Shown here: in pieces, positions 1 through 64,000 of the stretch
Layout: the number at the start of each line of letters is the position of its first letter
Position numbering within the stretch: the first letter of the stretch is position 1
Assembly (NCBI GenBank): GCA_913757435.1
Contig: CAJYDM010000002.1
Coordinates: 1-64,000, forward strand
Length of the DNA stretch: 64,000 bases
Direction of reading: 5' to 3'
Source: Syntrophomonas sp. DTU019
Lineage (GTDB): Bacteria > Bacillota > Syntrophomonadia > Syntrophomonadales > Syntrophomonadaceae
Program-made: the position numbers and the translations under genes
The notes under the pieces: generated by a model
What the model was told of the DNA's origin: nothing
Databases searched by the model: none
Seen by the model: the letters and a program-made list of their open reading frames with translations, nothing else

Positions 1-140
1 ACCGCATCATTCGGAGCCGGAGTGGCTGTAGCCGGCTCAGCTACGGCAGCGGACTGCTGTGCTGCCTGGCACCCGCTGACTGCCAATACCAGCAGGACCA
101 ACACCAATATCAAGACCAGCTTTCCTGCGCAATTCTTCAT
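1..140 (-). CDS. Lipoprotein, N-terminal part only (runs off window)
   Basis: The gene starts at 140 on the minus strand behind a strong ribosome site (AGGAGGAGG, about 7 nt upstream). The first 23 residues are a lipoprotein signal peptide: MKNCAGK, then a Leu/Val-rich core and the lipobox AVSGC, with Cys24 as the lipidation site. An Ala/Pro/Thr-rich linker follows up to the window edge. It lies 112 bp downstream of the S-layer cobalamin-type protein on the same strand and may share its riboswitch-controlled transcript. Its function cannot be read from 46 residues; a cobalamin or ligand-binding role is inference from context. Confidence 0.75.
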   Translation of the reverse strand, partial: MKNCAGKLVLILVLVLLVLAVSGCQAAQQSAAVAEPATATPAPNDA

Positions 141-252
141 GACCATCCTCCTCCTGGACTTACCTCCCCTTGCACTACCCGCTGCCGGCTGGTACACAAA
201 CCCAGCCGGCAGTCTTGATAATGCATGCGGATATGGTTAGCGACAAGCCTGC

Positions 253-3200
253 TTAGCTTAAGTTAGAGCACAGATAACGGTAAATGATGACCGCAGTCTC
301 AGCCCGGCTCAGGGATCTGCTCCCTGCGAAGCTGCCATCCGGGTATCCAGTCATCAGTCCGGTGTGGTGCATGTAGGCCACTGCTTCCCTGGCCCAATCC
401 GGAACCAACTCGCTGTCCGCATAAAGCAAGGCTGCCTCATTGGACAGCGAATTTTCACCGCCTAGATTTAGCAGAATCACTGCGGCTTCATAGCGGCTGA
501 TGGATTTACCAGGCCTGAAAGTACCGTCGGCATAGCCACTTAGAAGCTTGTTTTGGCAGGCGCAGCGGACTGCGGGTTCGAACCAGTCCACCGCACTCAC
601 GTCTGTGAACATGCAACGGGGCCCATTTTCATCGGGCTGTAATCCAGCCGCAGTCACCACCAGGCGTACAAACTCAGCCCGGGTTATGTTCCTGCCAGGT
701 TCGAAACCCAAGCCGGTTCCGGAAATAATATTCTGGCCGGCCAGAATCTCAATGGCATCCTTAGCCCAGGCATAGTCTTGGATATCGTCAAATCCCCGTC
801 GCGGGGGCTTTTGTACGACCGCGAAGGCAGTGAAGTGATCGATCTGGAAAACCACCAGACCGGTTTCAAGATCGATCACTGCCGGCAGGGGGACCCATTG
901 ACCGGTTTCTTCATCGAACCAGGCCGGTACCAGAGCATCTATATCAATATCCGCAGTGAGGGCTACCTTGATGCCTATGGTAACCGGGTGCGCAAAGACG
1001 GTACCGGAGGGGCCGAACTCATATACCGAGGAACCTAGTCTCACCGCGTATTGTGAAGGTTGTTCACCTGAGGGAAGTTCTTTTATGGAAATCTCTACCG
1101 GCTGGCTGAGGGCCTGCTCAGGAACCATCAACACAATTTCCTGGTCGCCAATATGCATTGCTTCTTCACCGGCCAGGGCCTTAAGATCAACCTGGTTGGC
1201 GGCCAGCAAGCCTTGCAAGGCTTCAGCCTCCGCCGGGGTCATTTTATTCTCGGCATTAAGCGGTTTTAGCGATAGAGTAGCATCGATTTGAGCAGTGTAT
1301 TGCTGCAAGGCGGTTTTCGTCTCTTCATCCGAGGCGTTCATTTCCGGCAGCTTGTTTAGGGTTTCAGATTTGGTGAGTTCATCCCAGCTAGGGCCTTCAA
1401 ACCGGGCATCAGTACTGTACCACCAGATGATCCGGTCTCCTTCTGAAACCTTATGATCCTTTGCCGTACACGAGGGGGAGATGCCATTAACACTGTAGCA
1501 CCAGCCGTTTTGCCCGGAATTGCGCTGGCCGTCAATCTCAATTACAAAGCCTTCTGCATCCGGTGAAAAACTCCAGCTCAAACCGGTGGCGTCCAGTGCC
1601 GCCATTGCGCTGAAGCCGAACGGTCCGTCTTTTTCAATGGTGACTTCTTGAGGGGCAAACAGCAGTTCCCCTTCTGCTCCCACCACAGCTATCTTAACCT
1701 TGATAGTATCGGAACTGCCTGGACTGCCGCCACTTCCGCCACTTCCCGGGCCGGTCGGGGAGTCGCCAGCCCCGCCCAAATCAAATTTTTTATCAAACAT
1801 CAGCAAGGCTATCAAGCTATCGGCGGTCCCGGCCAGATTGCCTATTTTGCCAGAATCCTCCTGCTGGCTGATCAAGTAGAGAATGGGATTGTTTTCGCTG
1901 TCGCCCCAATCACCGGCACATGGATTGATATCCAAATCTACTAGTGCTTTGACAACTTCTGCGGTAGACCAGATATTGGCTGTAGCACTCATGCCATCCG
2001 TGAAGGAACCGTCATCATTCCGTTGCGTTGCCAGGTAGGATAGGGCCTTGGTGACGGGTTCGCTGTCTTTCGGTTGCCCGAGGATCAACAAGGCTCTTAT
2101 AGCGAAAGTGGTCATATCAGGTGAGGTAGGACCGCCGACCACCCAGCTAAAGCCTCCATTGCTGCTGGCTGAATTCAACAGCCATTGCCGGGCTGCCAGA
2201 GCATTGGGTATTTCGACTCCAGCTTCATCAAGTGCTGTAATTGCCCAGTAATGGGTGTGTACGTAGTCTTCTTCGCCGCTATCGCCGAAATGCCCATTGG
2301 CATCCTGCAATGCGATTAAATCGGCCACCAGGTTATGACCAGCAAAATCAGCCGGGTCACCACCGCCAGCTTTTATTTCCATAATGGTCTGAGCCAGCTG
2401 AGCAGTTGTATTTATATTTGCATCATAATCAGCGAGCAATTGCTGCTGTAAATAATCCAGGTCGGTTTTACCGTTGCGGGTAATCGTAGTAAGATCAACC
2501 CCAGCCTTATATAAGGCCAGGGCTGATTTTGGCCCTAGCTTGCCGCTATCTTCCTGTTGGTCGATCAAATATGCTACCGCCTTAGCGATGCTGGAGCTCA
2601 CCGTGGGTGTATCTGACGCTGATGCAGTAACTGTCAGCGGAATGCCCGCAGTTCTCAGCAATCTTGGATAGCTGCCAGGCACATCCTTGCTCACCCGCAA
2701 GGTGTAGCTTCCAGCCTCAAGACCTGTCATAACCGCTTCACCTTGTGCATTGGTGGTGTATTCTACACCGTCACAGCTTACTGTGGCACCTTCCACCAGA
2801 ACTTCAACCGTCTGCGCGGTATTCCAGTCATAATAGCTGGAGCTTACGGTGACGGTTATCTCCTCGCCGCTCCGCGGTTCTTTCGGGCTGATGGATACTT
2901 CCGGAATCAAGGTGTCAGGCGGGTACATCCCGTAGTAAAATACCAGCTCATCCCCGTCCTGCACCTCGTAGTCGGCTGCACCCACTTCAGCCATGGCCCC
3001 GTTCACCAAAAACAGCCAGCCGTCAAAACCCCCGAATTGACCGGCTTCCTCCCCGGCTATCGAGTTTATATACTTGCCATAGCCGCTTTCGGTAATTTCA
3101 TAGGCTATATTCCCCTCGTTCAGGGCCTGTTCCAGGGCGTCCAAGGCGCTCGCCGGCGCTCCGCTGGACACGACGTTGACTTCGCCATCAAACAGATTCT

Positions 3201-3942
3201 GGCTGCTGCCCTCTACCCTTACGGCAACGGTCTTGCCTGCAGGCAATGATACTGTCAGCGGAATACCCGCAGTTCTTAGCAATCTCGGATAGCTGCCTGC
3301 CACATCCTTGCTCACCCGCAAGGTGTAGCTCCCAGCCTCAAGACCTGTTATAACCGCTTCACCCTGTGCATTGGTGGTGTATTCCACACCGTCACAGCTT
3401 ACTGTGGCACCTTCCACCAGAACTTCAACCGTCTGTGAACTGTTCCAGTCATAATAGCTGGAGCTTACGGTAACAGTAATCTCCTCGCCGCTCTGAGGTT
3501 CTTCCTGACTGATGGACACTTCCGGAATCAGGGTGTCAGGTGGATACATCCCGTAGTAAAACACCAGTTCATCCCCGTCCTGCACCTCGTAGTCGGCTGC
3601 ACCCACTTCGGCCATGGCCCCGTTCACTAAAAACAGCCAGCCGTCAAAGCCTCCGAATTGACCGGCTTCCTCCCCATCTATCGAGTTTATGTACTTGCCA
3701 TAGCCGCCTTCGATAATTTCATAGGCGATATTCTCCTCGTTCAGGGCCTGTTCCAGAGCGTCCAAGGCGCTCGCTGGCGCTCCGCTGGACTCGACGTTGA
3801 CTTCGCCATCAAACAGATTCTGACTGCTGCCTTCCACCCTGATAGCAACGCTTATATTGTCACTCCCAGCGGCAGGTAGCACTGCCATGGTACACAGCAG
3901 CACTGCAACTATAGTAAATAAAACCACTATTTGTCTTCGCAT
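253..3942 (-). CDS. S-layer-anchored protein with three DUF4430 domains and an alpha/alpha barrel; likely surface cobalamin binder
   Basis: This 1229-residue exported protein has a signal peptide (about 1-26). Two near-identical units follow (residues 33-231 and 240-438), each a DUF4430 (transcobalamin beta-domain-like) module plus an Ig-like module. Next come a prenyltransferase-type alpha/alpha repeat region (about 445-725), a Gly/Ser linker, a third DUF4430 (about 745-850), a region ending in a ZU5-like stretch, and three SLH domains (about 1050-1225) that would bind cell-wall polymers. An alpha/alpha barrel followed by DUF4430 is the architecture of mammalian intrinsic factor and transcobalamin. 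A cobalamin riboswitch sits in the leader, so cobalamin capture at the cell surface is a strong inference. The start has AGGAG 9 nt upstream. The domains are read from sequence; the ligand is inferred. Confidence 0.85.
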   Translation of the reverse strand: MRRQIVVLFTIVAVLLCTMAVLPAAGSDNISVAIRVEGSSQNLFDGEVNVESSGAPASALDALEQALNEENIAYEIIEGGYGKYINSIDGEEAGQFGGFDGWLFLVNGAMAEVGAADYEVQDGDELVFYYGMYPPDTLIPEVSISQEEPQSGEEITVTVSSSYYDWNSSQTVEVLVEGATVSCDGVEYTTNAQGEAVITGLEAGSYTLRVSKDVAGSYPRLLRTAGIPLTVSLPAGKTVAVRVEGSSQNLFDGEVNVVSSGAPASALDALEQALNEGNIAYEITESGYGKYINSIAGEEAGQFGGFDGWLFLVNGAMAEVGAADYEVQDGDELVFYYGMYPPDTLIPEVSISPKEPRSGEEITVTVSSSYYDWNTAQTVEVLVEGATVSCDGVEYTTNAQGEAVMTGLEAGSYTLRVSKDVPGSYPRLLRTAGIPLTVTASASDTPTVSSSIAKAVAYLIDQQEDSGKLGPKSALALYKAGVDLTTITRNGKTDLDYLQQQLLADYDANINTTAQLAQTIMEIKAGGGDPADFAGHNLVADLIALQDANGHFGDSGEEDYVHTHYWAITALDEAGVEIPNALAARQWLLNSASSNGGFSWVVGGPTSPDMTTFAIRALLILGQPKDSEPVTKALSYLATQRNDDGSFTDGMSATANIWSTAEVVKALVDLDINPCAGDWGDSENNPILYLISQQEDSGKIGNLAGTADSLIALLMFDKKFDLGGAGDSPTGPGSGGSGGSPGSSDTIKVKIAVVGAEGELLFAPQEVTIEKDGPFGFSAMAALDATGLSWSFSPDAEGFVIEIDGQRNSGQNGWCYSVNGISPSCTAKDHKVSEGDRIIWWYSTDARFEGPSWDELTKSETLNKLPEMNASDEETKTALQQYTAQIDATLSLKPLNAENKMTPAEAEALQGLLAANQVDLKALAGEEAMHIGDQEIVLMVPEQALSQPVEISIKELPSGEQPSQYAVRLGSSVYEFGPSGTVFAHPVTIGIKVALTADIDIDALVPAWFDEETGQWVPLPAVIDLETGLVVFQIDHFTAFAVVQKPPRRGFDDIQDYAWAKDAIEILAGQNIISGTGLGFEPGRNITRAEFVRLVVTAAGLQPDENGPRCMFTDVSAVDWFEPAVRCACQNKLLSGYADGTFRPGKSISRYEAAVILLNLGGENSLSNEAALLYADSELVPDWAREAVAYMHHTGLMTGYPDGSFAGSRSLSRAETAVIIYRYLCSNLS
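2629..3225 (-). repeat. Intragenic direct repeat, unit 2 of DUF4430-Ig module
   Basis: This is the second copy of a 207-codon (621-bp period) direct repeat inside the S-layer protein gene, residues 240-438. It is nearly identical in nucleotide sequence to unit 1 at 3250-3846, so the duplication is recent or kept uniform by recombination. Units like this can expand or contract. Confidence 0.85.
3250..3846 (-). repeat. Intragenic direct repeat, unit 1 of DUF4430-Ig module
   Basis: This is the first copy of the 621-bp-period repeat (residues 33-231) in the S-layer protein gene. It starts with the AIRVEGSSQNLFDGE motif and ends with RTAGIPLTV. Differences from unit 2 are scattered single substitutions. 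Confidence 0.85.
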
Positions 3943-4030
3943 TTTGCTCGTCTCCTCTTCCCTTGGAATTCAGCGCATGACCTATTTATTAGTGAGATCA
4001 CTTGCCTGTAATTGTCTAAGTCTATAAATA

Positions 4031-4066
4031 TAAAAAGCCTCAACTTCTCCTATGAAAAGTTGAGGC
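4031..4066 (-). terminator. Rho-independent terminator of the riboswitch leader
   Basis: On the minus strand a GCCTCAACTT/AGTTGAGGC stem with a short loop is followed by TTTTTA. It sits between the cobalamin aptamer and the S-layer gene, as expected for a transcription-attenuation expression platform. Confidence 0.75.
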
Positions 4067-4120
4067 AACATAACCCGTACGCACCTATCCCCCTTTCCTT
4101 GCGAAGGTTGATTATGCAGT

Positions 4121-4285
4121 ACATTGGGCAGGTCTCCTGACTTGCAGTTTTGCATCTTCCCCCCTTCCCAGATCTGATCTGACCCAGTGGTATATGGGGA
4201 AGCATACCTGCTTACAGTGGCGCGACCGTTCAGGATTTTCACCTGATTCCCTATTATCCTCATACAGAGGCACCCAGTGCACACA
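4121..4285 (-). ncRNA. Cobalamin (AdoCbl) riboswitch
   Basis: Read on the minus strand, the segment has the class hallmarks in order: GGGTGCC near the 5' end, AGGGAATCAGGTG followed by AAAATCCTGA, the GCCACTG B12-box core followed by TAAGCAGG, and the closing CAAGTCAGGAGACCTGCC. It lies about 180 nt upstream of the S-layer DUF4430 gene with a terminator hairpin between them. Known biology of this class is repression of cobalamin uptake or synthesis genes when AdoCbl is bound. The 5' boundary is approximate. Confidence 0.93.
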
Positions 4286-4496
4286 AATATTCAGTTCGTG
4301 ATATAGAGTATATAACAAGCGATTCGAAATAGCAAGTATTATTGTCAATATTTGTCTTTGTAATCCAAATCTGTTATTCAATCATTTCAATGGCCTCTTG
4401 ACAATTAAAGTTACAATTGAATCCAGAAGCAAGCTTTAAATCCGAAATTAAAAAAACTGGTTGTTTCAGTAAATTTGTGGAGAGGAGTCTGAAGTT

Positions 4497-5321
4497 ATGG
4501 AACTTTGTCACAATCTGCCCTTTGGAATATTTTCGTGGTTTGGATGGGTCATGCCACTGCAAAAGAGGTTGGAGTTGATTCGACAGGCTGGATTTGCATC
4601 CACCTCACTGTGGTGGGAAGACGAGATGGGCACTCCCCAAATTGATAGGTTTAGAATGGTGTGCATGGTCAGGGATTGCGGCTTAAATCTGGACAATGTG
4701 CATGTTCCCTATGATCACATTGATGATATCTGGTCAGAAAACAAATCCTGTCGCAATAATATCATCAATCAATACCTGATATGGATAGATGAACTCGCTC
4801 AATACAGCATCCCCACCATGGTCATGCATATCATGGATCACTTCTATCCCCCACTGCCCAACCAGTATGGCTTGGAGAGTATAGAGCGAATTGTGGCTGC
4901 CGCCCGGGAAGCCGGGGTTTTGATTGCCATCGAAAACACCGGTGATGTAGGCTTGATCGACTATGTTTTGACCCATATTGACTCGGATCATGTGGGCTTT
5001 TGCTATGACAGCTCCCATGATTGGCTGTACAGCGCGAAAAAAGCCAGAATCCTTGATAAATGGGGCCACCGGCTATTATGTACCCATTTATCAGATAATG
5101 ACGGTAAACTGGATCGCCACTGGCTACCAGGCCAGGGAAGCATAGATTGGCAGGTGATTCGCCGGCTCTTGCCGCCCGATAATTACCGGGGCATAATCAG
5201 TCTGGAAGTAATTGCTAGTAAGAGCCAGCAGACAGCTATGACACCACAACAATATCTTGATGAAGCCTATGAAAAACTGGAACTCCTGTTCAGCAAGGGG
5301 CCAACAGAGGGACGTTCTTGA
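4497..5321 (+). CDS. Sugar phosphate isomerase/epimerase-like TIM-barrel protein
   Basis: This 274-residue protein fits the AP-endonuclease-2/xylose-isomerase-like TIM barrel family. Typical landmarks are IENTGDVGLIDYVL (metal-ligand Glu), VGFCYDSSHDWL (Asp/His), LLCTHLSDNDGK (His/Asp) and a terminal ISLEVI segment. GAGGAG lies about 11 nt upstream of the ATG. It stands alone between convergent or divergent minus-strand genes, so no pathway is suggested. The substrate is unknown; members range from xylulose and inosose to sugar-phosphate enzymes. Confidence 0.8.
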   Translation: MELCHNLPFGIFSWFGWVMPLQKRLELIRQAGFASTSLWWEDEMGTPQIDRFRMVCMVRDCGLNLDNVHVPYDHIDDIWSENKSCRNNIINQYLIWIDELAQYSIPTMVMHIMDHFYPPLPNQYGLESIERIVAAAREAGVLIAIENTGDVGLIDYVLTHIDSDHVGFCYDSSHDWLYSAKKARILDKWGHRLLCTHLSDNDGKLDRHWLPGQGSIDWQVIRRLLPPDNYRGIISLEVIASKSQQTAMTPQQYLDEAYEKLELLFSKGPTEGRS

Positions 5322-5372
5322 TTCTCCTGTTTTTCCATTATTATAACAGGGCGATTAATAAATGAAAAATGA

Positions 5373-5410
5373 GGCCAACAAGAGAACATCTCTCTGTTGC
5401 CCTTGTTGGC
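5373..5410 (-). terminator. Terminator after the HDAC-like gene, built from a CCAACAGAG-type repeat
   Basis: Immediately after the HDAC-like stop codon, a GCCAACAAG...CTTGTTGGC stem is followed on the minus strand by CTCATTTTTC. The loop contains an AACAGAGA stretch related to the short CCAACAGAGGGACGTTC repeat family found elsewhere in the window. Confidence 0.6.
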
Positions 5411-6154
5411 TTAGTTGCTCAGCCCTTCGATGAAGGCCAAGACATTTTGGCCCAGGACGGAGTGGTTGTAGCCGCCCTCTAGAATACCGAAACAACCGCC
5501 CAGGTTGCGTCGGGCCGCTTGCCGCATCATCCGCCCCATGGTGGTGTAATCCTCAGTCTTTAAAAGCCCACCCCAGTCTTTTTCGGCATTATCGAACCCG
5601 GCCGAAGCGGCGATCATGTCGGCATCGGTTGCATTGAGAGCCTTCTCCACCTGTTCCAGGTAGCCGCTGCGGCTCTGCCGGGAGGGGTTGAGGATGGTTA
5701 TGTAGGGCCGGCTGCCCAGGGTATTGATGTTGCCGTCGCCTTCATGCAGGTCGAAGTCGAGGATGAAAGCCTTTTTTATCTGGCCCTGGCCTACCAGTTT
5801 CTCTATAGCGATGGCCATATTATTGAAATAGCAAAATCCCCAGGAGCTGTGAGCCGAGGCATGATGACCGGGGGGGCGGATCAGGGCGAAACAAGGCTCA
5901 GTCAACCCAATCTGAGCGGCCATTATGGCCCCGCCGGCAGCCAGGGCGGCGATGTCATAGATACCTTTGCGCTCTACCGCGGCCACATGTTCCCGGGTGT
6001 GGATCTGAAGGATATCCAGTTCTGTGGCCGGTTGCGGTGTGACCCAGGTGACCTTCCCCTGCAAGGCTTCGACTACCGCCTCCATCCTGCCCCGCTTGGC
6101 GGCGGGATCGGACGCGTACACCTGGTTATAATCCTCATGATAAACGACCTTCAT
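5411..6154 (-). CDS. Histone deacetylase-family hydrolase (acetylpolyamine amidohydrolase/AcuC-like)
   Basis: This 247-residue protein carries the arginase/deacetylase-fold motifs RPPGHHA (active-site His pair), GFCYFNNMAIA, DFDLHEGDG (Zn-ligand Asp and His), SAGFDNAEKD (Zn-ligand Asp) and LEGGYN near the C-terminus. It is shorter than AcuC (about 380 aa) but covers the catalytic core. It would remove acetyl groups from lysine, polyamines or another amide; the substrate cannot be read from sequence. AAGGAGGA lies 9 nt upstream of the ATG. It appears monocistronic. Confidence 0.85.
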   Translation of the reverse strand: MKVVYHEDYNQVYASDPAAKRGRMEAVVEALQGKVTWVTPQPATELDILQIHTREHVAAVERKGIYDIAALAAGGAIMAAQIGLTEPCFALIRPPGHHASAHSSWGFCYFNNMAIAIEKLVGQGQIKKAFILDFDLHEGDGNINTLGSRPYITILNPSRQSRSGYLEQVEKALNATDADMIAASAGFDNAEKDWGGLLKTEDYTTMGRMMRQAARRNLGGCFGILEGGYNHSVLGQNVLAFIEGLSN

Positions 6155-6381
6155 TGCGACTCATCCTCCTTTTCAGCAATACCCTAACAGTATTTGCATC
6201 GAACTCAGCTGGCTGCCTCTGCCCTCATGGATACCCTCATACCGGCACTCTTGTTGGGTGCGGCAGCATTTCCCGTACCTCTCTCACTTTTTAGACCTGA
6301 AATGGGGCTCTGGCCTTAACTGCTAAATAGTAGTATTGTGGTCACTTTATAGGCGCCACTTGCAACTCTCTAAATATCTCA

Positions 6382-7386
6382 TTATGGACAGGGAATCAGG
6401 CCCAGGTTTTTAATAAGTTTGGCCCCATCCACCCCCTGCAGCCAGGTGATGACGGTCCGGGATTTGTGATCCGGTGCAAGGTCAGCGCGAATAACCGCAT
6501 AATAGCCATCAGCCAGCGGATATCTGCCGTCAGCAATGTTTTCCGGGCTGGGCGGAACGCCCTCAAAGGAGAGAATCTTCAAATGCTCGCCGATGCCAGT
6601 CATTTCATTCATCTGCTGCAGGTAAGTATAGAGGGTATAGCCCAGTGCATAGCTGTTGGTCGGCTTTCCTGACAGGCCGCCGTTATGATAGAAGGCTACC
6701 TGCTCCAGCATGCCCTCCATAGTCAGCTCAACATGATTGCGTTGAATGGCCGGATGCATTTTCTCATTTTTCAATATTAAATTGTCCATCTGAGACTGGC
6801 TGCCGCTGTCAGAATTGCGGCAAATAGGAATCAGTTTTCTGTTCGGTCCTCCGAGTTCACTCCAGTTGGTGATCCCATTGTTAATATATATTTCTCTGAC
6901 CTGCTCCGATGTTATGGAATCGGTTGTGTTTTCAGCGGGGGTGATAAATATTAGTGCTTCAGCCGCAACTTTGTGGAATTCCAATTCAACACCCGCATTG
7001 TCGGCCTTTTGCAGTACCTCAGCAGAGGCATATGGTACGATGATCATATCCACCTTGCCATCAATTAAGAGCTCATAAGAGGGTACGGTTTTGGATGCTT
7101 GCACAGGATACCCTGGTCTGTTGTGGGCATCGTCGCCAAACATAGCCCGGTATACAGCCTGTACGATGGCAAGTGTCGAAGTTGATCCGTCAATTAGTGG
7201 GTAATTTTCCGTCGTGATCCCCAGGGCATCAGCACTGGCAGTAGTGGTGCCGCTAATCATGCCTGAGGAGGCGGGCGGGGTAGGCAACGCTGCCGGCTGT
7301 TTTACTGCAGTGGTGTCAGTGTCAGCGCATGCACCAAAGGTCAACATCATGGCAATAGCCAACACCAGAACAACGATTTTCCTCAA
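6382..7386 (-). CDS. PstS-like substrate-binding lipoprotein
   Basis: This 334-residue protein has a lipoprotein signal peptide ending in the lipobox MLTFGAC (Cys20) and a type II periplasmic-binding fold. Typical PstS-family signatures are ITSEQVREIYINNGITNWSELGG and ICRNSDSGSQSQM, the latter resembling the phosphate loop. No permease or ATPase genes are nearby, so it is an orphan binding protein that may act in sensing. The start is TTG with GGAAGGAT upstream. Phosphate is the family default but is not proven here. Confidence 0.75.
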   Translation of the reverse strand: MRKIVVLVLAIAMMLTFGACADTDTTAVKQPAALPTPPASSGMISGTTTASADALGITTENYPLIDGSTSTLAIVQAVYRAMFGDDAHNRPGYPVQASKTVPSYELLIDGKVDMIIVPYASAEVLQKADNAGVELEFHKVAAEALIFITPAENTTDSITSEQVREIYINNGITNWSELGGPNRKLIPICRNSDSGSQSQMDNLILKNEKMHPAIQRNHVELTMEGMLEQVAFYHNGGLSGKPTNSYALGYTLYTYLQQMNEMTGIGEHLKILSFEGVPPSPENIADGRYPLADGYYAVIRADLAPDHKSRTVITWLQGVDGAKLIKNLGLIPCP

Positions 7387-7459
7387 AGGTATCCTTCCCT
7401 TTCCTGTTTACATTTTCTTGGCTAACTACAGCATTTGATGCTCTGCATGGTAAGCTCGA

Positions 7460-7675
7460 TCACTTTGTATATTTTATGATTTTATAAGTCATCCACAATG
7501 CCGATACCATAAAAATCAGCCATATTACCCAAATGATTTTAAGCAAAGGCAGGGTCAAATATACCCCCAGGAGTATCCCGGAAGAAATCATCAGCATTTT
7601 GAAAAAACCATAATCTATAGCAGTGTATTGTCGTGCTGCTCCCAGTACTCGGCCAACCAGATTCAACATGTTCAT
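7460..7675 (-). CDS. Small two-helix membrane protein, unknown
   Basis: This 71-residue ORF has two hydrophobic segments (about 25-45 and 46-65) and a basic C-terminus (YKIIKYTK). The ribosome site is weak (AAAAGAGG). No family was recognised. It lies alone between the PstS-like gene and a repeat-rich gap. It could be a real small membrane protein or the end of a longer lost gene. Confidence 0.45.
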   Translation of the reverse strand: MNMLNLVGRVLGAARQYTAIDYGFFKMLMISSGILLGVYLTLPLLKIIWVIWLIFMVSALWMTYKIIKYTK

Positions 7676-7873
7676 GCCTCTTTTGGTTAATGCTCTTTAA
7701 ATCACGCCGTTTGTGCTGATGTAGGTATTGATTTTACTAATCATATTGTATCATGCTGCACTGGGTTCAGAATTTGCAACTATGTCAGGCGGGAGCAAGA
7801 AAACGAAGAACCTCCGCAGGATGCTAGTTTTTGCAAAAGAAGCAGAAAGAACGTGTCTGCTTCCTTCCCCGGA

Positions 7874-7903
7874 GGCCAACAGAGGGCGTTCTTATTGTTG
7901 GCC
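7874..7903. repeat. Short palindromic repeat of the CCAACAGAGGGNGTTCTT family
   Basis: The sequence GGCCAACAGAGGGCGTT continues to TTGTTGGCC, giving an 8-bp terminal stem. It belongs to the same family as copies near 5303, 5373, 19980, 20160 and 27020-27104. The surrounding 7680-8020 interval shows no credible gene. Confidence 0.6.
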
Positions 7904-8021
7904 TTTGAGATAAGGCCGAGCCACTTGGATTAGTGTTGATATTATATTAATGTCTAGAAAGCCAACGAAAAGACGTCCCTGTGTTGCTGTGTTGGATTTG
8001 TGTTGGATTAAACTATTTAAA

Positions 8022-8054
8022 AACGCCCATCCTTTAAAACATAGGGTGGGCGTT
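8022..8054 (-). terminator. Rho-independent terminator of the DUF5684 gene
   Basis: The stem AACGCCCATCCT/AGGGTGGGCGTT (one mismatch) has a short A-rich loop. It is followed on the minus strand by TTTTTAAA, 50 bp after the stop codon of the gene starting at 8585. Confidence 0.75.
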
Positions 8055-8105
8055 CTTCTTTGGCGTTCCCGGCATGCACAACGCAGTCTTTCAGGCATTT
8101 TGTTT

Positions 8106-8585
8106 TTAATAAGCTGTTGGCGGCTGTAATTCTTGTGGGGTTGAACCTATCGGATTATTATTGCGAATAATAAATAGGAAAACAGGGAAAAGGCACAATA
8201 GAATCGATAGCACGGTATAGAGCACAGCCTGAGATGTATAGATTTCAAAAAGTTTGTAAGCAAACAATGCTGCGAAGACCAGAAGCGCAACACTTATAAG
8301 AACCCCTAATACTGGAATACCTACCAGAATCCCGCCGCCTACAAATATTACCGGACACCACAGACCAAGATTATCCAGATGATAACCAAAAGCATCCATT
8401 TCTTTCACTAATAAACCCATAATGTACAGGTCGGCGATTGGAATCCAGCCCAGCCAGGGGTTCTCAATCCCCCGATTTGCAGCCAGGGTCTGCAATGCAA
8501 CCGATTTCAAAACATAGAAAACTACTGCAATCACCAACAAAATAAAAAAGGTGGCGGCTCCCGCAATTGCTATGACAGTACTCAT
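8106..8585 (-). CDS. DUF5684-type integral membrane protein
   Basis: This protein is about 159 residues long with four hydrophobic segments. The family-type motif is NRGIENPWLGWIPIADLYIMG after the first helix; further helices and a short polar tail follow. I chose the ATG at 8585 (MSTVIAIAG) rather than the longer ORF start at 8654, because AAAGGAG lies 12 nt upstream and the extra N-terminus is charged and unlike a leader. Function unknown; the family is a small membrane protein of Gram-positives. Confidence 0.7.
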   Translation of the reverse strand: MSTVIAIAGAATFFILLVIAVVFYVLKSVALQTLAANRGIENPWLGWIPIADLYIMGLLVKEMDAFGYHLDNLGLWCPVIFVGGGILVGIPVLGVLISVALLVFAALFAYKLFEIYTSQAVLYTVLSILLCLFPVFLFIIRNNNPIGSTPQELQPPTAY

Positions 8586-8707
8586 ACTACTACTCAGCTC
8601 CTTTATGTCTCGTTTTATTTTTAAAAAAATCCGGTAATTCACCATATTCGCCACGATTATTCAGTTTTCCTGTTAAATGTAGGAAAAGTCAGGGTTAACT
8701 TCCTAAA

Positions 8708-8789
8708 TTGGTGACAGATGGGGACGTTCCTTTTTTGTCACCTTTGGTGACAAAGGTGACAAAAAAGGAACGTCCCCATCTGTCACCAA
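8708..8789. repeat. Perfect 39-bp hairpin with GTGA tetraloop (short palindromic repeat family A)
   Basis: Two inverted copies of the GGTGACAGATGGGGACGTTC-type repeat meet through TTTG-GTGA-CAAA. The result is an 82-nt palindrome in which every base outside the GTGA loop (8747-8750) pairs. Shorter or single-arm copies occur at 17689, 18433, 22326, 27214, 57016 and 63526. Such intergenic repeats resemble REP/BIME elements; no associated RAYT-type transposase is in the window. Confidence 0.9.
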
Positions 8790-8884
8790 AACCTGCTCAA
8801 AAGCGAACTGGCGGACATGATCGCCAGTTGGTTTTACTTCGATAATACTATATTTTAGTTGCAAATCGGTTAGAGTTCATTAAG

Positions 8885-9981
8885 CTACATAATGCTAATA
8901 GAATCGCTGGTTTCACCAATGGGTTGATATACTAAACCGTTTATAATAACACTTTCGACCATGAAGGTGTATGTTCCCATAGCAGACTTGGTCTGGTCGG
9001 AAGTCAGGGTAGCAACTCCGTCCAGGCCGGTACTACCCTTGTCAGCATCGGCAGCGGGGCTGCTCCAACGTCCTAAAATAGTGGCATCAGCAATCAGCGC
9101 CCCGGGTTCGCCTACACTAACCCTAGCCTCGACACGGGTGAAAACGTTTTTACCAGCCGTCTTGAATCGCGGTGTCAGGTCAATACTGATATTTACGGTT
9201 TTGGTCGTGGCCAACGGCCAATTTAAGGCCGAAAAAGCATCCACCAAACCCCAACCGTAAGTTTCATCCCAACCACACTCACCCAGATCCAGGGCGGTCT
9301 CCTGCAAGGCGTTGCGCACCTGGGAGGGGGTGGTGGCACTGCCCCCAGCGATTACCAGAGCGGCAACCCCGGCTACGTGGGAAGAGGACATGGAGGTTCC
9401 AAGATAAGGCCAATAACCGAAATCACTGAAATCCCGGGTTTGCGGATTAAAGGTCTGCTGCAGTATTCCGTCGCCAACAAAGGCGCCATTCTCATCTAGA
9501 GCAGGTATCCGCCAGGAGCCACCAGGTCGAGTCCTTTTCCATAGTTGGAGTAATCAGCCACGGTCTTGTCTGAACAGGTGGCCCCCACCGCGATGACATA
9601 GTCATTATAGGCGGCGGGATAGCAGAGCTTGCGCGAACCATCGTTGCCCGCGGCAGCGACTATAGTGACTCCTTTGCCATATGCATAGGCCAGGGCGTCT
9701 TTCAGCACCGAGGAAGGCTGAGATCCCCCCAGACTGAGATTGATGACCTGGGCGCCCTTATCGGCAGCCCAGCGAATGCCGCTGGCAATATCGGCATAAG
9801 AACCTGACCCGTCGCTGTCCAGCACCTTGATGGGCATCAGGGTAGCGCCAAAAGCAATTCCAGCCACTCCTATGCTATTATTGGTGCTCTGGGCGATAGT
9901 GCCGGCCAGATGGCTTCCATGGCTGTTGTCATCATTAGGATGGGTATCCTGATTGACAAAATCGTACGCGATGCTGAAAGC
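8885..9981 (-). pseudogene. Broken subtilisin-like serine protease (S8), 5' truncated and frameshifted
   Basis: The 5' part carries the catalytic-His motif HGSHLAGT and AAAGNDGS. A single-base frameshift near 9508-9512 then ends the frame after LVAPGGYLL. The next frame continues PALDENGAF and reaches the catalytic-Ser motif GTSMSSSHVAG, then a C-terminal beta domain. Upstream of 9981 the frame meets a stop and the MarR gene begins, so the signal peptide and the catalytic-Asp region are missing. Both losses make it a pseudogene unless the frameshift is an assembly error, in which case the 5' truncation would still remain. Confidence 0.85.
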
Positions 9982-9998
9982 TTATTTAAGGCCCACAT

Positions 9999-10436
9999 CT
10001 ATGATGAAACAGCCTTGTTGATCTCCTTGTCGAAAAGATCCATGGAGTGCTGCAATATACCAGCGATCTCAGGAGCGATCATGCCGCGAATAAATTGATT
10101 GAAAGACTCGGCCTCCGGCACCAGCTGGTTAATCGCCAAATCACGCCCTTTTTCGGTCAGATATATCTTGGTGCCGCGGCGGTCATCAGGGTCATCTTTC
10201 CTTTGTACCAGGTTTTCTTTTTCCAGCCGGTCAATCAGTCCGGTGAGTGCGGAGCTGTCCAATTCTATACGGGCAGCAATATCTTTGACGCTGGAACCCT
10301 CATAGTTGTTGACGTCCAGAATCACGAAACTTTGCGGCGCGGTGATCCCATATTCTGAACAGCGGGCTGTCCATAGCCGGCTTACTTTGCGGGAAATGGC
10401 ATTCAGTCGAAAACACCAAAAATCAGTAAATTGCAT
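9999..10436 (-). CDS. MarR-family transcriptional regulator
   Basis: This 145-residue winged-helix protein has the recognition-helix region SSVKDIAARIELDSSALTGLIDRLEKENLV followed by the wing motif RKDDPDDRRGTKIYLTEKG, typical of MarR/SlyA. It lies about 140 bp downstream of the acyl-CoA dehydrogenase on the same strand. The target could be that gene or itself; no operator was identified. Its 3' end abuts the truncated subtilase. Confidence 0.88.
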   Translation of the reverse strand: MQFTDFWCFRLNAISRKVSRLWTARCSEYGITAPQSFVILDVNNYEGSSVKDIAARIELDSSALTGLIDRLEKENLVQRKDDPDDRRGTKIYLTEKGRDLAINQLVPEAESFNQFIRGMIAPEIAGILQHSMDLFDKEINKAVSS

Positions 10437-10577
10437 TATTTTGATTCAACCCCTCAGCCCAAATAAATCTGTATTACTTAACTTCATATATATAAATTAA
10501 ATCTCGATCATCAAAAACCGTGCCAGCCTTCTCATCCCATCCTCCTTAATTAGCCTGGTTACTTCAAACTGTGGGAA

Positions 10578-11729
10578 TCAGCGCTTCCTTAGGATATCCC
10601 CGGCCAGGATGATCTGCTGCATATGCAAGACTCCTTCAATCTGGGGGCCCATAGCAGCATCCCGGTACACCCTGGCAATCTCGGCATCCTGCATGAGGCC
10701 ATAGGAACCATGCACATCCAGGGAAATCCGGGCTGCTTCCTGGGCATTGCGGGCTACCACTGCTTTGGCTAGGGCTGCTTCCCGGGCAAAATCCCGGTAA
10801 CTCTTAGGATCATTGGCCAGGAACCCCAGCCGGTAGCAGAGCCAGCGTGACGATTCATATAGTCCGGCTATTTCCGCCACTTTCAGCTGAATGGCCTGGA
10901 ACTTGGCAATGGGCTGTTCGCGGTGAGTTCTTTCGTTGGCATACCGCACCGCCAGTTCCAAGGCGGCCAGGGTGCTTCCCAGCGCCAGCGAGTTCATCCC
11001 GATCTTACCGTAGGCGATGCCAAATTGCAGAATCGGATAGCCATCGCCGATTTTCCCCAGCACATTGTCCAGCGGCACAACCACATCCTTGAGGTTAAAG
11101 TCCACCACATCCCCGCCGTGCCAGCCCAACTTTTCCCACGGCTGGGAGATGGAGTAGCCGGGACAGAACTTGTCAATGATAAATGCGGTAGGAACCCCGC
11201 TTTCAGCCTCAATGGCGAAGACAGTCAGAGGCCCCTGGTATCCTGCATTGGATATGAATCGTTTGGCGCCATTCAAGATGAATTCATCGCCCCGTCTTAC
11301 TGCAGTTGTGGTCAGCTGCTTGGGATCGGAGCCGGTTCCGGGCTCGGTAAAGGCAAAGGAGGCGATATGCTCCCCGCTGGCCGCTTTGGGCAGAAAGCGT
11401 GCTTTCTGCTCATCAGTGCCGAAGTTGGCTATGGCTCCCAAACCGAGGTTATGAGCCGACAGGATCAGCCCCGGGCCGCAATGCACACGCGCTATTTGTT
11501 CCATGGCCAGGACATAGCTCAAATACCCCGCCCCGGCACCGCCGTATTGTTCAGGAATGTTCATCCCGAACAGATCCAGTCCGGCCAGTCCGGCCAGACC
11601 GGCCAGGATCTCGTCGGGTACGCGGTTTTCCTTTTCAATCCTCCTGGTCGCCGGACGCAGGTACTGCTCGGCAAACTCCCGGGCCATCTGTTGAATCAAT
11701 AACTCTTCTGTGCTAAAGGTAAAATCCAC
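10578..11729 (-). CDS. Acyl-CoA dehydrogenase
   Basis: This 383-residue protein has full length and order of the FAD-dependent acyl-CoA dehydrogenase family: an N-terminal helical domain, FAFTEPGTGSDP (flavin/substrate loop), KRFISNAG, LDVHGSYGLM and the C-terminal YRDAAMGPQIEGVLHMQ, with Glu in the catalytic-base position. It oxidises acyl-CoA to enoyl-CoA and passes electrons to ETF. It is flanked by a MarR regulator downstream but no beta-oxidation partners. GAGGAG lies upstream of the ATG. Chain-length specificity cannot be told. Confidence 0.92.
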   Translation of the reverse strand: MDFTFSTEELLIQQMAREFAEQYLRPATRRIEKENRVPDEILAGLAGLAGLDLFGMNIPEQYGGAGAGYLSYVLAMEQIARVHCGPGLILSAHNLGLGAIANFGTDEQKARFLPKAASGEHIASFAFTEPGTGSDPKQLTTTAVRRGDEFILNGAKRFISNAGYQGPLTVFAIEAESGVPTAFIIDKFCPGYSISQPWEKLGWHGGDVVDFNLKDVVVPLDNVLGKIGDGYPILQFGIAYGKIGMNSLALGSTLAALELAVRYANERTHREQPIAKFQAIQLKVAEIAGLYESSRWLCYRLGFLANDPKSYRDFAREAALAKAVVARNAQEAARISLDVHGSYGLMQDAEIARVYRDAAMGPQIEGVLHMQQIILAGDILRKR

Positions 11730-12279
11730 TTTTCATCCGCTCCTCTCAAACCTGGCTTATTATTTCCGGTTGTTTTGATATAGTTAATTCCATTGCTGTA
11801 GCTCACGTTTCATATGGCTGCAGCATACATGGTTATCCTGAGGCTTTGGCTTCGTTCCCCCTCATCTCGTTTATTTGGTTGCCGAATTTCTAATAATAGC
11901 TATTCTCCAGGTAGGTGGCGCTGACCGAGCTTTGCTGGATTTATTTATGCATTGATTACTTACATGTTATTTGCTTATATGCAACCAAATTAGCATTATC
12001 AGTTTGAGCCTGTCAATCAGTTTATTTGTCAGCTTATGGGTTATTATGCCCGGATGACAATATACTGATCATGGCCCGTTCTTCCACTTCTTCGGCAGGG
12101 TCTAAAAGCACCTCCGGTGCTTTTGGAGCGGCTTAAGACATGGTTATTACCGAAGGCGATATAGCGGGAATGATATTAAAATAAAGCGTGGCGAGGGGAA
12201 TGTAAGCCATAAATAAAGTTTACATGTAAGTAATCCCAATCATTATCCCAGTTCAAGGCTCATACGTGATCTGTGAGCG
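11730..12279. other. 550-bp gap with one hairpin, no gene seen
   Basis: I find no ORF with family similarity or ribosome site here. At 12104-12124 a 9-bp AAAAGCACC/GGTGCTTTT stem with a 3-nt loop may be a bidirectional terminator. The promoter region of the acyl-CoA dehydrogenase should lie near 11760-11900 but no clear boxes stand out. Confidence 0.4.
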
Positions 12280-12836
12280 CTACAGCAGAAAACAACATAT
12301 TAGTCCCCCGTTTGTTCCGGGCTGGCGCAGATTTTCCGGCAGCCACATCCCGATAGGCTCATAAAGAGCTTGCTTGATGCTGCACAATTCGCCCCAGATA
12401 TCACAACCCACCTCGTTGCAGTAATCGAAATAGTTATCGGCCTTTACTCCCCTTTTTAAAATAAGCCTTCTGGGCGGTCTATCCACCCCCTGCACAAAGA
12501 TGACTTTAGTATCGGTCTTGTCTGGCATATTAACAGCTCCCTTCATCTTAATGAGGTGATAATCACGGATGCTGGTGGGCATAAAAAGCGGTATCATGGG
12601 GGTGTTCTTACGGTAATCCTGCGGGGTCATGCCGAATCTATCCGAAAAGGCCCGGGTGAAAACCTCATGTGAATTGAAGGCGAAATCAAGAGCCACGTCT
12701 ATGACACGTTTGCTATCATCCCAGAGTTCAATGGCGGCTCGGGATAAGCGCAGCCAGCGCATGTATTCCAGGGGCGTTTTGCCAATGTACTCCTTGAATG
12801 TTCGCGAAGTATACCACGGGGAATAGCCCGCTGCCC
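12280..12836 (-). pseudogene. AraC-family regulator, 5' truncated
   Basis: The frame contains the end of the first AraC helix-turn-helix and the whole second one (AAGYSPWYTSRTFKEYIGK, VIDVALDFAFNSHEVFTRAF, RFGMTPQDYRK) plus the start of a GyrI-like effector domain. The first DNA-binding helices are missing: upstream of about 12836 the sequence becomes a nitroreductase remnant on the opposite strand. The C-terminus ends abruptly (GGLICCFLL) before the effector domain is complete. A junction of two gene fragments is the simplest reading. Confidence 0.75.
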
Positions 12837-12839
12837 AAA

Positions 12840-13258
12840 TGGATGTTTTCTCCTGCCGCCCTGTTAGTAATGCGTCCTGTGCTGGGAAAAGAGTATGTTG
12901 AGTCTTCCCGGACTTTCCTGGCTCCGGCCATTGATTTCTTTGTAGAAGAAAAAAAGAAGGGAATCGACTATCTTTTATACGCTGCTCCCCTGGCTTTGTA
13001 TTTTCACGTTTCGCCTTATGCTGATCCACTTGATCCTGTAATCGCCGCCACTTATGCCATGATTACCGCTGAAACCCTGGGCTTGGGCAGTTGTATGATA
13101 GGAACAGTAGCCTATGGTTTCGATATAGCAAGGAGCTGAAGAAAAAATACGGTATACCAGCCAGAAATCAGCAGGGGATAATGTTAATAATGGGCTACCC
13201 GGCGGTAAAATACAGGCGAGGTATTAAGCGCGCTTTAGCCAATGTCACTTATTACTGA
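12840..13258 (+). pseudogene. Nitroreductase-family C-terminal remnant with frameshift
   Basis: The plus strand encodes EYVESSRTFLAPAIDFFVEE, LLYAAPLALYFHVSPYADP and AATYAMITAETLGLGSCMIG, typical of the C-terminal half of 4Fe-4S-linked nitroreductases. Near 13130 the frame breaks after YGFDIARS and resumes one frame over as KELKKKYGIPARNQQGIMLI through KRALANVTYY and a stop at 13258. The N-terminal half and any ferredoxin domain are absent, so this is a fragment. Confidence 0.75.
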
Positions 13259-13264
13259 GTATAT

Positions 13265-14107
13265 GACAGATGGGGGGGTGACAAATGGGAGTTCCATCCC
13301 AATCAAAACCGGCTGGAGGCTGTTTAGCACCCCGCTTGTTCATGGCAATGATCGCTTGGGCTTGGTATTTATCTCTAATCAGAGAGTAGATTTCACGATG
13401 GTCATAGCCAGCGTCCATCAAGAAATATTCTATTTTGGATTTGGTATTTGAACAACACTGCTTCACCAGTTCCAAAGCCACACTGGAATCAGAACAGTTA
13501 GCCGGTGTTACCTTCATTGCTATGGGAAGCCCGGACTTTAAATCGGTGCCAATGTGAAGCTTGTAGCCGAACCACTTGATGGGATTGCCGTTGGTATCAC
13601 TCTTAATACCCCAATCAGCGGCTTTACCATCCTGGATAATATTCTTGCGGGGAACGGACTTCTCATAGGCTTCTACCTTGGTAGCATCAATTGCTACTGA
13701 AGAAAGATCCAGCAGGTCCGTTTCCTCTGCTTGTTTAACCAGAGCAGAAAACAGTGTTTGTAAGCAACCGCTCTTAGCAAGTTTTGCATAAAAACGACTG
13801 AAACAAGAATTACTTGGCGCAGTGCCAAAGGGTTCAAAGCCACAAACATACCTTAATATGGATCATAGCTAAGACGTTCAACCAGTTGGGTAAAAGTACC
13901 CATATTCTCTAGCCTCATCGCTATCACGGCATTTAACATTGCATGAGCTGGATACGGTTTGGGTCCGGCTTTTTTCTCACCGGGTTTATTCAATTTAGCA
14001 AGAACTGGTTGTAAATCAAGGGTGTCAATTATTTTCTCAAGCCTTGATTTTGGCTGCATTTTCAATGCGTCTTCAAAGGAGAAAATGCAGTTCTGTCGAA
14101 TATTCAT
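13265..14107 (-). pseudogene. IS transposase (DDE, IS4/IS5-like) with frameshift and lost 3' end
   Basis: The N-terminal DUF772-type region (KLNKPGEKKAGPKPYPAHAMLNA) runs from 14107 and stops at 13853 after LSYDPY. The other frame continues directly (SILRYVCGFEPFG), through VAIDATKVEAYEK (catalytic Asp), KLHIGTDLKSGLPIAM and YFLMDAGYDHREIY (second Asp). It then ends in DWDGTPICHPPICH, joining a degenerate repeat. The terminal catalytic Glu region is missing. It is a dead insertion sequence wedged between the nitroreductase remnant and RecQ. Confidence 0.8.
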
Positions 14108-14269
14108 AAGTGACTTCTCCTCTCACGGGTTATTTGTTTAGTCACTTATTAATTCGACAAAATGGGGGGTGAAGTCCTTTTTCTGTGCGACTAAAACCCC
14201 GGTATTTTAGCCTTAGGTATTATGCAAAAGTCTCAATTTATAAGAGGAATCATTTTCAGGAGGATTGTA

Positions 14270-16468
14270 ATGACAGCGGAGATTGGCGTTATCATGAAGA
14301 AATATTTTGGCTTCGCGAGTTTTAAACCGGGACAGGCGGAGATCATTGCAAGCATCCGGCAACAGCGGGATACTTTATCGGTATTGCCCACCGGTGGCGG
14401 GAAATCACTTTGTTATCAACTGCCCGCCTTAGTGCTGCCTGGCATCACCTTGGTGATTTCACCGCTCATTGCCTTGATGAAAGATCAGGTAGATGCTCTC
14501 AATATCCAGGGCATCGCAGCATCTCTGGTCAACAGTTCCCTCTCCGGCAAGGAAGTGCGGACGCGCTTATGGCAGGCTTCCCAGGGAGAATATAAACTGC
14601 TCTATGTAGCCCCTGAAAGACTGCAATCGGAGCAATTTAACGATCTGTTGCGGGAATTGCCCATATCACTAGTGGCAGTTGATGAGGCCCACTGCCTTTC
14701 TCAATGGGGGCATGATTTTCGCCCCAGCTATCTGGGTATCGGCTCCTGGGTGGCATCTCAGGCGAGGCGGCCTATTATAGCGGCATTTACGGCCACCGCC
14801 ACAGAACGGGTTAGGGAAGACATTGTTCATAGCCTGGGTTTACAGCAGCCACAGGTCTTTGTAAATAGTTTTGACCGCCCCAATCTGCGCTTTGCAGTAA
14901 TTAAGAGCGGTGATCGCGGCCAGTTTATAACACATTACTTAAAAGACCATCCGGAACAGTCCGGGATTATCTATGCAGCAACCCGAAAAGAAGTGGACCG
15001 CCTCCATGACAATTTGATAGCCCAGGGGGTTAAGGCGGCAAAATACCATGCCGGCATGAATAATCAAGATAGAAGCACCGCCCAGGAGGATTTTATTTAT
15101 GACCGTATCCAGGCCATAGTGGCTACCAACGCCTTCGGTCTGGGCATCGATAAATCCAATGCCGCTTTTGTGATCCATCACAATATGCCCCGTCATCTGG
15201 AAGCCTACTATCAGGAGGCGGGGAGGGCCGGCAGGGATGGAGAGAAGGCGGATTGCATCCTGCTCTATCAGCCCGCCGACATACAGATGCAAAAGTATTT
15301 GATCGAACAGAGTATTCTGTCTGAACAGAGAAAACAGGTGGAATATGCCAAACTCCAGGATATGATCGACTATTGCCATACCTCGGGTTGCCTGCGCGCC
15401 TATATTCTCAAATATTTCGGGGAAAACCCTGCTGCCGAGAATTGCAGCAACTGCTCCAATTGCAATGATTTTGAAATTCAGGACGTTACCATTGAATCCC
15501 AAAAGGTATTTTCCTGCATCTACCGAATGAGACAGCAATACGGCAGTTCATTGGTGGCAGCGGTACTGAATGGCTCCAGGCAAAAGCGCATCATGGAGTT
15601 GGGTTTCGATGGGCTGTCCACTTATGGCATTTTAAAGGAGTGGACCGCCGCGCAAACAGTTGAATTCATCCATCTACTGGCAGCCGAAGAATATCTCCAT
15701 ATCAGCACAGGACAATACCCAGTGGTTAGACTCAGCCCGAAAGCCTTCCCTGTTCTGCGCGGCCAGGAGCCGGTACTCATTCGCATGCTTCCCAAGCCGC
15801 AAGCCGCATTACCTCGCGATCAGATCTTGCAAGCCTTGCGATCCTTGCGCCAAACTATCGCTCAGCAGCAGCAAGTGCCTCCTTACGTCGTCTTTTCGGA
15901 CAAGACTCTGAGGGAAATGGCTGATCGCCTGCCTTTAGAACGGGAAGCCATGCTGAGTATTACCGGTGTAGGCGAGGTCAAATATGATAAATACGGCCGG
16001 TCTTTCCTAGAGTTGATCGGCCAATATGCAGGCGAAAAAACTATTTCGTCAGAATTTCAAGGCGAGTCCACGGAAAAAAGGCCCCGTCAAAAGGGTCCGG
16101 CTTCAAAACAAAAACTGGAGCAAGCCCCTCCAACCCGGGAGGAGAAAACGCCTACTCATATTTTGAGCTGGCAATTGTTCCATACAGGCCAAAGTGTTGC
16201 GGAAATAGCCCGCCAACGCCAGCGGGGCATCATAACTATACAAGGGCACCTGATCCAGGCTGCTGGGGAAGGCTATGCGGTGGACTGGAGTCAATTCATC
16301 ACCGAACAACAAGAGGAGCAGGTGCTGCAGGCCGCCAGGCAAGTTGGATTTGAGAAATTAAAACCTATCAAAGAAATTCTCCCTGATGAAATCGACTACT
16401 TCATGATTAAGATCACTTTATTTAAAAATGGCCTGAAGGGAAGCAGAGTGACTGGTAGTGACACATAG
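14270..16468 (+). CDS. recQ: RecQ-family ATP-dependent DNA helicase
   Basis: This is a 732-residue 3'-5' DNA helicase. I see LPTGGGKSLCYQLP (Walker A), AVDEAHCLSQWGHDFRPSY (DEAH box plus aromatic loop), TATERVREDI, ATNAFGLGIDKSNAAFVIH and YYQEAGRAGRDG (motif VI). A Cys-rich zinc site (NCSNCSNCND) follows, then an RQC region, an HRDC domain and a C-terminal HTH_40-type domain. The ATG at 14270 is preferred because AGGAGG sits 6 nt before it; the frame is open further upstream. The last codons (GSRVTGSDT) run into a short palindromic repeat and a MITE-like element, so the native C-terminus may have been replaced. Confidence 0.93.
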   Translation: MTAEIGVIMKKYFGFASFKPGQAEIIASIRQQRDTLSVLPTGGGKSLCYQLPALVLPGITLVISPLIALMKDQVDALNIQGIAASLVNSSLSGKEVRTRLWQASQGEYKLLYVAPERLQSEQFNDLLRELPISLVAVDEAHCLSQWGHDFRPSYLGIGSWVASQARRPIIAAFTATATERVREDIVHSLGLQQPQVFVNSFDRPNLRFAVIKSGDRGQFITHYLKDHPEQSGIIYAATRKEVDRLHDNLIAQGVKAAKYHAGMNNQDRSTAQEDFIYDRIQAIVATNAFGLGIDKSNAAFVIHHNMPRHLEAYYQEAGRAGRDGEKADCILLYQPADIQMQKYLIEQSILSEQRKQVEYAKLQDMIDYCHTSGCLRAYILKYFGENPAAENCSNCSNCNDFEIQDVTIESQKVFSCIYRMRQQYGSSLVAAVLNGSRQKRIMELGFDGLSTYGILKEWTAAQTVEFIHLLAAEEYLHISTGQYPVVRLSPKAFPVLRGQEPVLIRMLPKPQAALPRDQILQALRSLRQTIAQQQQVPPYVVFSDKTLREMADRLPLEREAMLSITGVGEVKYDKYGRSFLELIGQYAGEKTISSEFQGESTEKRPRQKGPASKQKLEQAPPTREEKTPTHILSWQLFHTGQSVAEIARQRQRGIITIQGHLIQAAGEGYAVDWSQFITEQQEEQVLQAARQVGFEKLKPIKEILPDEIDYFMIKITLFKNGLKGSRVTGSDT

Positions 16469-16469
16469 G

Positions 16470-16639
16470 GACGTCAGGCTGTGCGAATAGTCCTTGAATT
16501 CATGAACTGTGCTCTCAAAGTGGGGGACGGTCGCAACATTCCGAGCTAAATGCTAGCCTCCATCCCATATATCAGCCTCAAATCAGCCAAAAGCGGGGCG
16601 CTTAAAAAACGTAGAATAGTCTTTACACAGTCTGACGTT
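16470..16639 (+). repeat. MITE-like element, copy A
   Basis: This 170-bp segment starts GACGTCAGGCTGTG and ends CACAGTCTGACGT, giving terminal inverted repeats. The interior (TTGAATTCATGAACTGTGCT... GGAGGCTAGCATTTAGC in complement) is repeated with high similarity and opposite orientation at 19988-20155. It has no coding capacity and abuts the 3' end of recQ. Confidence 0.75.
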
Positions 16640-16648
16640 CGCCTCTGG

Positions 16649-17566
16649 CTATGCCAGCTTTACAAATACTCTGCTCCGGGAAAGCGAGAATACGAACAGG
16701 CTCACCCAAATGAGCCCGAATGACAGCAGGTGGCCGCGGGTAAAAGGCTCGTGGTAGGCTATAACCCCAAGCAGCAGGGTGATGGTGGGGCTGATATACT
16801 GCAGAAAACCTACCACCACCAGGGGCAGAAGTTTGGTTCCGGCCGCAAACAAGACCAGGGGGATGGCTGTCACCGCCCCAGCCCCCATCAGCAGCAGACT
16901 GACCGGGGTAAAGCTGAACTCGAAGGAGCTGCTGCCAGTGGATAAAACATAGCTCAGATAGGGCACGGCGAAAGAACAGGTCAGGAGAGTTTCCAGGGTA
17001 AGGCCGGTTACGGAACCGATATCGACCGTCTTTTTGATAAGGCCATAAAGCCCGAAAGTCACTGCCAAAACCATGGCCACCCAGGGGAAGGCACCATATT
17101 GCAAGGTCAGGCTAAAAACACCCGCCGCTGCCAGCAGGAAAGCGATCAACTGCCCCATCGACAGTCGCTCCTTGATGACGATTACCCCCAGCATAACGCT
17201 GACCAGGGGGTTGATGTAATAACCCAGACTGGTTTGCACAATGTGGTCGTTATTGACCGCCCAAATATAGGTGAGCCAGTTGAGATTGAGTATCACTGCG
17301 GCGATAAATACGGTGGCCATTTTGCCGGGCTGCCGGGCGATCTGAGCAGTCTCGTTGCAGAATTCCTTGAATTTTCCGGTGGCCAGCAAGGGGGCCAACA
17401 AGAAGCCGAAAGCCCAGATGATGCGGTGGGCCAGTATCTGGACTGGGGGCACGTTTTGCAGCAGCTTCCAGTAAATAGGCAGAATTCCCCAAAGCAGGTA
17501 TGCTCCCACCATATATCCTATCCCGGCTGCATTTGGATTGCGTTTTAAAATCTTCATTTCTTTCAC
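16649..17566 (-). CDS. rarD: RarD-type EamA-family transporter
   Basis: This 305-residue integral membrane protein has about ten hydrophobic helices. RarD-type landmarks are YMVGAYLLWGILPIYWKLL at the N-terminus, NLNWLTYIWAVNNDHIVQTSLGYYINPLVSVMLGV, and FLQYISPTITLLLGVIAYHEPF near the C-terminus. RarD proteins are drug/metabolite-superfamily exporters of uncertain substrate. It is monocistronic. A partial copy of its 3' third lies at 35746-35993. Confidence 0.88.
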   Translation of the reverse strand: MKEMKILKRNPNAAGIGYMVGAYLLWGILPIYWKLLQNVPPVQILAHRIIWAFGFLLAPLLATGKFKEFCNETAQIARQPGKMATVFIAAVILNLNWLTYIWAVNNDHIVQTSLGYYINPLVSVMLGVIVIKERLSMGQLIAFLLAAAGVFSLTLQYGAFPWVAMVLAVTFGLYGLIKKTVDIGSVTGLTLETLLTCSFAVPYLSYVLSTGSSSFEFSFTPVSLLLMGAGAVTAIPLVLFAAGTKLLPLVVVGFLQYISPTITLLLGVIAYHEPFTRGHLLSFGLIWVSLFVFSLSRSRVFVKLA

Positions 17567-17688
17567 TTGTACTTACCATCAGACATACCGCTAATTATAG
17601 TTTTCTGATGGTATCTTGGCAAGCCGGATTAGATCTGTGGTAAGTGGGTGCAAAAACGCCTTTTCCAGGGGTCATGAAGTTGACATTT

Positions 17689-17744
17689 AAGGAACGTCCC
17701 CATTTGTCACCAGGAACGTCCCCATTTGTCACCCATTTGTCACC
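17689..17744. repeat. Short palindromic repeat family A, two tandem partial copies
   Basis: Two tandem copies of AGGAACGTCCCCATTTGTCACC and an extra CATTTGTCACC lie directly after the stop codon of the CBO0543-type gene. Same family as the perfect hairpin at 8708. Confidence 0.8.
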
Positions 17745-17745
17745 G

Positions 17746-18363
17746 TCAATTATCGACGTTTTTTCTGGGCTTAAAGGCAGGCTGGGCTGTCCCTTGGTGG
17801 CTTGGGCTATAGGCAGTATGCTGCCGCGCTCTTGACTCGATTCTGAGAACCGCCAGAATCGCCCATCTGCCAATTAAGCCTACCGCAAATAATAAAATAT
17901 AAGAAAAAGCTGGGCCTATATATACAGATTGAATGCCCAAGGATTGGTATAGTGGTGCTATTGCAAATACCGGGGCGGCAATTGCCAGTGCGTTCCAGCC
18001 AATATATTTAGCCCAGGAGTCTGAGTATTGATAGGCCAGCATCAAAAGTATAGGCACAATTGAGAAGTCGAACGGAAAAGGTGCTGGAAGAATTGGGAAC
18101 AGTCTAATGTTAAGCTGCCACAGAGCTCTGGTAGTTCCGGCGATATTTATAAAGACTACCATCACCGAGACAAAAGACCCGAACAGCAATATCTCCAACA
18201 GACGTTTTTTGTCCAGTAACTTAATCCAAACCGCATAAAAGATAACCAGCATGGCGATCAGGCCGAACCACTGAGCCGAAAATAGTTCTTCACTGAGTTA
18301 ATGGTTATATGTTAAATCCCAGAGAGCCACTCTGTATTGGTGAAGCGTATTGACGTAATCCAT
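17746..18363 (-). pseudogene. CBO0543-family membrane protein with in-frame UAA at codon 22
   Basis: A well-placed start (ATG at 18363, GGAGGG 7 nt upstream) opens MDYVNTLHQYRVALWDLTYNH, then a TAA at 18298-18300, and the same frame continues LSEELFSAQWFGLIAMLVIFYAVW. The rest shows family hallmarks: LLDKKRLLEILLFGSFVS, RLFPILPAPFPFDFSIVPILLMLAYQY and several helices. The stop replaces what is usually an aromatic residue before LSE. Re-initiation at the ATG at 18252 could still give a 168-residue product lacking the first helix. I call it a pseudogene pending confirmation of the stop. Confidence 0.75.
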
Positions 18364-18432
18364 AACTACCCTCCACTGCTGTCTTATATTGCTTAATATC
18401 CCCGGGAGTTATAAAAACATTCCCCAACAGAT

Positions 18433-18512
18433 GGTGACAGATGGGGACGTTCCTGGTGACAGATGGGTGACAGATGGGGACGTTCCTTATTTGTCAACCT
18501 GTGTCAACCTGA
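18433..18512. repeat. Short palindromic repeat family A, tandem array
   Basis: There are two copies of GTGACAGATGGGGACGTTCC in tandem with an additional GTGACAGATGG between them, ending in TTATTTGTCAACC. They lie in the intergenic stretch upstream of the CBO0543 gene. Confidence 0.8.
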
Positions 18513-18519
18513 GTATGGC

Positions 18520-18660
18520 GAAACCATCCGGGGATGACCTTCGGCTCACAGGCAATTCCGCCAGGAGTCGTAGTAATTGTCTCGATAGGAAGCAGCAGTC
18601 AGGTAGCGGTGCACTTTGAGGCGCAGCTTGTTTATGTCTTCCAGGGTATGGTCACTTTTT
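18520..18660 (-). pseudogene. Fragment of the TPR-protein gene family (paralogue of 37547-39064)
   Basis: About 130 bp match 38475-38605 closely. In translation the minus strand gives DHTLEDINKLRLKVHRYLTA and YRDNYYDSWRNCL, against DHTLEGINKLRFKVYRDL and YRDNYYDFWRNCL in the intact gene. No other part of that gene is present. Confidence 0.75.
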
Positions 18661-18669
18661 CGCTCCTTG

Positions 18670-19820
18670 CTACATCCCTGAATTGGAGCGCAAGACCACC
18701 ACATAAGTCCCTTCATGGTTTTGGGCGTATACCTGATCATAGCCGCCTTCCCAAAGCCCAATTTTCATAATAAACTCATATTTTCCGTCTCCATTCAGAT
18801 CGGCGATATCTGTCAGTTTCAGGGTATGGCAATGGTTGATATCCCTAATGTCATACTGTCCCCCGCTGAAGGTGACCGGGCCCGCTTTAAAACGGCGCAG
18901 ATCATTGTGCAGGATCTGTGTCTTCCCGTCATCATCCTGATAGAGAAGGACGGAAAATGTTCCTACATCATCCTTGGTCCCCTCTCCTTCAATGATAGGC
19001 CAGTAGTCGTTTTCTTCCGGATTGGGGTGGTTGGCCGCAAATACATACTCTTCTCTGCCTTCGCCATCAAAATCGCCTTTGAAGCCTTGTATAAATTTCG
19101 AAACGGTATTGCCCATATCGGCATCAGCAAACAGCTTTTTCAACGTACTCTCCGCCTCGGTTGTGGCGGGCACATTCTTTTCATATCAGACAGGAAGTTG
19201 ATAGAAGCTGAGTTGGTCACCAAAATGCCTTCATTCTGCTGATAGCTCCAATTCCCTCCGCTGGGGAAATAGGCCCAGAATGAATATTTAGGGATCTGCA
19301 GGCCGCTAAGCTCATTTCCCAGAGTGGTAGGCAGCGAAAATATCCGGTGACTGGCGTGGCTGTTTCCCTCAAAACGATAGAGCTCACCATATTGGGAAAA
19401 CTTCTCCTTGATCCCCTCCGACTCAAAGCTGCCCAGGCCAAAGTCCTCTTCGGTCAGCCAGATGATACTCTTGGCATCGCCTAAAAGAGCTTGATCCTTG
19501 TAAACATGGTATTCCGGTACTGCCAGCAGGTCTTTGGCATAAAAATCGGAGGCATTCCCCGTTCCAGCTCTGTAATTTCCGCTGGTATCACTTAGGCTGT
19601 GCCAACCGCTTTTGTCATAACTGCCCAAGAGAAGCCCACCGGTGAAGTAGTAGGCTGTCTGCTCCCCGCTTTGATCTTTAGTTTCCTAGTCAGGCTCTTT
19701 TTCACCGCTTGGCTGATTCACCGGGACATCCTTTCCTGCCGGGTTCTTCTGCTCACCCTGGCAGGCGCTTAATGAAAACACCATCATGAGGATCATTATG
19801 CATAATATAAAACGTTTCAT
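18670..19820 (-). pseudogene. Secreted lipoprotein with in-frame UAG and a frameshift
   Basis: A lipoprotein signal peptide (MKRFILCIMILMMVFSLSAC, Cys20) starts at 19820. Codon 45 is TAG (19686-19688) in the context EKEPD-stop-ETKDQSGEQ, as expected if a CAG codon mutated. The frame then continues through TGGLLLGSYDKSGWHSLSD to about 19175, where a lost base in an A-run shifts the frame. The next frame resumes NVPATTEAESTLKKLF and ends with GDFDGEGREEYVFAANHP and DLNGDGKYEFIMKIGLWEGG, FG-GAP/VCBS-like calcium-binding motifs. The family is otherwise unknown. Two lesions argue for a pseudogene. Confidence 0.75.
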
Positions 19821-19987
19821 TTTACACCCGCTGCCTTTACTTAATTATTCATGTTAGACAGCTGCGATATATTTCAGGCTGTCAACTCATTTAACTTCCT
19901 ACCTTAGGTACGTTTATTAAGTGACTTGCTTACTCTGGCACATCATATTTTATGACCACTTCTCTCCGCCTTGCTTGTCAACAGAGG

Positions 19988-20155
19988 GACGTCAGACTGT
20001 GTTAAAACTTTTCTACGTTTTTGGGGCGCCCCACTCTTGGGTGATTTGGGTATGATTATGGGATGGAGGCTAGCATTTAGCTCGGAATGTTACGACCGCC
20101 CCCCACTTTGAGAGCACAGTTCATGAATTCAAGGACTTTTCGCACAGTCTGACTT
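19988..20155 (-). repeat. MITE-like element, copy B (inverted relative to copy A)
   Basis: This 168-bp copy has perfect 11-bp terminal inverted repeats (GTCAGACTGTG/CACAGTCTGAC) and an interior close to 16470-16639 in reverse complement. Its left flank is CAACAGAGGGAC and its right flank TTGGCCCTCTGTTGG, linking it to the CCAACAGAG repeat family. No gene lies between 19821 and 20335. Confidence 0.75.
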
Positions 20156-20262
20156 TCTTGTTGGCCCTCTGTTGGCCCATCAAAACGACCACTACCTCAC
20201 TTCTGACCGAATACTGGTTTATATAGGAGGAGGGTGGTGGCATTATGTTGGTTATGGATAAA
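20156..20262. repeat. Dispersed direct repeat (partner at 27085-27205)
   Basis: The segment GTTGGCCCTCTGTTGG, CATCAAAACGACCAC, CTGGTTTAT and finally GGCATTATGTTGGTTATG recurs in the same order and orientation at 27085-27205 with small differences and an insertion. No coding function is apparent. Confidence 0.65.
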
Positions 20263-20335
20263 ACCACCTTGTTGATTGTTGTATTCAGAGGGCCTTGGCC
20301 AGGACGGTACATGATTCCAACCTGATTTACGGCAA

Positions 20336-20518
20336 CTGGACCAGAACTATGTAGCCTCAGATGCGGTATCCTCTCGCGCCTCCTGGAACCGCATGGCGGC
20401 CTTGCAATGTATGCGGGAGCTGGGGGCGATGATCACTACCACCGAGATGGCCTGGTTCGAAATGATGAGGACTTACGAAGATGAGTTGTTCCGGCAGTTC
20501 ATTAAAATCGTAAAATAG
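20336..20518 (+). pseudogene. Isochorismatase-family hydrolase, C-terminal remnant
   Basis: The plus strand encodes QNYVASDAVSSRASWNR, GAMITTTEMAWFEMMR and FRQFIKIVK before a stop at 20516. This matches the end of cysteine hydrolases of the isochorismatase/nicotinamidase fold (VxxDAxSSR...ITTTExxxFExL). The catalytic Asp, Lys and Cys regions are missing, so it is inactive. Confidence 0.75.
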
Positions 20519-20594
20519 GGCATGGCGATAACCCCGGGCCGGCGGACTTGGCAGAGATCGTCCTGGTTATTCAAGTATCCGCAGGCTTTATGAT

Positions 20595-21887
20595 TCAGAT
20601 GTCAGCGTAATAAATATCCGCCCATGCCAGGGTGTCGTATCGTCCGAACAACAGGGAGATGTGCACATCGCCGGTAAAGATGTCCACATTGTGCAGCGTT
20701 GTGGCAAATCTGTAATCACGGGTAAAATAGCTGCCCGGATTTCCCGGTGTCTGCTCTTCTTGGCTCACTGAGGGGAACTCTTTAATCACATCCTGATAGG
20801 CATCACCCAGCTTGATGCCCCGGAAAATTGCATCCAAGTACTCCCGGATGTTGATTGATACCAGGTATTGGGTTTTATCATCGCTTTGTTGTCGGGGGAG
20901 GGTGCGGAAGGTATAGTACCATCCATCCACATTAACCAGGGTATAATCGGCGAAATCATCTGCACTGCGCTCATAGGCGTCTTCGGGCAGGTTCAGCAAC
21001 CTTTTGGCCTCATCCAGGGTCATGCCGATGGAAAGCCCGTGGAAGGATTGCAATTCATCAGGGCTCACCTTTTTGGAGTGATCCCTTTCCTGCGGAGGCG
21101 GAGCAAATGACCCCTGACGGGGTGTCAGCGTAAATTTGCTAAACTTCAGGTAATACGAGTCTCCTTCCGGAATCTCGGTGAAAGTTGCCTTCACATCCAT
21201 GGTATGAAACGTTTCCATGGCAGGGTCGGCTGCCACAATCCTGCGGTCAAAATCCGGTAGCATGCGTCCGTTTGGGATTTGGTACAGTTTGAAAACCGCC
21301 TGGCGGCTGCCGTCGCCGTTATCGGCAAGCTTTACTAGAAGCAGCCGGTGCACCCGTACCACGTCCTCAACTACACTGCCCAGCTGCACCTCTCCGTTTG
21401 TGGTCTCACTCGAAATCCCGGTGCTGTATCGTTTGGGTCTTATCCCGAAATACTTCGTTAGGACATTGTCTATCTGCCCCTTGGTGCGGATGCTGGCCGG
21501 CTTGCCTTCGATCGGTTGGGTATTCATGAAGGCGAAGTATATCACATCATCCTGCAGGGTATTTTCGTTGACGGTGAATATCCGATTATCCACCAGGGTG
21601 TGACGCTCAACAAAATAGTTGTAGTATTTCGATACCACAGATTCGGTCAGCTTTATTTCTTTCTGTAGAGTTTGGTTTGAAGCATGTGCATAACCCGGGT
21701 CGGTGCTGCCTTGATCTTCCCTGTCACCAGCAGCGGGAGGCCCATTTAACACCGGGGATGATGAAAGGGGGAGGGTTCCAGACGGTGGAAGTGTGCCCGC
21801 TGCTTCTTTGCTGGAAGAAGTGGGGTCTGCACAGCCGGACAGCAGCACGGTCAAGGCCAAACACAGATACAACAAAACTTTTCTCAT
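20595..21887 (-). CDS. Lipoprotein of unknown function
   Basis: This 430-residue protein has a clear lipoprotein signal peptide (lipobox LLSGC, Cys19) and a Ser/Pro/Gly-rich linker (about 20-70). Two soluble regions follow; the second (about 285-430) begins with LSIGMTLDEAKRLLNLPED, reminiscent of BamE/SmpA-like small domains. AGAAGGGG lies upstream of the ATG. I recognise no family with confidence. Flanking remnants give no functional hint. Confidence 0.75.
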   Translation of the reverse strand: MRKVLLYLCLALTVLLSGCADPTSSSKEAAGTLPPSGTLPLSSSPVLNGPPAAGDREDQGSTDPGYAHASNQTLQKEIKLTESVVSKYYNYFVERHTLVDNRIFTVNENTLQDDVIYFAFMNTQPIEGKPASIRTKGQIDNVLTKYFGIRPKRYSTGISSETTNGEVQLGSVVEDVVRVHRLLLVKLADNGDGSRQAVFKLYQIPNGRMLPDFDRRIVAADPAMETFHTMDVKATFTEIPEGDSYYLKFSKFTLTPRQGSFAPPPQERDHSKKVSPDELQSFHGLSIGMTLDEAKRLLNLPEDAYERSADDFADYTLVNVDGWYYTFRTLPRQQSDDKTQYLVSINIREYLDAIFRGIKLGDAYQDVIKEFPSVSQEEQTPGNPGSYFTRDYRFATTLHNVDIFTGDVHISLLFGRYDTLAWADIYYADI

Positions 21888-22132
21888 GGAATTACCCCTT
21901 CTCTTGGAAAATGGCGGTAATCGTCATTCCCTCTAGGGATGGGGCGAAACCGCGGCAAGGCCGGGTACCAGCCGGGAAAGCCCTCATCACCTTGGTATAG
22001 GCGGGTCAAACGGCCAAGATCGCGGCGGCCATGTAGACGCTGACCGCACTGCATTGACATGGTATTGCGGAACCAACCGTTTTATCCAAATCTAGCCATA
22101 TAAGAAGTAGACGCTGACTACGGCGTTTTCTT
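21888..22132. other. Intergenic stretch without a recognisable gene
   Basis: This GC-rich stretch holds two imperfect copies of GTAGACGCTGAC (about 22035 and 22108) next to a transposase fragment. No supported ORF or RNA was seen. Confidence 0.4.
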
Positions 22133-22258
22133 TCATCGTCTCACGCTAATCTCTGTTACCCCATATTCCCGTGCTATGCTGTCCTGGCTTCCTTTACCTC
22201 GCTTGTACCTTTCAACTGCTTCCAATTTCTTTTCATAGCTGATGTTCCTTATATCCAT
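22133..22258 (-). pseudogene. IS3-type transposase N-terminal fragment
   Basis: A 41-codon frame from an ATG at 22258 (GGGGAGC upstream) reads MDIRNISYEKKLEAVERYKR and then DSIAREYGVTEISVRR, the helix-turn-helix start of IS3-family OrfA proteins. It ends at TGA where the next residue would be the Trp of the helix. No OrfB is present, so it is a remnant. Confidence 0.65.
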
Positions 22259-22325
22259 AGAAAAGCTCCCCTCTGCGTAGTCCTGAGTTTTGTTATTTCA
22301 GGTGTCTGCTCATTGGGGAGCATGC

Positions 22326-22354
22326 CAAAAAAGGAACGTCCCCATCTGTCACCC
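22326..22354. repeat. Short palindromic repeat family A, single arm
   Basis: Contains CAAAAAAGGAACGTCCCC followed by ATCTGTCACC; one arm of the hairpin seen at 8708. It lies between the transposase fragment and the AraC gene. Confidence 0.75.
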
Positions 22355-22398
22355 CAACTGATTTAAACTTTATTTTGCTTATAACTTAACGTAAAGCC

Positions 22399-23259
22399 TT
22401 ATGACTTTTTAGTAATAGGCAGCCATACTTCACACCTATAATCTTGTGCCTGCTGGTCTCCTTCGAAATACACCTCAATGTCAGGTGCATTAGCATATTC
22501 GTATCCGGATGTGGGCAGCCATTCTGTTATAATACGTTTTTGCAATTCCTGAATAGCAGTTGGCATAGCACCAACACATTCAAAAATTGCCCATGTACAT
22601 TTCGGCACATTGTATTCTAGCATTCCGTCGGGGGTTCTCTGGTCAGTAGCAACTGCAATATAATAATCAAGATCTTGCCCATTCATGCAAGTGCTTACAC
22701 CCAGCAAGCCATACGGTTCCTTATCCATTAGCTTAAGTATCTCCGGCACGATCCCGCTTTGTATTGCTTTTCCCCAAAACAGCGGTACCTTTTCAAAGCA
22801 TTCCTCAACACTCATGTTGTAGTGCTCTTTTATACCGACGATTCTAAATGCTTCCATTGTCAGGACCTTATAATTCATCTCAGCATCTCCTTTAATTGTT
22901 ATTTTGAAGCTGATACGTGGATATGCTTTGAGAGCTGCCCCTTTGGTTCTTGCCTCCGTTGGGGAAACTCCATGAACATTATGGAAAGCTCGATTAAAGG
23001 AAGTAGGCGAATCATATCCGTATTTAAGCGCAATATCAATAATTTTTTCGCTGCCGCATTGTAAGTCGAAAGCTGCCAGGGTCATCCTTCTGCGTCTGAT
23101 ATATTCGGCAAGCGGAACATCTGCGATATAGGAAAACATTCTTTGAAAATGAAAAGTTGAACAACATGCAATTTGTGCTGCTTTCTCATAGCTGATTTCT
23201 TTTTCGAGATTCGCTTCGATATAATCCACTGCTTCATTTAACCTTGATATCCATTCCAT
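22399..23259 (-). CDS. AraC-family regulator with GyrI-like effector domain
   Basis: This 286-residue protein has two N-terminal helix-turn-helix motifs (EKAAQIACCSTFHFQRMFSY and IIDIALKYGYDSPTSFNRAF, then HGVSPTEAR). A C-terminal GyrI/Rob-like small-molecule domain (about 127-284) follows, with IVGIKEHYNMSVEECFEKVP and WPIFE-type segments (TWAIFECVGAMPTAIQEL). Such proteins (SoxS/Rob/BltR-like) sense hydrophobic compounds. GGAGG lies upstream of the ATG. It is intact, unlike the related truncated gene at 12280. The regulated target is not evident nearby. Confidence 0.9.
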   Translation of the reverse strand: MEWISRLNEAVDYIEANLEKEISYEKAAQIACCSTFHFQRMFSYIADVPLAEYIRRRRMTLAAFDLQCGSEKIIDIALKYGYDSPTSFNRAFHNVHGVSPTEARTKGAALKAYPRISFKITIKGDAEMNYKVLTMEAFRIVGIKEHYNMSVEECFEKVPLFWGKAIQSGIVPEILKLMDKEPYGLLGVSTCMNGQDLDYYIAVATDQRTPDGMLEYNVPKCTWAIFECVGAMPTAIQELQKRIITEWLPTSGYEYANAPDIEVYFEGDQQAQDYRCEVWLPITKKS

Positions 23260-23527
23260 CCTATCACCTCCTTACAATCAAAAGGATATAGTAAACCTGT
23301 GCTGTGATCCTCGCATTTGTTGCACAAATATGAGAGGTTCGTTTTTCCAATGAAAGGGGTTGCTGCGAGTATTGTAGAATTATATAACAAATTATTATAA
23401 GGTGGTAACCATGTCCCCATGTTAGACGAATTCGTTATAATGAGCTGCAGGTCTTTTAGCTTTTAGACAGCTGGATCCTGATGATCCCCCGGTTGAACAG
23501 GATTAATAAAAGTAAAAGGAGTTTGCA

Positions 23528-23971
23528 ATGGACGACAATGATTTAATACTTGACGGGAGCCATCACCTGGCCTTTGAGGAAATCTCCAGGTACATCGAAG
23601 AACCCGCTTTAAGCTTTTGGATCGATCTCAACTCTTTTCTGCAGAATAAATATAAAGCCAAACCAAAGATGAGCTATAGTAAATGTTCCATGCAAAGAGG
23701 ATGGAATGTCAAATATCAAAAATCCGGCAAATCGCTCTGCACACTCTATCCGGAAAAGGAAATCTTCATTTTACTGATCGTTATTAAACTGGATCTGGTT
23801 CCCATCATTGAAGCTCTGGAAAACGAATTTGAACCGGCAGTCCTGGATTTAGTAAGATCGGCGCGCCCATTTAACGGCACCAAATGGCTCATGATAAAGG
23901 TGGAAAGCGAAGCAGTCCTGAAAAATGTTCGTGAACTGCTGGTTTTAAAACATGACTTACCGGTTTCCTAA
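23528..23971 (+). CDS. DUF3788 family protein
   Basis: This 147-residue protein shows the DUF3788 pattern: LSFWIDLNSFLQNKYKAKPKMSYSKC, RGWNVKYQKSGKSLCTLYPEKEIFILLIVI and NGTKWLMIKVESEAVLKNVRELL. AAAAGGAG lies upstream of the ATG. It is a soluble cytosolic protein of unknown function, often next to AraC/GyrI-type regulators, and the divergent AraC-GyrI gene here fits that pattern. Confidence 0.8.
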   Translation: MDDNDLILDGSHHLAFEEISRYIEEPALSFWIDLNSFLQNKYKAKPKMSYSKCSMQRGWNVKYQKSGKSLCTLYPEKEIFILLIVIKLDLVPIIEALENEFEPAVLDLVRSARPFNGTKWLMIKVESEAVLKNVRELLVLKHDLPVS

Positions 23972-24108
23972 AAGCAGAGGACAGATTGAGGTGAAAGGTG
24001 ACACCTCCCCCGTCCCCGTGTCCCCCGGAAGCGATGGATGCGGCCAGCCGGGTCATCATATTATTCAACTGGTGGAGACTTCGGGCAAAGTAACCGCCTA
24101 GTAAGGAT

Positions 24109-24687
24109 TCACCTGATATCCGTTTTACTCAGCCTGGCTGACCGTATCACATCATTCGCTGTGCTTGATAATATGTCCATTATATCCTCCATGGCATAAT
24201 CCTTGGGAAGTAAACCATTGGCAGCCATAATCGAAAGTCCTAATTGGAATACTTTCATTTTCAGCAAAATGGTTTTTAACTCATCTGCCGTAAACCCTTG
24301 CAGTTCAGGGTCCTTTTGCATCTCTTCAATTAATTCAGGCATCATCTTCTCATCGTATTCCTGCATATAGTCATTATTTTTCAGAACCAAATCTCTGAAA
24401 AGCACGCTGTATTCCACGGCAAAGCGCAGACTTGCCCGCCCCATATCCCGGAATGGGGCTCCCTGGCTTTCTTCAACAAAAAGCTGTTGACTGATACTTA
24501 TGATCTTTTCTATCAAAGCTTCCATCAGTTCATCGGTATTCTTAAAATTCACATAGATGGGGGCTACAGAACTGCCCATCTTTTCCGCGATCTTTCTCAT
24601 GGTTATCTTATCAATTCCTTCTGTACTGGCGATCTCAAAAGCTGCTTCAATGATCTGTTCTCTAGAAAATTTAATTTTTGGTCCCAT
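24109..24687 (-). CDS. TetR-family transcriptional regulator
   Basis: This 192-residue protein has the TetR helix-turn-helix at the N-terminus (IIEAAFEIASTEGIDKITMRKIAEKMGSSVAPIYVNFKNTDELMEALI) and a helical ligand domain. I start it at 24687 because AAAGGATGG precedes that ATG. It is transcribed after the beta-lactamase-like gene, 111 bp away, with the palindrome ACGTACGT (24722-24729) in between, suggesting control of its own promoter. Ligand unknown. Confidence 0.85.
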   Translation of the reverse strand: MGPKIKFSREQIIEAAFEIASTEGIDKITMRKIAEKMGSSVAPIYVNFKNTDELMEALIEKIISISQQLFVEESQGAPFRDMGRASLRFAVEYSVLFRDLVLKNNDYMQEYDEKMMPELIEEMQKDPELQGFTADELKTILLKMKVFQLGLSIMAANGLLPKDYAMEDIMDILSSTANDVIRSARLSKTDIR

Positions 24688-24709
24688 AACAAGCCATCCT
24701 TTGTACATT

Positions 24710-24745
24710 ATTTTATATACTACGTACGTTTTTGTAACTCACGTT
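24710..24745. promoter_or_regulatory. Possible TetR operator
   Basis: The perfect 8-bp palindrome ACGTACGT (24722-24729) lies in an AT-rich context 35 bp upstream of the TetR start codon, where an autoregulatory operator would be expected. The assignment rests on position and symmetry only. Confidence 0.35.
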
Positions 24746-24798
24746 ATGCTGTTGATCGGAATTGTCCAATACTTTCACCCTACCCCTTTAAAATATCA

Positions 24799-26745
24799 CT
24801 AACTTAGCAAATTCCAATAATTCAACATCCACATCAGTGCCATAACAGCCAGGGTAAATACACTGTAATGAACGCGGGAGAGCCGCCCCCACAATCCCTT
24901 CCACCAGGCAAACACAGTAAAAGGCAGCAGCAAACCACTGAAGATCCACATAAGGGTGGGCAGTAAATCAAGTAAAGGCGGGTTTTCTATCGCCGTATAC
25001 GCTTCTTTTGGCAATTGGTATAAGGGATCAATGCCTGAAGAGAAAAAAGTGGAGAACATAAGCAAGATGCTGATGCTGGTACCGATCCCAACCCAGGAAG
25101 CAATGGCATAAAGCCTGGAACCTTTATCTTTTCCCTTCTTGAACAAATCGGCTATATTTCTGATAATCCAGTAAATAAGCGAAATTATTATGATCAACAT
25201 TATACTTCCGGCAGCCAGGGCTGTGAAACTCAGGGTTGAATAAAACGGCGCTTTCGAATAGGTCATAGGGCCATCGGTGGTCAGCATTATCCTGCCTAAA
25301 GGATCTGTTTTAAAAATAATCTTCTGAAACTGTCCCAGGGAATCCTGAGTCCTTCCTTCTCTCAGGTTCTGATACATACCCGGCTCGATTTCAACAAATT
25401 TATTGATTTCTCCGCCATGGGTCACCAGAAGATAGCCCTCTTCATTTACATCAACATTAATAATCCCCCCGGCTAATATACTGACGATCTTCTCATCAGT
25501 GGTGACACTTTTCCGGTTCATCTGGTATTCGCCGGTAAAACGCTCCGCCCTTTCCCGGCTGCCTTCGCCAGGCACTGCCTTTATCGGGGCTGCTATGGGA
25601 TAGTAAAGATCCATAAACTCTTGAAAGATCTCGGTTTGGAGGAGATGATTACCCCCGCTGCAGGAAATAAAAATTCCGGTATCCTCTTCCGGCAGCAAAT
25701 AAAGGCCTGAGTTATAGAGCATGGTACTTCCGCCATGAAAAAGCACCTTTTGGCCATTAAAGACCCCCTCTATGAAGCCCAGCGTCATGCCTCCTAACGT
25801 CGGGTCATAGGTAAAATGCTGCTCATGCATTTCTTTGACTGTTTCTTCCCTAAGGATCCGCCCTCCATTAACAGCACCACCAGATAAATGGGCCATCATG
25901 AAATTGGCCATATCCGCAGCGGTACTGCTCATGCTGCCTGCTGGTTCGAGCATGATGTATTCGAAACCTGCTTCCGTATAAGACCCATTTATAAATCGGT
26001 AGGGTTTCGCAATACGGGCGGGCGGGTTCAGCGTGGGAGGCTGCCGGTAGGTACTGTTATTCATATTCAACGGTGTGAAAATATTTTTCTCAACATAATC
26101 TGAAAAAGGCATACCCGATACTCTTTCTACAATATGGCCTGCCAAAGCAGTACCATAATTTGAATAGGCGGCAACTTCTCCAGCGGGAAATATCCTGGCA
26201 GGCTGGTATTTCTTCATATATTCATTCAGGGGCAGAAGTTCCTCCTCCGAAAGTCGGAAAAGTTTTTCGGGGTAATCTTCAAAACCTGGGGTGTGGGTCA
26301 TCAAATGGGTCATGGTTATTGGTCCTGTATTCGTGTTCCGCAGAGGTTTTTCAAGCTGGGGTGATATTTCAAAATCCAAATACTCATTAATATTGGTGTT
26401 CAGATCCAGCTTGCCATCTTCAACCAGCTGCATTACTGCCGTCCAGGTAATCAATTTTGAAGTAGAGCCAATACGAAAAAGGGTAGTATCGGGATCCACC
26501 GGGATATTATTCTCTATATCTGCCTGACCGAATCCTTTCTTATATACGATTTGGCCGTTCTTCACCACTGATACGGCTGCATTGGGAATATGATATTTCT
26601 CCATTTTAGATTTCATTGAGTTGTCAAAAAAGCTTTCCAGGCTGGTATCTTTATTGTTGTTTGCACAAGCTGCATTTGTAGATAAGGTCAAAATAAAGGC
26701 TATCAAGATAACAACTAAGGTCAGATATTTACTTCTTTTAAACAT
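24799..26745 (-). CDS. Membrane-anchored serine hydrolase (beta-lactamase class C/penicillin-binding protein-like)
   Basis: This 648-residue protein has a signal segment (about 5-27) and a beta-lactamase-family domain with STSK (Ser94/Lys97), the tyrosine motif AYSNYG and HGGS as third motif. A small beta domain (about 410-500) and four C-terminal hydrophobic helices (about 515-645) follow. This layout matches serine hydrolases of the Pab87/FmtA-like beta-lactamase group, acting outside the membrane on peptides or D-amino-acid-containing substrates. It precedes the TetR gene on the same strand. The true substrate is unknown. Confidence 0.88.
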   Translation of the reverse strand: MFKRSKYLTLVVILIAFILTLSTNAACANNNKDTSLESFFDNSMKSKMEKYHIPNAAVSVVKNGQIVYKKGFGQADIENNIPVDPDTTLFRIGSTSKLITWTAVMQLVEDGKLDLNTNINEYLDFEISPQLEKPLRNTNTGPITMTHLMTHTPGFEDYPEKLFRLSEEELLPLNEYMKKYQPARIFPAGEVAAYSNYGTALAGHIVERVSGMPFSDYVEKNIFTPLNMNNSTYRQPPTLNPPARIAKPYRFINGSYTEAGFEYIMLEPAGSMSSTAADMANFMMAHLSGGAVNGGRILREETVKEMHEQHFTYDPTLGGMTLGFIEGVFNGQKVLFHGGSTMLYNSGLYLLPEEDTGIFISCSGGNHLLQTEIFQEFMDLYYPIAAPIKAVPGEGSRERAERFTGEYQMNRKSVTTDEKIVSILAGGIINVDVNEEGYLLVTHGGEINKFVEIEPGMYQNLREGRTQDSLGQFQKIIFKTDPLGRIMLTTDGPMTYSKAPFYSTLSFTALAAGSIMLIIIISLIYWIIRNIADLFKKGKDKGSRLYAIASWVGIGTSISILLMFSTFFSSGIDPLYQLPKEAYTAIENPPLLDLLPTLMWIFSGLLLPFTVFAWWKGLWGRLSRVHYSVFTLAVMALMWMLNYWNLLS

Positions 26746-26950
26746 TCGTCCCCCTCATTTCTATCTTAATCTTTGACCTATACGCAGTCTGCCTTTTAGG
26801 AAGCTGCCGATCCGCCCATAAGTTCAGCGACTCTCCGTATGGTTATATCATCTATTGCTTCAGTCTCAACTATCTAAAAAGGCCGAATCAATTATTAGGT
26901 CAGCTGCATATTTGAGCTCAGGTACCGTAGCAACACCACCCTTCTAGTAA

Positions 26951-26988
26951 TACATATATTATATAACACTTGTTATATTATATGTAAC
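26951..26988. promoter_or_regulatory. Imperfect AT-rich palindrome upstream of the serine hydrolase
   Basis: TATTATATAACA, a CT centre and TGTTATATTATA form a near-perfect inverted repeat about 210 bp upstream of the hydrolase start. It could bind a regulator such as the neighbouring TetR, or be a simple AT-rich element. Nothing else was seen in 26746-27010. Confidence 0.35.
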
Positions 26989-27019
26989 ATAAATCAATAT
27001 ATGTTACAAGAAGTTTTTG

Positions 27020-27104
27020 ACCAACAGAACCAACAGAGGAACCAACAGAGAACCAACAGAGAGAACCAACAGAGGGACGTTCTTTCTGTTGGCCCTCTGT
27101 TGGA
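27020..27104. repeat. Tandem CCAACAGAG array ending in a palindromic repeat
   Basis: Five closely spaced copies of ACCAACAGA lead into CCAACAGAGGGACGTTCTTT and the inverted arm CTGTTGGCCCTCTGTTGG. The right side continues into the dispersed repeat shared with 20156. Confidence 0.8.
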
Positions 27105-27205
27105 CCATCAAAACGACCACCATCTCACATCTGAGCGAATGCTGGTTTATGATAGACTTACCATAATATAGTTATTAAGGTGAAGGCTGGCATTATGTTG
27201 GTTAT
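27085..27205. repeat. Dispersed direct repeat (partner at 20156-20262)
   Basis: Shares GTTGGCCCTCTGTTGG, CATCAAAACGACCAC, CTGGTTTAT and GGCATTATGTTGGTTATG with 20156-20262, in the same orientation, but has about 20 extra bases in the middle. Confidence 0.65.
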
Positions 27206-27213
27206 GTGCCAAA

Positions 27214-27308
27214 ATGGGGACGTTCCTTTCGGGCTTAGGCAGCATACCTATTTCATAAGGATGTCTTAACCCTAAAAGGGAACAAAAAAGGACCGTCCCC
27301 ATCTGTCC
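27214..27308. repeat. Short palindromic repeat family A, separated arms
   Basis: AATGGGGACGTTCCTTT on the left and AAAAAAGGACCGTCCCCATC on the right form an interrupted inverted repeat. The right arm merges with the truncated acyltransferase frame. Confidence 0.65.
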
Positions 27309-27485
27309 ATTCAGAGCATTGGCGATAATATTGCTCTTTTCGGCATTATGTAGCAACGACAAGCCGCCGATGATCATCTGCAGGGCTTTGGCAATGTTGT
27401 CACCACACTTTGCCCCGATTTGAATCCCAATTTCACGAGGAGAGCCAAAGCATTCGATGACATTTAAGCGTCTCTGCTCCCTCAT
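27305..27485 (-). pseudogene. C45-type acyltransferase/peptidase, N-terminal fragment
   Basis: The first 60 codons (NVIECFGSPREIGIQIGAKCGD) resemble the start of acyl-CoA:6-aminopenicillanate acyltransferase (C45) proteins, before the catalytic Cys. The frame then runs into the palindromic repeat at 27308 and loses similarity. It starts 3 bp after the disrupted TetR gene, so the two once formed an operon. Confidence 0.55.
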
Positions 27486-27488
27486 AGA

Positions 27489-28045
27489 CTACAACCTCCC
27501 TTTCACTCCCAGCCAAAAATATAGCCACATGGTTCCTATATTCTCTTCCTCGCTCATTTCGGGCCGAAAAATGATCCCGTTCAACAGCCCATCGCGAAAG
27601 TTCAAATAAGCGAACAGCATTTTTGCCGGATCACCGCGGGGGATTATCCCGGAACGCATCCCCTCGGCAATTGCCTCCTCAATCCATTTTTCCACAACAG
27701 CCTGATACTCTTTTATCTCCGCATAAAATCTGCTGTAAATATCAGATGGGGTAAAAAACAGACCCTGAATCCAAAAAGCCTGAATATCAGAATTTTCAGT
27801 ATAGTATCCAACATATTGTTCAAACATTTGCCGGAGCTTTTCCTCTGCGGAGCTGTCTTGACATTGGTTCATTATCCGCTGCGTCATGGTAATATAGTCT
27901 TGCTGCAGGTCCTCATAGATGGCAAAAAAGAGCTCTTCTTTGCCCCTGTAATGCGCATACAGAGAAGCCTTCTTGATGCCCACCAGCTCAGCTATTTCGT
28001 TCATGGTAGTGCCCTCATAGCCCTTGCGGGCAAACAATGGCAAGG
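27489..28045 (-). pseudogene. TetR-family regulator split by the 5.46-kb mobile element (3' part)
   Basis: The fragment encodes LPLFARKGYEGTTMNEIAELVGIKKASLYAHYRGKEELF and the full ligand domain, but lacks the first helix. Removing the element (28046-33508) and one copy of the GCAAGG target duplication joins it in frame to sequence at 33515-33563 that reads KDIITNSTKQIIKSKA. This gives a complete TetR N-terminus. An ATG-less, shortened product from within the fragment is conceivable but would lack helix 1. Confidence 0.85.
28040..28045. other. Target-site duplication GCAAGG, left
   Basis: Identical to the hexamer at 33509-33514. The uninterrupted site would be the palindrome GCAAGGCCTTGC. 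Confidence 0.9.
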
Positions 28046-28242
28046 TGTTACTGCCACCCCATAATGTCCGGTGATAGACGGTGTAATTTGGCCAAAAGTT
28101 GACGGATGTGCTGACCGTTTGTAAACGGTAAAATAAAAGGGAGAAAAATTGGCCACTAAAAACGGAGAATATTTACCTTAATGTTCCAAACCAGCTAAAA
28201 TTGTAGGGTAAAAGACTACAATTATGCGAGGAGAGGAACCAG

Positions 28243-29814
28243 GTGAAGGGGTGGCCGATGTATCAAGAATTACAGCAGCTAAAGGAGATGGGGCTTAATA
28301 AATCACAAGTTCAACGGCAGTTGGGCATAGATTGGAAAACAGTTGATCGTTATTGGGAGGTGACGCCAGACGAATATGACGAAATAAGAAAAAACACAAA
28401 AAGAACCAGAAAGCTTGAAAAATACGAAGAACAAATTGTGAGGTGGTTACAGGAACATCCCGACATGTCATCAGCACAAATACAAGATTGGCTTAAACAG
28501 CATTATTTAGATTATCAGGGAAAGGAGAGAACGCTTAGACGATTTATCAGGAGTTTACGGATTCAGTATAACATTAAGAAGCCTATTATCCAGCGTCAAT
28601 ACCAAGCAGTGGAAGAACTGCCCATGGGTTATCAGGCACAAGTAGATTTAGGTTTTACCACCCTGGTAAATACCCAGGGGCAGCGGGTAAAGCTCACAGG
28701 ATTTGGGCTGGTTCTCTCACACAGCCGTTATAAATATGTTGAATGGGACGATAAGCCACTTACAGCAGCCAGATTCATACAGGTGCATTATCGGGCCTTT
28801 GAATACATAGGAGGGGTGCCAGAAGAAATTGTGTACGATCAGGACAGGCTCCTGGCTATAAACGAAAACTTTGGGGATATCATATACACAGCAGAATTCG
28901 AGAGATTCCGGCAGCAGATGGGTTTTAAGATATATCTTTGCCGCAAAAGTGATCCGGAGACCAAGGGCAAAATTGAGGCAGTTATCAAATATGCCAAAGG
29001 CAACTACGCCAGGCACCGGATATTTGACAACATTCAAGCATTTAATCAGGGGTGTATAGAATGGCTGAACAGAACAGCAAACGCCAATATACATGGCACA
29101 ACAAAAAAGGTACCGGCAGAAGTGTTTAAAGAAGAACAAAAACACTTAAAACCGATACCGACCATAATTAATCAACCTGAAGAAATTATAACAAGACAGG
29201 TACGCAAAGACAATATCATTTGGTACAACAGCAACCGATATACTTTGCCCCTGGGCACTTACCATCCTGAAAGAGAAGTGAAGATTAAAGCAGACCAGGG
29301 CATACTAATCGTTTTTGACCTTGAAACCGATGAAGAGCTGGCCCGTCATGAAATATCTCTGGATAAAGGCCGATTGATCAGGAATAACAATCATAAACGC
29401 GACCATTCTGCCCGGATAGCCGAATTATATCAAGATACCCTGGCCAATATGGGAGGAAGTGAAATAGCAGCTGTTTTCCTCGATGGTATTCGTAAAGAAA
29501 AACCCAGATATGTTCGTGACCAGTATAATCTCATTATCCAAACGATTAAAAATTACTCTTTGGAAACAATATCCCAGGCATTAGATTATTGTGTGGAAAG
29601 GAGTATTTTTAGCGCAGTTGAATTCAAGACCGCCCTGGAGTATTTTGCCCAGCAAAACAACAGCCCGGCGGAAACTATACTTGATACGTCTGCCATACCT
29701 CTTGCCTATCGGATTAAAACCGAGATCAGAAATATTAGCGAATACGCCGCTATTTATGGAGGTATGAGTATTGAACAAGGCCGAAGAAACCAGGACTTAT
29801 TTAAGAAGCCTTAA
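28243..29814 (+). CDS. istA: IS21-family transposase IstA
   Basis: This 523-residue protein has an N-terminal helix-turn-helix (MGLNKSQVQRQLGIDWKTVDRYW) and an integrase core with DDE residues in AQVDLGFT, EIVYDQDRLL and TKGKIEAVIKYAK. A beta-barrel-like region and a basic C-terminus follow. Length and order match IS21 IstA. The start is GTG at 28243 or ATG at 28258; GAGGAGAGG lies upstream. It overlaps istB by 44 bp, the usual coupling of the pair. Identical at protein level to the copy at 61265. Confidence 0.93.
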   Translation: MKGWPMYQELQQLKEMGLNKSQVQRQLGIDWKTVDRYWEVTPDEYDEIRKNTKRTRKLEKYEEQIVRWLQEHPDMSSAQIQDWLKQHYLDYQGKERTLRRFIRSLRIQYNIKKPIIQRQYQAVEELPMGYQAQVDLGFTTLVNTQGQRVKLTGFGLVLSHSRYKYVEWDDKPLTAARFIQVHYRAFEYIGGVPEEIVYDQDRLLAINENFGDIIYTAEFERFRQQMGFKIYLCRKSDPETKGKIEAVIKYAKGNYARHRIFDNIQAFNQGCIEWLNRTANANIHGTTKKVPAEVFKEEQKHLKPIPTIINQPEEIITRQVRKDNIIWYNSNRYTLPLGTYHPEREVKIKADQGILIVFDLETDEELARHEISLDKGRLIRNNNHKRDHSARIAELYQDTLANMGGSEIAAVFLDGIRKEKPRYVRDQYNLIIQTIKNYSLETISQALDYCVERSIFSAVEFKTALEYFAQQNNSPAETILDTSAIPLAYRIKTEIRNISEYAAIYGGMSIEQGRRNQDLFKKP

Positions 29815-30520
29815 CCTTTCCTGGTGCAGAGACAACCTGGATCAAACCCTGCAGACAGCAAGCAGTACCGACATATCCTATCTGGATTTTCTTAACCGGC
29901 TGCTGCAGGGAGAGATAAACTACCGTGAAAAAAGATCTGAAGAGCGCCGGATGAAGATGGCGGGGTTTCCCTTTGTTAAAAGCATAGATGAATTCGATTT
30001 TGCATTTCAGCGTTCTATTACCCGTAAACAGGTTAATCAATTGCTGGATATGCAATGGATTGAGAAGTTCTACAATCTGATTTTCCTTGGGCCTCCGGGA
30101 GTGGGGAAAACTCATTTGGCTGTAGCTATCGGGCTTGAGGCTGTGAAAAAAGGTTACAAGGTAAGCTTCGTAAATATGGATGATTTAATCAAGCATCTTA
30201 AGCTGGAAACTACCTCAACCCGGAGCCGCCAGAGGATGAAACGGATCATGGCTTCAGATTTAGTGGTAATTGATGAGATAGGTTTTGTCCCCATTACCAG
30301 GCAGGAAGCTAATTTGTTTTTTCAATTGATATCATCACTTTATGAACAGACGGCCTTAATAATAACTTCAAACAAGGGTTTTGAAGACTGGGCCGAATTG
30401 ATGGGAGACCCGGTTATAACTACCGCTATCCTGGATCGAATCGCTCATCATAGTGAGATATTCAATCTGACCGGCGACAGTTACCGCCTTAAACATCGAG
30501 ATTCTATACTAAGACTGTAG
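29771..30520 (+). CDS. istB: IS21-family helper ATPase IstB
   Basis: This 249-residue DnaC-like AAA+ ATPase has GPPGVGKTHLAVA (Walker A), LVVIDEIGFV (Walker B), IITSNKGFEDWAE (sensor 1) and an arginine-finger region LDRIAHHSE. IstB assembles on target DNA and directs IstA. It follows istA with an overlap. Confidence 0.94.
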   Translation: MNKAEETRTYLRSLNLSWCRDNLDQTLQTASSTDISYLDFLNRLLQGEINYREKRSEERRMKMAGFPFVKSIDEFDFAFQRSITRKQVNQLLDMQWIEKFYNLIFLGPPGVGKTHLAVAIGLEAVKKGYKVSFVNMDDLIKHLKLETTSTRSRQRMKRIMASDLVVIDEIGFVPITRQEANLFFQLISSLYEQTALIITSNKGFEDWAELMGDPVITTAILDRIAHHSEIFNLTGDSYRLKHRDSILRL

Positions 30521-30605
30521 TCCTATGGAAAATTATTGGCCAAAATTTCTCCAAAATACTTGACCGCTTACACCGTTTGGGCAGCCCCTTAAGGGGCAGG
30601 GAGAA

Positions 30606-31406
30606 CTAACTCAATTCTCCCTGAACAACTAGCTTAACCATATGATCATCAATAATGTTACGTTTGTTCTGAGCTCCATAAAGCAGACAATGAGTGCAGA
30701 CCTTGTTAACCATTCGCGCTGCTCCACTTGAAAACTTGAATATCTCATCAACAGCGTTATCAGAGAAAATATCATGTTCGGCACCGGCATAAGCCAGGTG
30801 TCTTTTTACATATTCGCCAACCTGAGAGCGATCCAGGTGAGGCAGCTTGCATTGTATGTCGATGCGTTGCCTGATGGCCGAATAGGACTGAAGCTTAAGC
30901 CTATCCCAGAGTTCATTCTGGCCTACCAGAATCAAAGCCATCGGGCTTTTGGCGTCCATTTTGAAATTCAACAGGAACCTGACTTCTTCCAACATCTCTT
31001 TGTCCAATAGATGGGCTTCATCCACGATAACCACGGGCTGCAGGTGGTGGATACCCTGCATCAGTTCGATCTCTTTATGTAGTTGCCGTTTAGCGTCTCC
31101 CCGGTAGAATTTAGCCTCACAGCCCAATTGCTCTAATAGGCCTTTGTAGAAATGCCGAGGTGTTAACTTGGAATCAGCCAAGTACATCACCATATACCGA
31201 GATGTGTCCAGGATTTCTTTAAAGCACCTTATGGTAGTGGTCTTACCGGTTCCACAGTCTCCGGTTAATACTGCAAACATCTGCCGCTGGGCGGTGTACT
31301 CAAGCCTCCCCAGGGTTTCTTCCAGCAGGTGTGACTGATACAACTGATCAGTGGGTATATCCCTGGAAAAAGGTGTCTTTTGGAGACCATAGAAACTTTC
31401 AAACAT
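30606..31406 (-). CDS. ExeA/TniB-like AAA ATPase of the transposon
   Basis: This 266-residue protein begins MFESFYGLQKTPFSRDIPTDQLYQ, the ExeA-type start. It has TGDCGTGKTTTIR (Walker A), VVIVDEAHLL (Walker B) and GQNELWDRL (sensor). Such ATPases select target DNA for a partner DDE transposase, as MuB, TniB and TnsC do. It overlaps the transposase gene by 8 bp. Confidence 0.9.
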   Translation of the reverse strand: MFESFYGLQKTPFSRDIPTDQLYQSHLLEETLGRLEYTAQRQMFAVLTGDCGTGKTTTIRCFKEILDTSRYMVMYLADSKLTPRHFYKGLLEQLGCEAKFYRGDAKRQLHKEIELMQGIHHLQPVVIVDEAHLLDKEMLEEVRFLLNFKMDAKSPMALILVGQNELWDRLKLQSYSAIRQRIDIQCKLPHLDRSQVGEYVKRHLAYAGAEHDIFSDNAVDEIFKFSSGAARMVNKVCTHCLLYGAQNKRNIIDDHMVKLVVQGELS

Positions 31407-32754
31407 GCCCTTCGCCCTCCTTGCTTACTGAACGATAGGAAACGGCGGGGGTATAGTTGTCTTTGCGCTCCTGGTGCTTAATAGCTGCTGCTTGGAGCAG
31501 CCTTGATGAATCAGTGGGTTCTTTCTGCATGAATTCGGGTAAGGGCGGTCTCTTACCCGCCCGTTCTCCAATCACCAGTTGCCGGGCTTTAAAGGGCTGG
31601 TGTCCTTCATATTCGATGGTAAGTTCACTAATATCTGCCGGATCGAAGATGACATCGACTTTGCAGCCGATAAAAGTCAGACCTACTTCGTATTTTCTGC
31701 TTTCAAAGCTGATACAGCCTGATTTATCTACCTTTCTTTCCTCACAGTGCATAAATGCACTGGCTAGTATTTCCGGATCAAGGTATTTCAAGGTCTTACG
31801 GTCACTCTGGTATGCCACTGCCGGACTAAGCTCACCCTCTATTCCGGAATGAGGCTTGTGCTGGTAGCATTCCTCCAGCCAGACTGTGAACAACTGATTT
31901 AATCTGTCTAAGGTTTGTGGTTCCTCTAATCTGGCCTCTGCTAAAAATGAGTCAACCACCCGGTTAAAACGTTCAACTTTGCCAGTGGCTTCGGGGGAAT
32001 AGGGTTTTGCAAACAGTAGCCTGATTCCCATCTTGGCACAGGCTCGATTCATCCATTTGTTGCGGTACTGACCGCCGTTATCAAAGTATACTTTTTCCGG
32101 AACGCCGTATTTTAGGATGGCTTTCTTGAAACAGTCTTCAACAATTATTTGGTCTAATACCGGGTAGAACTCACCATGCAGAATGAAGCGAGTAGCGTCA
32201 TCCACAAATGTAACCAGGTAGACTTGCTTCTTTTTACCTTCCTTGCCGATGGGCAGGTAGGGCCCGTATTTTATGTCAGAATGCCAGAGCTGGTTACGGT
32301 ATTTCTGCTGATAACGTCTGGCAGCTACACCGGTACCGGTATACATGCGCATTTGCCGACTACTGTAACCTCTCTGGGCTAACTTTTCCTGCAGGGTGCT
32401 ACGCTTGATCTGTCCTGGCTGAACTAAGCCCTCCCACTCCATGATCTGAATGATTTGGGATATGCTGCGACTGGGTACTTGGCGGCGCAGCAATATGGCC
32501 TGCTCCAGGACGTTAATGGGAACTGCTTCTTCGCTACACCGTTTGCCTCTGCCTTTGGGCTTTAGTCCGTTAAATCCTTCTTTCCTGTACAGGTCTAGAT
32601 ACCTGCGTAAGGTGCGCTCGGATATCCCGGTCTGTTCACATATCCGGGTTTTGATTACCTTAGCCTGTCCGGCATCCAGGCCTTCAGCAAGGAGTGGGGC
32701 CAGCATATGCACCCGCTGGGCCGCTATCTCTTCTGCCTTCTTGTCATTTCTCAA
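31399..32754 (-). CDS. DDE transposase (Mu/TniA-like, IS481-type core)
   Basis: This 451-residue protein has an N-terminal helix-turn-helix (ICEQTGISERTLRRYLDLYRKEG) and an rve core with Asp in LWHSDIKYG, Asp in VYFDNGGQYRN and Glu in ATGKVERFNR. A Mu-type C-terminal beta domain follows. The start is TTG behind AAGGAGG. The adjoining ATPase and TG...CA ends fit replicative or cut-and-paste transposition with a 6-bp target duplication. Confidence 0.9.
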   Translation of the reverse strand: MRNDKKAEEIAAQRVHMLAPLLAEGLDAGQAKVIKTRICEQTGISERTLRRYLDLYRKEGFNGLKPKGRGKRCSEEAVPINVLEQAILLRRQVPSRSISQIIQIMEWEGLVQPGQIKRSTLQEKLAQRGYSSRQMRMYTGTGVAARRYQQKYRNQLWHSDIKYGPYLPIGKEGKKKQVYLVTFVDDATRFILHGEFYPVLDQIIVEDCFKKAILKYGVPEKVYFDNGGQYRNKWMNRACAKMGIRLLFAKPYSPEATGKVERFNRVVDSFLAEARLEEPQTLDRLNQLFTVWLEECYQHKPHSGIEGELSPAVAYQSDRKTLKYLDPEILASAFMHCEERKVDKSGCISFESRKYEVGLTFIGCKVDVIFDPADISELTIEYEGHQPFKARQLVIGERAGKRPPLPEFMQKEPTDSSRLLQAAAIKHQERKDNYTPAVSYRSVSKEGEGHV

Positions 32755-32803
32755 TGCTCAAGCCTCCTTTTTAAGCTTTAACATTGAGTTTACCTTTACA
32801 CTT

Positions 32804-33310
32804 TTATGGACAAAACGCTGAACGGGTATGTGACCATAAATTTAAATTGGCTATGGGTTTGACAACTCTGGCCAGCCAACCGGGTGCATCTCCTACATGC
32901 TGCCAGATCCTGTGGAGCTTGGACGGGGGAAGGCTGGATAAACCTCCCACAGATTCCTTTAGATCATACCTTAGGATTATTGATGTCAGGCAACTCTGGA
33001 AGTAGTCAGCTCTTTCAAAAAACCAGTTCTGCCACCGCTTAAGGGTAGACTCATCTGCAATTACACTCATCTGTCTTTCCTCGGTAATTGTAGTTTCTAT
33101 ACTCTCCCGCACATGGTGTTTGTAAGGAACTAATATATCCGGAAGTTCATGATGAATCCTTTTGCAGTCAACACATCTCAGTCTACGAATACTCAAAACT
33201 ATCTTGTTTCCATGGGTATTGATACAGCTTCTTTTGCGGCTGCCTATCACCTTTAATCCCCCGCTGCAGCAGGGACAAGGAATCTGCTCCAAGCTCCTAA
33301 CAGAAAACAC
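32804..33310 (-). CDS. DUF6431-type zinc-ribbon protein of the transposon
   Basis: This 168-residue protein has an N-terminal zinc ribbon (CPCCSGG followed by CVDC), a basic helical middle and a KRWQNWFFERADYF segment. Its constant position upstream of the transposase-ATPase pair suggests a DNA-binding accessory. The start is GTG at 33310 or TTG shortly downstream (TTAGGAGC before it). Function unknown. Confidence 0.7.
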   Translation of the reverse strand: MFSVRSLEQIPCPCCSGGLKVIGSRKRSCINTHGNKIVLSIRRLRCVDCKRIHHELPDILVPYKHHVRESIETTITEERQMSVIADESTLKRWQNWFFERADYFQSCLTSIILRYDLKESVGGLSSLPPSKLHRIWQHVGDAPGWLARVVKPIANLNLWSHTRSAFCP

Positions 33311-33508
33311 CCTTGGAAGGGTTCTCTATCAGCTCATATTTTGATACAATAACCATACTTGGTGTGGACGTCTCTGGTGCTTCTGTTGGTCGCATTAGCA
33401 CATTTATACAGAGGCGTCTTTCCTTTCTGTATAATATGGTCATTATATCCAGCTATTTTTGGTCAGGCAACTCCGTCAGCTTTTGGACGGGTTAGGTTGG
33501 CTTTAACA

Positions 33509-33563
33509 GCAAGGCCTTGCTCTTAATAATTTGTTTGGTTGAATTCGTGATAATATCCTTAAT
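33509..33563 (-). pseudogene. 5' part of the split TetR gene
   Basis: After the second GCAAGG, the minus-strand frame reads KDIITNSTKQIIKSKA and joins exactly to LPLFARKGYEG of the 3' part at 28039. No ATG, GTG or TTG precedes in frame; AGGAAAAGAAAC lies before an ATT codon at 33563. The native start is therefore unclear. Confidence 0.7.
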
Positions 33564-33756
33564 GTTTCTTTTCCTACCTTCCGGTAGGTAGCATAAATAT
33601 ACAGGATCAATACCCGTGCTGCCAATACTGTCAATCTCAAGTTTCGCCGCAGCTCAAATGGGGAGGCCAAGCAAGAACCGTTCCTACTTGCGCACCTTCT
33701 GAAAGTTATCTTCCCTTAGCCATGTAGATATAGTAAATACACTTGAAAGGCAGAAC

Positions 33757-35415
33757 ATGAAGATGAAAAGAAGTGTGCTTGGCTTGATCTTAACTCTGCT
33801 GTTGGTAGTGGGCGTGTCTGCACTGGCTTATGGGGCTCAGGGTGCCGAAAACATAGATGTTGCCCTGCCGGAGTTTAAAGTAACTATCAACGGTGAAGAG
33901 ATTGATAACAGCTACAGCCAATACCCGTTGATAGTCTACAAGGATATCACCTATTTTCCTATGACCTATAATGACTGCCGCTTTTTAGGTTTGGAAACAT
34001 CTTGGAGAGGCAATGCTGCAGGCCTGTCTATAGAAACCACTGCAGTAACCGCAGCCTACAATCCCTACCGGACCTCGGCCAAAAACAGCCGCCAGCAGGT
34101 CGCTTCCATTCCTGTCTTTCCCGTTATGGTAAATGGAAAGGCCATTGAAAACAGTAAGCAAGAATACCCCCTGCTGGTTTTTCGCAATATTACCTATTTC
34201 CCACTCACCTGGAATTATGGGGTCGATGAATTCGGGTGGGACTACAGCTTTGACAGTAACAACGGGTTGGTGATCAATTCAGATAATAAAAAACTGGAAC
34301 AGAAGCAGCTGCCCGGCAACAGGGCCAAGCAAGCAGACGGTAGCTTTAAAAACAATGTGGCAGTAACCAATGCTTATGTTTATTACGAAGATGCTAAAGG
34401 GCAGATCATCCAGGCCCTACTATCCGATACTTCCAACACAAAAGCAGTATATCAGCTCCCGGTATGGACCTATGGGTGGCAGGATGTGGACGGGAAAACC
34501 CTTGTTTATGCCAACCTTTACGCTGAAGACGGGCAGGCTTTTTTGACCTATCACCAGGGCGGGGCAACCATGGGAACCGATTATCTGCTCAGGCTTAATG
34601 ACGATGGTACCACCACCCTGCTCAATGACACCAGATACAATATCAAAAGTTTTGGGGACATAAGCATCAAATATTGGGCCGGGCCAGCTCCTGGACCTGG
34701 AAATCTTTTTATTCAAGGAAAAGATGGTGAGTGGTTGCCCCTGGGCAATCCGGACCTGCTTTACGGCTGGGCCTGGAGAGTGAGAGAAGACCAGAGCAGA
34801 GGAGGCGGTTCTTCACAGGATGTGTATTTGGTCGGTGATGACCTTTATATCCTGGGCTTTGATATCATGGCTGAGGCTGAAAACACAAGCACCACCGGGA
34901 TATATACTACCGGGATATATAAAGTGAATATCCATACCAATGAAACCCTTCGCATCAGTGAAAGGGAAGTAACGGCCTTTATAATCGAAGGAAATTACAT
35001 CTATTATGCAAGTAAAGGCAGTATTTATCGCTATTCTTTGGGTGACGGCACCGAGGAATTGCTTAAAGAGTTGGTAAAGGTACCAAATAAAATAGGAAAA
35101 TTTTCGGTCTTAAACGGCAATGTCTATTGGCAGGACGGGCTGGATCAGAACCTCTATAACCTGAAAGGAGAGAACTTAAACGCGGGGGCAGAGCTTGATG
35201 GCATCAAGCTTTGCGGAGATAATAAAGAGTATCTGGTATGTACTTTTACCGAAACTGCCCAGTCAAAATACCGCATCATGGTTTTTGACCACAACGGCAA
35301 AGTCGTTTTCAAAACCTCAGACAAAGCCTATAGCAACAACATTTATATAAGCGGCAACAAAATATATTTTTACAATATTAGTTCAGGAACTGTCTGTATT
35401 GGTGAGCTGAGATAA
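33757..35415 (+). CDS. Secreted protein with two stalk-type N-terminal repeats and a beta-propeller-like DUF5050 region
   Basis: This 552-residue exported protein has a signal peptide (about 1-25, ending SALAYGA). Two copper-amine-oxidase-N-like repeats follow (VTINGEEIDNSYSQYPLIVYKDITYFPMTYND and VMVNGKAIENSKQEYPLLVFRNITYFPLTWN). From about 180 to the end, repeated blades of the DUF5050 type appear (NNVAVTNAYVYYEDA, YIYYASKGSIYRYSLGDGT, NVYWQDGLDQNLYNLKG). It lies outside the cell or wall-associated. The function is unknown, perhaps binding. It is the only plus-strand gene in the island. Confidence 0.8.
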   Translation: MKMKRSVLGLILTLLLVVGVSALAYGAQGAENIDVALPEFKVTINGEEIDNSYSQYPLIVYKDITYFPMTYNDCRFLGLETSWRGNAAGLSIETTAVTAAYNPYRTSAKNSRQQVASIPVFPVMVNGKAIENSKQEYPLLVFRNITYFPLTWNYGVDEFGWDYSFDSNNGLVINSDNKKLEQKQLPGNRAKQADGSFKNNVAVTNAYVYYEDAKGQIIQALLSDTSNTKAVYQLPVWTYGWQDVDGKTLVYANLYAEDGQAFLTYHQGGATMGTDYLLRLNDDGTTTLLNDTRYNIKSFGDISIKYWAGPAPGPGNLFIQGKDGEWLPLGNPDLLYGWAWRVREDQSRGGGSSQDVYLVGDDLYILGFDIMAEAENTSTTGIYTTGIYKVNIHTNETLRISEREVTAFIIEGNYIYYASKGSIYRYSLGDGTEELLKELVKVPNKIGKFSVLNGNVYWQDGLDQNLYNLKGENLNAGAELDGIKLCGDNKEYLVCTFTETAQSKYRIMVFDHNGKVVFKTSDKAYSNNIYISGNKIYFYNISSGTVCIGELR

Positions 35416-35483
35416 ATCTGCTGCCCTGAGTCAGTCCCTTTGTTGGCCCTACACTCTAAACTTACTATCTCCAATAACTTTTG

Positions 35484-35675
35484 CTAAACTGCCAAAGTGA
35501 AGACAAAATAATTTGTACTGAATCCTCCTCCAGTACAGGTCTCTAAAACTACATAATCCTTCATCCTGGAGGCAAGGTGATCAGTAAAGCGAATATCAAT
35601 CCCCATTAAAAAGGTCATATCGTCAGCTATATAATGGCCTCCGAACTTATTATAGACTTGGTTACTATCCATCAT
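35484..35675 (-). pseudogene. Trimethylguanosine-synthase-like methyltransferase, N-terminal fragment
   Basis: The frame YNKFGGHYIADDMTFLMGID, RFTDHLASRMKDY and VLETCTGGGFST matches the start of TGS1-like SAM-dependent methyltransferases (ExCTGGGF as motif I). Similarity then stops and the frame ends eight codons later. The catalytic NPP-type motif is absent. Confidence 0.65.
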
Positions 35676-35745
35676 TCCGGCTCCATTTTATTTCACTAAA
35701 TTGCTTTGTTCTCGGTTGTATTATTCTAGATCAACCAACAGGAAA

Positions 35746-35993
35746 CTAGATTAAGCAGCTGTGGTGACTCAAGGGGGGGAGTTGCCCAGACCGGGCCACC
35801 TGCAGATCTCTTGTTCCCGACTTGACTTCGGTGAGAGTGGGGGCTGATATACTGCAAAAATCCACCACCCCCAGGGACAGCAGTTTGGGTGCGGCAGCGA
35901 ACAAGACCAGGGGTATGGCTGTCACCACCCCGGCCCCCATCAGTAGCAGACTGACTGGGGCCAGATTGAACTCAAAGCAGCTGTTCTCGACAG
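35746..35993 (-). pseudogene. rarD 3' fragment
   Basis: The frame LLLMGAGVVTAIPLVLFAA, KLLSLGVVDF and ISAPTLTEV matches residues about 220-270 of the intact RarD at 16649, with closely similar DNA. It is a partial ectopic copy, truncated on both sides, next to the Fic gene. Confidence 0.75.
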
Positions 35994-36020
35994 CCTCGCG
36001 GTTTTTCCACCAGGCCTTTT

Positions 36021-36938
36021 TTAGCCCTGCAACAGATTTAAATACTGCGAAAGTCTTTCTTTTACGTACTCTCCGACCATATTGACCATTGGCGAGGCGT
36101 CATTGTCCAAATAATAGCTGTCAAAGCAGGCATAGTATTTTCTTCTGTCGGTGAATTTCACATCGATTGGCGGGTAGCCTGCCTGCATAAGCATGAGGTT
36201 CAGTATCAGCCGTCCGGTGCGCCCATTTCCATCGATGAAGGGGTGGATTCCCTCAAAGTTGAGGTGAAACAGAGCCGCTGTTTCGATGCTGTGCCGGTTG
36301 TCGCGGGACATATCCGCAACCAGTCGTTCCATTTGAACCGGAACCAGGTAAGGCTGCGGAGGTTCGTGGTGCGAGCCCATAATCTTTACCGGGATTTTCC
36401 GGTACGCCCCCTTATCTTCCGGCCTATTCATCAGGACGAGAGCGTGGATTTCACGGATGATCCGTTCAGAAATCGGGACCTTAGCGCTGACCAGCGAAAC
36501 GGCATAAAGGAAGGCATCACGGTGCCCCACCGCCTCCAGATGGTCTTGCAGCGGTTTTCGGTCAATCGTTATGCCCTCCAAGGCCAGCGCGGTTTCCTGC
36601 AGCGTGAGTGTGCTACCCTCGATGGCATTTGAGTTGTAGGTAAATTCCACCAGGAATTCGTCCTGCAAACGTTTCGACTCCCCAACCGTCAATGGACGCC
36701 GACGGTCAAGCTCCGCCTTCATCTCATCGACAGACGTAAACAGTGCGCGGTATTGTTCCGGGATATCCTTGCCGCGCAGAGCGCGCCCGTCAATCGGCTT
36801 CAACGCGTTTTCGGGAATGAGATAGGAACGCCCCTTCTTAATGACGCCTTCTATCCGTCCTTCTGCACAGAGCAGACGAACACGGCGGTCGGATAGGCCC
36901 CACCGCTCCGAGGCCTGCTTTACGGTGATATATGGCAT
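36021..36938 (-). CDS. Fic family protein (class II, self-inhibited AMPylator) with N-terminal HTH
   Basis: This 305-residue protein has an excisionase/MerR-like helix-turn-helix (about 1-50: VKQASERWGLSDRRVRLLCAEGRIEG). The inhibitory helix motif SNAIEG follows ([ST]xxxE[GN], about residue 105), then the Fic core HPFIDGNGRTGR with catalytic His. An intact core predicts transfer of AMP (or another NMP) from a nucleotide to a hydroxyl of a target protein; the SxxxEG helix before the core marks it as class II. GAGGAGG lies 7 nt upstream of the ATG. It heads the minus-strand side of the island. The target is unknown. Confidence 0.9.
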   Translation of the reverse strand: MPYITVKQASERWGLSDRRVRLLCAEGRIEGVIKKGRSYLIPENALKPIDGRALRGKDIPEQYRALFTSVDEMKAELDRRRPLTVGESKRLQDEFLVEFTYNSNAIEGSTLTLQETALALEGITIDRKPLQDHLEAVGHRDAFLYAVSLVSAKVPISERIIREIHALVLMNRPEDKGAYRKIPVKIMGSHHEPPQPYLVPVQMERLVADMSRDNRHSIETAALFHLNFEGIHPFIDGNGRTGRLILNLMLMQAGYPPIDVKFTDRRKYYACFDSYYLDNDASPMVNMVGEYVKERLSQYLNLLQG

Positions 36939-37546
36939 CGTTTCACCTCCTCAGTGTTTTATAGTATATCATATTAACGGAATATTATCGGGATTTATTC
37001 GGTTATTATGGTCTTATTATTCCGATAAAATTCGAGTCTGCTCTATTTCAAACACCTCATTTAGTGTTTGGATAGCCTCCCAGGCTCTATGGCACGTTTG
37101 CGTTATTTGGAGGTAAACCTGCAGACTTCCTCATAATTGAAGTCTCTCCACTTACCCCAATTGGAGGTTTGATAATCTGGAGGTGAATAGATAAGAAGAT
37201 TTGCAGAGATGTCTCTACTGCTGAACTTAATGTAATTCAGCACAGAACTAGAAGGTTAAAACCTCGTATCAGTGCAAAGGGGTGCAAGTAAGCGGCATAA
37301 TGCAGAGACAATCAGCATTCGCGGCCCTTCGGGTCGTGGCAGGCTTTTCTTATGTGTGCTGACAGGTTTTTGTCAGCAGTGCTACAGTATTGGGAACCAA
37401 TATTGATTTGCTATTTATGCCGCAATTAAGAAGTTTCGACAAGTTTGGTGTCGGAGGTTCTACGCATATAGTATTACACTACTCCTGAGGCCGTTGTGCC
37501 TAATTGTGTGCGGGAAGCAGAAAGGGCATCCTTAGGGCTTCCCTTC
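36939..37546. other. Gap holding a YaaA-like gene fragment and AT-rich promoter region
   Basis: 37277-37385 closely matches 54009-54115 of the YaaA-like gene (minus strand) and is a pseudogene fragment. 36965-37030 is AT-rich with repeated TTATT/CGGAAT motifs and likely carries the Fic promoter. The rest shows no supported gene. Confidence 0.55.
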
Positions 37547-39064
37547 CTAGGGTTCTCTTTTTGATGCTTGGCTGGCTTGGAGTTTTTTGATTCCATCCGA
37601 CAGCCAATCTAAGGCCCCCGGGGTGTTTTCCCACGCCTTTCGAGCCCCAGCAGTATAGATTACGGCTTCTCCTTCGCTCCCCCAGCTATAGAAGTCAGGG
37701 AGTTGAAAAGGGAGCGGTTTCAACCGCAGCAGGAAAGCGGGCACATGAGAGTTTGACACCCAAGCCTGCTGCAAATCATCACCAGAGACACTTTGTCCTC
37801 TTCTGAAGTGCAGCAGGGCTCTACTGTATAGAAAAAAGCACGATTCTGCCTCATACTCCATCAGAATTCTGGCAGCCTCCACATCCCGTTCTTCTTCCAG
37901 CAGGCAATTGACCAGGATATAGCGAATTCCCTGATTGTCATTGGGGTTTAATCTCAACAACTCTTTATAGTTGTCGATAGCCTCTGGTTTATGTCCATTT
38001 TTCCACAGACCTTTCGACCAGCCTGCCAAAGCTCTCATGTAAGGGCGACTTTCAGATTCTATCCAGAAATGGCCGACATACCTTTTGAAATACAAATCCC
38101 CCAAGGCCATTGCGCCGAACTTGACCCCTTGCTCATATAAATGCTGGCGTTCCTCGGGTTCCCTGCTTTTTTCCGCCAGAAGATTATAGGCGTCGGCACA
38201 AAATGGAGATATACGCAACGCCTTGCGGGCCAAAGCCAGGCTTTTTTGCCAATTAGGTTCTTCCCAGGCCTCATAGACCAAATCCTGCGCCTGTTGAAGT
38301 TTCTCGCGAGAAAACACCGGAAAATCCGAAGATACCTTTTTCTTGCTGCGCTTAGGCTTTTGCATTTCTACATCGACGGCGTTCTGGGCATGCTTGGTAA
38401 GAACTAAACCGGAGTTTCCGGTGCCGCCCTCGGTGAAAAGGTTGATGAAATCAGGGTATGGCGGAACGATCCGGGAATGACCTTCGGCTGGCAGACAATT
38501 CCGCCAAAAGTCATAATAATTGTCTCGATAGGGAGCAGCAATCAGGTCGCGGTACACTTTGAAGCGCAGCTTGTTTATGCCCTCCAGGGTATGGTCCACA
38601 GTTCTGCCCATCCAAAACAATAGGTTGTCTTCAATATCTCTGATTACTCTCACCCCGGAAGCAAAACCACTGGTCGGGTGTATTACCTGGATGTTAAGAC
38701 CGGCTAATCCGGGCTTTAGGCCATCAATATCAAGGGTGCGTGGAATCATAATCGTCTCCGGCATTCCCCAGATGAACTTATCTTCCCCCACCTCTTCGCT
38801 CCAGGCATAGTATAAAAAATCCGCCAGAGGGATAAGCCTTTTGGTGGTGGTGATTTTTAGGGTGAAGGTGCCGCTGAAGTGGTCCCGCAAAATATAGTAG
38901 ACCACATGCTCCTTCCTTGATTTGGCGACGTTTTTTAGATTTACATCCATCGGCTTATCCTGATACTTTACTTGACCATCACCACCCAGGTACAAATGCT
39001 TTGATACCGAAACCAGCAGTTGGTGCAGCTGATTGGAATATTCACTGACAATTCGATTGCGCAT
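37547..39064 (-). CDS. Tetratricopeptide-repeat protein with integrase-like N-terminal region, unknown function
   Basis: In this 505-residue protein, residues about 45-200 (EHVVYYILRDHFSGTFTLKI, FIWGMPETIMIPRTL, IRDIEDNLLFWMGRTVDHTL) have a faint RNase-H/integrase-like look. Residues about 250-440 are helical TPR-like repeats (KSLALARKALRISPFCADAYNLLAEK, EAIDNYKELLRLNPNDNQGIRYILVNCLLEE). A short C-terminus follows. AAGGAG lies upstream of the ATG. It sits 29 bp after the RelB-like gene and could be co-transcribed. Part of a related gene lies at 18520. No function is assigned. Confidence 0.7.
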   Translation of the reverse strand: MRNRIVSEYSNQLHQLLVSVSKHLYLGGDGQVKYQDKPMDVNLKNVAKSRKEHVVYYILRDHFSGTFTLKITTTKRLIPLADFLYYAWSEEVGEDKFIWGMPETIMIPRTLDIDGLKPGLAGLNIQVIHPTSGFASGVRVIRDIEDNLLFWMGRTVDHTLEGINKLRFKVYRDLIAAPYRDNYYDFWRNCLPAEGHSRIVPPYPDFINLFTEGGTGNSGLVLTKHAQNAVDVEMQKPKRSKKKVSSDFPVFSREKLQQAQDLVYEAWEEPNWQKSLALARKALRISPFCADAYNLLAEKSREPEERQHLYEQGVKFGAMALGDLYFKRYVGHFWIESESRPYMRALAGWSKGLWKNGHKPEAIDNYKELLRLNPNDNQGIRYILVNCLLEEERDVEAARILMEYEAESCFFLYSRALLHFRRGQSVSGDDLQQAWVSNSHVPAFLLRLKPLPFQLPDFYSWGSEGEAVIYTAGARKAWENTPGALDWLSDGIKKLQASQASKREP

Positions 39065-39093
39065 CTCATTCGCTCCTTAAGGCACTTAGCGGA

Positions 39094-39339
39094 CTAGATT
39101 CCTGCAGTCAGACCTTTCTCGATCTCAGCATTAAATTGCTCCTCGGTCAGCATACCCACTGACTGAGGCTCATTTTGCGGGAGCTTCAGTTCAAAAGGAA
39201 TACCTCGGTGGAGCACCACCTGCCTGAGAAAAAGCCCGATTGCGTTGGACATCGGGATGCCAAGCTGCTCTAAAACACGCTCTGCCTGTTCTTTGACTTC
39301 CGGTTCTACTCGGGCAAATATATTTGATGTTCTTGCCAT
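39094..39339 (-). CDS. RelB/DinJ-family antitoxin, apparently orphan
   Basis: This 81-residue protein has the ribbon-helix-helix start NIFARVEPEVKEQAERVLEQLGIPMSNAIGLFLRQVV typical of RelB/DinJ antitoxins and an acidic tail that would hold the toxin. AGGAGGTG precedes the ATG. A RelE/YafQ toxin usually follows directly, but here the next gene is the 505-residue TPR protein. Either the toxin is lost or the TPR protein is an unusual partner. Confidence 0.82.
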   Translation of the reverse strand: MARTSNIFARVEPEVKEQAERVLEQLGIPMSNAIGLFLRQVVLHRGIPFELKLPQNEPQSVGMLTEEQFNAEIEKGLTAGI

Positions 39340-39670
39340 AAAGGCACCTCCTATTCTGAATTATTATGATCTGATGTATTGCGAAAAGCGATCGTTTAGC
39401 TGCATGGTTGCTAGCATCAACCGCCTATCTAAATAAAAGCTGGTACAGTGTTGCCATCAGAGTGTCGGGCGGTGGGGTTGTCAACATACGGGGAAAGCCG
39501 ATTAACATATTTATCAGACTGTTTTTAAGTACAATAAAAGAATCTGTCAATGAAGAAGCAGGGAACGGGCCTTCCCGCACCCCCTTCCCTAGTCTACTTT
39601 TTTGATTGTTTATCGGCTTCGAGTGTCTTTATTTTATTCGCTAGTTTTCGGTAGCTGCTGCGTGCTGCAC

Positions 39671-40618
39671 TTACATCCCATACTTAGCCCTAAACTCACC
39701 AATCCAGTCATTATGCCGACCGCTGACGGTTATGGCTGCAACCACCTTCTGAATGGTGACAGCACCAATGCGGTCTCGTTTGCTCTCCGGAATAAAAGAT
39801 TGCAGGAAAGGCCAAAGCCCGAGAGTGGTCCCGCCGTGTTTCGATTGGCGCATAAAAGCCGGGTTTCTCTCATCGTATAACAGTACAAAGATCCCTTTAT
39901 TATGCAAAGCAAATATGGCTTCTCTGAAAAATTGATAGTAGTTGGCCAACGGGCATATTGGGCTTGCGGTCATATTGCCCTCTAAGAAACCATGTTCCTG
40001 CAGACGATTCCAATACTGTCTGCCAATATGATGCAAATAGCAGTTATTAAGGCCAATCTGGCATGGGTTGCGCCCTTCGCAGTCGCCATTTGCAAACAAC
40101 GTACAGCCGCCAAACTCCTTCTCAGATAATTTGGACTCCACAAACAAAACCACATCTGAACCGGTTATAACCAGATCGATTGAGGTGGGCTGCCCGGAAT
40201 CTTCATTGAAAACAGTTCTGTCGGTCAACTCGAACCGGGCGCTTATTTCACCTTGCGGCCAATTCATTCCGGCATCATTGAAAGCGGGTTGCAATGACTC
40301 CAGATCGTCGCGGACAATCAGCGGTCCTAACAGGTTAAACAACATAGCCTGGCTGCTTAAGCCATGGTGAATATACTTATGTAGGGTATAGGCTTCTTTG
40401 CCCTTGCTGACTTCTCGCTGGGCCTTGATATAGGCAACCACATCAGAACATATGATGTTCTTGGGCCAGTTATCGAACTCATCCAAAATGAATGGATATC
40501 TGGAATGCACGTTGTAGCCCTTGGACTTAAACCATGCCGCCGCAACCTTTCGCAGATCCCGTTCATAATGACTGTAGCGCGGATATGGCCATGTCCTGGC
40601 CAGGCGTCTGCTGCTCAT
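39671..40618 (-). CDS. PD-(D/E)XK nuclease-like protein (PGN_0703-type)
   Basis: This 315-residue protein has the motif SIDLVITGSDVVLFVESKLSEKEFGGC, with Asp and an ExK pair on adjacent strands as in PD-(D/E)XK nucleases, and a Cys-containing NxxC segment after it. An N-terminal region reads YERDLRKVAAAWFKSKGYNV. GGAGGAGGAG lies upstream of the ATG. It resembles solitary putative restriction endonucleases and sits in the island of DNA-modifying genes. Activity is inferred. Confidence 0.6.
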   Translation of the reverse strand: MSSRRLARTWPYPRYSHYERDLRKVAAAWFKSKGYNVHSRYPFILDEFDNWPKNIICSDVVAYIKAQREVSKGKEAYTLHKYIHHGLSSQAMLFNLLGPLIVRDDLESLQPAFNDAGMNWPQGEISARFELTDRTVFNEDSGQPTSIDLVITGSDVVLFVESKLSEKEFGGCTLFANGDCEGRNPCQIGLNNCYLHHIGRQYWNRLQEHGFLEGNMTASPICPLANYYQFFREAIFALHNKGIFVLLYDERNPAFMRQSKHGGTTLGLWPFLQSFIPESKRDRIGAVTIQKVVAAITVSGRHNDWIGEFRAKYGM

Positions 40619-40763
40619 GCACTCTCCTCCTCCAATAATAAATCGATATAGAGGTTATTAAGTCAATCTGCCAACCATCTTTATAAGTGGGTATAGATTT
40701 TTATTTTTCTCCTACCTCTAAAGCCCAGATAAAGACTGTGGAGAATGCCCTGCAATCCACCCC

Positions 40764-41020
40764 TCAACCAGCTGTGTTCTGAAGCAGACTTACATGGAAG
40801 GTCTCACCCATCGCTATTTTCTGCCAGGCAGGTTTACCGTCTATGATCTTGATCCCGAAGGTGGGGCGTCCATCCTGCCATCGTTCATCCTGGCCCAAAT
40901 AGTTGGCGAACCGTTCACCAATAGATGTAACTGCTGACCTGGAACTAGCTTAGTAATTGCGGCATTCAAAGTTGGGTCACAATGACTAGCCCAGATACAG
41001 CCCTGGTCGCGTTTCTTCAT
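40764..41020 (-). pseudogene. Small unknown gene with frameshift
   Basis: From an ATG at 41020 (AGGGGGGATAG upstream) the frame reads KKRDQGCIWASHCDPTLNAA and LVNGSPTIWARMND, then shifts. The other frame continues QDGRPTFGIKIIDGKPAWQK and ends at 40764. A protein of about 85 residues of unknown family seems to have been broken by a small indel near 40880. Confidence 0.5.
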
Positions 41021-41092
41021 AACAAACCTATCCCCCCTTGTAGTCTCCTCTAGGATTATTAGAGAGCAAGTTCTGCTCGCAAGTATTGCACA

Positions 41093-41980
41093 TTAATCAC
41101 CATGTCCACAGCCAGTTGATTCAGCCACACTGTATCCAATCATAAATAAAGCCGATTGTAAGGCCATTAGCTGCATCTTCTGGTCTAAGTTATTGAAATT
41201 TGATTGTGTATTTTCAAGAATCGCCTTTAAGAGCCAGTTGGCCTTAATATTGCTTTCGGTATGCCTTTTAGGGTTGTTTACTAATTCCGGGAATATGTAA
41301 GGTCCTTTGCTCGGATTCCTCCGGTTGACGCTGCCCGGTTTGTAAGTCTGCTCTTTTCCCCGGCCCCAGGCAAAAAGTAGTTCAGGCGGAACTCGATTTA
41401 GTTTTATGGCTTCGCAAAACTTACGAACGAGGACACCTAACGCGGCTCCAACTCTGCCATCGTATATTATGAAATCTTCTATATACAGCGAATATATCTT
41501 GGTGAAGCCGGAATTCATTATAATGCTGTCGCGGTAATACTCTCTTAATAATAAATCACTGCTGAAAATCTGCTCAACTTCCCTAAGGTAATTGCATATT
41601 TGGCTGCCAAGCTGCTGAATCCTTTTGTCGTTTTTATTCCGTACCCCACCCCACTGCAGTATCAGGAGACAGTGTTTTGAGCAGGCCGCATGGTCCATGT
41701 TCTCGATGCTGTTTCTTAGCCCCAAAGATAATCCTCCCAAGTAACGAGCACTTTCTTCAAGGCTGCTGCCGCTCAACTGATGGCCGGTAAATGGGTCAAC
41801 ACATCTAAACGGCCAGTGGTAGGTTTCATATGCTGAATAAATGGAATCGCATGCCCAGTATTTGGCGGGCTTCTTCATCTGGTAGGAATGGCAGAAACCG
41901 TTTGGGCTGTCCAGCTTGGGTTCAATCCATTTTACAAAGTCTTTAACCGAAGCACTGTTGATATAATCTAATTTTCTCAT
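41093..41980 (-). CDS. OGG-fold (8-oxoguanine DNA glycosylase)-like protein
   Basis: This 295-residue protein contains SGFTKIYSLYIEDFIIYDGRVGAALGVLVRKFCEA. This resembles the conserved core of the OGG-like family (S-x-x-TK-xY...IYDxRVAAAL), in which a Lys and an Asp are the glycosylase pair. It overlaps the ADP-ribosylglycohydrolase stop by 4 bp (ATGA), so the two are translationally coupled. A base-excision or base-modification role linked to ADP-ribose is an attractive inference; the family match is from memory of motifs. Confidence 0.5.
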   Translation of the reverse strand: MRKLDYINSASVKDFVKWIEPKLDSPNGFCHSYQMKKPAKYWACDSIYSAYETYHWPFRCVDPFTGHQLSGSSLEESARYLGGLSLGLRNSIENMDHAACSKHCLLILQWGGVRNKNDKRIQQLGSQICNYLREVEQIFSSDLLLREYYRDSIIMNSGFTKIYSLYIEDFIIYDGRVGAALGVLVRKFCEAIKLNRVPPELLFAWGRGKEQTYKPGSVNRRNPSKGPYIFPELVNNPKRHTESNIKANWLLKAILENTQSNFNNLDQKMQLMALQSALFMIGYSVAESTGCGHGD

Positions 41981-43155
41981 CGCCTGCCCTCATTTCGGAT
42001 AGCACAAGGTTGTTTACACGGTTTAACACAATTTATTACCGCCGCCGTACAATCAGTTGCGTGCCAGAATAATACCTTCGCCTGCTCCAGCAGCCTACAC
42101 ATCTGACCATCATCGTTTTCCCCGGTTCTTCCGCTCAGATCCGTCAGCCATCTATCTGGTAAGGCCTCCTTACCGTATAGTGCACCCATAGCAGTCCCAA
42201 CAATGGCAGCAATAGTATCGTTATCGCGTGTATCGTTCACTGCTCGTATAATGGCCTGTTCCGGATCTTGACCGTATTTCATCAGAATATATAGTGTCGA
42301 CGGAATGGTCTCAAGCAAATAAGTCCCTGAATACCAATAATCGCACGCTTTCACCACTGACCAATTATTGGTCCAGGCCTGGTCTATCAGTTTTTCGCAG
42401 TAGTCAGCTAGACCACCGCAATAATCCGTGATATGAGGGGTGCGCGGTCTGTAATCGTGCCTGATCTCCAAATCCCTGATCACCTTTGTAAATTCTTCCT
42501 TATACCACCAAGGGTCTGGCGGAGATGTCATTCCTAAGAGCTGCCAAACCAAATACACAAAAGCCACGGATGCTGCGATGGCAGCTGAGTCATTATGAGT
42601 AATGGCAGCAAGTAATGCTGTATCCACCCACAAATCTGCAGATGGTGAGTTCAAATAAGGGAACACAACCGGGGCAATTCTCATGATTGCACCATTTCCC
42701 GCTGATTTTACAGCTGCATCATACCAGGGCTTACCCCCTTTATAGTTTCGCAAGAAACCTCTTACGCTTTGACCGATTCCGAAAATATTCTGGCAAGAAA
42801 ACCTCCTGGCTATATGCTCCGGATTCATGTGGCGATCCGCTATCATTTGTTCCAATGTCCAGAAGGCCAATTGGCTGTCATCCGATGGCAAACCCAAAGC
42901 ACTACGATTGGCATGTCTATTGGGAAGGTAATTCGTTATTTCTCCATGTTTTGCGTAGCGCTCCCTAGGGGTCAAGCTCTCACTGGTATTCCCCAAAGCA
43001 TCGCCTATGGCCAAACCCAGCATCATGCCCTCAACATACGAAAATTGGAACTGTGCAGGCAGTGGGTCGGGAGGTACATCAAATATAATACCGTCACGGA
43101 CTTCAATCTGATTGTCCTGTAGCAACCTCTTGAGAATAGTCCTATTGGCGCTCAT
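41977..43155 (-). CDS. ADP-ribosylglycohydrolase (DraG/ARH-like)
   Basis: This 392-residue protein has the family's metal-site motifs: GLAIGDALGNTSESLTP at the N-terminus, LPSDDSQLAFWTL (DD-[ST] motif), GNGAIMRIAPV, AAITHNDSAAIAAS and RDNDTIAAIVGTAMGALYG near the end. These enzymes remove ADP-ribose from protein or nucleic acid using Mg2+. I start at the ATG at 43155 (AAAGGAG 8 nt upstream) rather than the GTG at 43164. It is downstream of the dynamin operon by 75 bp and coupled to the OGG-like gene. Confidence 0.88.
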   Translation of the reverse strand: MSANRTILKRLLQDNQIEVRDGIIFDVPPDPLPAQFQFSYVEGMMLGLAIGDALGNTSESLTPRERYAKHGEITNYLPNRHANRSALGLPSDDSQLAFWTLEQMIADRHMNPEHIARRFSCQNIFGIGQSVRGFLRNYKGGKPWYDAAVKSAGNGAIMRIAPVVFPYLNSPSADLWVDTALLAAITHNDSAAIAASVAFVYLVWQLLGMTSPPDPWWYKEEFTKVIRDLEIRHDYRPRTPHITDYCGGLADYCEKLIDQAWTNNWSVVKACDYWYSGTYLLETIPSTLYILMKYGQDPEQAIIRAVNDTRDNDTIAAIVGTAMGALYGKEALPDRWLTDLSGRTGENDDGQMCRLLEQAKVLFWHATDCTAAVINCVKPCKQPCAIRNEGRR

Positions 43156-43230
43156 TGGGTCCACTCCTTTGTAGATGAGTGTAAGAGGTGGAAAATGCTT
43201 TTGGTTAATACTTGTTTCGGGTTAACTCCT

Positions 43231-45795
43231 TTAGGCTCTCTGGTCATTACGGTAATGACCAATGGTTTGCAGAATATCATCTGCCAACGCAACAGAAAAC
43301 TTATCACATAAATATAACACCATACTGATATAAGTAGATGTTGCCTCGGTAAATCTTTCTGCCAGGATATAGTGGTATGTTTTTGCTATATAGTTTTCCC
43401 ACAAGAACAAATAGATTTTTTCGCTGTCGGGTTCAGTGTCAATTGCTTCTACTATCAATGGTGCAACGCGGTAATACTCTTTAATCAGCAAATTGACGTT
43501 TTTGTCCCGTTCTTTCATAAAGTCGCGGTATTTTTTCATCAGTATCAATTCCGGACAATCGTCCTCTTTCTTTAAAGCCAAACAAGTGGCAGTGGTGATA
43601 AAGCACAACCCGCCTCGTGAGCTGCTGCTGCTGGAGGAGCCGCTGTAACTATATGAAGAGCTTGATGAATAGCTCCGCTCTGAGCTGTAGGAGGTGGTCC
43701 GGCTCGAGTTGCTCTCAATCCAACTAACAACCTTGTCATACTGGGCTTTAGCCTTTGGGTGTCCCTTCTGATGGGCTTTATTAAAATACTCCTTGGCCTT
43801 CTGCAGATCTTGAGCGGTCCCTTTGCCGTATTGATACATATTGCCGCAGCGATAGAGTGCATAGGGAGAATTGCACTTTTGAAGATATTCCATGGAGCGA
43901 CGATAGTCTTCCCGCTTAAAAAACAAATGCCCCAGTTTTTCGGTGGCATTTAAATTATCTGGTTCTTGGGAGATGATGTATTGATATAGTTCAATAACAT
44001 TATCGTATTTTTCTGCCATCTCTTCTTCAGATAAGTACTTATAATAGGTAGACATTACTTTGTCATAAAATTCCTCCGCCAATACCTTAATGGCGGGTAA
44101 ATAGCCATAGGAGGCAGCCATTTTCAGGTTTGTTATCGCCTTGGCGTATTGTTTATCCTTGATTTGCATCCCTAAATCATAGTTTGCAACCGGAACCATA
44201 TTTTGGGCTAAACTTTCTAAACTTATATCCTGACTCACTTTACTTAGCTCGTAAAGTCTTTCCCCGGATGGCATATGCTCCATTTCTAAAGCTTGAAAAT
44301 AGAGGCGGATGGCTTGCTGCAGGTTGCTGTGCTCTAACCCTTGCGCTTTATAGTAACATTCCCGGGCGGTCGTTGGTGTGCGGATTTTAGAGGCGATGCG
44401 AGTATAATCATTATCATTAAGGCCCAGTGTTTCTCCCATGATTATTTTGGCCCTTTGCACCAACAGCAGGCTCTCATCTTCGTTGTGCAGTTTTGCTAAA
44501 GCTGCCTCAGAAATCCTTTCGTTTTTGGCATGGTAAATCAGCATATCCAAGATGTAGTAATAGGGATAGTTGATTGCTCTTAATCTTTCTGCATATTCTT
44601 TGGCCAGGCGATAATCTTCGGCTTGAATCAGCCTGAAGGCCAGCTTACTCCACACCTCGCTCATATTGTCGTGGTATACCCTGACCTTTGGCGCATGGTC
44701 TGCGGAAGGGTTCATGGCCTTTTCAAAAAAAGCCTCCAAATTAAGAGCGTTTTTAACTAAGGCATCCATTTTGGCTTTCAGCTCCAGATAGCTATTCTGG
44801 GCCTTTTCGATGGTGTGCTTGAGGCTGTTGCGAATGTTTTTGGCTTTCTCATTAGTATCATCATGATCGATTTTAACTAGATCAGCGTTGATGTTGCCTA
44901 AACGCTTACTCAATTTCTGGGTGTAAGCTAGGTAAAACTGATCGATTTCCAGCAATATTAAGCGAATCTCATCAACAAAGGCATAGTTTATACAGGGCCT
45001 ACATATTGAATTTAGGACTGCGCCCAGTTCCTCAGCGGTAATAAGGGAGATATTAGCGCGCAATCCCGGATGAGACGCCAAAAACTCCGGCTTATAACTT
45101 TCCTCAAGAATTACCCAGACCGGTTTAAAACTTCTGTTCTGTAGGTAATGCAAATGTTTCAGGCTTCTTATATTATCCTTAGCAGCGTAAACAATGAAGC
45201 AGTCGACTTTTTCTTCCAGAGCGGTATTAAAATCCTTGAATTTGAGGGTGTAATCAGGAAAATGGGCAATCACACAATCATCTAAGCTGATCTCAGCCGG
45301 CACCGAAAAAGCATTGACCAGGTTGCGGATATCGATTCTATATTTATATAATTGCCTTGTCACCTCGCGAAATTCGGTATGGTTTAACTGCACCTCTTTT
45401 TCCAGCACATTCAGTGCTTCCACCTCATCAGCGGATGAAGGTACGCAAATACTTGGCACATTGGTGTTTAAGGCCATTTTTTTCAAAGCGGCGTCAGATA
45501 CCAGTTTTGCCAGCACCTCATTAAAAGTCGCCGGGTCAGATCCCATAACGCCTATGACCGTTTTCCCGATCAATTCCGAATATAAGACCAGGATTTCGAT
45601 CTTATCGAGGATCCTTTTGATTTCGGACAAGATCCGCGCTTTATTTGGAACTAAGCTCTGGGCTAGTTGGTCAGAAAAGTCTTTGTTGATCTCTTTATAT
45701 AACCCATCAAACAAGCGCTCCAGTTCTGAGCTTTTATCGGCTTCATCGTCTAATAACTTGGCCAGTAGGGTGATTTCTTGTTCACTTCGATCCAT
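43231..45795 (-). CDS. Dynamin-like pseudo-GTPase fused to TPR/Sel1 repeats and a Cys-containing C-terminal domain
   Basis: Started at 45795 (AGGAG 6 nt upstream, 8 bp after the preceding stop), the protein has 854 residues. Its N-terminal region parallels the preceding GTPase: KTVIGVMGSDPATFNEVLAKLV stands where that protein has KTIIGIGGKFSAGKSKFINALL. A FPDY stretch stands for DTPGY, and LEESYKPE for the NKAD region. All nucleotide-binding motifs are therefore lost while the fold pattern is kept. Helical TPR/Sel1 repeats follow (YRCGNMYQYGKGTAQDLQKA), then a Ser-rich linker and a GGLCFITTATCLAL domain. It probably acts as adaptor for the three GTPases. Confidence 0.8.
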   Translation of the reverse strand: MDRSEQEITLLAKLLDDEADKSSELERLFDGLYKEINKDFSDQLAQSLVPNKARILSEIKRILDKIEILVLYSELIGKTVIGVMGSDPATFNEVLAKLVSDAALKKMALNTNVPSICVPSSADEVEALNVLEKEVQLNHTEFREVTRQLYKYRIDIRNLVNAFSVPAEISLDDCVIAHFPDYTLKFKDFNTALEEKVDCFIVYAAKDNIRSLKHLHYLQNRSFKPVWVILEESYKPEFLASHPGLRANISLITAEELGAVLNSICRPCINYAFVDEIRLILLEIDQFYLAYTQKLSKRLGNINADLVKIDHDDTNEKAKNIRNSLKHTIEKAQNSYLELKAKMDALVKNALNLEAFFEKAMNPSADHAPKVRVYHDNMSEVWSKLAFRLIQAEDYRLAKEYAERLRAINYPYYYILDMLIYHAKNERISEAALAKLHNEDESLLLVQRAKIIMGETLGLNDNDYTRIASKIRTPTTARECYYKAQGLEHSNLQQAIRLYFQALEMEHMPSGERLYELSKVSQDISLESLAQNMVPVANYDLGMQIKDKQYAKAITNLKMAASYGYLPAIKVLAEEFYDKVMSTYYKYLSEEEMAEKYDNVIELYQYIISQEPDNLNATEKLGHLFFKREDYRRSMEYLQKCNSPYALYRCGNMYQYGKGTAQDLQKAKEYFNKAHQKGHPKAKAQYDKVVSWIESNSSRTTSYSSERSYSSSSSYSYSGSSSSSSSRGGLCFITTATCLALKKEDDCPELILMKKYRDFMKERDKNVNLLIKEYYRVAPLIVEAIDTEPDSEKIYLFLWENYIAKTYHYILAERFTEATSTYISMVLYLCDKFSVALADDILQTIGHYRNDQRA

Positions 45796-45803
45796 AGTCT
45801 CTC

Positions 45804-47048
45804 CTATTGGGTGAGTGTTTGGAAAGAATTTCGAATATTCCAGCTCACCTGATTTAATCTCTTTCGACAATCGTAAATGATCTTAAGCTGATCAAAACAA
45901 TCCGTGTATAATTCCGCTAAAGATTTAACCGACAAAATATCCTCAGAGCGGAAGATAACATTACCAAGGAAATTACGCTCATTGATAGCATTTGCGTTCA
46001 TATTGTCAAAGACAGTATTGAGCGAAGAGATGATATTATTTAATTGCTGACCGATATCTTCCTTCCGATCCGAGTAAGCTGATGCCGTTTCTAAGAAATC
46101 GCTAATATAGGCTTTTCCGAGGTACTCTTTAGCCCATAAGGAGGAATATGCCGTCACCGCATAAACCTTCAGATCGGTCTTTTTAAGCACTTTCCGGCTC
46201 TCTTCAAGGATCTTTTTGATGTCTGCTTCGATCTTTTTGTCAGCTTTATTAAAAACAAACAGGATGGGGGTGGGGATGCCTAAGGATTTAATAAAATCTA
46301 TGTCCCGGTTTTGTATGATCCCGTTTTCAATGTCCACTAACCAGATCAAAAAATCGCAGGACTTCAATTGATCAAAGGCCTTTTGTTCGTCAGAGACGGA
46401 TTTTTTGGTGTTGGCGTCATATTTGCTGTAACCTGGGGTATCTAAGATGGCGATTCGGTCATGGACAATGGCCTCACTCTTGATCACCAGGTTCCTGACA
46501 AAATGGGAAAACCCCAATTTATACTTATCATAGAACTCGTGAGTCAGCGCCTGCATGGCCTGCAGATCCAATTCCACTTCCTGGTTGTTAGAGGTAAAAG
46601 CACACATTGAACTCCTGTCAGAATTTAAGATATAGGTAGGGATAGAGGTGGTCGGTTTTTGATCCTCCGGTAAAATATCATTCTCTAAGAGCGCATTGAT
46701 GAATTTTGACTTGCCCGCGCTGAATTTGCCCCCAATGCCGATAATGGTTTTGTCGCTTAGCAAACGGATCTTTTTGTATTCCTCGATTTTATCGCTGATC
46801 TTATTGAGCTGAATACTGAGACTGACTTCATTGGACAAATTAAGATTGCGAACCGCATTGAGCAGGCTGTAATCCAATAAGTAGTCTAGTTCACGAACTT
46901 GCTTGCCCTTTTCATAATCTTTTTCAGCGCTTAGAAGTTTGGCCACTAATTCCAACCCTTTTGCCGGGTCATTGAGATATATATTACCTGCGTCTTGCGC
47001 CAAATCCGATTCTAATGCTTCGATATCATCATCATCCCACAGTCCCAT
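45804..47048 (-). CDS. Dynamin-family GTPase, short form (DLP3)
   Basis: This 414-residue protein has G1 GGKFSAGKS (107-114), G2 Thr in KPTTSIPT, G3 ILDTPGY and G4 FVFNKADK, followed by only a short helical region. It lacks a long stalk and paddle, so it may rely on partners. Its ATG follows the stop of the preceding gene directly (TAAATG), which implies translational coupling. Its G domain is the closest relative in the operon of the downstream pseudo-GTPase. Confidence 0.9.
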   Translation of the reverse strand: MGLWDDDDIEALESDLAQDAGNIYLNDPAKGLELVAKLLSAEKDYEKGKQVRELDYLLDYSLLNAVRNLNLSNEVSLSIQLNKISDKIEEYKKIRLLSDKTIIGIGGKFSAGKSKFINALLENDILPEDQKPTTSIPTYILNSDRSSMCAFTSNNQEVELDLQAMQALTHEFYDKYKLGFSHFVRNLVIKSEAIVHDRIAILDTPGYSKYDANTKKSVSDEQKAFDQLKSCDFLIWLVDIENGIIQNRDIDFIKSLGIPTPILFVFNKADKKIEADIKKILEESRKVLKKTDLKVYAVTAYSSLWAKEYLGKAYISDFLETASAYSDRKEDIGQQLNNIISSLNTVFDNMNANAINERNFLGNVIFRSEDILSVKSLAELYTDCFDQLKIIYDCRKRLNQVSWNIRNSFQTLTQ

Positions 47049-49274
47049 TTACTGCCTTCCTCCATATGCTTTTAAAAGTTGTTTATGGTTCTTGATGTCC
47101 TCAATAAACCTTTGATAATTGGCAATGCTGGTTTCTTTGTCCTGCAAATGATCCTGAAGAGCCCGAATATTGGCAGAGAGATGGTCATTGACGCTATCCA
47201 CAAAGGTCGCGGCTTGTTCCTTCAAAATACTCTCGATCTCTTCCCCGGTCCTTTGCAGTTTAGCGCAGATATCTTTAGTCACCTTTTGCAGGACTTCTTC
47301 TTGTTTGAGCATCAATTCATGGATCTGATCGCCTTGAACATAGGCTGAAGAAAAGGTTCGCAAAAGCATTTCATTATAGATCTCTGCGTCAATGGCGATC
47401 TTGGGCAAAACCAATTTTTGAAGCACCAATTCTAAGGGTGCTAAAATATCATTTTCATCAAAGCTGGTATTACTAAGATCGAAGGCTTGTAATACGCTGT
47501 CCTTGACCTTTTTCTGAACACCGCTGATATTGATGGCCTTTCCCAGGTCGCTGTTGATGATCTGCTGTGCTTTGTTGATGTATTCACGAATATTGGCCAT
47601 AACATCATGGACGCTGGCGGTATGGACAGTCACCGTTTCGGTATAATGTTTGGTGCTTTTAAAGATCCACCAGCCTTCCTGATAGGAGCCATGATTGGTT
47701 TTATGTTCTTTCCCGGTTTGTACATCGGTATAGTTTTTGACAACGCACCTGACATCGGCAGAAATATCATTGATATACTTCTGCGATTCGACGGCGGTGA
47801 TCTCAAAGATGGTTTTGATCTGTTGGCGCATTGAATTGAGTTTAGCGTTTAAGATGTTGAGCTTCTCTTCTAACTTTCCTTTGTCATAGCAATGCAGATC
47901 GGTCAGATTACGTGTCGCCTGGATATTGATATCTTCTAAAAGAGTTAGAAAATTGCTGCGCTCCGTCATGATGGTGCGCTTGCTCTTATCCTCCAGGATT
48001 TTCTGCTTGTCCGCTAAGATTGTGCTAAAAGTCTTTGCTTTGACCCGTTCCAGGTTAGAAAATTCAAACAGCAGCTCCGGCGTGGGGTCAAAGTTACTGA
48101 ACCTTTTGCGCAGACTATTCAGGATATGGTTTTCATATTCTGATAAAGGCAGCTTAGCGGATAATTTTCTCGCTGCGCTATATATCAACGCAGAGATATA
48201 AAAAGGCGGTAATGAATCATTTAACTTGGTTAGTACCTGTGAGTTGCCAAAGGAGCTGAGTTCCAAGCATTTTTGTATGTTGGTCTGGGCTTGTGCATTC
48301 AGCGTATTTTGGGTGGCTCTTAAAGCGGAAGCAAAAGCCACGGTTTGACCTCTTTTGGCAGGAAAATCCAATAAGGCCGAGTCAAATTTGCTGCCGATCA
48401 AATAGATATTCTGGATCCCTTCACTGGGCAGAGTGTTGGTGATAAAACTGATATCCTCGCTGTTTAGAAATTGACCGGAGTAACTCAGCAAAAAAACTAA
48501 GTCACATTTCATCAAGAACTTTTTGGTGGTAACACTGCGCGATAAGATGGGGTCATTTAAACCCGGGGTATCGATGATCTCCATATCCTTGAGCAGAGCA
48601 TTATTCAATCCGAGTTCAATGTATTTAACTATAGGTGTGAATCGGCCTGAAGCGCCAACATACTGTTCCAGATCCTTTTCAACGTTAGATATGGAGATGG
48701 CAGCCTCAGTATTGAGCAGCTCACCGATGGGTAAGCTTCGTTCTTGCACCATGGTGGTGAGTTCTTTACACACCTTATACTCTGAGGCGATCCCTTCTTC
48801 GATGGAAAACCGCTCAGCCTCTTCATCGATATATCCATAAAAATCTGCAGACCCTTGGATCAGATGCCGTTCTTGATAAATCCTCAGATATTCTTCGTCA
48901 TATTTACCAGATAGAAATTCTACTTGCTTCCAATCGTAATCCGTATAAAATACCACCCTGGCAGATTGCTGAGGTGAATAAACCAACTTGGTCAAGGCGG
49001 CAGTCATCGGTGTGGCTGCTTGTGGCAGGATATCTTTGCCCTTGAAAACCAGCCCATTTAGGAAGCTTGATTTACCGACTTTTACCTCCCCTACTATGCC
49101 GATTCTCAGGGTCCGATCGGTATTGAGGATAGACTCCAGATTTTCTTTAACCAGGTCATATCGGTTTTGAAACTTTAGAATGTATTCAGGGTTAATCAGC
49201 TGCTCATCAGGGTTGAGCTGGTCAGAGATCTTATCGATCAGTTGGAGAAAGTCGTTACTCGCTTGCGCCTTCAT
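47049..49274 (-). CDS. Dynamin-family GTPase, long form (DLP2)
   Basis: This 741-residue protein has G1 GEVKVGKSS (62-70), G2 in AATPMTAALTKL and G3 IIDTPGLNDP. A divergent G4 (LIGSKFDSA) lacks the usual NKxD Asn-Lys pair. Long helical segments (about 420-740) form the likely stalk, with a central Trp-rich patch (GWWIFKSTKHY) that could touch membrane. AAGGAAA lies upstream of the ATG, 35 bp after DLP1. Paired unequal dynamins commonly work as hetero-oligomers (LeoA-type and Campylobacter DLP1/2 types). Confidence 0.9.
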   Translation of the reverse strand: MKAQASNDFLQLIDKISDQLNPDEQLINPEYILKFQNRYDLVKENLESILNTDRTLRIGIVGEVKVGKSSFLNGLVFKGKDILPQAATPMTAALTKLVYSPQQSARVVFYTDYDWKQVEFLSGKYDEEYLRIYQERHLIQGSADFYGYIDEEAERFSIEEGIASEYKVCKELTTMVQERSLPIGELLNTEAAISISNVEKDLEQYVGASGRFTPIVKYIELGLNNALLKDMEIIDTPGLNDPILSRSVTTKKFLMKCDLVFLLSYSGQFLNSEDISFITNTLPSEGIQNIYLIGSKFDSALLDFPAKRGQTVAFASALRATQNTLNAQAQTNIQKCLELSSFGNSQVLTKLNDSLPPFYISALIYSAARKLSAKLPLSEYENHILNSLRKRFSNFDPTPELLFEFSNLERVKAKTFSTILADKQKILEDKSKRTIMTERSNFLTLLEDINIQATRNLTDLHCYDKGKLEEKLNILNAKLNSMRQQIKTIFEITAVESQKYINDISADVRCVVKNYTDVQTGKEHKTNHGSYQEGWWIFKSTKHYTETVTVHTASVHDVMANIREYINKAQQIINSDLGKAINISGVQKKVKDSVLQAFDLSNTSFDENDILAPLELVLQKLVLPKIAIDAEIYNEMLLRTFSSAYVQGDQIHELMLKQEEVLQKVTKDICAKLQRTGEEIESILKEQAATFVDSVNDHLSANIRALQDHLQDKETSIANYQRFIEDIKNHKQLLKAYGGRQ

Positions 49275-49309
49275 GAAAATTTCCTTTCAGTTAGTAACAG
49301 GTTTAATGC

Positions 49310-50953
49310 TTAGAGTGCGGCGGCCATCGCTTGTAATTTGGCCAGATCTTGATCGATCTCTTCATGATACTGTTGCAGATTAAACAGCTCTGCCGTTTTT
49401 TGGCTCTTAAGTTCATCCAGTGCGGCTATTTCCATATCAATCAGCCCATTAAAATGCATTTCGATCTGAAGGAGCATTTGTTGTTCCACTTCCAGCAAGG
49501 ATTTCTTGATCTCGGGTTCAAGCTTGGCTAGCATGTTGGGGACAACCTCGTTAACGATCTTACTCTGCAGTGATTTTAGTTGATGGGACTGATTCATACC
49601 GGTCAATAACTGCAGTATATCGGGTAAAAAGATAATTAATAACTCCAGCCACGGCGCAACAGCAGTGGTTGTTATGGCTAAAGCCGTCAAGACACTCTTG
49701 TACAGGCCGTTGTAGTTTCCTGCTTTGGAAGAGATATCTCTTAACTTAGTCATTACGATAGAGGCTTTATTAGCAAGCACTCCTGCATCGATCCCATCTA
49801 TTTGTTCGATTTTTAGATTCCCTACGAACTCATTGAAGCTAAGTTCAATATTCTTCTCAGTCGAACTAAGTAACACCGGACGAATAAGGTTGTTCACCGA
49901 CTGACTGAAGGCTTGACCACCAGCTTGGGCGCTTGAGGTCAGCGTTGCCGCGTTAGAAATCAGAACCTGCTGCATATCTGCAAGAATGCTGCTCTTTACA
50001 GTTGTTTGCATCCTATTATGTAATTTGGACTTCTCAACTCTCATGCTGTCTAATAAGGAAACCCTGGCTTTCTCTCTTTTACTAATAGCTATATCAAGTT
50101 CGTGAGCATCAAAATCAAGAGAGTGTTTGATGGTATCTAAAGCACCCGCGGCGTTTTCGATCAAAAAGATCATCCTGTCCTTAAACTTCTTCTCCATGAG
50201 GATCTGCGGGTTAAAGGACTTTATGTTTGAAAGGAGGAAATCCTCAATGTTTTCATCATGTTTTGAAATGGGTGTGATCATAGGGCTATAACCTAAGACC
50301 CTTTTAACATCCTCGGTTACCTTACTTTTGATGTTTTCAACATCCGAAGGAATGCGTTTATCACATTTATTCAGCAGGAAACTGATATTCTCGCTGTATT
50401 TGTTTATTTCACCTAAAAAATTCAGAGCGCTTTGGGAGATAGCCCCCTTTTCGCAGTCTATCACGAAGAGATAGGCCACGCCTTGATCTATATATTGCAT
50501 TAAGGCTTTATTATGCTGCTCTACTCCGGAATCGAATCCGGGCATATCGACAATAATATAGTCCCATAGTTCCTTTAAAACTGAACTATTGATGAAGTAA
50601 CGATACTTTAAATAATCTTCTACAGAGTAATTAGCTATTTCGCTCAGCCCACAGCTGGACTCCATATTATTTTTGCTGGTCAACATGACATGTTCGTCTT
50701 CTCCGTATACCAGTTCAGTTGCGATCGCCGTTTCAGGTCGCAAATCTTCCTCAAGCAAATCTCTATTCAGTAAGGAGTTTATCAACGCTGACTTACCCGC
50801 GCTAAACCCGCCGACAAACAAAACCTTAACCTTAAAACCCACTAATTCCATATTAATCGCAGTCGCTTCATTGGTTAATTTTTCTAATGAATACCTTTTT
50901 AAAATCTCATTGGTTTGCGCTAGATTATTGATATACCCGTCTTTATCAATCAT
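49310..50953 (-). CDS. Dynamin-family GTPase with hydrophobic paddle (DLP1)
   Basis: This 547-residue protein has G1 GGFSAGKS (48-55), G2 Thr in RPETAIATE, G3 DMPGFDS (136-142) and G4 NKCDK (195-199). Coiled-coil/helical stalk segments follow. A strongly hydrophobic stretch (about 430-465, TALAITTTAVAPWLELLIIF) could insert into membrane. It is the first gene of the four-gene operon; GAAAGAGAG lies upstream of the ATG. Bacterial dynamins of this class bind and remodel membranes. Confidence 0.92.
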   Translation of the reverse strand: MIDKDGYINNLAQTNEILKRYSLEKLTNEATAINMELVGFKVKVLFVGGFSAGKSALINSLLNRDLLEEDLRPETAIATELVYGEDEHVMLTSKNNMESSCGLSEIANYSVEDYLKYRYFINSSVLKELWDYIIVDMPGFDSGVEQHNKALMQYIDQGVAYLFVIDCEKGAISQSALNFLGEINKYSENISFLLNKCDKRIPSDVENIKSKVTEDVKRVLGYSPMITPISKHDENIEDFLLSNIKSFNPQILMEKKFKDRMIFLIENAAGALDTIKHSLDFDAHELDIAISKREKARVSLLDSMRVEKSKLHNRMQTTVKSSILADMQQVLISNAATLTSSAQAGGQAFSQSVNNLIRPVLLSSTEKNIELSFNEFVGNLKIEQIDGIDAGVLANKASIVMTKLRDISSKAGNYNGLYKSVLTALAITTTAVAPWLELLIIFLPDILQLLTGMNQSHQLKSLQSKIVNEVVPNMLAKLEPEIKKSLLEVEQQMLLQIEMHFNGLIDMEIAALDELKSQKTAELFNLQQYHEEIDQDLAKLQAMAAAL

Positions 50954-51129
50954 TTATCTCTCTTTCCCTTTCTGAATCTTTAGTTTGTTAACCTGCTTCA
51001 CTCTTAATTTAAATCTATTTACGTTGATTTCCTTTGAGCGACCTGCTAGCCTAATCCTAATGTTTGCTGATAAAGTCTGGGACTTGACCATCTTGTCTCT
51101 CTGTCCAGCAAACGGGCATGCTTGTTTTT

Positions 51130-51231
51130 CTAATCAATTCGGTCATCAATATCCTTCTTTTCGGCTCTGTTGAGCAGCTCTCGGAGTCTACAGGTGGATT
51201 CCGCCCTTAAACTCTCGCTTGTATCCCCCAT
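51130..51231 (-). CDS. Possible 33-residue small protein upstream of the dynamin operon
   Basis: An ATG at 51231 behind GAGGGGGAG opens MGDTSESLRAESTCRLRELL followed by NRAEKKDIDDRID and a TAG. The same frame stays open for another 27 codons after the TAG, so it may be a larger ORF with a nonsense mutation. It is charged and helical, of no known family. It is the only ORF with a good ribosome site between the vWA gene and DLP1. Confidence 0.4.
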   Translation of the reverse strand: MGDTSESLRAESTCRLRELLNRAEKKDIDDRID

Positions 51232-51283
51232 GCCAATCTCCCCCTCACCTATTTCTACTGTTACTTTAACCTGTGTCTGCCTT

Positions 51284-51526
51284 TCATCCCTTCGTTAAAA
51301 CCTGAGTGCTCAGGAGTTTACCATCTATTGTTTGTCCAGCAATACCTTTATTTACAAAATTCCCCACTATCGACAATATTCCTTCATTTACCATCAGGTT
51401 CCAATTATATCGGTTTACATAAATCCCCCAGCGCAAACTAATCCCGGCGATCTCCGGTCTGGCGTCAAGCCAGCAGTACCAACATGTACAGTCCCTATCC
51501 TCTATTCCTTTTGTCCCGGCCTTCAA
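51284..51526 (-). other. Unassigned ORF in the gap between the vWA gene and the dynamin operon
   Basis: An 80-codon frame overlaps the vWA 3' end by about 30 bp. Its C-terminal half (WGIYVNRYNWNLMVNEGILS and VNKGIAGQTIDGKLLSTQVL) looks protein-like. There is no clear ribosome site, and I recognise no family. It could be a remnant. The dynamin operon promoter should lie between 50960 and 51120. Confidence 0.3.
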
Positions 51527-52145
51527 AGTCCGCCTCGATATCTGCTTTCCAAGCAGGGTCGAGGTCTAGGTTGGCTCGCCAAGCGCTGACCGCATTACTG
51601 ACCACCTCGTAATTCAGTAAGGTGCCCTGACAGTCGGCATGGTAGTTGGCGGCCCGGGCAGCTCCTATCCCAAATCTGGCCGCGGTAGAGATCGCGTCGA
51701 TGTTGGCACCGAGAAAAATAAATTCCCAGCCGTATTCCCGCTGCTGCTGTTCGACCATTTTCTTGATCTTCCTGTAGCTGTACTCCCGGCTAGCATTTTC
51801 CATGCCGTCAGTGGTTATGACAACCATCACTTTATCAGCCCGTTCTTTGGTGCTGCTCTTCCGCTGCGCGGCGCTGATCATGTTAATGGTCTTGCCGACT
51901 GCATCCAGCAGGGCGGTGCAGCCGCCAATAACATATTCTTTGTCAGTAATGGGGCGGATGTTTTTGATATCGACCCGATTGTGCAGCACTTCGTAACCAT
52001 CGTCGAACAGTATTGTGGTGACCACTGCTTCGCCCGGTTCTTGCTGCTGTTTTTTCAGCAAGGCATTGTAACCGCCAATGGTGTCGCTTTCCAAGCCGGA
52101 CATTGACCCGCTTTTGTCAAGGATAAATACCAGTTCAGTCCTCAT
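51495..52145 (-). CDS. von Willebrand factor A domain protein
   Basis: This 216-residue soluble vWA protein has an intact MIDAS: DKSGSMSG (10-17), Thr in GGCTALLDA and Asp in ITTDGMEN. It resembles TerY-type stand-alone vWA proteins that act as metal-dependent scaffolds, often with phosphatase or stress modules. AAGGAGG lies upstream of the ATG. It follows the HTH gene by 77 bp and precedes the dynamin operon by about 540 bp on the same strand. Confidence 0.88.
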   Translation of the reverse strand: MRTELVFILDKSGSMSGLESDTIGGYNALLKKQQQEPGEAVVTTILFDDGYEVLHNRVDIKNIRPITDKEYVIGGCTALLDAVGKTINMISAAQRKSSTKERADKVMVVITTDGMENASREYSYRKIKKMVEQQQREYGWEFIFLGANIDAISTAARFGIGAARAANYHADCQGTLLNYEVVSNAVSAWRANLDLDPAWKADIEADFEGRDKRNRG

Positions 52146-52222
52146 TTTTGTTATCCTCCTTTAATTTGTTAATTAGAGCATAACAATTTGATGAGTCGAC
52201 TGGGTCGCCTGCAAAGCGACAA

Positions 52223-52753
52223 TTAAGCACCGAGTGGATTCTGCTTGAACTCAGATAAAGCCTCGTTTAGTTCTTGGATGTTATAATTGCCTTCCAAAAT
52301 AAAGTACTCAATGACCAAATCGGATATACTGCTGTGAGATAGAGTGTAGCCGGCTCTGCCGAGCAGATCGAGTGTTTCATCCAGATTTAATCTAAGTGCT
52401 ATGGCAAACGCTATGGCGGTCGCCTTGCTGGGGCTGTAATCGCTTCTGCTGCGGATTTTTGAAAACAGCTTGCGGTCGATATCGGCCCTTTTATAGGTTT
52501 CAACGTCTGTCAGGCCTTTTTCATCGATCAACCTAAGCAGCATCTGCGAGAAAGACTCCTCAAGCTGGTCTATAACATCGCTGAGGTTCCTTTTTATCAT
52601 GGCTGCTGCGGACTTTATAACAAAAGCATGTGTTATTTCGCCCAATTGGAATTCGTCAGTTTCAAAGTCCCTGTAAATATGACCTAAAAGATGTATTGCC
52701 TCATAATTTTCATCTATATATTTTTGGATGGCAGAATAGAGTTTTTCGTTCAG
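52223..52753 (-). CDS. Helix-turn-helix (Cro/CI-like) protein with apparent CTG start
   Basis: The frame is open back to 52753 and reads NEKLYSAIQKYIDENYEAIH, LLGHIYRDFETDEFQLG, then LIDEKGLTDVETYKRADIDRKLFSKIRSRSDYSPSKATAIAFAIAL, a lambda-repressor-like helix-turn-helix. The only start before the in-frame upstream stop that includes the whole N-terminal region is CTG at 52753. It overlaps the preceding stop as CTGA in the way ATGA overlaps usually do. An ATG at about 52573 would give a shorter protein. Total 176 residues. Role: probable regulator or partner of the vWA protein. Confidence 0.65.
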   Translation of the reverse strand: MNEKLYSAIQKYIDENYEAIHLLGHIYRDFETDEFQLGEITHAFVIKSAAAMIKRNLSDVIDQLEESFSQMLLRLIDEKGLTDVETYKRADIDRKLFSKIRSRSDYSPSKATAIAFAIALRLNLDETLDLLGRAGYTLSHSSISDLVIEYFILEGNYNIQELNEALSEFKQNPLGA

Positions 52754-52878
52754 TCACCACCACCCCCGATCATTTTTGGACTGGCATCAAGCAAAGTGTC
52801 CCAGGCTCGCTTTTCAATATTGGACCCAGAGGCTGCGTAGTAAATAAATTGTGGTTTATCTAAATATTTTCTTTCCAT
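52750..52878 (-). CDS. Short unknown ORF coupled to the HTH gene
   Basis: This 42-residue frame (MERKYLDKPQFIYYAASGSN, then EKRAWDTLLDASPKMIGGGGD) ends in a TGA overlapping the CTG of the next gene. AGAGG lies 10 nt before the ATG. The frame is open for 20 more codons upstream, so it may be the C-terminal end of a larger lost gene. No family was recognised. Confidence 0.45.
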   Translation of the reverse strand: MERKYLDKPQFIYYAASGSNIEKRAWDTLLDASPKMIGGGGD

Positions 52879-53291
52879 TCCAGCAATTTCCTCTAAATAA
52901 TCCCTACTTTTTACATCGTTGTTCCTTAATGCTTATGTTTGGGGTAAAGGGCAGCCCCTTCTTCTCTTCCAGGGTGCCGTGTAAGTTCTTCACCATCTCC
53001 GCAATATACCAGGCATGTTACTAGTCCAAATATTTTTGGCCCTATCTCGATTTCAGGTCTTTATTTCTAAACATTTCGGTGGGGAGAGCTGGTCTGAAAG
53101 TGTATTGAAATTGATTTATAAAATAGAGATTTCGGCGCTGATCGCAAGGCCTCATGGGAGTTAACCTCGCCAATGTGATGACTCAACTTTTTCCATATAA
53201 TAAAGCAAACAGGTGACAAAAAGCTGTCACCCGTCCGATGTAACGCATCAACATACGGATATATCTAATCGCTACAACTATTAATTCTTTT
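52879..53291. other. Gap with a YaaA-gene fragment and a GGTGACA hairpin
   Basis: 53005-53042 matches part of the YaaA-like gene (about 53932-53965, CTAGTCCAAATA and TTTTGGCC), a second small duplicate of that gene. 53212-53231 forms a 7-bp GGTGACA/TGTCACC stem related to repeat family A and may terminate minus-strand transcripts. No gene was seen. Confidence 0.5.
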
Positions 53292-53600
53292 TTAAGACAC
53301 TGTTAATCCGAAATCAGCAAGACGCTGCCTGCATATTTCCCGCTCTTCGTCAGTAAACAAGGAAGCATATTTTTCCTGTAGAACATGAGCCTCTACCGAC
53401 AGATCCAACCGTCCATGTTCCCACAAAACCTCGAATCCATAAGTTCCCCCGTCTTTGGATATGAGTTTCTTCGCCGTCTTCAGCCCTCCCTCGCGCGACA
53501 ACATCTGCAAAAACCGTGAAGCATTGTATCCTAGTTCCTTCTTTGCGGTGTGGTAGATATTCAACATCTCTGCATTAAACTGTTTTTCTAAGAGTTCCAT
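53292..53600 (-). CDS. Conserved hypothetical protein, about 102 residues
   Basis: Started at 53600, where AAGGAG sits 7 nt upstream, it reads MELLEKQFNAEMLNIYHTAK, LGYNASRFLQMLSREGGLKTAK and ends TDEEREICRQRLADFGL. The Gly-rich middle YGFEVLWEHGRLDLSVEAHVL looks like a compact conserved domain found as a stand-alone or C-terminal module in restriction-linked proteins. It follows the YaaA-like gene by 75 bp. Function unknown. Confidence 0.65.
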   Translation of the reverse strand: MELLEKQFNAEMLNIYHTAKKELGYNASRFLQMLSREGGLKTAKKLISKDGGTYGFEVLWEHGRLDLSVEAHVLQEKYASLFTDEEREICRQRLADFGLTVS

Positions 53601-53675
53601 CGTATTCTCCTTCCCATATGAATGGCACCCTGCCATGCCTCGAGGCCAACAGTCCCTCGACTTTAGCCTCTGCTT

Positions 53676-54401
53676 CTATATTAATGAATACTGCTTCGTA
53701 AAACCGCCAGGGTTCTGCCTGGTGAGGTCCTGAGATAGCAATAATCCGTGGTTATGGGGGGTGTGGTAAGTAGAGCCTCCTTTAATATCATAGCGCAGCA
53801 TCTGCTCAATGGTACCCTTCTCATATAGAGGTTCTACTGTATTACGGGCTATTGTCAAATATGGTGTCGATCCCCCAAAATACATCACCACTCGTTTAAT
53901 GGCGTTCCGTTCAATATAATCCTTTAAAATGCCAGGCAGGTTTCTAGTCCAAATACTTTTGGCCGGCGAATCGGACATTTGAAGGTTATAGTCTTGGATC
54001 AGCTCCAAGGGGTGCAATAAGCCGTATAATGCAGAGACAATCAGCAGTCGGGGGCCATTCGGGTCGTGGCAGGCTTTCCTTATGTGGGCTGCCAGGTTTT
54101 TGTCAGCAGTATACAAGGTACCTGTGTAGCGGTCAACAGCGGGCATATACCTGCCAACTGTTTCACCGCCAAAATCAGGGCCGCTGGCTATGTCCTTATT
54201 CTTGGCATATTCCCCGCTAGTAAATGAAGTCTTGGTTTTCACCGTTGTCAAGAGTTCGTTTTGAGCTGTCAGTAGTCTTTTGTGAGTATCGTTTGCTATT
54301 TCACCGGCTATTGACGGAGTACTTCCATTCCAGCTACTTCCTCCGCTCTTCTTGCGAGCACAGCATGGGAATAACATTAATGTATCCGCCGCAAATCTCA
54401 T
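53676..54401 (-). CDS. YaaA-like (peroxide-stress/UPF0246-type) protein
   Basis: This 241-residue protein starts with LFPCCARKKSGG and has the characteristic LLIVSALYGLLHPLELIQDYNLQM, IERNAIKRVVMYFGGSTPYL and late HGLLLSQDL segments. YaaA proteins bind DNA and limit iron-dependent oxidative damage in E. coli; related DUF6884-type proteins occur in defence and base-modification loci. It lies 12 bp after the broken GIY-YIG gene in one transcription unit. Small duplicates are at 37277 and 53005. Confidence 0.7.
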   Translation of the reverse strand: MRFAADTLMLFPCCARKKSGGSSWNGSTPSIAGEIANDTHKRLLTAQNELLTTVKTKTSFTSGEYAKNKDIASGPDFGGETVGRYMPAVDRYTGTLYTADKNLAAHIRKACHDPNGPRLLIVSALYGLLHPLELIQDYNLQMSDSPAKSIWTRNLPGILKDYIERNAIKRVVMYFGGSTPYLTIARNTVEPLYEKGTIEQMLRYDIKGGSTYHTPHNHGLLLSQDLTRQNPGGFTKQYSLI

Positions 54402-54413
54402 GAAAATCCCCCC

Positions 54414-55105
54414 TTACATTTTATCAACCAGGCTTTTCAGAACCCTAAGAAACGCCGGATCATCACTGGCAGTAACATGATCTACATTCCACAACCCCGA
54501 ATTCTGAACATAAGGGTGTGCACAGTGTTTACCCAACCACTGAAGTGACGGCCTATCTATCGGTGGTCTTTGATAGTTGCTCAATAACCCAATAGCATTG
54601 TGTTCTATATATCCCCTCAAGCTGTCCGGCCCAGTAGGGTCATCCACCTCCATATACAGTAATGGCATGTGCCCGATGGTTTGGCTGACGAGACATTCTA
54701 GGCGGATTTCCCCCTGTCTTATGCTCTGGCTGGCGGAACTGCCCCTGCCCCAGGTGGGAATATCAATTCCCTGTCTGTTCATAATCGCTGTGCCAACATG
54801 CAGACGAAAAATTGAACCCCGGTGGTTGCCGCCACCAGCCGCTTTACCATTGATATTCCCCCGGTGCTGGCGCAGCCGTTCCAGAGTGTGGTGTTTTAAC
54901 CCTGCTTCAGACCATGGGTTCCAACCCTTACAACCCTCAACCTATCGCTACCCGCCCTGGTTTCTCCGGATTCAAAAAAGAAGTACACTCCTCGGCGGGG
55001 CCAATCCATTTTGCCATCACATTCAAGCAGCTTTCTAAATCCGGTCCTGCTTTTCAATTCCTCTAATATGCTATAGAAACATTCAAGGTTTAAAGCTCTA
55101 TTCAT
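54414..55105 (-). pseudogene. GIY-YIG-like nuclease-domain protein with frameshift
   Basis: The 5' frame from 55105 reads MNRALNLECFYSILEELKSR, then RRGVYFFFESGETR and LRVVRVGTHGLKQG, matching the GVYFFFE...RVVRVGTH start of this GIY-YIG-like family, and stops at about 54896. The next frame resumes KHHTLERLRQHRGNINGKAAG, GSIFRLHVGTAIM and continues to 54414. One indel near 54893 restores a single protein of about 230 residues. GGGAGAGG lies upstream of the ATG. Confidence 0.7.
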
Positions 55106-55342
55106 TGCGGACCTCTCCCTCACACGCAACCCTTTTTTTGCATACTAGCAGACCGGAGAAATAAAGGATAGATTAACAAGTGTTCTAGTTAATACATATG
55201 AATACAGTTACTAAAAGCTTCTCTAATCCCATTATGGAGGAGTTTTATATTCTGCACGGGGGATTTTTTGTCGAAAGATTTTGTTTATTACTACGCTCGA
55301 GTAGTAAAAGGACCGACCCCATGTTGAAAGAGGTGAAACAAG

Positions 55343-55570
55343 ATGACTGGTTCACGCTCCCTCTATTCAAGGAAGGACAGATTGGATGTTTTAACCTTTA
55401 TAAATCGGCAAAAAGGAAAATTGGTGTTCAACACATCTGCGGAGACTAAACGAGAAATAGTGGCAACCTATGTTAAGAATGCCACTATATTGTTCCTTCA
55501 CGATGCTCCTATCTCAAGGATTGCCTTATTTTTTAATCGGTTGGGCAAGTTATGTGATGATGATGTCAGC
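55343..55570 (+). CDS. Unrecognised ORF, probably a remnant
   Basis: An ATG at 55343 has GAGGTG 7 nt upstream and opens MTGSRSLYSRKDRLDVLTFI, INRQKGKLVFNTSAETKREIV. The frame is open to 55687 but from about 55556 it overlaps a recognisable gene fragment on the other strand, so any real protein ends or is cut near there. Family unknown. Confidence 0.3.
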
Positions 55571-55765
55571 AGCTCCCTCGCCCCTCCAGAATATGTACGG
55601 CTCACTGGCGACTGCCAAGGCCCTAACCTTGATTCTATTATCGGGTCCGACCCACCTGGCGTGTACTGCGCTGGCGTAAACTCCTAAAACAAAGACTTTC
55701 TTAGGCGACCTGTCTGCTTGTACCAGCCTCTTTAATGGCCGCCCAAACGGAAAAACGTAGTCCAT
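55556..55765 (-). pseudogene. Uracil-DNA-glycosylase-superfamily-like protein, N-terminal fragment
   Basis: The ATG at 55765 (GGAGG 5 nt upstream) opens MDYVFPFGRPLKRLVQ, then SPKKVFVLGVYASAVHARWV and VRALAVASEPYIFWRGEGAA. This resembles a UDG-fold family of about 250 residues. It stops after 70 codons at DIIIT, where it meets the plus-strand ORF. The remainder is not present. Confidence 0.55.
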
Positions 55766-56066
55766 AAGATCCTCCATATTAATTTGTTAACGCATTTCGT
55801 TATTTTACCACCGACCGGTTGGTTCGCTTTTTGCGCCGCAGGTTAATAGAAACAATATAATCGCTGATCAAGACATTATATTGTCACCGATTATATTTTG
55901 TCCGCCACAGCCTCCCCCGCCCCTCGCACTCGACCTCGCCCCGGTTATGAGTCAGGGGGATGGTCGATGGTTCTTTTGACTCACCCTAACTTATGCCCTG
56001 CCCACCTTTGACTGACCGAGCGTTTTCAACCCCTTCAAAATATTCGGTAAACAAGGACTTACCGCT

Positions 56067-56225
56067 TTAGGTAAGGTACAGCCGCTCCACCGCCCGGGTT
56101 ATAGCGATATAGAGCAGAGCTACATCGCGCTGAATATCCTCCTCCAAAGCCAGGGGGAAGTTGTCCACATTGCAGACGAACACCAGATAATTCAACTCGT
56201 GCCGACGCGCACCAATAAATTTATA
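56067..56225 (-). pseudogene. UvrD/Rep-type helicase, C-terminal remnant
   Basis: The frame HELNYLVFVCNVDNFPLA, EEDIQRDVALLYIAITRAVERLYLT and a stop matches motif VI and the end of superfamily I helicases (LLYVALTRAxxxLYL). Everything upstream of motif V is missing. Confidence 0.7.
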
Positions 56226-56231
56226 GTATGA

Positions 56232-56339
56232 AGGTCGGTGGCTAATCGGCTGAAGGCGGAGGAAGATTTGCTTACAATTGAGGGGTTCGAAAAGAAAGCA
56301 GAGAAGCATGAGAAAGAAATGCCGGAGATAATCAATTGA
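56232..56339 (+). pseudogene. Short C-terminal remnant of an unknown protein
   Basis: The plus frame SVANRLKAEEDLLTIEGFEKK and AEKHEKEMPEIIN ends at a TGA at 56337. It looks like the charged, helical tail of a regulator but starts abruptly next to the helicase remnant. 55778-56066 and 56340-56517 hold no supported gene. Confidence 0.35.
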
Positions 56340-56517
56340 ATATGTTTCAGCTGGCGAGTATTCGCAGTATTAGGAAGAAAGGCACAACCAGAACCCCTTT
56401 ACCCTGTCTGCTTACCACGTAGACCCCGGCCAGGGATGATGATAATGGATTCGCGCAACTCAGGGTAATCGATGGGGCCGTCCCCGTCTGTCCATAATTT
56501 TGGTTCTAAATAAGCGC

Positions 56518-56724
56518 TTATCCCAATACACAGAGGATTCCGTCATTAAAATATAAATAATATTCCTTATTGTCTTCTTTATAATGCCATTGATTGAGCT
56601 CTACATTATTAAACAGCAGTTTTTTTACCGAAAGAGGCTTGCCGACCACTTCTTCAACCTCGCTCTCGCTCATACCAGGGTATATTTCATACTTTTCAGA
56701 TAGTCCGTAAAAATCCTTATTCAT
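56518..56724 (-). CDS. Small BamE/SmpA-like domain protein
   Basis: This 68-residue protein reads EIYPGMSESEVEEVVGKPLS followed by beta strands (QWHYKEDNKEYYLYFNDGIL). The pattern, helix-turn GMSxxEVxxxxGxP then strands, is that of the SmpA/OmlA-like fold. GGGGG lies upstream of the ATG. There is no signal peptide. It is a stand-alone small cytosolic protein of unknown function. Confidence 0.6.
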   Translation of the reverse strand: MNKDFYGLSEKYEIYPGMSESEVEEVVGKPLSVKKLLFNNVELNQWHYKEDNKEYYLYFNDGILCVLG

Positions 56725-56837
56725 ACTAAAGCCCCCTGTCTATTTGTTTTTCCACTTTGGCTCATTTATTATCATTCAAACTACCAACTGCTCAGGCAAT
56801 CTGAGCGGGTCCTTCTTGCGGAATAGACCTTTCAGAG

Positions 56838-56985
56838 GGATGCCTGCCTGGTCCATCAAGTCTAGGCTTTGTTTTCCACCTCACAACATAAGGATGATCC
56901 CTCCAGGTGTATGCCTGCTTGGTCCATCAAATCTAGGCTTGTTCCTCTCTACCTCACAGTAAAAGGATGATCCTGCCGGGCGGAT
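56838..56985. repeat. Two tandem copies of a ~73-bp repeat plus a degenerate third
   Basis: Each unit has ATGCCTGCTTGGTCCATCAA (or CCTGG), TCTAGGCTT, CTCACA and AAGGATGATCC. The units start near 56838 and 56912, a degenerate part begins at about 56985, and an isolated AAATCTAGGCTTTGTG lies at 57058. No coding function is evident. Confidence 0.7.
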
Positions 56986-57015
56986 GACTGCCTTGGTCGA
57001 TTGAAATCAATCTTT

Positions 57016-57050
57016 GGGTGACAAAAAAGGACCGTCCCCATCTGTCAACA
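57016..57050. repeat. Short palindromic repeat family A, single arm
   Basis: Contains GGTGACAAAAAAGGACCGTC followed by CCCATCTGTCAACA. It lies right behind the VanW gene 3' end. Confidence 0.75.
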
Positions 57051-57060
57051 TCTGCCAAAT

Positions 57061-57570
57061 CTAGGCTTTGTGTCTTTCCACCACAGTGGGAAGCGGTTTA
57101 TAGGAGTCAACACCCAGCTGTTTTACTATAGTAGTTCCATCCCCGTTTTTTATAGTGATCCAGGTTTTAACCAAAGCCCCATCCATCCCTTGTACTACCA
57201 CTTTTTCGGTCCCTTTGGGGAGGGATGGGTTATGGCGGTAAACCACCCTGGTGCTGTATTTTTCGAGTACTTCATGGTGCCATTCGACCGCAGGAGCCGG
57301 CTCCTGGCCATAAAACGCCACATACAATCTGTTATCCACGCCTTGCGCCCAAATCAATATGGGGGTGGGGCGGTCATTTTTGAACCTGATATCGGCAACA
57401 CCGGTGGTCACGGTGGCATCCTGCCCATATGGAACATAGGGCACCGGCATACTGTGGGGGTGTCGTTCTATAACCGGCAAATTTGACAATATGGCAACAT
57501 TGTATAGAGTTGAAGCCATTTTACAGACTCCCCCTCCCACCGTGGTTCTCAGTTCGGAGCCGATGTATAC
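57061..57570 (-). pseudogene. VanW-like protein split by transposon copy 2 (3' part)
   Basis: The fragment encodes VYIGSELRTTVGGGVCKMAS, TLYNVAILSNLPVIERHPHS and a G5-like C-terminal domain ending in VVERHKA. The GGGVCxxASTLYNA-type core is the VanW signature. Joining it at the GTATAC duplication to the 5' part (63040-63441) restores the continuous reading GPVYIGSELRTT. VanW proteins are cell-wall-linked proteins of unclear role. Confidence 0.85.
57565..57570. other. Target-site duplication GTATAC, left
   Basis: Identical to 63034-63039; flanks the 5463-bp element copy 2. Confidence 0.9.
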
Positions 57571-57768
57571 TGTTAAAGCCAACCTAACCCGTCCAAAAGC
57601 TGACGGAGTTGCCTGACCAAAAATAGCTGGATATAATGACCATATTATACAGAAAGGAAAGACGCCTCTGTATAAATGTGCTAATGCGACCAACAGAAGC
57701 ACCAGAGACGTCCACACCAAGTATGGTTATTGTATCAAAATATGAGCTGATAGAGAACCCTTCCAAGG

Positions 57769-58275
57769 GTGTTTTCTGTTAGGAGCTTGGAGCAGATTCC
57801 TTGTCCCTGCTGCAGCGGGGGATTAAAGGTGATAGGCAGCCGCAAAAGAAGCTGTATCAATACCCATGGAAACAAGATAGTTTTGAGTATTCGTAGACTG
57901 AGATGTGTTGACTGCAAAAGGATTCATCATGAACTTCCGGATATATTAGTTCCTTACAAACACCATGTGCGGGAGAGTATAGAAACTACAATTACCGAGG
58001 AAAGACAGATGAGTGTAATTGCAGATGAGTCTACCCTTAAGCGGTGGCAGAACTGGTTTTTTGAAAGAGCTGACTACTTCCAGAGTTGCCTGACATCAAT
58101 AATCCTAAGGTATGATCTAAAGGAATCTGTGGGAGGTTTATCCAGCCTTCCCCCGTCCAAGCTCCACAGGATCTGGCAGCATGTAGGAGATGCACCCGGT
58201 TGGCTGGCCAGAGTTGTCAAACCCATAGCCAATTTAAATTTATGGTCACATACCCGTTCAGCGTTTTGTCCATAA
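57769..58275 (+). CDS. DUF6431-type zinc-ribbon protein (copy 2)
   Basis: Same 168-residue translation as the gene at 32804-33310: N-terminal CPCC...CVDC zinc ribbon and basic helical body. It is the first gene after the TGTTAAAGCC end of the element. Confidence 0.7.
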   Translation: MFSVRSLEQIPCPCCSGGLKVIGSRKRSCINTHGNKIVLSIRRLRCVDCKRIHHELPDILVPYKHHVRESIETTITEERQMSVIADESTLKRWQNWFFERADYFQSCLTSIILRYDLKESVGGLSSLPPSKLHRIWQHVGDAPGWLARVVKPIANLNLWSHTRSAFCP

Positions 58276-58324
58276 AAGTGTAAAGGTAAACTCAATGTTA
58301 AAGCTTAAAAAGGAGGCTTGAGCA

Positions 58325-59680
58325 TTGAGAAATGACAAGAAGGCAGAAGAGATAGCGGCCCAGCGGGTGCATATGCTGGCCCCACTCCTTGCTGAAGGCC
58401 TGGATGCCGGACAGGCTAAGGTAATCAAAACCCGGATATGTGAACAGACCGGGATATCCGAGCGCACCTTACGCAGGTATCTAGACCTGTACAGGAAAGA
58501 AGGATTTAACGGACTAAAGCCCAAAGGCAGAGGCAAACGGTGTAGCGAAGAAGCAGTTCCCATTAACGTCCTGGAGCAGGCCATATTGCTGCGCCGCCAA
58601 GTACCCAGTCGCAGCATATCCCAAATCATTCAGATCATGGAGTGGGAGGGCTTAGTTCAGCCAGGACAGATCAAGCGTAGCACCCTGCAGGAAAAGTTAG
58701 CCCAGAGAGGTTACAGTAGTCGGCAAATGCGCATGTATACCGGTACCGGTGTAGCTGCCAGACGTTATCAGCAGAAATACCGTAACCAGCTCTGGCATTC
58801 TGACATAAAATACGGGCCCTACCTGCCCATCGGCAAGGAAGGTAAAAAGAAGCAAGTCTACCTGGTTACATTTGTGGATGACGCTACTCGCTTCATTCTG
58901 CATGGTGAGTTCTACCCGGTATTAGACCAAATAATTGTTGAAGACTGTTTCAAGAAAGCCATCCTAAAATACGGCGTTCCGGAAAAAGTATACTTTGATA
59001 ACGGCGGTCAGTACCGCAACAAATGGATGAATCGAGCCTGTGCCAAGATGGGAATCAGGCTACTGTTTGCAAAACCCTATTCCCCCGAAGCCACTGGCAA
59101 AGTTGAACGTTTTAACCGGGTGGTTGACTCATTTTTAGCAGAGGCCAGATTAGAGGAACCACAAACCTTAGACAGATTAAATCAGTTGTTCACAGTCTGG
59201 CTGGAGGAATGCTACCAGCACAAGCCTCATTCCGGAATAGAGGGTGAGCTTAGTCCGGCAGTGGCATACCAGAGTGACCGTAAGACCTTGAAATACCTTG
59301 ATCCGGAAATACTAGCCAGTGCATTTATGCACTGTGAGGAAAGAAAGGTAGATAAATCAGGCTGTATCAGCTTTGAAAGCAGAAAATACGAAGTAGGTCT
59401 GACTTTTATCGGCTGCAAAGTCGATGTCATCTTCGATCCGGCAGATATTAGTGAACTTACCATCGAATATGAAGGACACCAGCCCTTTAAAGCCCGGCAA
59501 CTGGTGATTGGAGAACGGGCGGGTAAGAGACCGCCCTTACCCGAATTCATGCAGAAAGAACCCACTGATTCATCAAGGCTGCTCCAAGCAGCAGCTATTA
59601 AGCACCAGGAGCGCAAAGACAACTATACCCCCGCCGTTTCCTATCGTTCAGTAAGCAAGGAGGGCGAAGGGCATGTTTGA
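58325..59680 (+). CDS. DDE transposase (copy 2)
   Basis: Same 451-residue translation as 31399-32754 with the three catalytic acidic residues (HSDIKYG, FDNGGQYRN, GKVERFNR) intact. It starts at TTG behind AAGGAGG and overlaps the ATPase gene by 8 bp. Confidence 0.9.
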   Translation: MRNDKKAEEIAAQRVHMLAPLLAEGLDAGQAKVIKTRICEQTGISERTLRRYLDLYRKEGFNGLKPKGRGKRCSEEAVPINVLEQAILLRRQVPSRSISQIIQIMEWEGLVQPGQIKRSTLQEKLAQRGYSSRQMRMYTGTGVAARRYQQKYRNQLWHSDIKYGPYLPIGKEGKKKQVYLVTFVDDATRFILHGEFYPVLDQIIVEDCFKKAILKYGVPEKVYFDNGGQYRNKWMNRACAKMGIRLLFAKPYSPEATGKVERFNRVVDSFLAEARLEEPQTLDRLNQLFTVWLEECYQHKPHSGIEGELSPAVAYQSDRKTLKYLDPEILASAFMHCEERKVDKSGCISFESRKYEVGLTFIGCKVDVIFDPADISELTIEYEGHQPFKARQLVIGERAGKRPPLPEFMQKEPTDSSRLLQAAAIKHQERKDNYTPAVSYRSVSKEGEGHV

Positions 59681-60473
59681 AAGTTTCTATGGTCTCCAAA
59701 AGACACCTTTTTCCAGGGATATACCCACTGATCAGTTGTATCAGTCACACCTGCTGGAAGAAACCCTGGGGAGGCTTGAGTACACCGCCCAGCGGCAGAT
59801 GTTTGCAGTATTAACCGGAGACTGTGGAACCGGTAAGACCACTACCATAAGGTGCTTTAAAGAAATCCTGGACACATCTCGGTATATGGTGATGTACTTG
59901 GCTGATTCCAAGTTAACACCTCGGCATTTCTACAAAGGCCTATTAGAGCAATTGGGCTGTGAGGCTAAATTCTACCGGGGAGACGCTAAACGGCAACTAC
60001 ATAAAGAGATCGAACTGATGCAGGGTATCCACCACCTGCAGCCCGTGGTTATCGTGGATGAAGCCCATCTATTGGACAAAGAGATGTTGGAAGAAGTCAG
60101 GTTCCTGTTGAATTTCAAAATGGACGCCAAAAGCCCGATGGCTTTGATTCTGGTAGGCCAGAATGAACTCTGGGATAGGCTTAAGCTTCAGTCCTATTCG
60201 GCCATCAGGCAACGCATCGACATACAATGCAAGCTGCCTCACCTGGATCGCTCTCAGGTTGGCGAATATGTAAAAAGACACCTGGCTTATGCCGGTGCCG
60301 AACATGATATTTTCTCTGATAACGCTGTTGATGAGATATTCAAGTTTTCAAGTGGAGCAGCGCGAATGGTTAACAAGGTCTGCACTCATTGTCTGCTTTA
60401 TGGAGCTCAGAACAAACGTAACATTATTGATGATCATATGGTTAAGCTAGTTGTTCAGGGAGAATTGAGTTAG
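59673..60473 (+). CDS. ExeA/TniB-like AAA ATPase (copy 2)
   Basis: Same 266-residue translation as 30606-31406, with Walker A GDCGTGKTT and Walker B VIVDEAHLL. Partner of the DDE transposase. Confidence 0.9.
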   Translation: MFESFYGLQKTPFSRDIPTDQLYQSHLLEETLGRLEYTAQRQMFAVLTGDCGTGKTTTIRCFKEILDTSRYMVMYLADSKLTPRHFYKGLLEQLGCEAKFYRGDAKRQLHKEIELMQGIHHLQPVVIVDEAHLLDKEMLEEVRFLLNFKMDAKSPMALILVGQNELWDRLKLQSYSAIRQRIDIQCKLPHLDRSQVGEYVKRHLAYAGAEHDIFSDNAVDEIFKFSSGAARMVNKVCTHCLLYGAQNKRNIIDDHMVKLVVQGELS

Positions 60474-60558
60474 TTCTCCCTGCCCCTTAAGGGGCTGCCC
60501 AAACGGTGTAAGCGGTCAAGTATTTTGGAGAAATTTTGGCCAATAATTTTCCATAGGA

Positions 60559-61308
60559 CTACAGTCTTAGTATAGAATCTCGATGTTTAAGGCGGTAACT
60601 GTCGCCGGTCAGATTGAATATCTCACTATGATGAGCGATTCGATCCAGGATAGCGGTAGTTATAACCGGGTCTCCCATCAATTCGGCCCAGTCTTCAAAA
60701 CCCTTGTTTGAAGTTATTATTAAGGCCGTCTGTTCATAAAGTGATGATATCAATTGAAAAAACAAATTAGCTTCCTGCCTGGTAATGGGGACAAAACCTA
60801 TCTCATCAATTACCACTAAATCTGAAGCCATGATCCGTTTCATCCTCTGGCGGCTCCGGGTTGAGGTAGTTTCCAGCTTAAGATGCTTGATTAAATCATC
60901 CATATTTACGAAGCTTACCTTGTAACCTTTTTTCACAGCCTCAAGCCCGATAGCTACAGCCAAATGAGTTTTCCCCACTCCCGGAGGCCCAAGGAAAATC
61001 AGATTGTAGAACTTCTCAATCCATTGCATATCCAGCAATTGATTAACCTGTTTACGGGTAATAGAACGCTGAAATGCAAAATCGAATTCATCTATGCTTT
61101 TAACAAAGGGAAACCCCGCCATCTTCATCCGGCGCTCTTCAGATCTTTTTTCACGGTAGTTTATCTCTCCCTGCAGCAGCCGGTTAAGAAAATCCAGATA
61201 GGATATGTCGGTACTGCTTGCTGTCTGCAGGGTTTGATCCAGGTTGTCTCTGCACCAGGAAAGGTTAAGGCTTCTTAAATAAGTCCTGGTTTCTTCGGCC
61301 TTGTTCAA
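60559..61308 (-). CDS. istB: IS21-family helper ATPase IstB (copy 2)
   Basis: Same 249-residue translation as 29771-30520; Walker A PPGVGKTHL and Walker B VVIDEIGF intact. Confidence 0.94.
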   Translation of the reverse strand: MNKAEETRTYLRSLNLSWCRDNLDQTLQTASSTDISYLDFLNRLLQGEINYREKRSEERRMKMAGFPFVKSIDEFDFAFQRSITRKQVNQLLDMQWIEKFYNLIFLGPPGVGKTHLAVAIGLEAVKKGYKVSFVNMDDLIKHLKLETTSTRSRQRMKRIMASDLVVIDEIGFVPITRQEANLFFQLISSLYEQTALIITSNKGFEDWAELMGDPVITTAILDRIAHHSEIFNLTGDSYRLKHRDSILRL

Positions 61309-62836
61309 TACTCATACCTCCATAAATAGCGGCGTATTCGCTAATATTTCTGATCTCGGTTTTAATCCGATAGGCAAGAGGTATGGCAGACGTATCAAGT
61401 ATAGTTTCCGCCGGGCTGTTGTTTTGCTGGGCAAAATACTCCAGGGCGGTCTTGAATTCAACTGCGCTAAAAATACTCCTTTCCACACAATAATCTAATG
61501 CCTGGGATATTGTTTCCAAAGAGTAATTTTTAATCGTTTGGATAATGAGATTATACTGGTCACGAACATATCTGGGTTTTTCTTTACGAATACCATCGAG
61601 GAAAACAGCTGCTATTTCACTTCCTCCCATATTGGCCAGGGTATCTTGATATAATTCGGCTATCCGGGCAGAATGGTCGCGTTTATGATTGTTATTCCTG
61701 ATCAATCGGCCTTTATCCAGAGATATTTCATGACGGGCCAGCTCTTCATCGGTTTCAAGGTCAAAAACGATTAGTATGCCCTGGTCTGCTTTAATCTTCA
61801 CTTCTCTTTCAGGATGGTAAGTGCCCAGGGGCAAAGTATATCGGTTGCTGTTGTACCAAATGATATTGTCTTTGCGTACCTGTCTTGTTATAATTTCTTC
61901 AGGTTGATTAATTATGGTCGGTATCGGTTTTAAGTGTTTTTGTTCTTCTTTAAACACTTCTGCCGGTACCTTTTTTGTTGTGCCATGTATATTGGCGTTT
62001 GCTGTTCTGTTCAGCCATTCTATACACCCCTGATTAAATGCTTGAATGTTGTCAAATATCCGGTGCCTGGCGTAGTTGCCTTTGGCATATTTGATAACTG
62101 CCTCAATTTTGCCCTTGGTCTCCGGATCACTTTTGCGGCAAAGATATATCTTAAAACCCATCTGCTGCCGGAATCTCTCGAATTCTGCTGTGTATATGAT
62201 ATCCCCAAAGTTTTCGTTTATAGCCAGGAGCCTGTCCTGATCGTACACAATTTCTTCTGGCACCCCTCCTATGTATTCAAAGGCCCGATAATGCACCTGT
62301 ATGAATCTGGCTGCTGTAAGTGGCTTATCGTCCCATTCAACATATTTATAACGGCTGTGTGAGAGAACCAGCCCAAATCCTGTGAGCTTTACCCGCTGCC
62401 CCTGGGTATTTACCAGGGTGGTAAAACCTAAATCTACTTGTGCCTGATAACCCATGGGCAGTTCTTCCACTGCTTGGTATTGACGCTGGATAATAGGCTT
62501 CTTAATGTTATACTGAATCCGTAAACTCCTGATAAATCGTCTAAGCGTTCTCTCCTTTCCCTGATAATCTAAATAATGCTGTTTAAGCCAATCTTGTATT
62601 TGTGCTGATGACATGTCGGGATGTTCCTGTAACCACCTCACAATTTGTTCTTCGTATTTTTCAAGCTTTCTGGTTCTTTTTGTGTTTTTTCTTATTTCGT
62701 CATATTCGTCTGGCGTCACCTCCCAATAACGATCAACTGTTTTCCAATCTATGCCCAACTGCCGTTGAACTTGTGATTTATTAAGCCCCATCTCCTTTAG
62801 CTGCTGTAATTCTTGATACATCGGCCACCCCTTCAC
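61265..62836 (-). CDS. istA: IS21-family transposase IstA (copy 2)
   Basis: Same 523-residue translation as 28243-29814, with N-terminal helix-turn-helix and DDE core intact. It overlaps istB by 44 bp. Confidence 0.93.
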   Translation of the reverse strand: MKGWPMYQELQQLKEMGLNKSQVQRQLGIDWKTVDRYWEVTPDEYDEIRKNTKRTRKLEKYEEQIVRWLQEHPDMSSAQIQDWLKQHYLDYQGKERTLRRFIRSLRIQYNIKKPIIQRQYQAVEELPMGYQAQVDLGFTTLVNTQGQRVKLTGFGLVLSHSRYKYVEWDDKPLTAARFIQVHYRAFEYIGGVPEEIVYDQDRLLAINENFGDIIYTAEFERFRQQMGFKIYLCRKSDPETKGKIEAVIKYAKGNYARHRIFDNIQAFNQGCIEWLNRTANANIHGTTKKVPAEVFKEEQKHLKPIPTIINQPEEIITRQVRKDNIIWYNSNRYTLPLGTYHPEREVKIKADQGILIVFDLETDEELARHEISLDKGRLIRNNNHKRDHSARIAELYQDTLANMGGSEIAAVFLDGIRKEKPRYVRDQYNLIIQTIKNYSLETISQALDYCVERSIFSAVEFKTALEYFAQQNNSPAETILDTSAIPLAYRIKTEIRNISEYAAIYGGMSIEQGRRNQDLFKKP

Positions 62837-63033
62837 CTGGTTCCTCTCCTCGCATAATTGTAGTCTTTTACCCTACAATTTTAGCTGGTTTGGAACATTA
62901 AGGTAAATATTCTCCGTTTTTAGTGGCCAATTTTTCTCCCTTTTATTTTACCGTTTACAAACGGTCAGCACATCCGTCAACTTTTGGCCAAATTACACCG
63001 TCTATCACCGGACATTATGGGGTGGCAGTAACA

Positions 63034-63441
63034 GTATACCGGTCCGGCTCGAAATCCCTGGGGACTTTTATAAGGGCCAATAGTATTGTTCATGGAAAAT
63101 ACTTTCCCCGGTTTTACTACCGTTCCGGCTAGAATTTGAGCAGCGTGGTGCACATTGTGTTCTTCCCCTGGCAAAGGATCATGCAAGACCGTACAGAAAG
63201 CGGCCAACAGAACCGGGGTATTATACTGGGCCTGAGCCTTTTGGAATGATTCATCATTCAGCCAGGGAACGTCCGCTACTGGCCCCGATGAAACAGGCGA
63301 CGCAGCCTGATTGCTAACATTTACGGGTTCAGTCTCGGATATATTCTTGGTACTGATCTTATTTGTTTCTTTAAATGCAAAACTAAAGGTGAGGATTAAA
63401 ATTATAAAAACACCTAAAACCAGGACAATCTTCTTCAGCAC
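63034..63441 (-). pseudogene. VanW-like protein split by transposon copy 2 (5' part)
   Basis: Starts at GTG 63441 with GGAGG 8 nt upstream. A membrane/signal segment KKIVLVLGVFIILILTFSFAF comes first, then a low-complexity linker and the VanW-type HNVHHAAQILAGTVVKPGKVFSMNNTIGP and GFRAGPVY. It is interrupted at Tyr by the element (63034-63039 is the second GTATAC). Without the insertion it continues into 57564. Confidence 0.85.
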
Positions 63442-63525
63442 AACGCTTTCCTCCAGATAAGTTTGGTTATATTCAGTGTGCCCAATATGGCGGTCCATAA
63501 TTGACCTTGGATGACAGGTGGCCAC

Positions 63526-63556
63526 ATGACAAAAAAGGAACGTCCCCATCTGTCAA
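63526..63556. repeat. Short palindromic repeat family A, single arm
   Basis: ATGACAAAAAAGGAACGTCC followed by CCATCTGTCAA, upstream of the VanW gene. Confidence 0.75.
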
Positions 63557-63621
63557 AGACCCCTTCGTTTTCGCTGCTGCCTCCTTTGCCTCTTCTGTAT
63601 CACCCCTGATTAAACGTAAAA

Positions 63622-63642
63622 GAAGCACGGATCCCGTGCTTC
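63622..63642 (-). terminator. Terminator of the HicA-like gene
   Basis: A GAAGCACGG/CCGTGCTTC stem with a 3-nt loop is followed on the minus strand by TTTTACGTTT, about 40 bp after the stop of the HicA-like gene. Confidence 0.65.
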
Positions 63643-63680
63643 CTTAACATAAAAAATAGACCCCAATTAGAGTCTTTGAA

Positions 63681-63899
63681 CTAAATTTTTTTATAAAAGT
63701 CTTCTTCTGATACCTGAAGCTGCCTTTTAATGATTTCTTTCCAAAGATGGCCCTTGATTTCACCCGTCCCCATCGAAACTTTGGTGCGCTTCAATGTGCC
63801 GTCAGGCATGATTTTTCGATAAAACCAATGATCGGTGGTTTTATAAAGTTCCCACCCGTCTCTTTCGCAGAATCTCTTCAAATCTCTCCAACTAGGCAT
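63681..63899 (-). CDS. HicA-like toxin-fold protein
   Basis: This 72-residue protein reads RDLKRFCERDGWELYKTTDHWFYRKIMPDGTLKRTKVSMG and EIKGHLWKEIIKRQLQVSEEDF. It is the double-stranded-RNA-binding-like HicA fold with an active-site-type His, and has normal HicA length. HicA proteins cleave mRNA. It overlaps the upstream gene by 8 bp, consistent with a toxin-antitoxin pair in which the partner comes first. Confidence 0.75.
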   Translation of the reverse strand: MPSWRDLKRFCERDGWELYKTTDHWFYRKIMPDGTLKRTKVSMGTGEIKGHLWKEIIKRQLQVSEEDFYKKI

Positions 63900-64000
63900 C
63901 GATTAATCCCTTTACTTCGTCCAGATCCTCCGCCAGCAATACTCTAAGAATATAGGGGTAATGCTGCCGGCGGTTATTAGAAGCGAAATACAGTTGGAAT
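63892..64000 (-). CDS. C-terminal end of the gene upstream of the HicA-like gene (partial)
   Basis: The minus frame at the window edge reads FQLYFASNNRRQHYPYILRV followed by LLAEDLDEVKGLIDA and a TAG that overlaps the HicA-like start (ATGCCTAG). It should be the antitoxin or another coupled partner. Only 36 codons are visible and I do not recognise the family. Confidence 0.5.
   Translation of the reverse strand, partial: FQLYFASNNRRQHYPYILRVLLAEDLDEVKGLIDA

Follow-up and report, generated by a model that had tools for sequence, protein, structure and literature searches.

An operon for probable surface capture of corrinoids in Syntrophomonas and related monoderm bacteria

At the start of a 64,000-nucleotide stretch of DNA (hereafter the window) from an anaerobic bacterium related to Syntrophomonas lies a gene for a 1,229-aa surface protein. 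We consider it very likely that this gene belongs to an operon for corrinoid acquisition in monoderm bacteria, repressed by cobalamin, in which surface capture and relay feed an ECF transporter with a CbrT-type S component. Such bacteria very probably catch B12 at the surface with a two-part clamp like that of the animal carriers intrinsic factor (IF), transcobalamin (TC), and haptocorrin (HC). Working from one gene and a riboswitch, a preliminary description had proposed a system for B12 capture at the Gram-positive surface. This reading is now supported by independent evidence, since an ECF importer with a CbrT-family S component is encoded in the same operon, since the DUF4430 fold and a two-domain match of barrel and DUF4430 both lead to IF, TC, and HC, and since the gene set is linked across many families.

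The surface protein and its leader

The cobalamin riboswitch upstream of the surface protein gene is a full-length covariance-model match (119.8 bits; gathering score 31.5) and the sole Rfam match within the window (Table 1). Between the aptamer and the start codon stands an intrinsic terminator whose 13-bp stem is free of mismatches and is accompanied by a T-run, and which the predicted leader fold also forms as a hairpin; the canonical riboswitch with terminator of the preliminary description was thus recovered in full.

Table 1 Features of the surface protein gene, its leader, and the adjoining lipoprotein gene in the window.
Feature	Position	Strand	Evidence
DUF4430 lipoprotein gene, 5′ part	1..140	-	Cut by contig end; protein start same as L011:13746-14954
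SLH-anchored barrel-DUF4430 surface protein, 1,229 aa	253..3942	-	Open reading frame, ATG start; Pfam
Three SLH repeats (aa 1051-1224), wall anchor	271..792	-	PF00395 E 2e-31, three stretches
ZU5-like conserved region (aa 884-1044)	811..1293	-	Weak Pfam ZU5 at aa 929-991
DUF4430 no. 3 (aa 751-843)	1414..1692	-	PF14478 E 1e-12; directly 3′ of barrel, the IF/TC position
Alpha/alpha barrel (aa 454-714)	1801..2583	-	AF2 pLDDT mostly 85-93; VIA
Ig-like domain 2 (aa 347-424)	2671..2904	-	Pfam Ig-fold matches
DUF4430 no. 2 (aa 241-338)	2929..3222	-	PF14478 E 1e-15; AF2 pLDDT 83
Ig-like domain 1 (aa 143-216)	3295..3516	-	CarboxypepD_reg / Ig-fold Pfam matches
DUF4430 no. 1 (aa 34-131)	3550..3843	-	PF14478 at 3550-3768, E 6e-16
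Sec-type signal peptide, aa 1-27 (approximate)	3862..3942	-	Read from sequence: MRRQIVVLFTIVAVLLCTMAVLPAAGS
Intrinsic terminator 3′ of aptamer	4037..4066	-	GCCTCAACTTTTCATAGGAGAAGTTGAGGC then TTTTTATATT; perfect 13-bp stem and T-run
Cobalamin riboswitch aptamer (RF00174)	4110..4292	-	119.8 bits, E 1.8e-29, model 1-189 of 189

The protein, whose orthologue in a close relative (L011, see below) is 98% identical, consists of a signal peptide, two DUF4430-Ig units, an alpha/alpha barrel, a DUF4430, a ZU5-like region present in most relatives, and three SLH repeats. Over the whole protein, the three DUF4430 domains give a Pfam E of 5e-45. The order of barrel and then DUF4430, described earlier as that of the vertebrate B12 carriers, was confirmed in the window, with the barrel fold predicted by AF2. 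Also confirmed were the two extra DUF4430-Ig units, as three Pfam DUF4430 domains with Ig-like folds behind the first and second, and the three SLH anchors. Of the term S-layer protein, the SLH anchoring holds, but nothing indicates lattice formation. The genome encodes a CsaB-like pyruvyl transferase (PF04230, E 2e-48) and a search of it for Omp85 found none, which together fit the requirements for SLH wall anchoring in a monoderm. An outer-membrane porin with SLH repeats was dropped as a candidate because Omp85 is absent.

The ECF importer and the spread of the operon

The operon is cut in the window because the window starts its contig. The lipoprotein gene that had been placed behind the surface gene does start there, at 140 on the minus strand, and runs off the window and contig edge; its DUF4430 domain (E 2e-14) and lipobox (LAVSGC) were read from L011:13746-14954 in Syntrophomonas sp. 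DTU019, the 98%-identical relative used for the rest of the operon. The gene order in L011 is DUF4430 lipoprotein, CbiQ-type EcfT, double ECF ATPase (EcfA), barrel-SLH protein, and ECF S component; the ECF operon is followed by BtuC-, BtuD-, and BtuF-like genes. The window's own genome has the S component (C9:63494-64198) and a truncated barrel-SLH gene, both lying at the end of a different contig. A search of this assembly recovered neither EcfT nor EcfA, which would fall in the gap between the two contig ends (C2 and C9).

The family profile of the S component matched 6fnp_A (CbrT) at E 6.9e-26, with the next match at 0.0029, making CbrT the sole solved protein matched strongly. For CbrT, both binding (~9 nM) and transport of cobalamin are established, and cobinamide is accepted too (PMC5997447). 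The likeness to ECF-CbrT of Lactobacillus delbrueckii (6FNP) covers the S-component profile (E 7e-26 when rounded), EcfT, and the two ATPase domains. However, while CbrT of L. delbrueckii uses a shared common module (PMC5997447), the operon here has dedicated ECF genes, a fused EcfAA, and surface DUF4430 and barrel proteins, all under a cobalamin riboswitch.

These data bear on whether the system could serve cobalt or a corrinoid precursor instead of finished cobalamin, with the CbiQ-type EcfT and the ECF ATPases importing Co2+ or cobinamide. We judge this decidedly unlikely. Cobalt importers, too, are often controlled by cobalamin riboswitches, the EcfT of L011 does match CbiQ, if weakly (52 bits, cut-off 111.8), and the use of cobinamide by CbrT would fit a precursor; against this, the S component is CbrT-like, it matched neither CbiM nor CbiN in Pfam, and we know of no cobalt importer that uses IF/TC-like domains. 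The cobalt importer was dropped for want of CbiM and CbiN, and the cobinamide version, which may still hold, lies close to our main reading of corrinoid acquisition.

The arrangement is not confined to one locus. In the family, a cobalamin riboswitch precedes 33 of 46 DUF4430 clusters, and elsewhere in the phylum one lies within or ≤6 kb upstream of 38/58, so that 71 of the 104 clusters stand behind a cobalamin riboswitch, with the operon order alike; by our own estimate, from ~4 riboswitches per ~2.6 Mb genome, chance pairing would be ~0.5% per cluster. At the loci examined outside the family, the barrel precedes DUF4430 in one protein at all 20, EcfT is present at 18, and the S component at 17. 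The linkage of riboswitch, barrel-DUF4430-SLH protein, lipoprotein, and ECF genes persists in many families across the phylum. One complete genome encodes the S component and a barrel-SLH protein as a single fusion. DUF4430 was found in 51/159 sampled genomes of the phylum, and a scan of viral contigs returned no relative.

Comparison with the animal B12 carriers

As modeled, DUF4430 adopts the fold of the IF, TC, and HC beta domain. The confident model is that of DUF4430 no. 2, DUF4430 no. 3 at the IF position having an AF2 pLDDT under 50. All 19 Foldseek matches of this model at E ≤2e-5 were to TC, HC, IF, or the bacterial DUF4430-like 3u7z. With VIA, Z was 15.7 for HC, 14.7 for IF, and ~14 for TC (13.7–15.7 overall), at 1.7–2.1 Å over 99–103 residues, and the next unrelated fold reached only Z 9.4. 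The solved bacterial fold 3u7z (Z 12.4, 97 residues), the putative metal-binding RUMGNA_00854 of Ruminococcus gnavus, differs from the surface protein in being single-domain and was deposited without a known ligand role. A DUF4430 profile run against 177,635 PDB chains gave ten matches, including haptocorrin (E 0.23) and intrinsic factor (1.1), which are suggestive and not significant alone. The beta domain of human TC can bind cobalamin on its own, and the two domains of TC associate only when cobalamin is present (PMC5599065).

For the barrel, the sequence leads elsewhere. Pfam gave weak but consistent alpha/alpha-toroid matches at aa ~560–675 (Prenyltrans 8e-5, SQHop_cyclase_C 2e-4) and no match to PF01122 in the surface protein at E up to 1 or up to 0.1. 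The barrel profile recovered cyclases and prenyltransferases and no TC/IF barrel, and searches of PDB chains with profiles of barrel plus DUF4430 were dominated by Ig and cyclase matches and did not reach TC/IF over the barrel. Judged on these searches, the barrel sequence is nearer to terpene cyclases than to the animal carriers. Squalene-hopene cyclases (VIA Z 24.2, 263 aligned, 2.9 Å) and prenyltransferases are also the nearest folds to the barrel model; TC, IF, and HC are not among the best 50 VIA matches listed for it, which is not evidence against the likeness. When barrel and DUF4430 were modeled together, the best two-domain matches were IF, TC, and HC, and IF ranked third in the PDB (2e-6, 397 columns), with only barrel-only cyclases ranking higher.

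With squalene-hopene cyclases as its top fold and sequence neighbors, the barrel could be a terpene-cyclase-like enzyme on the cell surface with no tie to corrinoids, and the second barrel protein (barrel-SLH) does retain the DxDD motif in 11 relatives. We nevertheless regard such an enzyme as highly improbable: DxDD is absent from the window barrel and from 22 of the 24 other barrel-DUF4430 units (occurring only as DWDD, in two of the 25), no thioester motif was found in any of the 25, and the proteins are exported and share an operon with a B12 importer behind a B12 riboswitch. A thioester protein was dropped as a candidate on the absence of that motif.

It is also conceivable, though unlikely, that the operon imports B12 while the SLH protein is a wall-spanning scaffold or adhesin docking the importer, with DUF4430 and the barrel as protein-interaction modules. 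Scaffolds commonly contain SLH and Ig modules, many proteins of other function have the barrel fold, and the number and order of DUF4430 domains vary between relatives. Yet the modules kept in nearly every relative are the pair that forms the animal corrinoid clamp, in like order, and DUF4430 matches precisely the corrinoid-binding beta domains.

Proposed capture route and origin

We propose that, when cobalamin is scarce, the riboswitch would let transcription pass the terminator, as its RNA family and the terminator suggest. The SLH-anchored protein would then be displayed. Judging from fold and domain order, its barrel and following DUF4430 would clamp a corrinoid between them, as the alpha and beta domains do in IF and TC. 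The additional DUF4430-Ig units could perhaps be further half-sites or spacers, which is a guess. Next in the probable relay, the DUF4430 lipoprotein, anchored in the membrane, and the second barrel protein would receive the ligand and hand it to the CbrT-type S component, whose transport across the membrane the EcfT-EcfAA motor would drive. The operon and the identity of the S component are the established parts of this scheme, and its specificity may extend to corrinoids in general, beyond vitamin B12 alone.

The bacterial protein and the animal carriers share the barrel followed by a DUF4430/TC-beta domain, a modeled beta-domain fold at ~2 Å, and model matches across both domains. Unlike the carriers, which are soluble and taken up by receptor endocytosis, the bacterial protein is SLH-anchored on the wall, has two further DUF4430-Ig units, and has a barrel sequence not recognizable as PF01122. 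The earlier term look-alike of intrinsic factor/transcobalamin is thus right for the whole protein, and evidence for common descent concerns the DUF4430 half only. A more speculative reading, which we hold to be less likely than not, is that the animal and bacterial clamps share an ancestor, the carriers descending from such a bacterial capture protein and not arising by convergence; the route may have been gene transfer, for example. With this operon, bacterial proteins can be used to test where the human B12 carriers came from.

B12 capture outside the membrane is poorly known in Gram-positive anaerobes, which lack an equivalent of BtuB and of the surface proteins that work with it. BtuG and related lipoproteins have other folds and sit in another cell envelope, with outer-membrane BtuB as partner, and to our knowledge they contain no IF-like domains. 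The proposed capture would resemble theirs in being surface-exposed and feeding an importer, as outlined for the gut Bacteroides surface lipoprotein BtuG (PMC6143338). In the openly readable literature searched, we found no paper describing the operon or linking DUF4430 to bacterial B12 uptake, and nothing on SLH proteins with a cobalamin riboswitch, bacterial transcobalamin, or surface corrinoid binding. The operon would be a widespread answer to Gram-positive B12 capture, would offer a function for a domain of unknown function, DUF4430, and would be relevant for B12 exchange in syntrophic and methanogenic communities. The window's genome also carries a long cobalamin biosynthesis operon, so uptake would be salvage and not a strict need.

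Surface protein locus and the interrupted operon

From the sequence alone, the preliminary description had read a surface (SLH) protein in which DUF4430 comes after an alpha/alpha barrel, together with two additional DUF4430-Ig units, an upstream cobalamin riboswitch with a terminator, and a downstream lipoprotein gene, and had suggested a system for capturing B12 at a Gram-positive surface. All these elements are present in the window (see table). The SLH protein carries three DUF4430 domains (no. 1 to no. 3 from the N-terminus, no. 3 directly after the barrel), three SLH repeats, and Ig-like domains behind DUF4430 no. 1 and no. 2; its mid-part gave weak alpha/alpha-toroid matches, and a ZU5 match was also weak.

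Coordinates of the window features and of elements at other loci
Feature	Location	Strand	Details
SLH protein ORF	window 253-3942	(-)	1,229 aa
Two DUF4430-Ig units	window 2626-3849	(-)	621-bp tandem duplication
Terminator	window 4066-4037	(-)	perfect 13-bp stem and T-run, between aptamer and SLH protein start codon
Cobalamin riboswitch RF00174	window 4110-4292	(-)	119.8 bits; sole Rfam match in the window
Lipoprotein gene	window, starts at 140	(-)	interrupted by window edge
Cobalamin riboswitches	L008:5862-6051 and 18792-18963		ahead of cobT and the cbiA-cbiD-cbi/cob operon
Cobalamin riboswitch	L010:12495-12665 (G000:C2:263494-263664)	(-)	unusual target
Second barrel protein	L011:17704-19263		exported; DxDD then T
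DUF4430 lipoprotein-EcfT join	L056:4985-6352	(+)	in frame, 421 aa
S component-barrel-SLH fusion	L100:4613-6826	(-)	in frame, 737 aa
Relative with SLH replaced	L101:1020-4406	(-)	other C-terminal domain

The two DUF4430-Ig units, 92% identical in DNA and 93.5% in protein (31 codons differ synonymously and 13 change the amino acid), were created or homogenised by the tandem duplication, through recent duplication or gene conversion.

The genome (G000; 17 contigs, 3.2 Mb) places the window at base 1 of contig C2. In a relative, Syntrophomonas sp. DTU019 (L011), whose SLH protein is 98% identical, the entire locus lies on a single contig in the order riboswitch, SLH protein, DUF4430 lipoprotein (E 2e-14), CbiQ-type EcfT (3e-18), double ECF ATPase, barrel-SLH protein, and ECF S component, with btuC-, btuD-, and btuF-like genes behind the latter. 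The end of contig C9 of G000 carries the S-component gene together with the last part of the barrel-SLH gene, and no EcfT or EcfA was found in the G000 assembly, which fits a gap between the C2 and C9 ends. The assembly breaks inside the operon, with EcfT and EcfAA absent, probably through a gap of ~3 kb between C2 base 1 and the C9 end.

Distribution of the operon and its importer

DUF4430 was found in 40 of the 54 genomes of the family and RF00174 in 45. A same-strand cobalamin riboswitch lies 0.3-2.8 kb upstream of 33 of the family's 46 DUF4430 clusters, and several clusters without one start at a contig end. DUF4430 also occurs in 51 of the 159 genomes sampled from the phylum; of the 58 clusters in the 46 of these genomes that lie outside the family, 38 (from 33 genomes) show a riboswitch inside the cluster or at most 6 kb upstream, an arrangement estimated to arise by chance in ~0.5% of clusters. 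Among 20 annotated extra-family loci, picked from the riboswitch-linked ones and giving frequencies for that subset, the barrel precedes DUF4430 in one protein in all 20, EcfT adjoins in 18, and a CbrT-like S component in 17, the gene order being usually conserved.

A profile built from 20 S components of these operons and compared with all PDB chains returned two matches, 6fnp_A (6.9e-26) and 4hzu_S (0.003). As 6fnp is the ECF-CbrT of Lactobacillus delbrueckii, which binds cobalamin at ~9 nM and cobinamide at ~36 nM and transports both (PMC5997447), the identity of the S component gives the operon a link to corrinoids that does not depend on the riboswitch. At L100, in a phylum member with a complete genome, one gene encodes the CbrT-like S component and a barrel-SLH protein joined via a signal-anchor-like stretch, directly linking importer and surface protein.

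Other variants were observed. The L056 join lacks parts of both proteins and may therefore reflect a deletion or an assembly error. The L101 C-terminal domain resembles, by eye, a copper-amine-oxidase N-like wall domain, so the wall anchor may be exchangeable. In L011 and 10 relatives, the operon's second barrel protein keeps a DxDD-T resembling the class II terpene cyclase active site; nearly all barrel-DUF4430 proteins lack DxDD.

Predicted folds of DUF4430 and the barrel

AlphaFold2 models were built only from window sequences and related sequence from the relative. For DUF4430 no. 2 (pLDDT 83), the top 15 PDB matches by Foldseek were all transcobalamin (TC), haptocorrin (HC), or intrinsic factor (IF) (4.9e-7 to 3.8e-6), followed by the bacterial DUF4430-like 3u7z and further TC/IF entries, with a different fold first appearing at 1.5e-2. 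Structure comparison (VIA) gave Z scores of 15.7 for HC, 14.7 for IF, and ~14 for TC, with 99-103 residues superposed at 1.7-2.1 Å; the best unrelated fold reached 9.4. In the model of the barrel with DUF4430 no. 3, the barrel had pLDDT mostly 85-93 and the DUF4430 part was unreliable; barrel-only squalene-hopene cyclases led the PDB matches (2.8e-7), followed by IF (2e-6, 397 columns) and then TC and HC, and the barrel alone was nearest to squalene-hopene cyclase (Z 24). The models thus show both folds: the DUF4430 beta half is predicted to be strongly TC/IF-like, and the modeled barrel has the right fold, yet is not specifically a TC/IF barrel.

The domain order, barrel then beta domain, is that of the animal carriers. 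In human transcobalamin, the beta domain binds cobalamin by itself, and the two domains come together only when cobalamin is present (PMC5599065). By analogy, a two-part corrinoid clamp is therefore plausible, also in L043, L046, L068, L074, and L082, where barrel and DUF4430-SLH are separate adjacent genes.

Proposed capture mechanism and cellular context

The cobalamin riboswitch would act as an OFF-switch; barrel and DUF4430 would close on the corrinoid, which would pass to the lipoprotein and second barrel and be imported by ECF-CbrT. CbrT, IF/TC/HC, SLH anchors, and the riboswitch are known separately. A literature search covering mainly open-access papers returned no paper uniting CbrT, IF/TC/HC-like domains, SLH anchors, and the riboswitch, and none mentioning DUF4430 that concerned bacterial B12 uptake. 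We rate the system as an ECF B12 importer fitted with a putative intrinsic-factor-like surface capture, an apparently new combination.

G000 encodes a polysaccharide pyruvyl transferase, as required for SLH anchoring, and no Omp85 was found in this genome, in line with a monoderm wall. The same genome contains cobT and a long cbi/cob operon, with a separate cobalamin riboswitch ahead of each; corrinoid uptake is therefore no strict requirement and would spare synthesis or recapture leaked cofactor. The stretch between these two riboswitches holds transposase-like ORFs and fragments of group II introns. The further riboswitch at L010 is followed by two genes, one zinc alcohol-dehydrogenase-like and the other of glycosyl transferase family 3 (anthranilate phosphoribosyltransferase-like).

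Follow-up and report, generated by a model that had tools for sequence, protein, structure and literature searches.

A four-gene dynamin operon encoding three GTPases and a predicted pseudo-GTPase with a TPR/Sel1 arm in Syntrophomonas sp. DTU019

Bacterial dynamins are thought to act as heterotypic pairs. Among the closest described relatives of the operon reported here are the LeoA/LeoBC proteins (leoABC of ETEC, listed as 'Eleos' in defence catalogues), to which the products of two tandem genes of the operon are distantly similar. LeoA and LeoBC are PADLOC defence families. For LeoABC, the reported activity is the release of vesicles rather than defence, and its LeoC/LeoB components are known split dynamins (PMC4159319). 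The Cj-DLP1/Cj-DLP2 operon of Campylobacter jejuni likewise combines heterotypic dynamins with an adjacent Sel1-repeat gene, cj0413, which by its description is an HcpA-like (Sel1-type) beta-lactamase with no mention of a dead G domain; envelope-stress roles have been proposed for these dynamins (PMC6104087). The DynA protein of B. subtilis confers phage protection (PMC8844932). Outside bacteria, pseudoGTPases such as CENP-M and domains of p190RhoGAP keep the G fold, lose the nucleotide site, and use the fold for protein binding (PMC10211241).

In this work we describe a four-gene dynamin operon from Syntrophomonas sp. DTU019, located within a window of 64,000 nucleotides (contig CAJYDM010000002.1, positions 1 to 64,000). 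The genes, here termed D1, D2, D3 and P4, are co-directional (Table 1) and are separated, in this order, by gaps of 35, 0 and 8 nt; these spacings and the four protein lengths, as given in an earlier note on this DNA, were confirmed from the open reading frames. The D2/D3 junction reads ...ggaggaaggcagTAAATGgga, and the D3/P4 junction reads TAGgagagactATG. The length of P4 is counted from an ATG, and an 879-aa frame (43231-45870) begins at an upstream TTG. In consensus promoter and terminator scans, sites were no more frequent than in shuffles.

Table 1. Coordinates of the dynamin operon and the flanking insertion-sequence arms in the window
Feature	Coordinates	Strand	Description
D1	49310..50953	-	547-aa LeoA-like dynamin GTPase (predicted); G1/G3/G4 intact; conserved hydrophobic paddle-like hairpin at about residues 425-446
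D2	47049..49274	-	741-aa LeoBC-like dynamin GTPase (predicted); G motifs intact; family signature LPxAxTPMTA / DTPGxNDP
D3	45804..47048	-	414-aa short dynamin-family GTPase (predicted); N-terminal helices followed by a G domain and two neck helices
P4	43231..45795	-	854-aa predicted pseudo-GTPase; TPR/Sel1 solenoid, Ser-rich linker, CFI-box C-terminal helical domain
Left arm	28046..33509	+	5464-bp inverted pair of nested insertion sequences; 100% identical to right arm
Right arm	57570..63033	-	Same inverted pair of nested insertion sequences; 24,060 bp between arms

By their G domains, D1, D2 and D3 are assigned to the dynamin superfamily, with predicted activities in GTP hydrolysis and membrane remodelling. 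All three match Pfam Dynamin_N above the cut-off (E-values of 1e-18, 8e-17 and 2e-16, respectively), and the G1, G3 and G4 motifs are preserved in each of them in all ten four-gene loci that we collected (NKxD, SKxD or TKxD variants being accepted as G4); the earlier note had read the three P-loops as intact. Against the PADLOC models, for which no cut-offs are supplied, the matches were weak: D1 aligned with LeoA (E 6e-11, 40 bits) best over the P-loop region only, whereas most of the length of D2 aligned with LeoBC (E 2.6e-9, 35 bits). The D1 hairpin, of the 'ELLIIFLPDI' type, occurs in 10 of 10 loci with maximal KD19 values of 1.9-2.3. The D3 protein, with invariant G1 (GGxFSxGKSxFIN) and G3 (DTPGY) motifs in the same ten loci, has neither a trunk nor a hydrophobic paddle. 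Its structure model (pLDDT 80), which comprises the G domain and neck, matches mitofusin-1 over residues 46-414 (Z 20.1) and resembles an internally deleted mini-mitofusin. D3 is short only alongside P4, with 400-434 aa versus 447-1188 aa in loci without P4; an apparent exception, a 377-aa D3, is close to the locus edge.

The fourth protein consists of N-terminal helices (residues 4-71), a predicted dead G domain (79-264) and neck helices (273-360), followed by the repeat-containing arm. The N-terminus has no name in any domain library searched: the window P4 shows no Pfam GTPase match, only Sel1/TPR matches, and none of the ten P4 proteins matches Dynamin_N. Profile comparison by hhalign nevertheless relates it to D3 with a probability of 98.3% (E 1.4e-14), versus 4% for D1 and 0.4% for D2. 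Similarity arising from composition or repeats alone was ruled out, as 20 column-shuffled profiles and the P4 repeat region reached at most 0.3%. In a six-frame search of its own whole genome, the P4 N-terminal profile retrieved, besides P4 itself, D3 only (E 2.2e-14). Judged by these profile matches, P4 is a paralogue of D3 specifically, in agreement with the earlier proposal of a shared fold.

The AF2 model of P4 (pLDDT 81, with 56-82 for residues 181-260, the moderately confident C-terminal half of the G domain) matches IniA (residues 73-268; Z 12.4, rmsd 3.0 A, 174 residues), Cj-DLP2 (76-267; Z 12.1, 3.2 A, 180 residues), and mitofusin-1 and BDLP (24-360; Z 12.6). These Z values of 12-13 are modest in absolute terms. 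The order of elements (N-terminal helices, G domain, neck) is the same in the P4 and D3 models. As had been noted for the window copy, P4 lacks G1, G3 and G4, and this holds for all ten members, with the P-loop region eroded differently from member to member. Two traces of the motifs persist: the switch-I 'IP' (P114), aligned with SIPTY of D3, is retained in 10/10 P4 proteins, and the G3 'P' (P180), aligned with DTPGY, in 9/10. Together, profiles and models indicate that the P4 N-terminus is a dynamin-type G domain with a neck, in which the nucleotide motifs are lost.

The C-terminal arm comprises a TPR/Sel1 solenoid (373-697), a Ser-rich disordered linker (698-730) and a helical CFI-box domain (731-853). 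Sel1 repeats were detected in eight of ten P4 proteins with E-values down to 3.5e-7, below the Pfam cut-off wherever single scores are given, and residues 381-697 structurally match LceB/LpnE. The helical repeats and the linker stand as first described; the 'CFITTATC domain' of that description, however, is already catalogued as CFI_box_CTERM (NCBIfam NF041770). In the window P4 this model matches residues 731-803 (E 7e-9) with 35.4 bits, below the curated cut-off of 40 bits, yet over its whole length (1-69/69). It is found in 8/10 P4 proteins (best E 2.5e-19), being absent from those of loci L034 and L103. Other CFI-box matches in the phylum were rejected as P4 relatives, being mostly kinase-vWA(-PP2C) operons and short proteins, with the exception of G369; in phage records, only a CFI-box match was present.

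The D1-D2-D3-P4 order was found in nine further loci, from Lachnospiraceae, Clostridia, Veillonella and F plasmids of E. coli, so that the arrangement extends to another phylum; this recurrence and the dynamin-like fold of the P4 N-terminus both uphold the reading in the earlier note, which either result could have overturned. The order and the tight spacing are the same in all ten loci. In the D2 tree, these loci fall into a single clade (SH-aLRT 99; 0/500 shuffles), and the four identity matrices, one per gene, are correlated with r of 0.82-0.96 (permutation p <=0.0004). P4 is the least conserved, with 20-31% identity to the window copy versus 24-44% for the other three genes; every intact locus, in different phyla, encodes it at full length in an uninterrupted frame. 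The set is sporadic, being present in 1 of 398 genomes of the phylum and 5 of 5426 E. coli genomes. It is rare, carried on plasmids and transposons, and kept together from gut Firmicutes to E. coli. Pattern scans of viral contigs with the P4, D2 or D3 alignments gave no related system, only a Sel1-level match (L022). A 1291-aa Moraxella protein considered as a D3-P4 fusion proved to be a live dynamin; it has a long C-terminal region but no P4 or Pfam Sel1 match, and was left out of the four-gene count.

In the window, the inverted insertion-sequence pair flanks the segment carrying the operon. Copies are also located on plasmids; those of E. coli adjoin partition and replication genes, and one three-dynamin relative sits within a tra region. 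Four-gene loci have a mixed set of neighbours, many of them housekeeping genes. Neither the upstream vWA gene (51495-52145) nor the downstream ADP-ribosylglycohydrolase gene is conserved elsewhere among the loci, and both were excluded from the system definition. Genes for HerA, colicin-type nucleases, TerB and WYL regulators accompany related three-dynamin operons. This defence context is suggestive only, because the mixed neighbours were judged without a random-neighbourhood control.

Compared with LeoA/LeoBC, D2 is a single unsplit chain, and there are two extra subunits, D3 and P4. The Campylobacter operon differs in having two live dynamins and a separate Sel1-type gene. Three-dynamin operons without P4 (L023, L037-L110) contain related D1, D2 and D3 genes, the latter sometimes Sel1-fused, but they have no pseudo-GTPase, their D3 is longer and live, and the accessory genes (HerA, nuclease, TerB) are different. 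Single chains with a D3-type G domain and Sel1 repeats are found in Helicobacter, Pseudomonas and Macromonas. The G369 type (L028) uses the same blocks as P4 (dynamin-type G domain, Sel1, CFI box) in a three-GTPase operon; there, however, the G domain is intact and all parts belong to a single protein of 1120 aa, with two GTPases encoded after it. Eukaryotic pseudoGTPases, in turn, derive from small-GTPase lineages unrelated to dynamin and share no operon with a live paralogue. A literature search with little reach into subscription journals and preprints returned no description of a dedicated dead dynamin subunit with a Sel1 arm, which upholds that part of the original claim; Sel1 genes beside Campylobacter dynamins and live dynamin-Sel1 fusions are, however, known. 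Multi-dynamin operons as such (Leo/Eleos, Campylobacter DLP1/2) were already known.

Several alternative explanations bear on the role of P4 and of the operon. The short D3, seen in P4-containing operons only, and its mini-mitofusin-like model would fit a split dynamin on the LeoC/LeoB precedent (PMC4159319), with D3 as the G domain and P4 as the missing scaffold half, structural rather than regulatory. P4, however, has a complete pseudo-G domain and neck of its own and would therefore be a second paralogue, not a missing half; its Sel1 solenoid is also not a dynamin trunk, and we consider this explanation unlikely. Far less credible still is a decaying D3 duplicate fused to repeats and without a role. 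The low conservation of P4 and its variable P-loop erosion point that way, but the gene is always present in the clade, open and full-length in intact loci across phyla, co-diverges with D1, D2 and D3, and conserves its Sel1 and CFI parts (8/10 each).

The operon may instead serve non-phage membrane traffic or repair (vesicle release, antibiotic or envelope stress), or conjugation and plasmid upkeep. Vesicle release via LeoABC (PMC4159319), the antibiotic- or envelope-stress roles proposed for IniA and Cj-DLP1/2, the Sel1-type neighbour gene in Campylobacter (PMC6104087), and the partition, replication and tra surroundings are consistent with such a function. Sporadic spread, a mobile setting and relatives with nuclease/HerA, TerB and WYL genes fit defence better than housekeeping, leaving this a possible but somewhat doubtful explanation.

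On balance, we slightly favour a hetero-oligomeric dynamin machine in which P4 is a dedicated, non-catalytic, D3-derived scaffold or adaptor, probably with an anti-phage or envelope-protective purpose. We infer that D1 and D2 would form a LeoA/LeoBC-type membrane-acting pair, the conserved D1 hairpin being suited to bilayer entry, and that D3 would serve as a stripped-down GTPase. P4 may have arisen from a D3-type GTPase by keeping the fold, losing G1, G3 and G4, and gaining the solenoid, the flexible linker and the CFI-box domain. It would most likely bind D3 via the G-domain/neck surface that it has kept, as a partner that never carries nucleotide. Its Sel1 and CFI parts may bring in a further protein or detect a signal, thereby coupling the D3 GTP cycle to the way in which the D1/D2 membrane oligomer assembles. 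Pseudo-G domains such as that of P4 could also bind other ligands or work alone. More speculatively, and with considerable doubt, the operon might represent a new class of multi-dynamin immune complex, in which P4 is the non-catalytic control subunit whose Sel1 solenoid and CFI-box tail sense infection and license the three live dynamins for GTP-driven remodelling of membranes.

The operon represents a conserved four-component dynamin set in which one paralogue appears to have become a subunit without enzymatic activity. Such specialisation is familiar from eukaryotic pseudoenzymes, and we found no description of it among bacterial dynamins. Three-dynamin operons are widespread in our survey, some of them coupled to HerA and nuclease genes, and the uncharacterised CFI-box domain would now be tied to a defined machine. 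With four genes and intact copies on E. coli plasmids, the set provides a testable system for hetero-oligomeric dynamin assembly and triggering.

The pseudo-GTPase gene P4 and the genes for three dynamin-type GTPases (D1, D2 and D3) were all found as the earlier note had described them. The intergenic gaps are 35 (D1/D2), 0 (D2/D3) and 8 nt (D3/P4), and the end of D2 and the start of D3 share a TAAATG preceded by GGAGG. For P4, the ATG start is favoured over an upstream TTG (879-aa frame), since it lies 8 nt past the D3 stop and behind GGAGAG. D1, D2 and D3 are Dynamin_N proteins and provide the only full-length matches to this family in the whole genome, in which three other genes match its P-loop end only; P4 has no GTPase match in Pfam, NCBIfam or PADLOC.

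Features of the operon and its surroundings in the window
Feature	Position	Strand	Remarks
D1	50953-49310	-	547 aa, first in transcription order
D2	49274-47049	-	741 aa, second
D3	47048-45804	-	414 aa, third
P4	45795-43231	-	854 aa, fourth
ADP-ribosylglycohydrolase	41977-43164		downstream of operon; overlaps 295-aa unknown
REase-ARP family nuclease	39671-40618		downstream of operon
5464-bp module	28046-33509		100% identical to the other copy, inverted
5464-bp module	57570-63033		

The two modules flank a 24-kb segment with the operon. Each is a nested pair, one element (~74-2527) being inserted in another; pieces occur separately at many other genome sites, the full nest only at these two.

As judged from sequence comparison and predicted structure, the N-terminus of P4 is a dead dynamin domain, as the earlier note had proposed. 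In profile-profile comparison, the ten P4 N-termini from the window and nine further loci matched the ten D3 proteins at 98.3% (E 1.4e-14, 227 columns), as against 4.3% for D1 and 0.4% for D2; controls gave 0.0% for the P4 repeat region and at most 0.3% for 20 column-shuffled profiles. Within its own genome, the P4 N-terminal profile recovered P4 and D3 (E 2.2e-14) and nothing else, and the P4 HMM matches live D3 GTPases of other operons over the entire G domain (E 1e-20 for locus L055). The P-loop is absent or eroded in 10/10 P4 proteins, each in its own way, and none of the ten retains a G3 or G4 motif; the switch I proline P114 (10/10) and the G3 proline P180 (9/10) persist. The GTP motifs of D1, D2 and D3 are kept at all ten loci.

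The AlphaFold2 model of P4 (pLDDT 81) runs from N-terminal helices through an alpha/beta domain (79-264) and neck helices (273-360) to a helical solenoid (373-697); a disordered linker (698-730) then leads to a C-terminal domain, which is helical as well. Structural comparison pairs residues 73-268 with IniA (Z 12.4, 3.0 A over 174 residues), residues 76-267 with Cj-DLP2 (Z 12.1, 3.2 A over 180 residues), and the solenoid with the Sel1 proteins LceB and LpnE. In the D3 model (pLDDT 80; Z 20.1 to mitofusin-1), N-terminal helices, a G domain and two neck helices follow one another as they do in P4.

The gene order D1-D2-D3-P4 proved to be kept in other genomes. A tblastn search of plasmids with P4 gave matches in E. 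coli and E. albertii, most of them at 91% coverage and 23% identity; the E. coli record examined is annotated with three dynamin genes and then a CFI-box protein, equally tightly spaced and 25-33% identical to the window operon gene by gene. The operon is present in 5 of 5426 complete E. coli genomes, every time on plasmids. Some E. coli plasmid copies appear broken: in three of them (L013, L014, L015) the annotation splits D2 into two or three fragments, and in L015 P4 is fragmented too. Scanning the D2 alignment against 84,980 species gave 80 loci, of which eight have the full order; they come from Scybalomonas, three other Lachnospiraceae, Veillonella sp. VA139, two Clostridia MAGs and one uncultured bacterium. 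A branch with support 99 in the D2 tree (80 rows) separates the ten loci that carry P4 from all the others, and across these ten the identity matrices of the four proteins correlate (r 0.82-0.96, permutation p <= 0.0004). P4 is rare: of 398 genomes from the window's phylum, one has it.

Gene content varies among the related three-dynamin operons. HerA and colicin/WHH nuclease genes lie inside those of Lachnospiraceae (domains checked in L053 only), and TerB and WYL-regulator genes lie in others. In L053 (7433-15844), D2 is followed by a ~1060-aa HerA-type ATPase and a ~234-aa WHH/colicin-DNase protein, with a beta-helix protein inside; by gene arrangement, L048, L051, L052, L055, L065, L070, L075 and L091 are similar. 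Gammaproteobacterial operons carry TerB (tellurite resistance) domains (L037 8624-9793, L041 7247-9866; in L040 6694-8007 probably, from similarity and member count). The four-gene loci L032 (3582-7219) and L043 (15862-18307) each have a WYL regulator, 80% identical mutually; L032 contains a further GTPase of Era/IIGP type close by, and L043 a similar-looking gene.

We favour a probable defence function for the operon, suggested by these neighbours, the plasmid location of many copies, the status of LeoA and LeoBC as PADLOC families, and the shielding of B. subtilis populations from phage by DynA (PMC8844932). An envelope function is a serious rival, because LeoABC has been linked to vesicle release, not defence (PMC4159319).

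Operons with several dynamins, Sel1 proteins encoded close to dynamins and eukaryotic pseudoGTPases are already known; the literature searched (no preprints, few subscription journals) yielded no conserved operon that includes a dedicated dead paralogue of a dynamin carrying a Sel1 arm. For Cj-DLP1/2, heterotypic activation is an established property (PMC6104087), and for LeoABC it has been proposed (PMC4159319). D1, probably with D2, would be the membrane-active part, since a hydrophobic hairpin is conserved in D1 (10/10) and neither D3 nor P4 has one. P4 most likely partners D3 through its retained G/neck surface, given their common fold, D3-specific homology and co-divergence, and recruitment or sensing would fall to its Sel1 and CFI parts, as suggested by the general role of such repeats (PMC7016017).

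In architecture, P4 corresponds to D3 plus a Sel1/TPR arm, with a CFI-box domain (NF041770) added in 8/10. The two lacking it (L034 11480-15011, L103 11121-14029) end in a Tyr/Ser tail of YYSYYSGGW type and share a downstream cassette with a radical-SAM protein; modification of the tail is conceivable. Elsewhere in the window's phylum (L017, L018, L020), frames with CFI-box C-termini lie upstream of vWA (TerY-like) genes, with PP2C-like genes in two of the three; these neighbours, with domains named by eye, would indicate a link between the CFI box and systems of the kinase-vWA-phosphatase type. D3 measures 400-434 aa where P4 is present and is longer elsewhere. Single chains joining a live D3 to Sel1 repeats occur in Helicobacter, Pseudomonas, Macromonas and others, and a locus of the window's phylum (L028 7429-14549; G369) encodes a 1120-aa protein that combines a live dynamin-type GTPase with many Sel1 repeats and a CFI box; two further GTPases are encoded after it. 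The four-gene form may have arisen by duplication of D3, one copy becoming a non-catalytic, repeat-bearing subunit.
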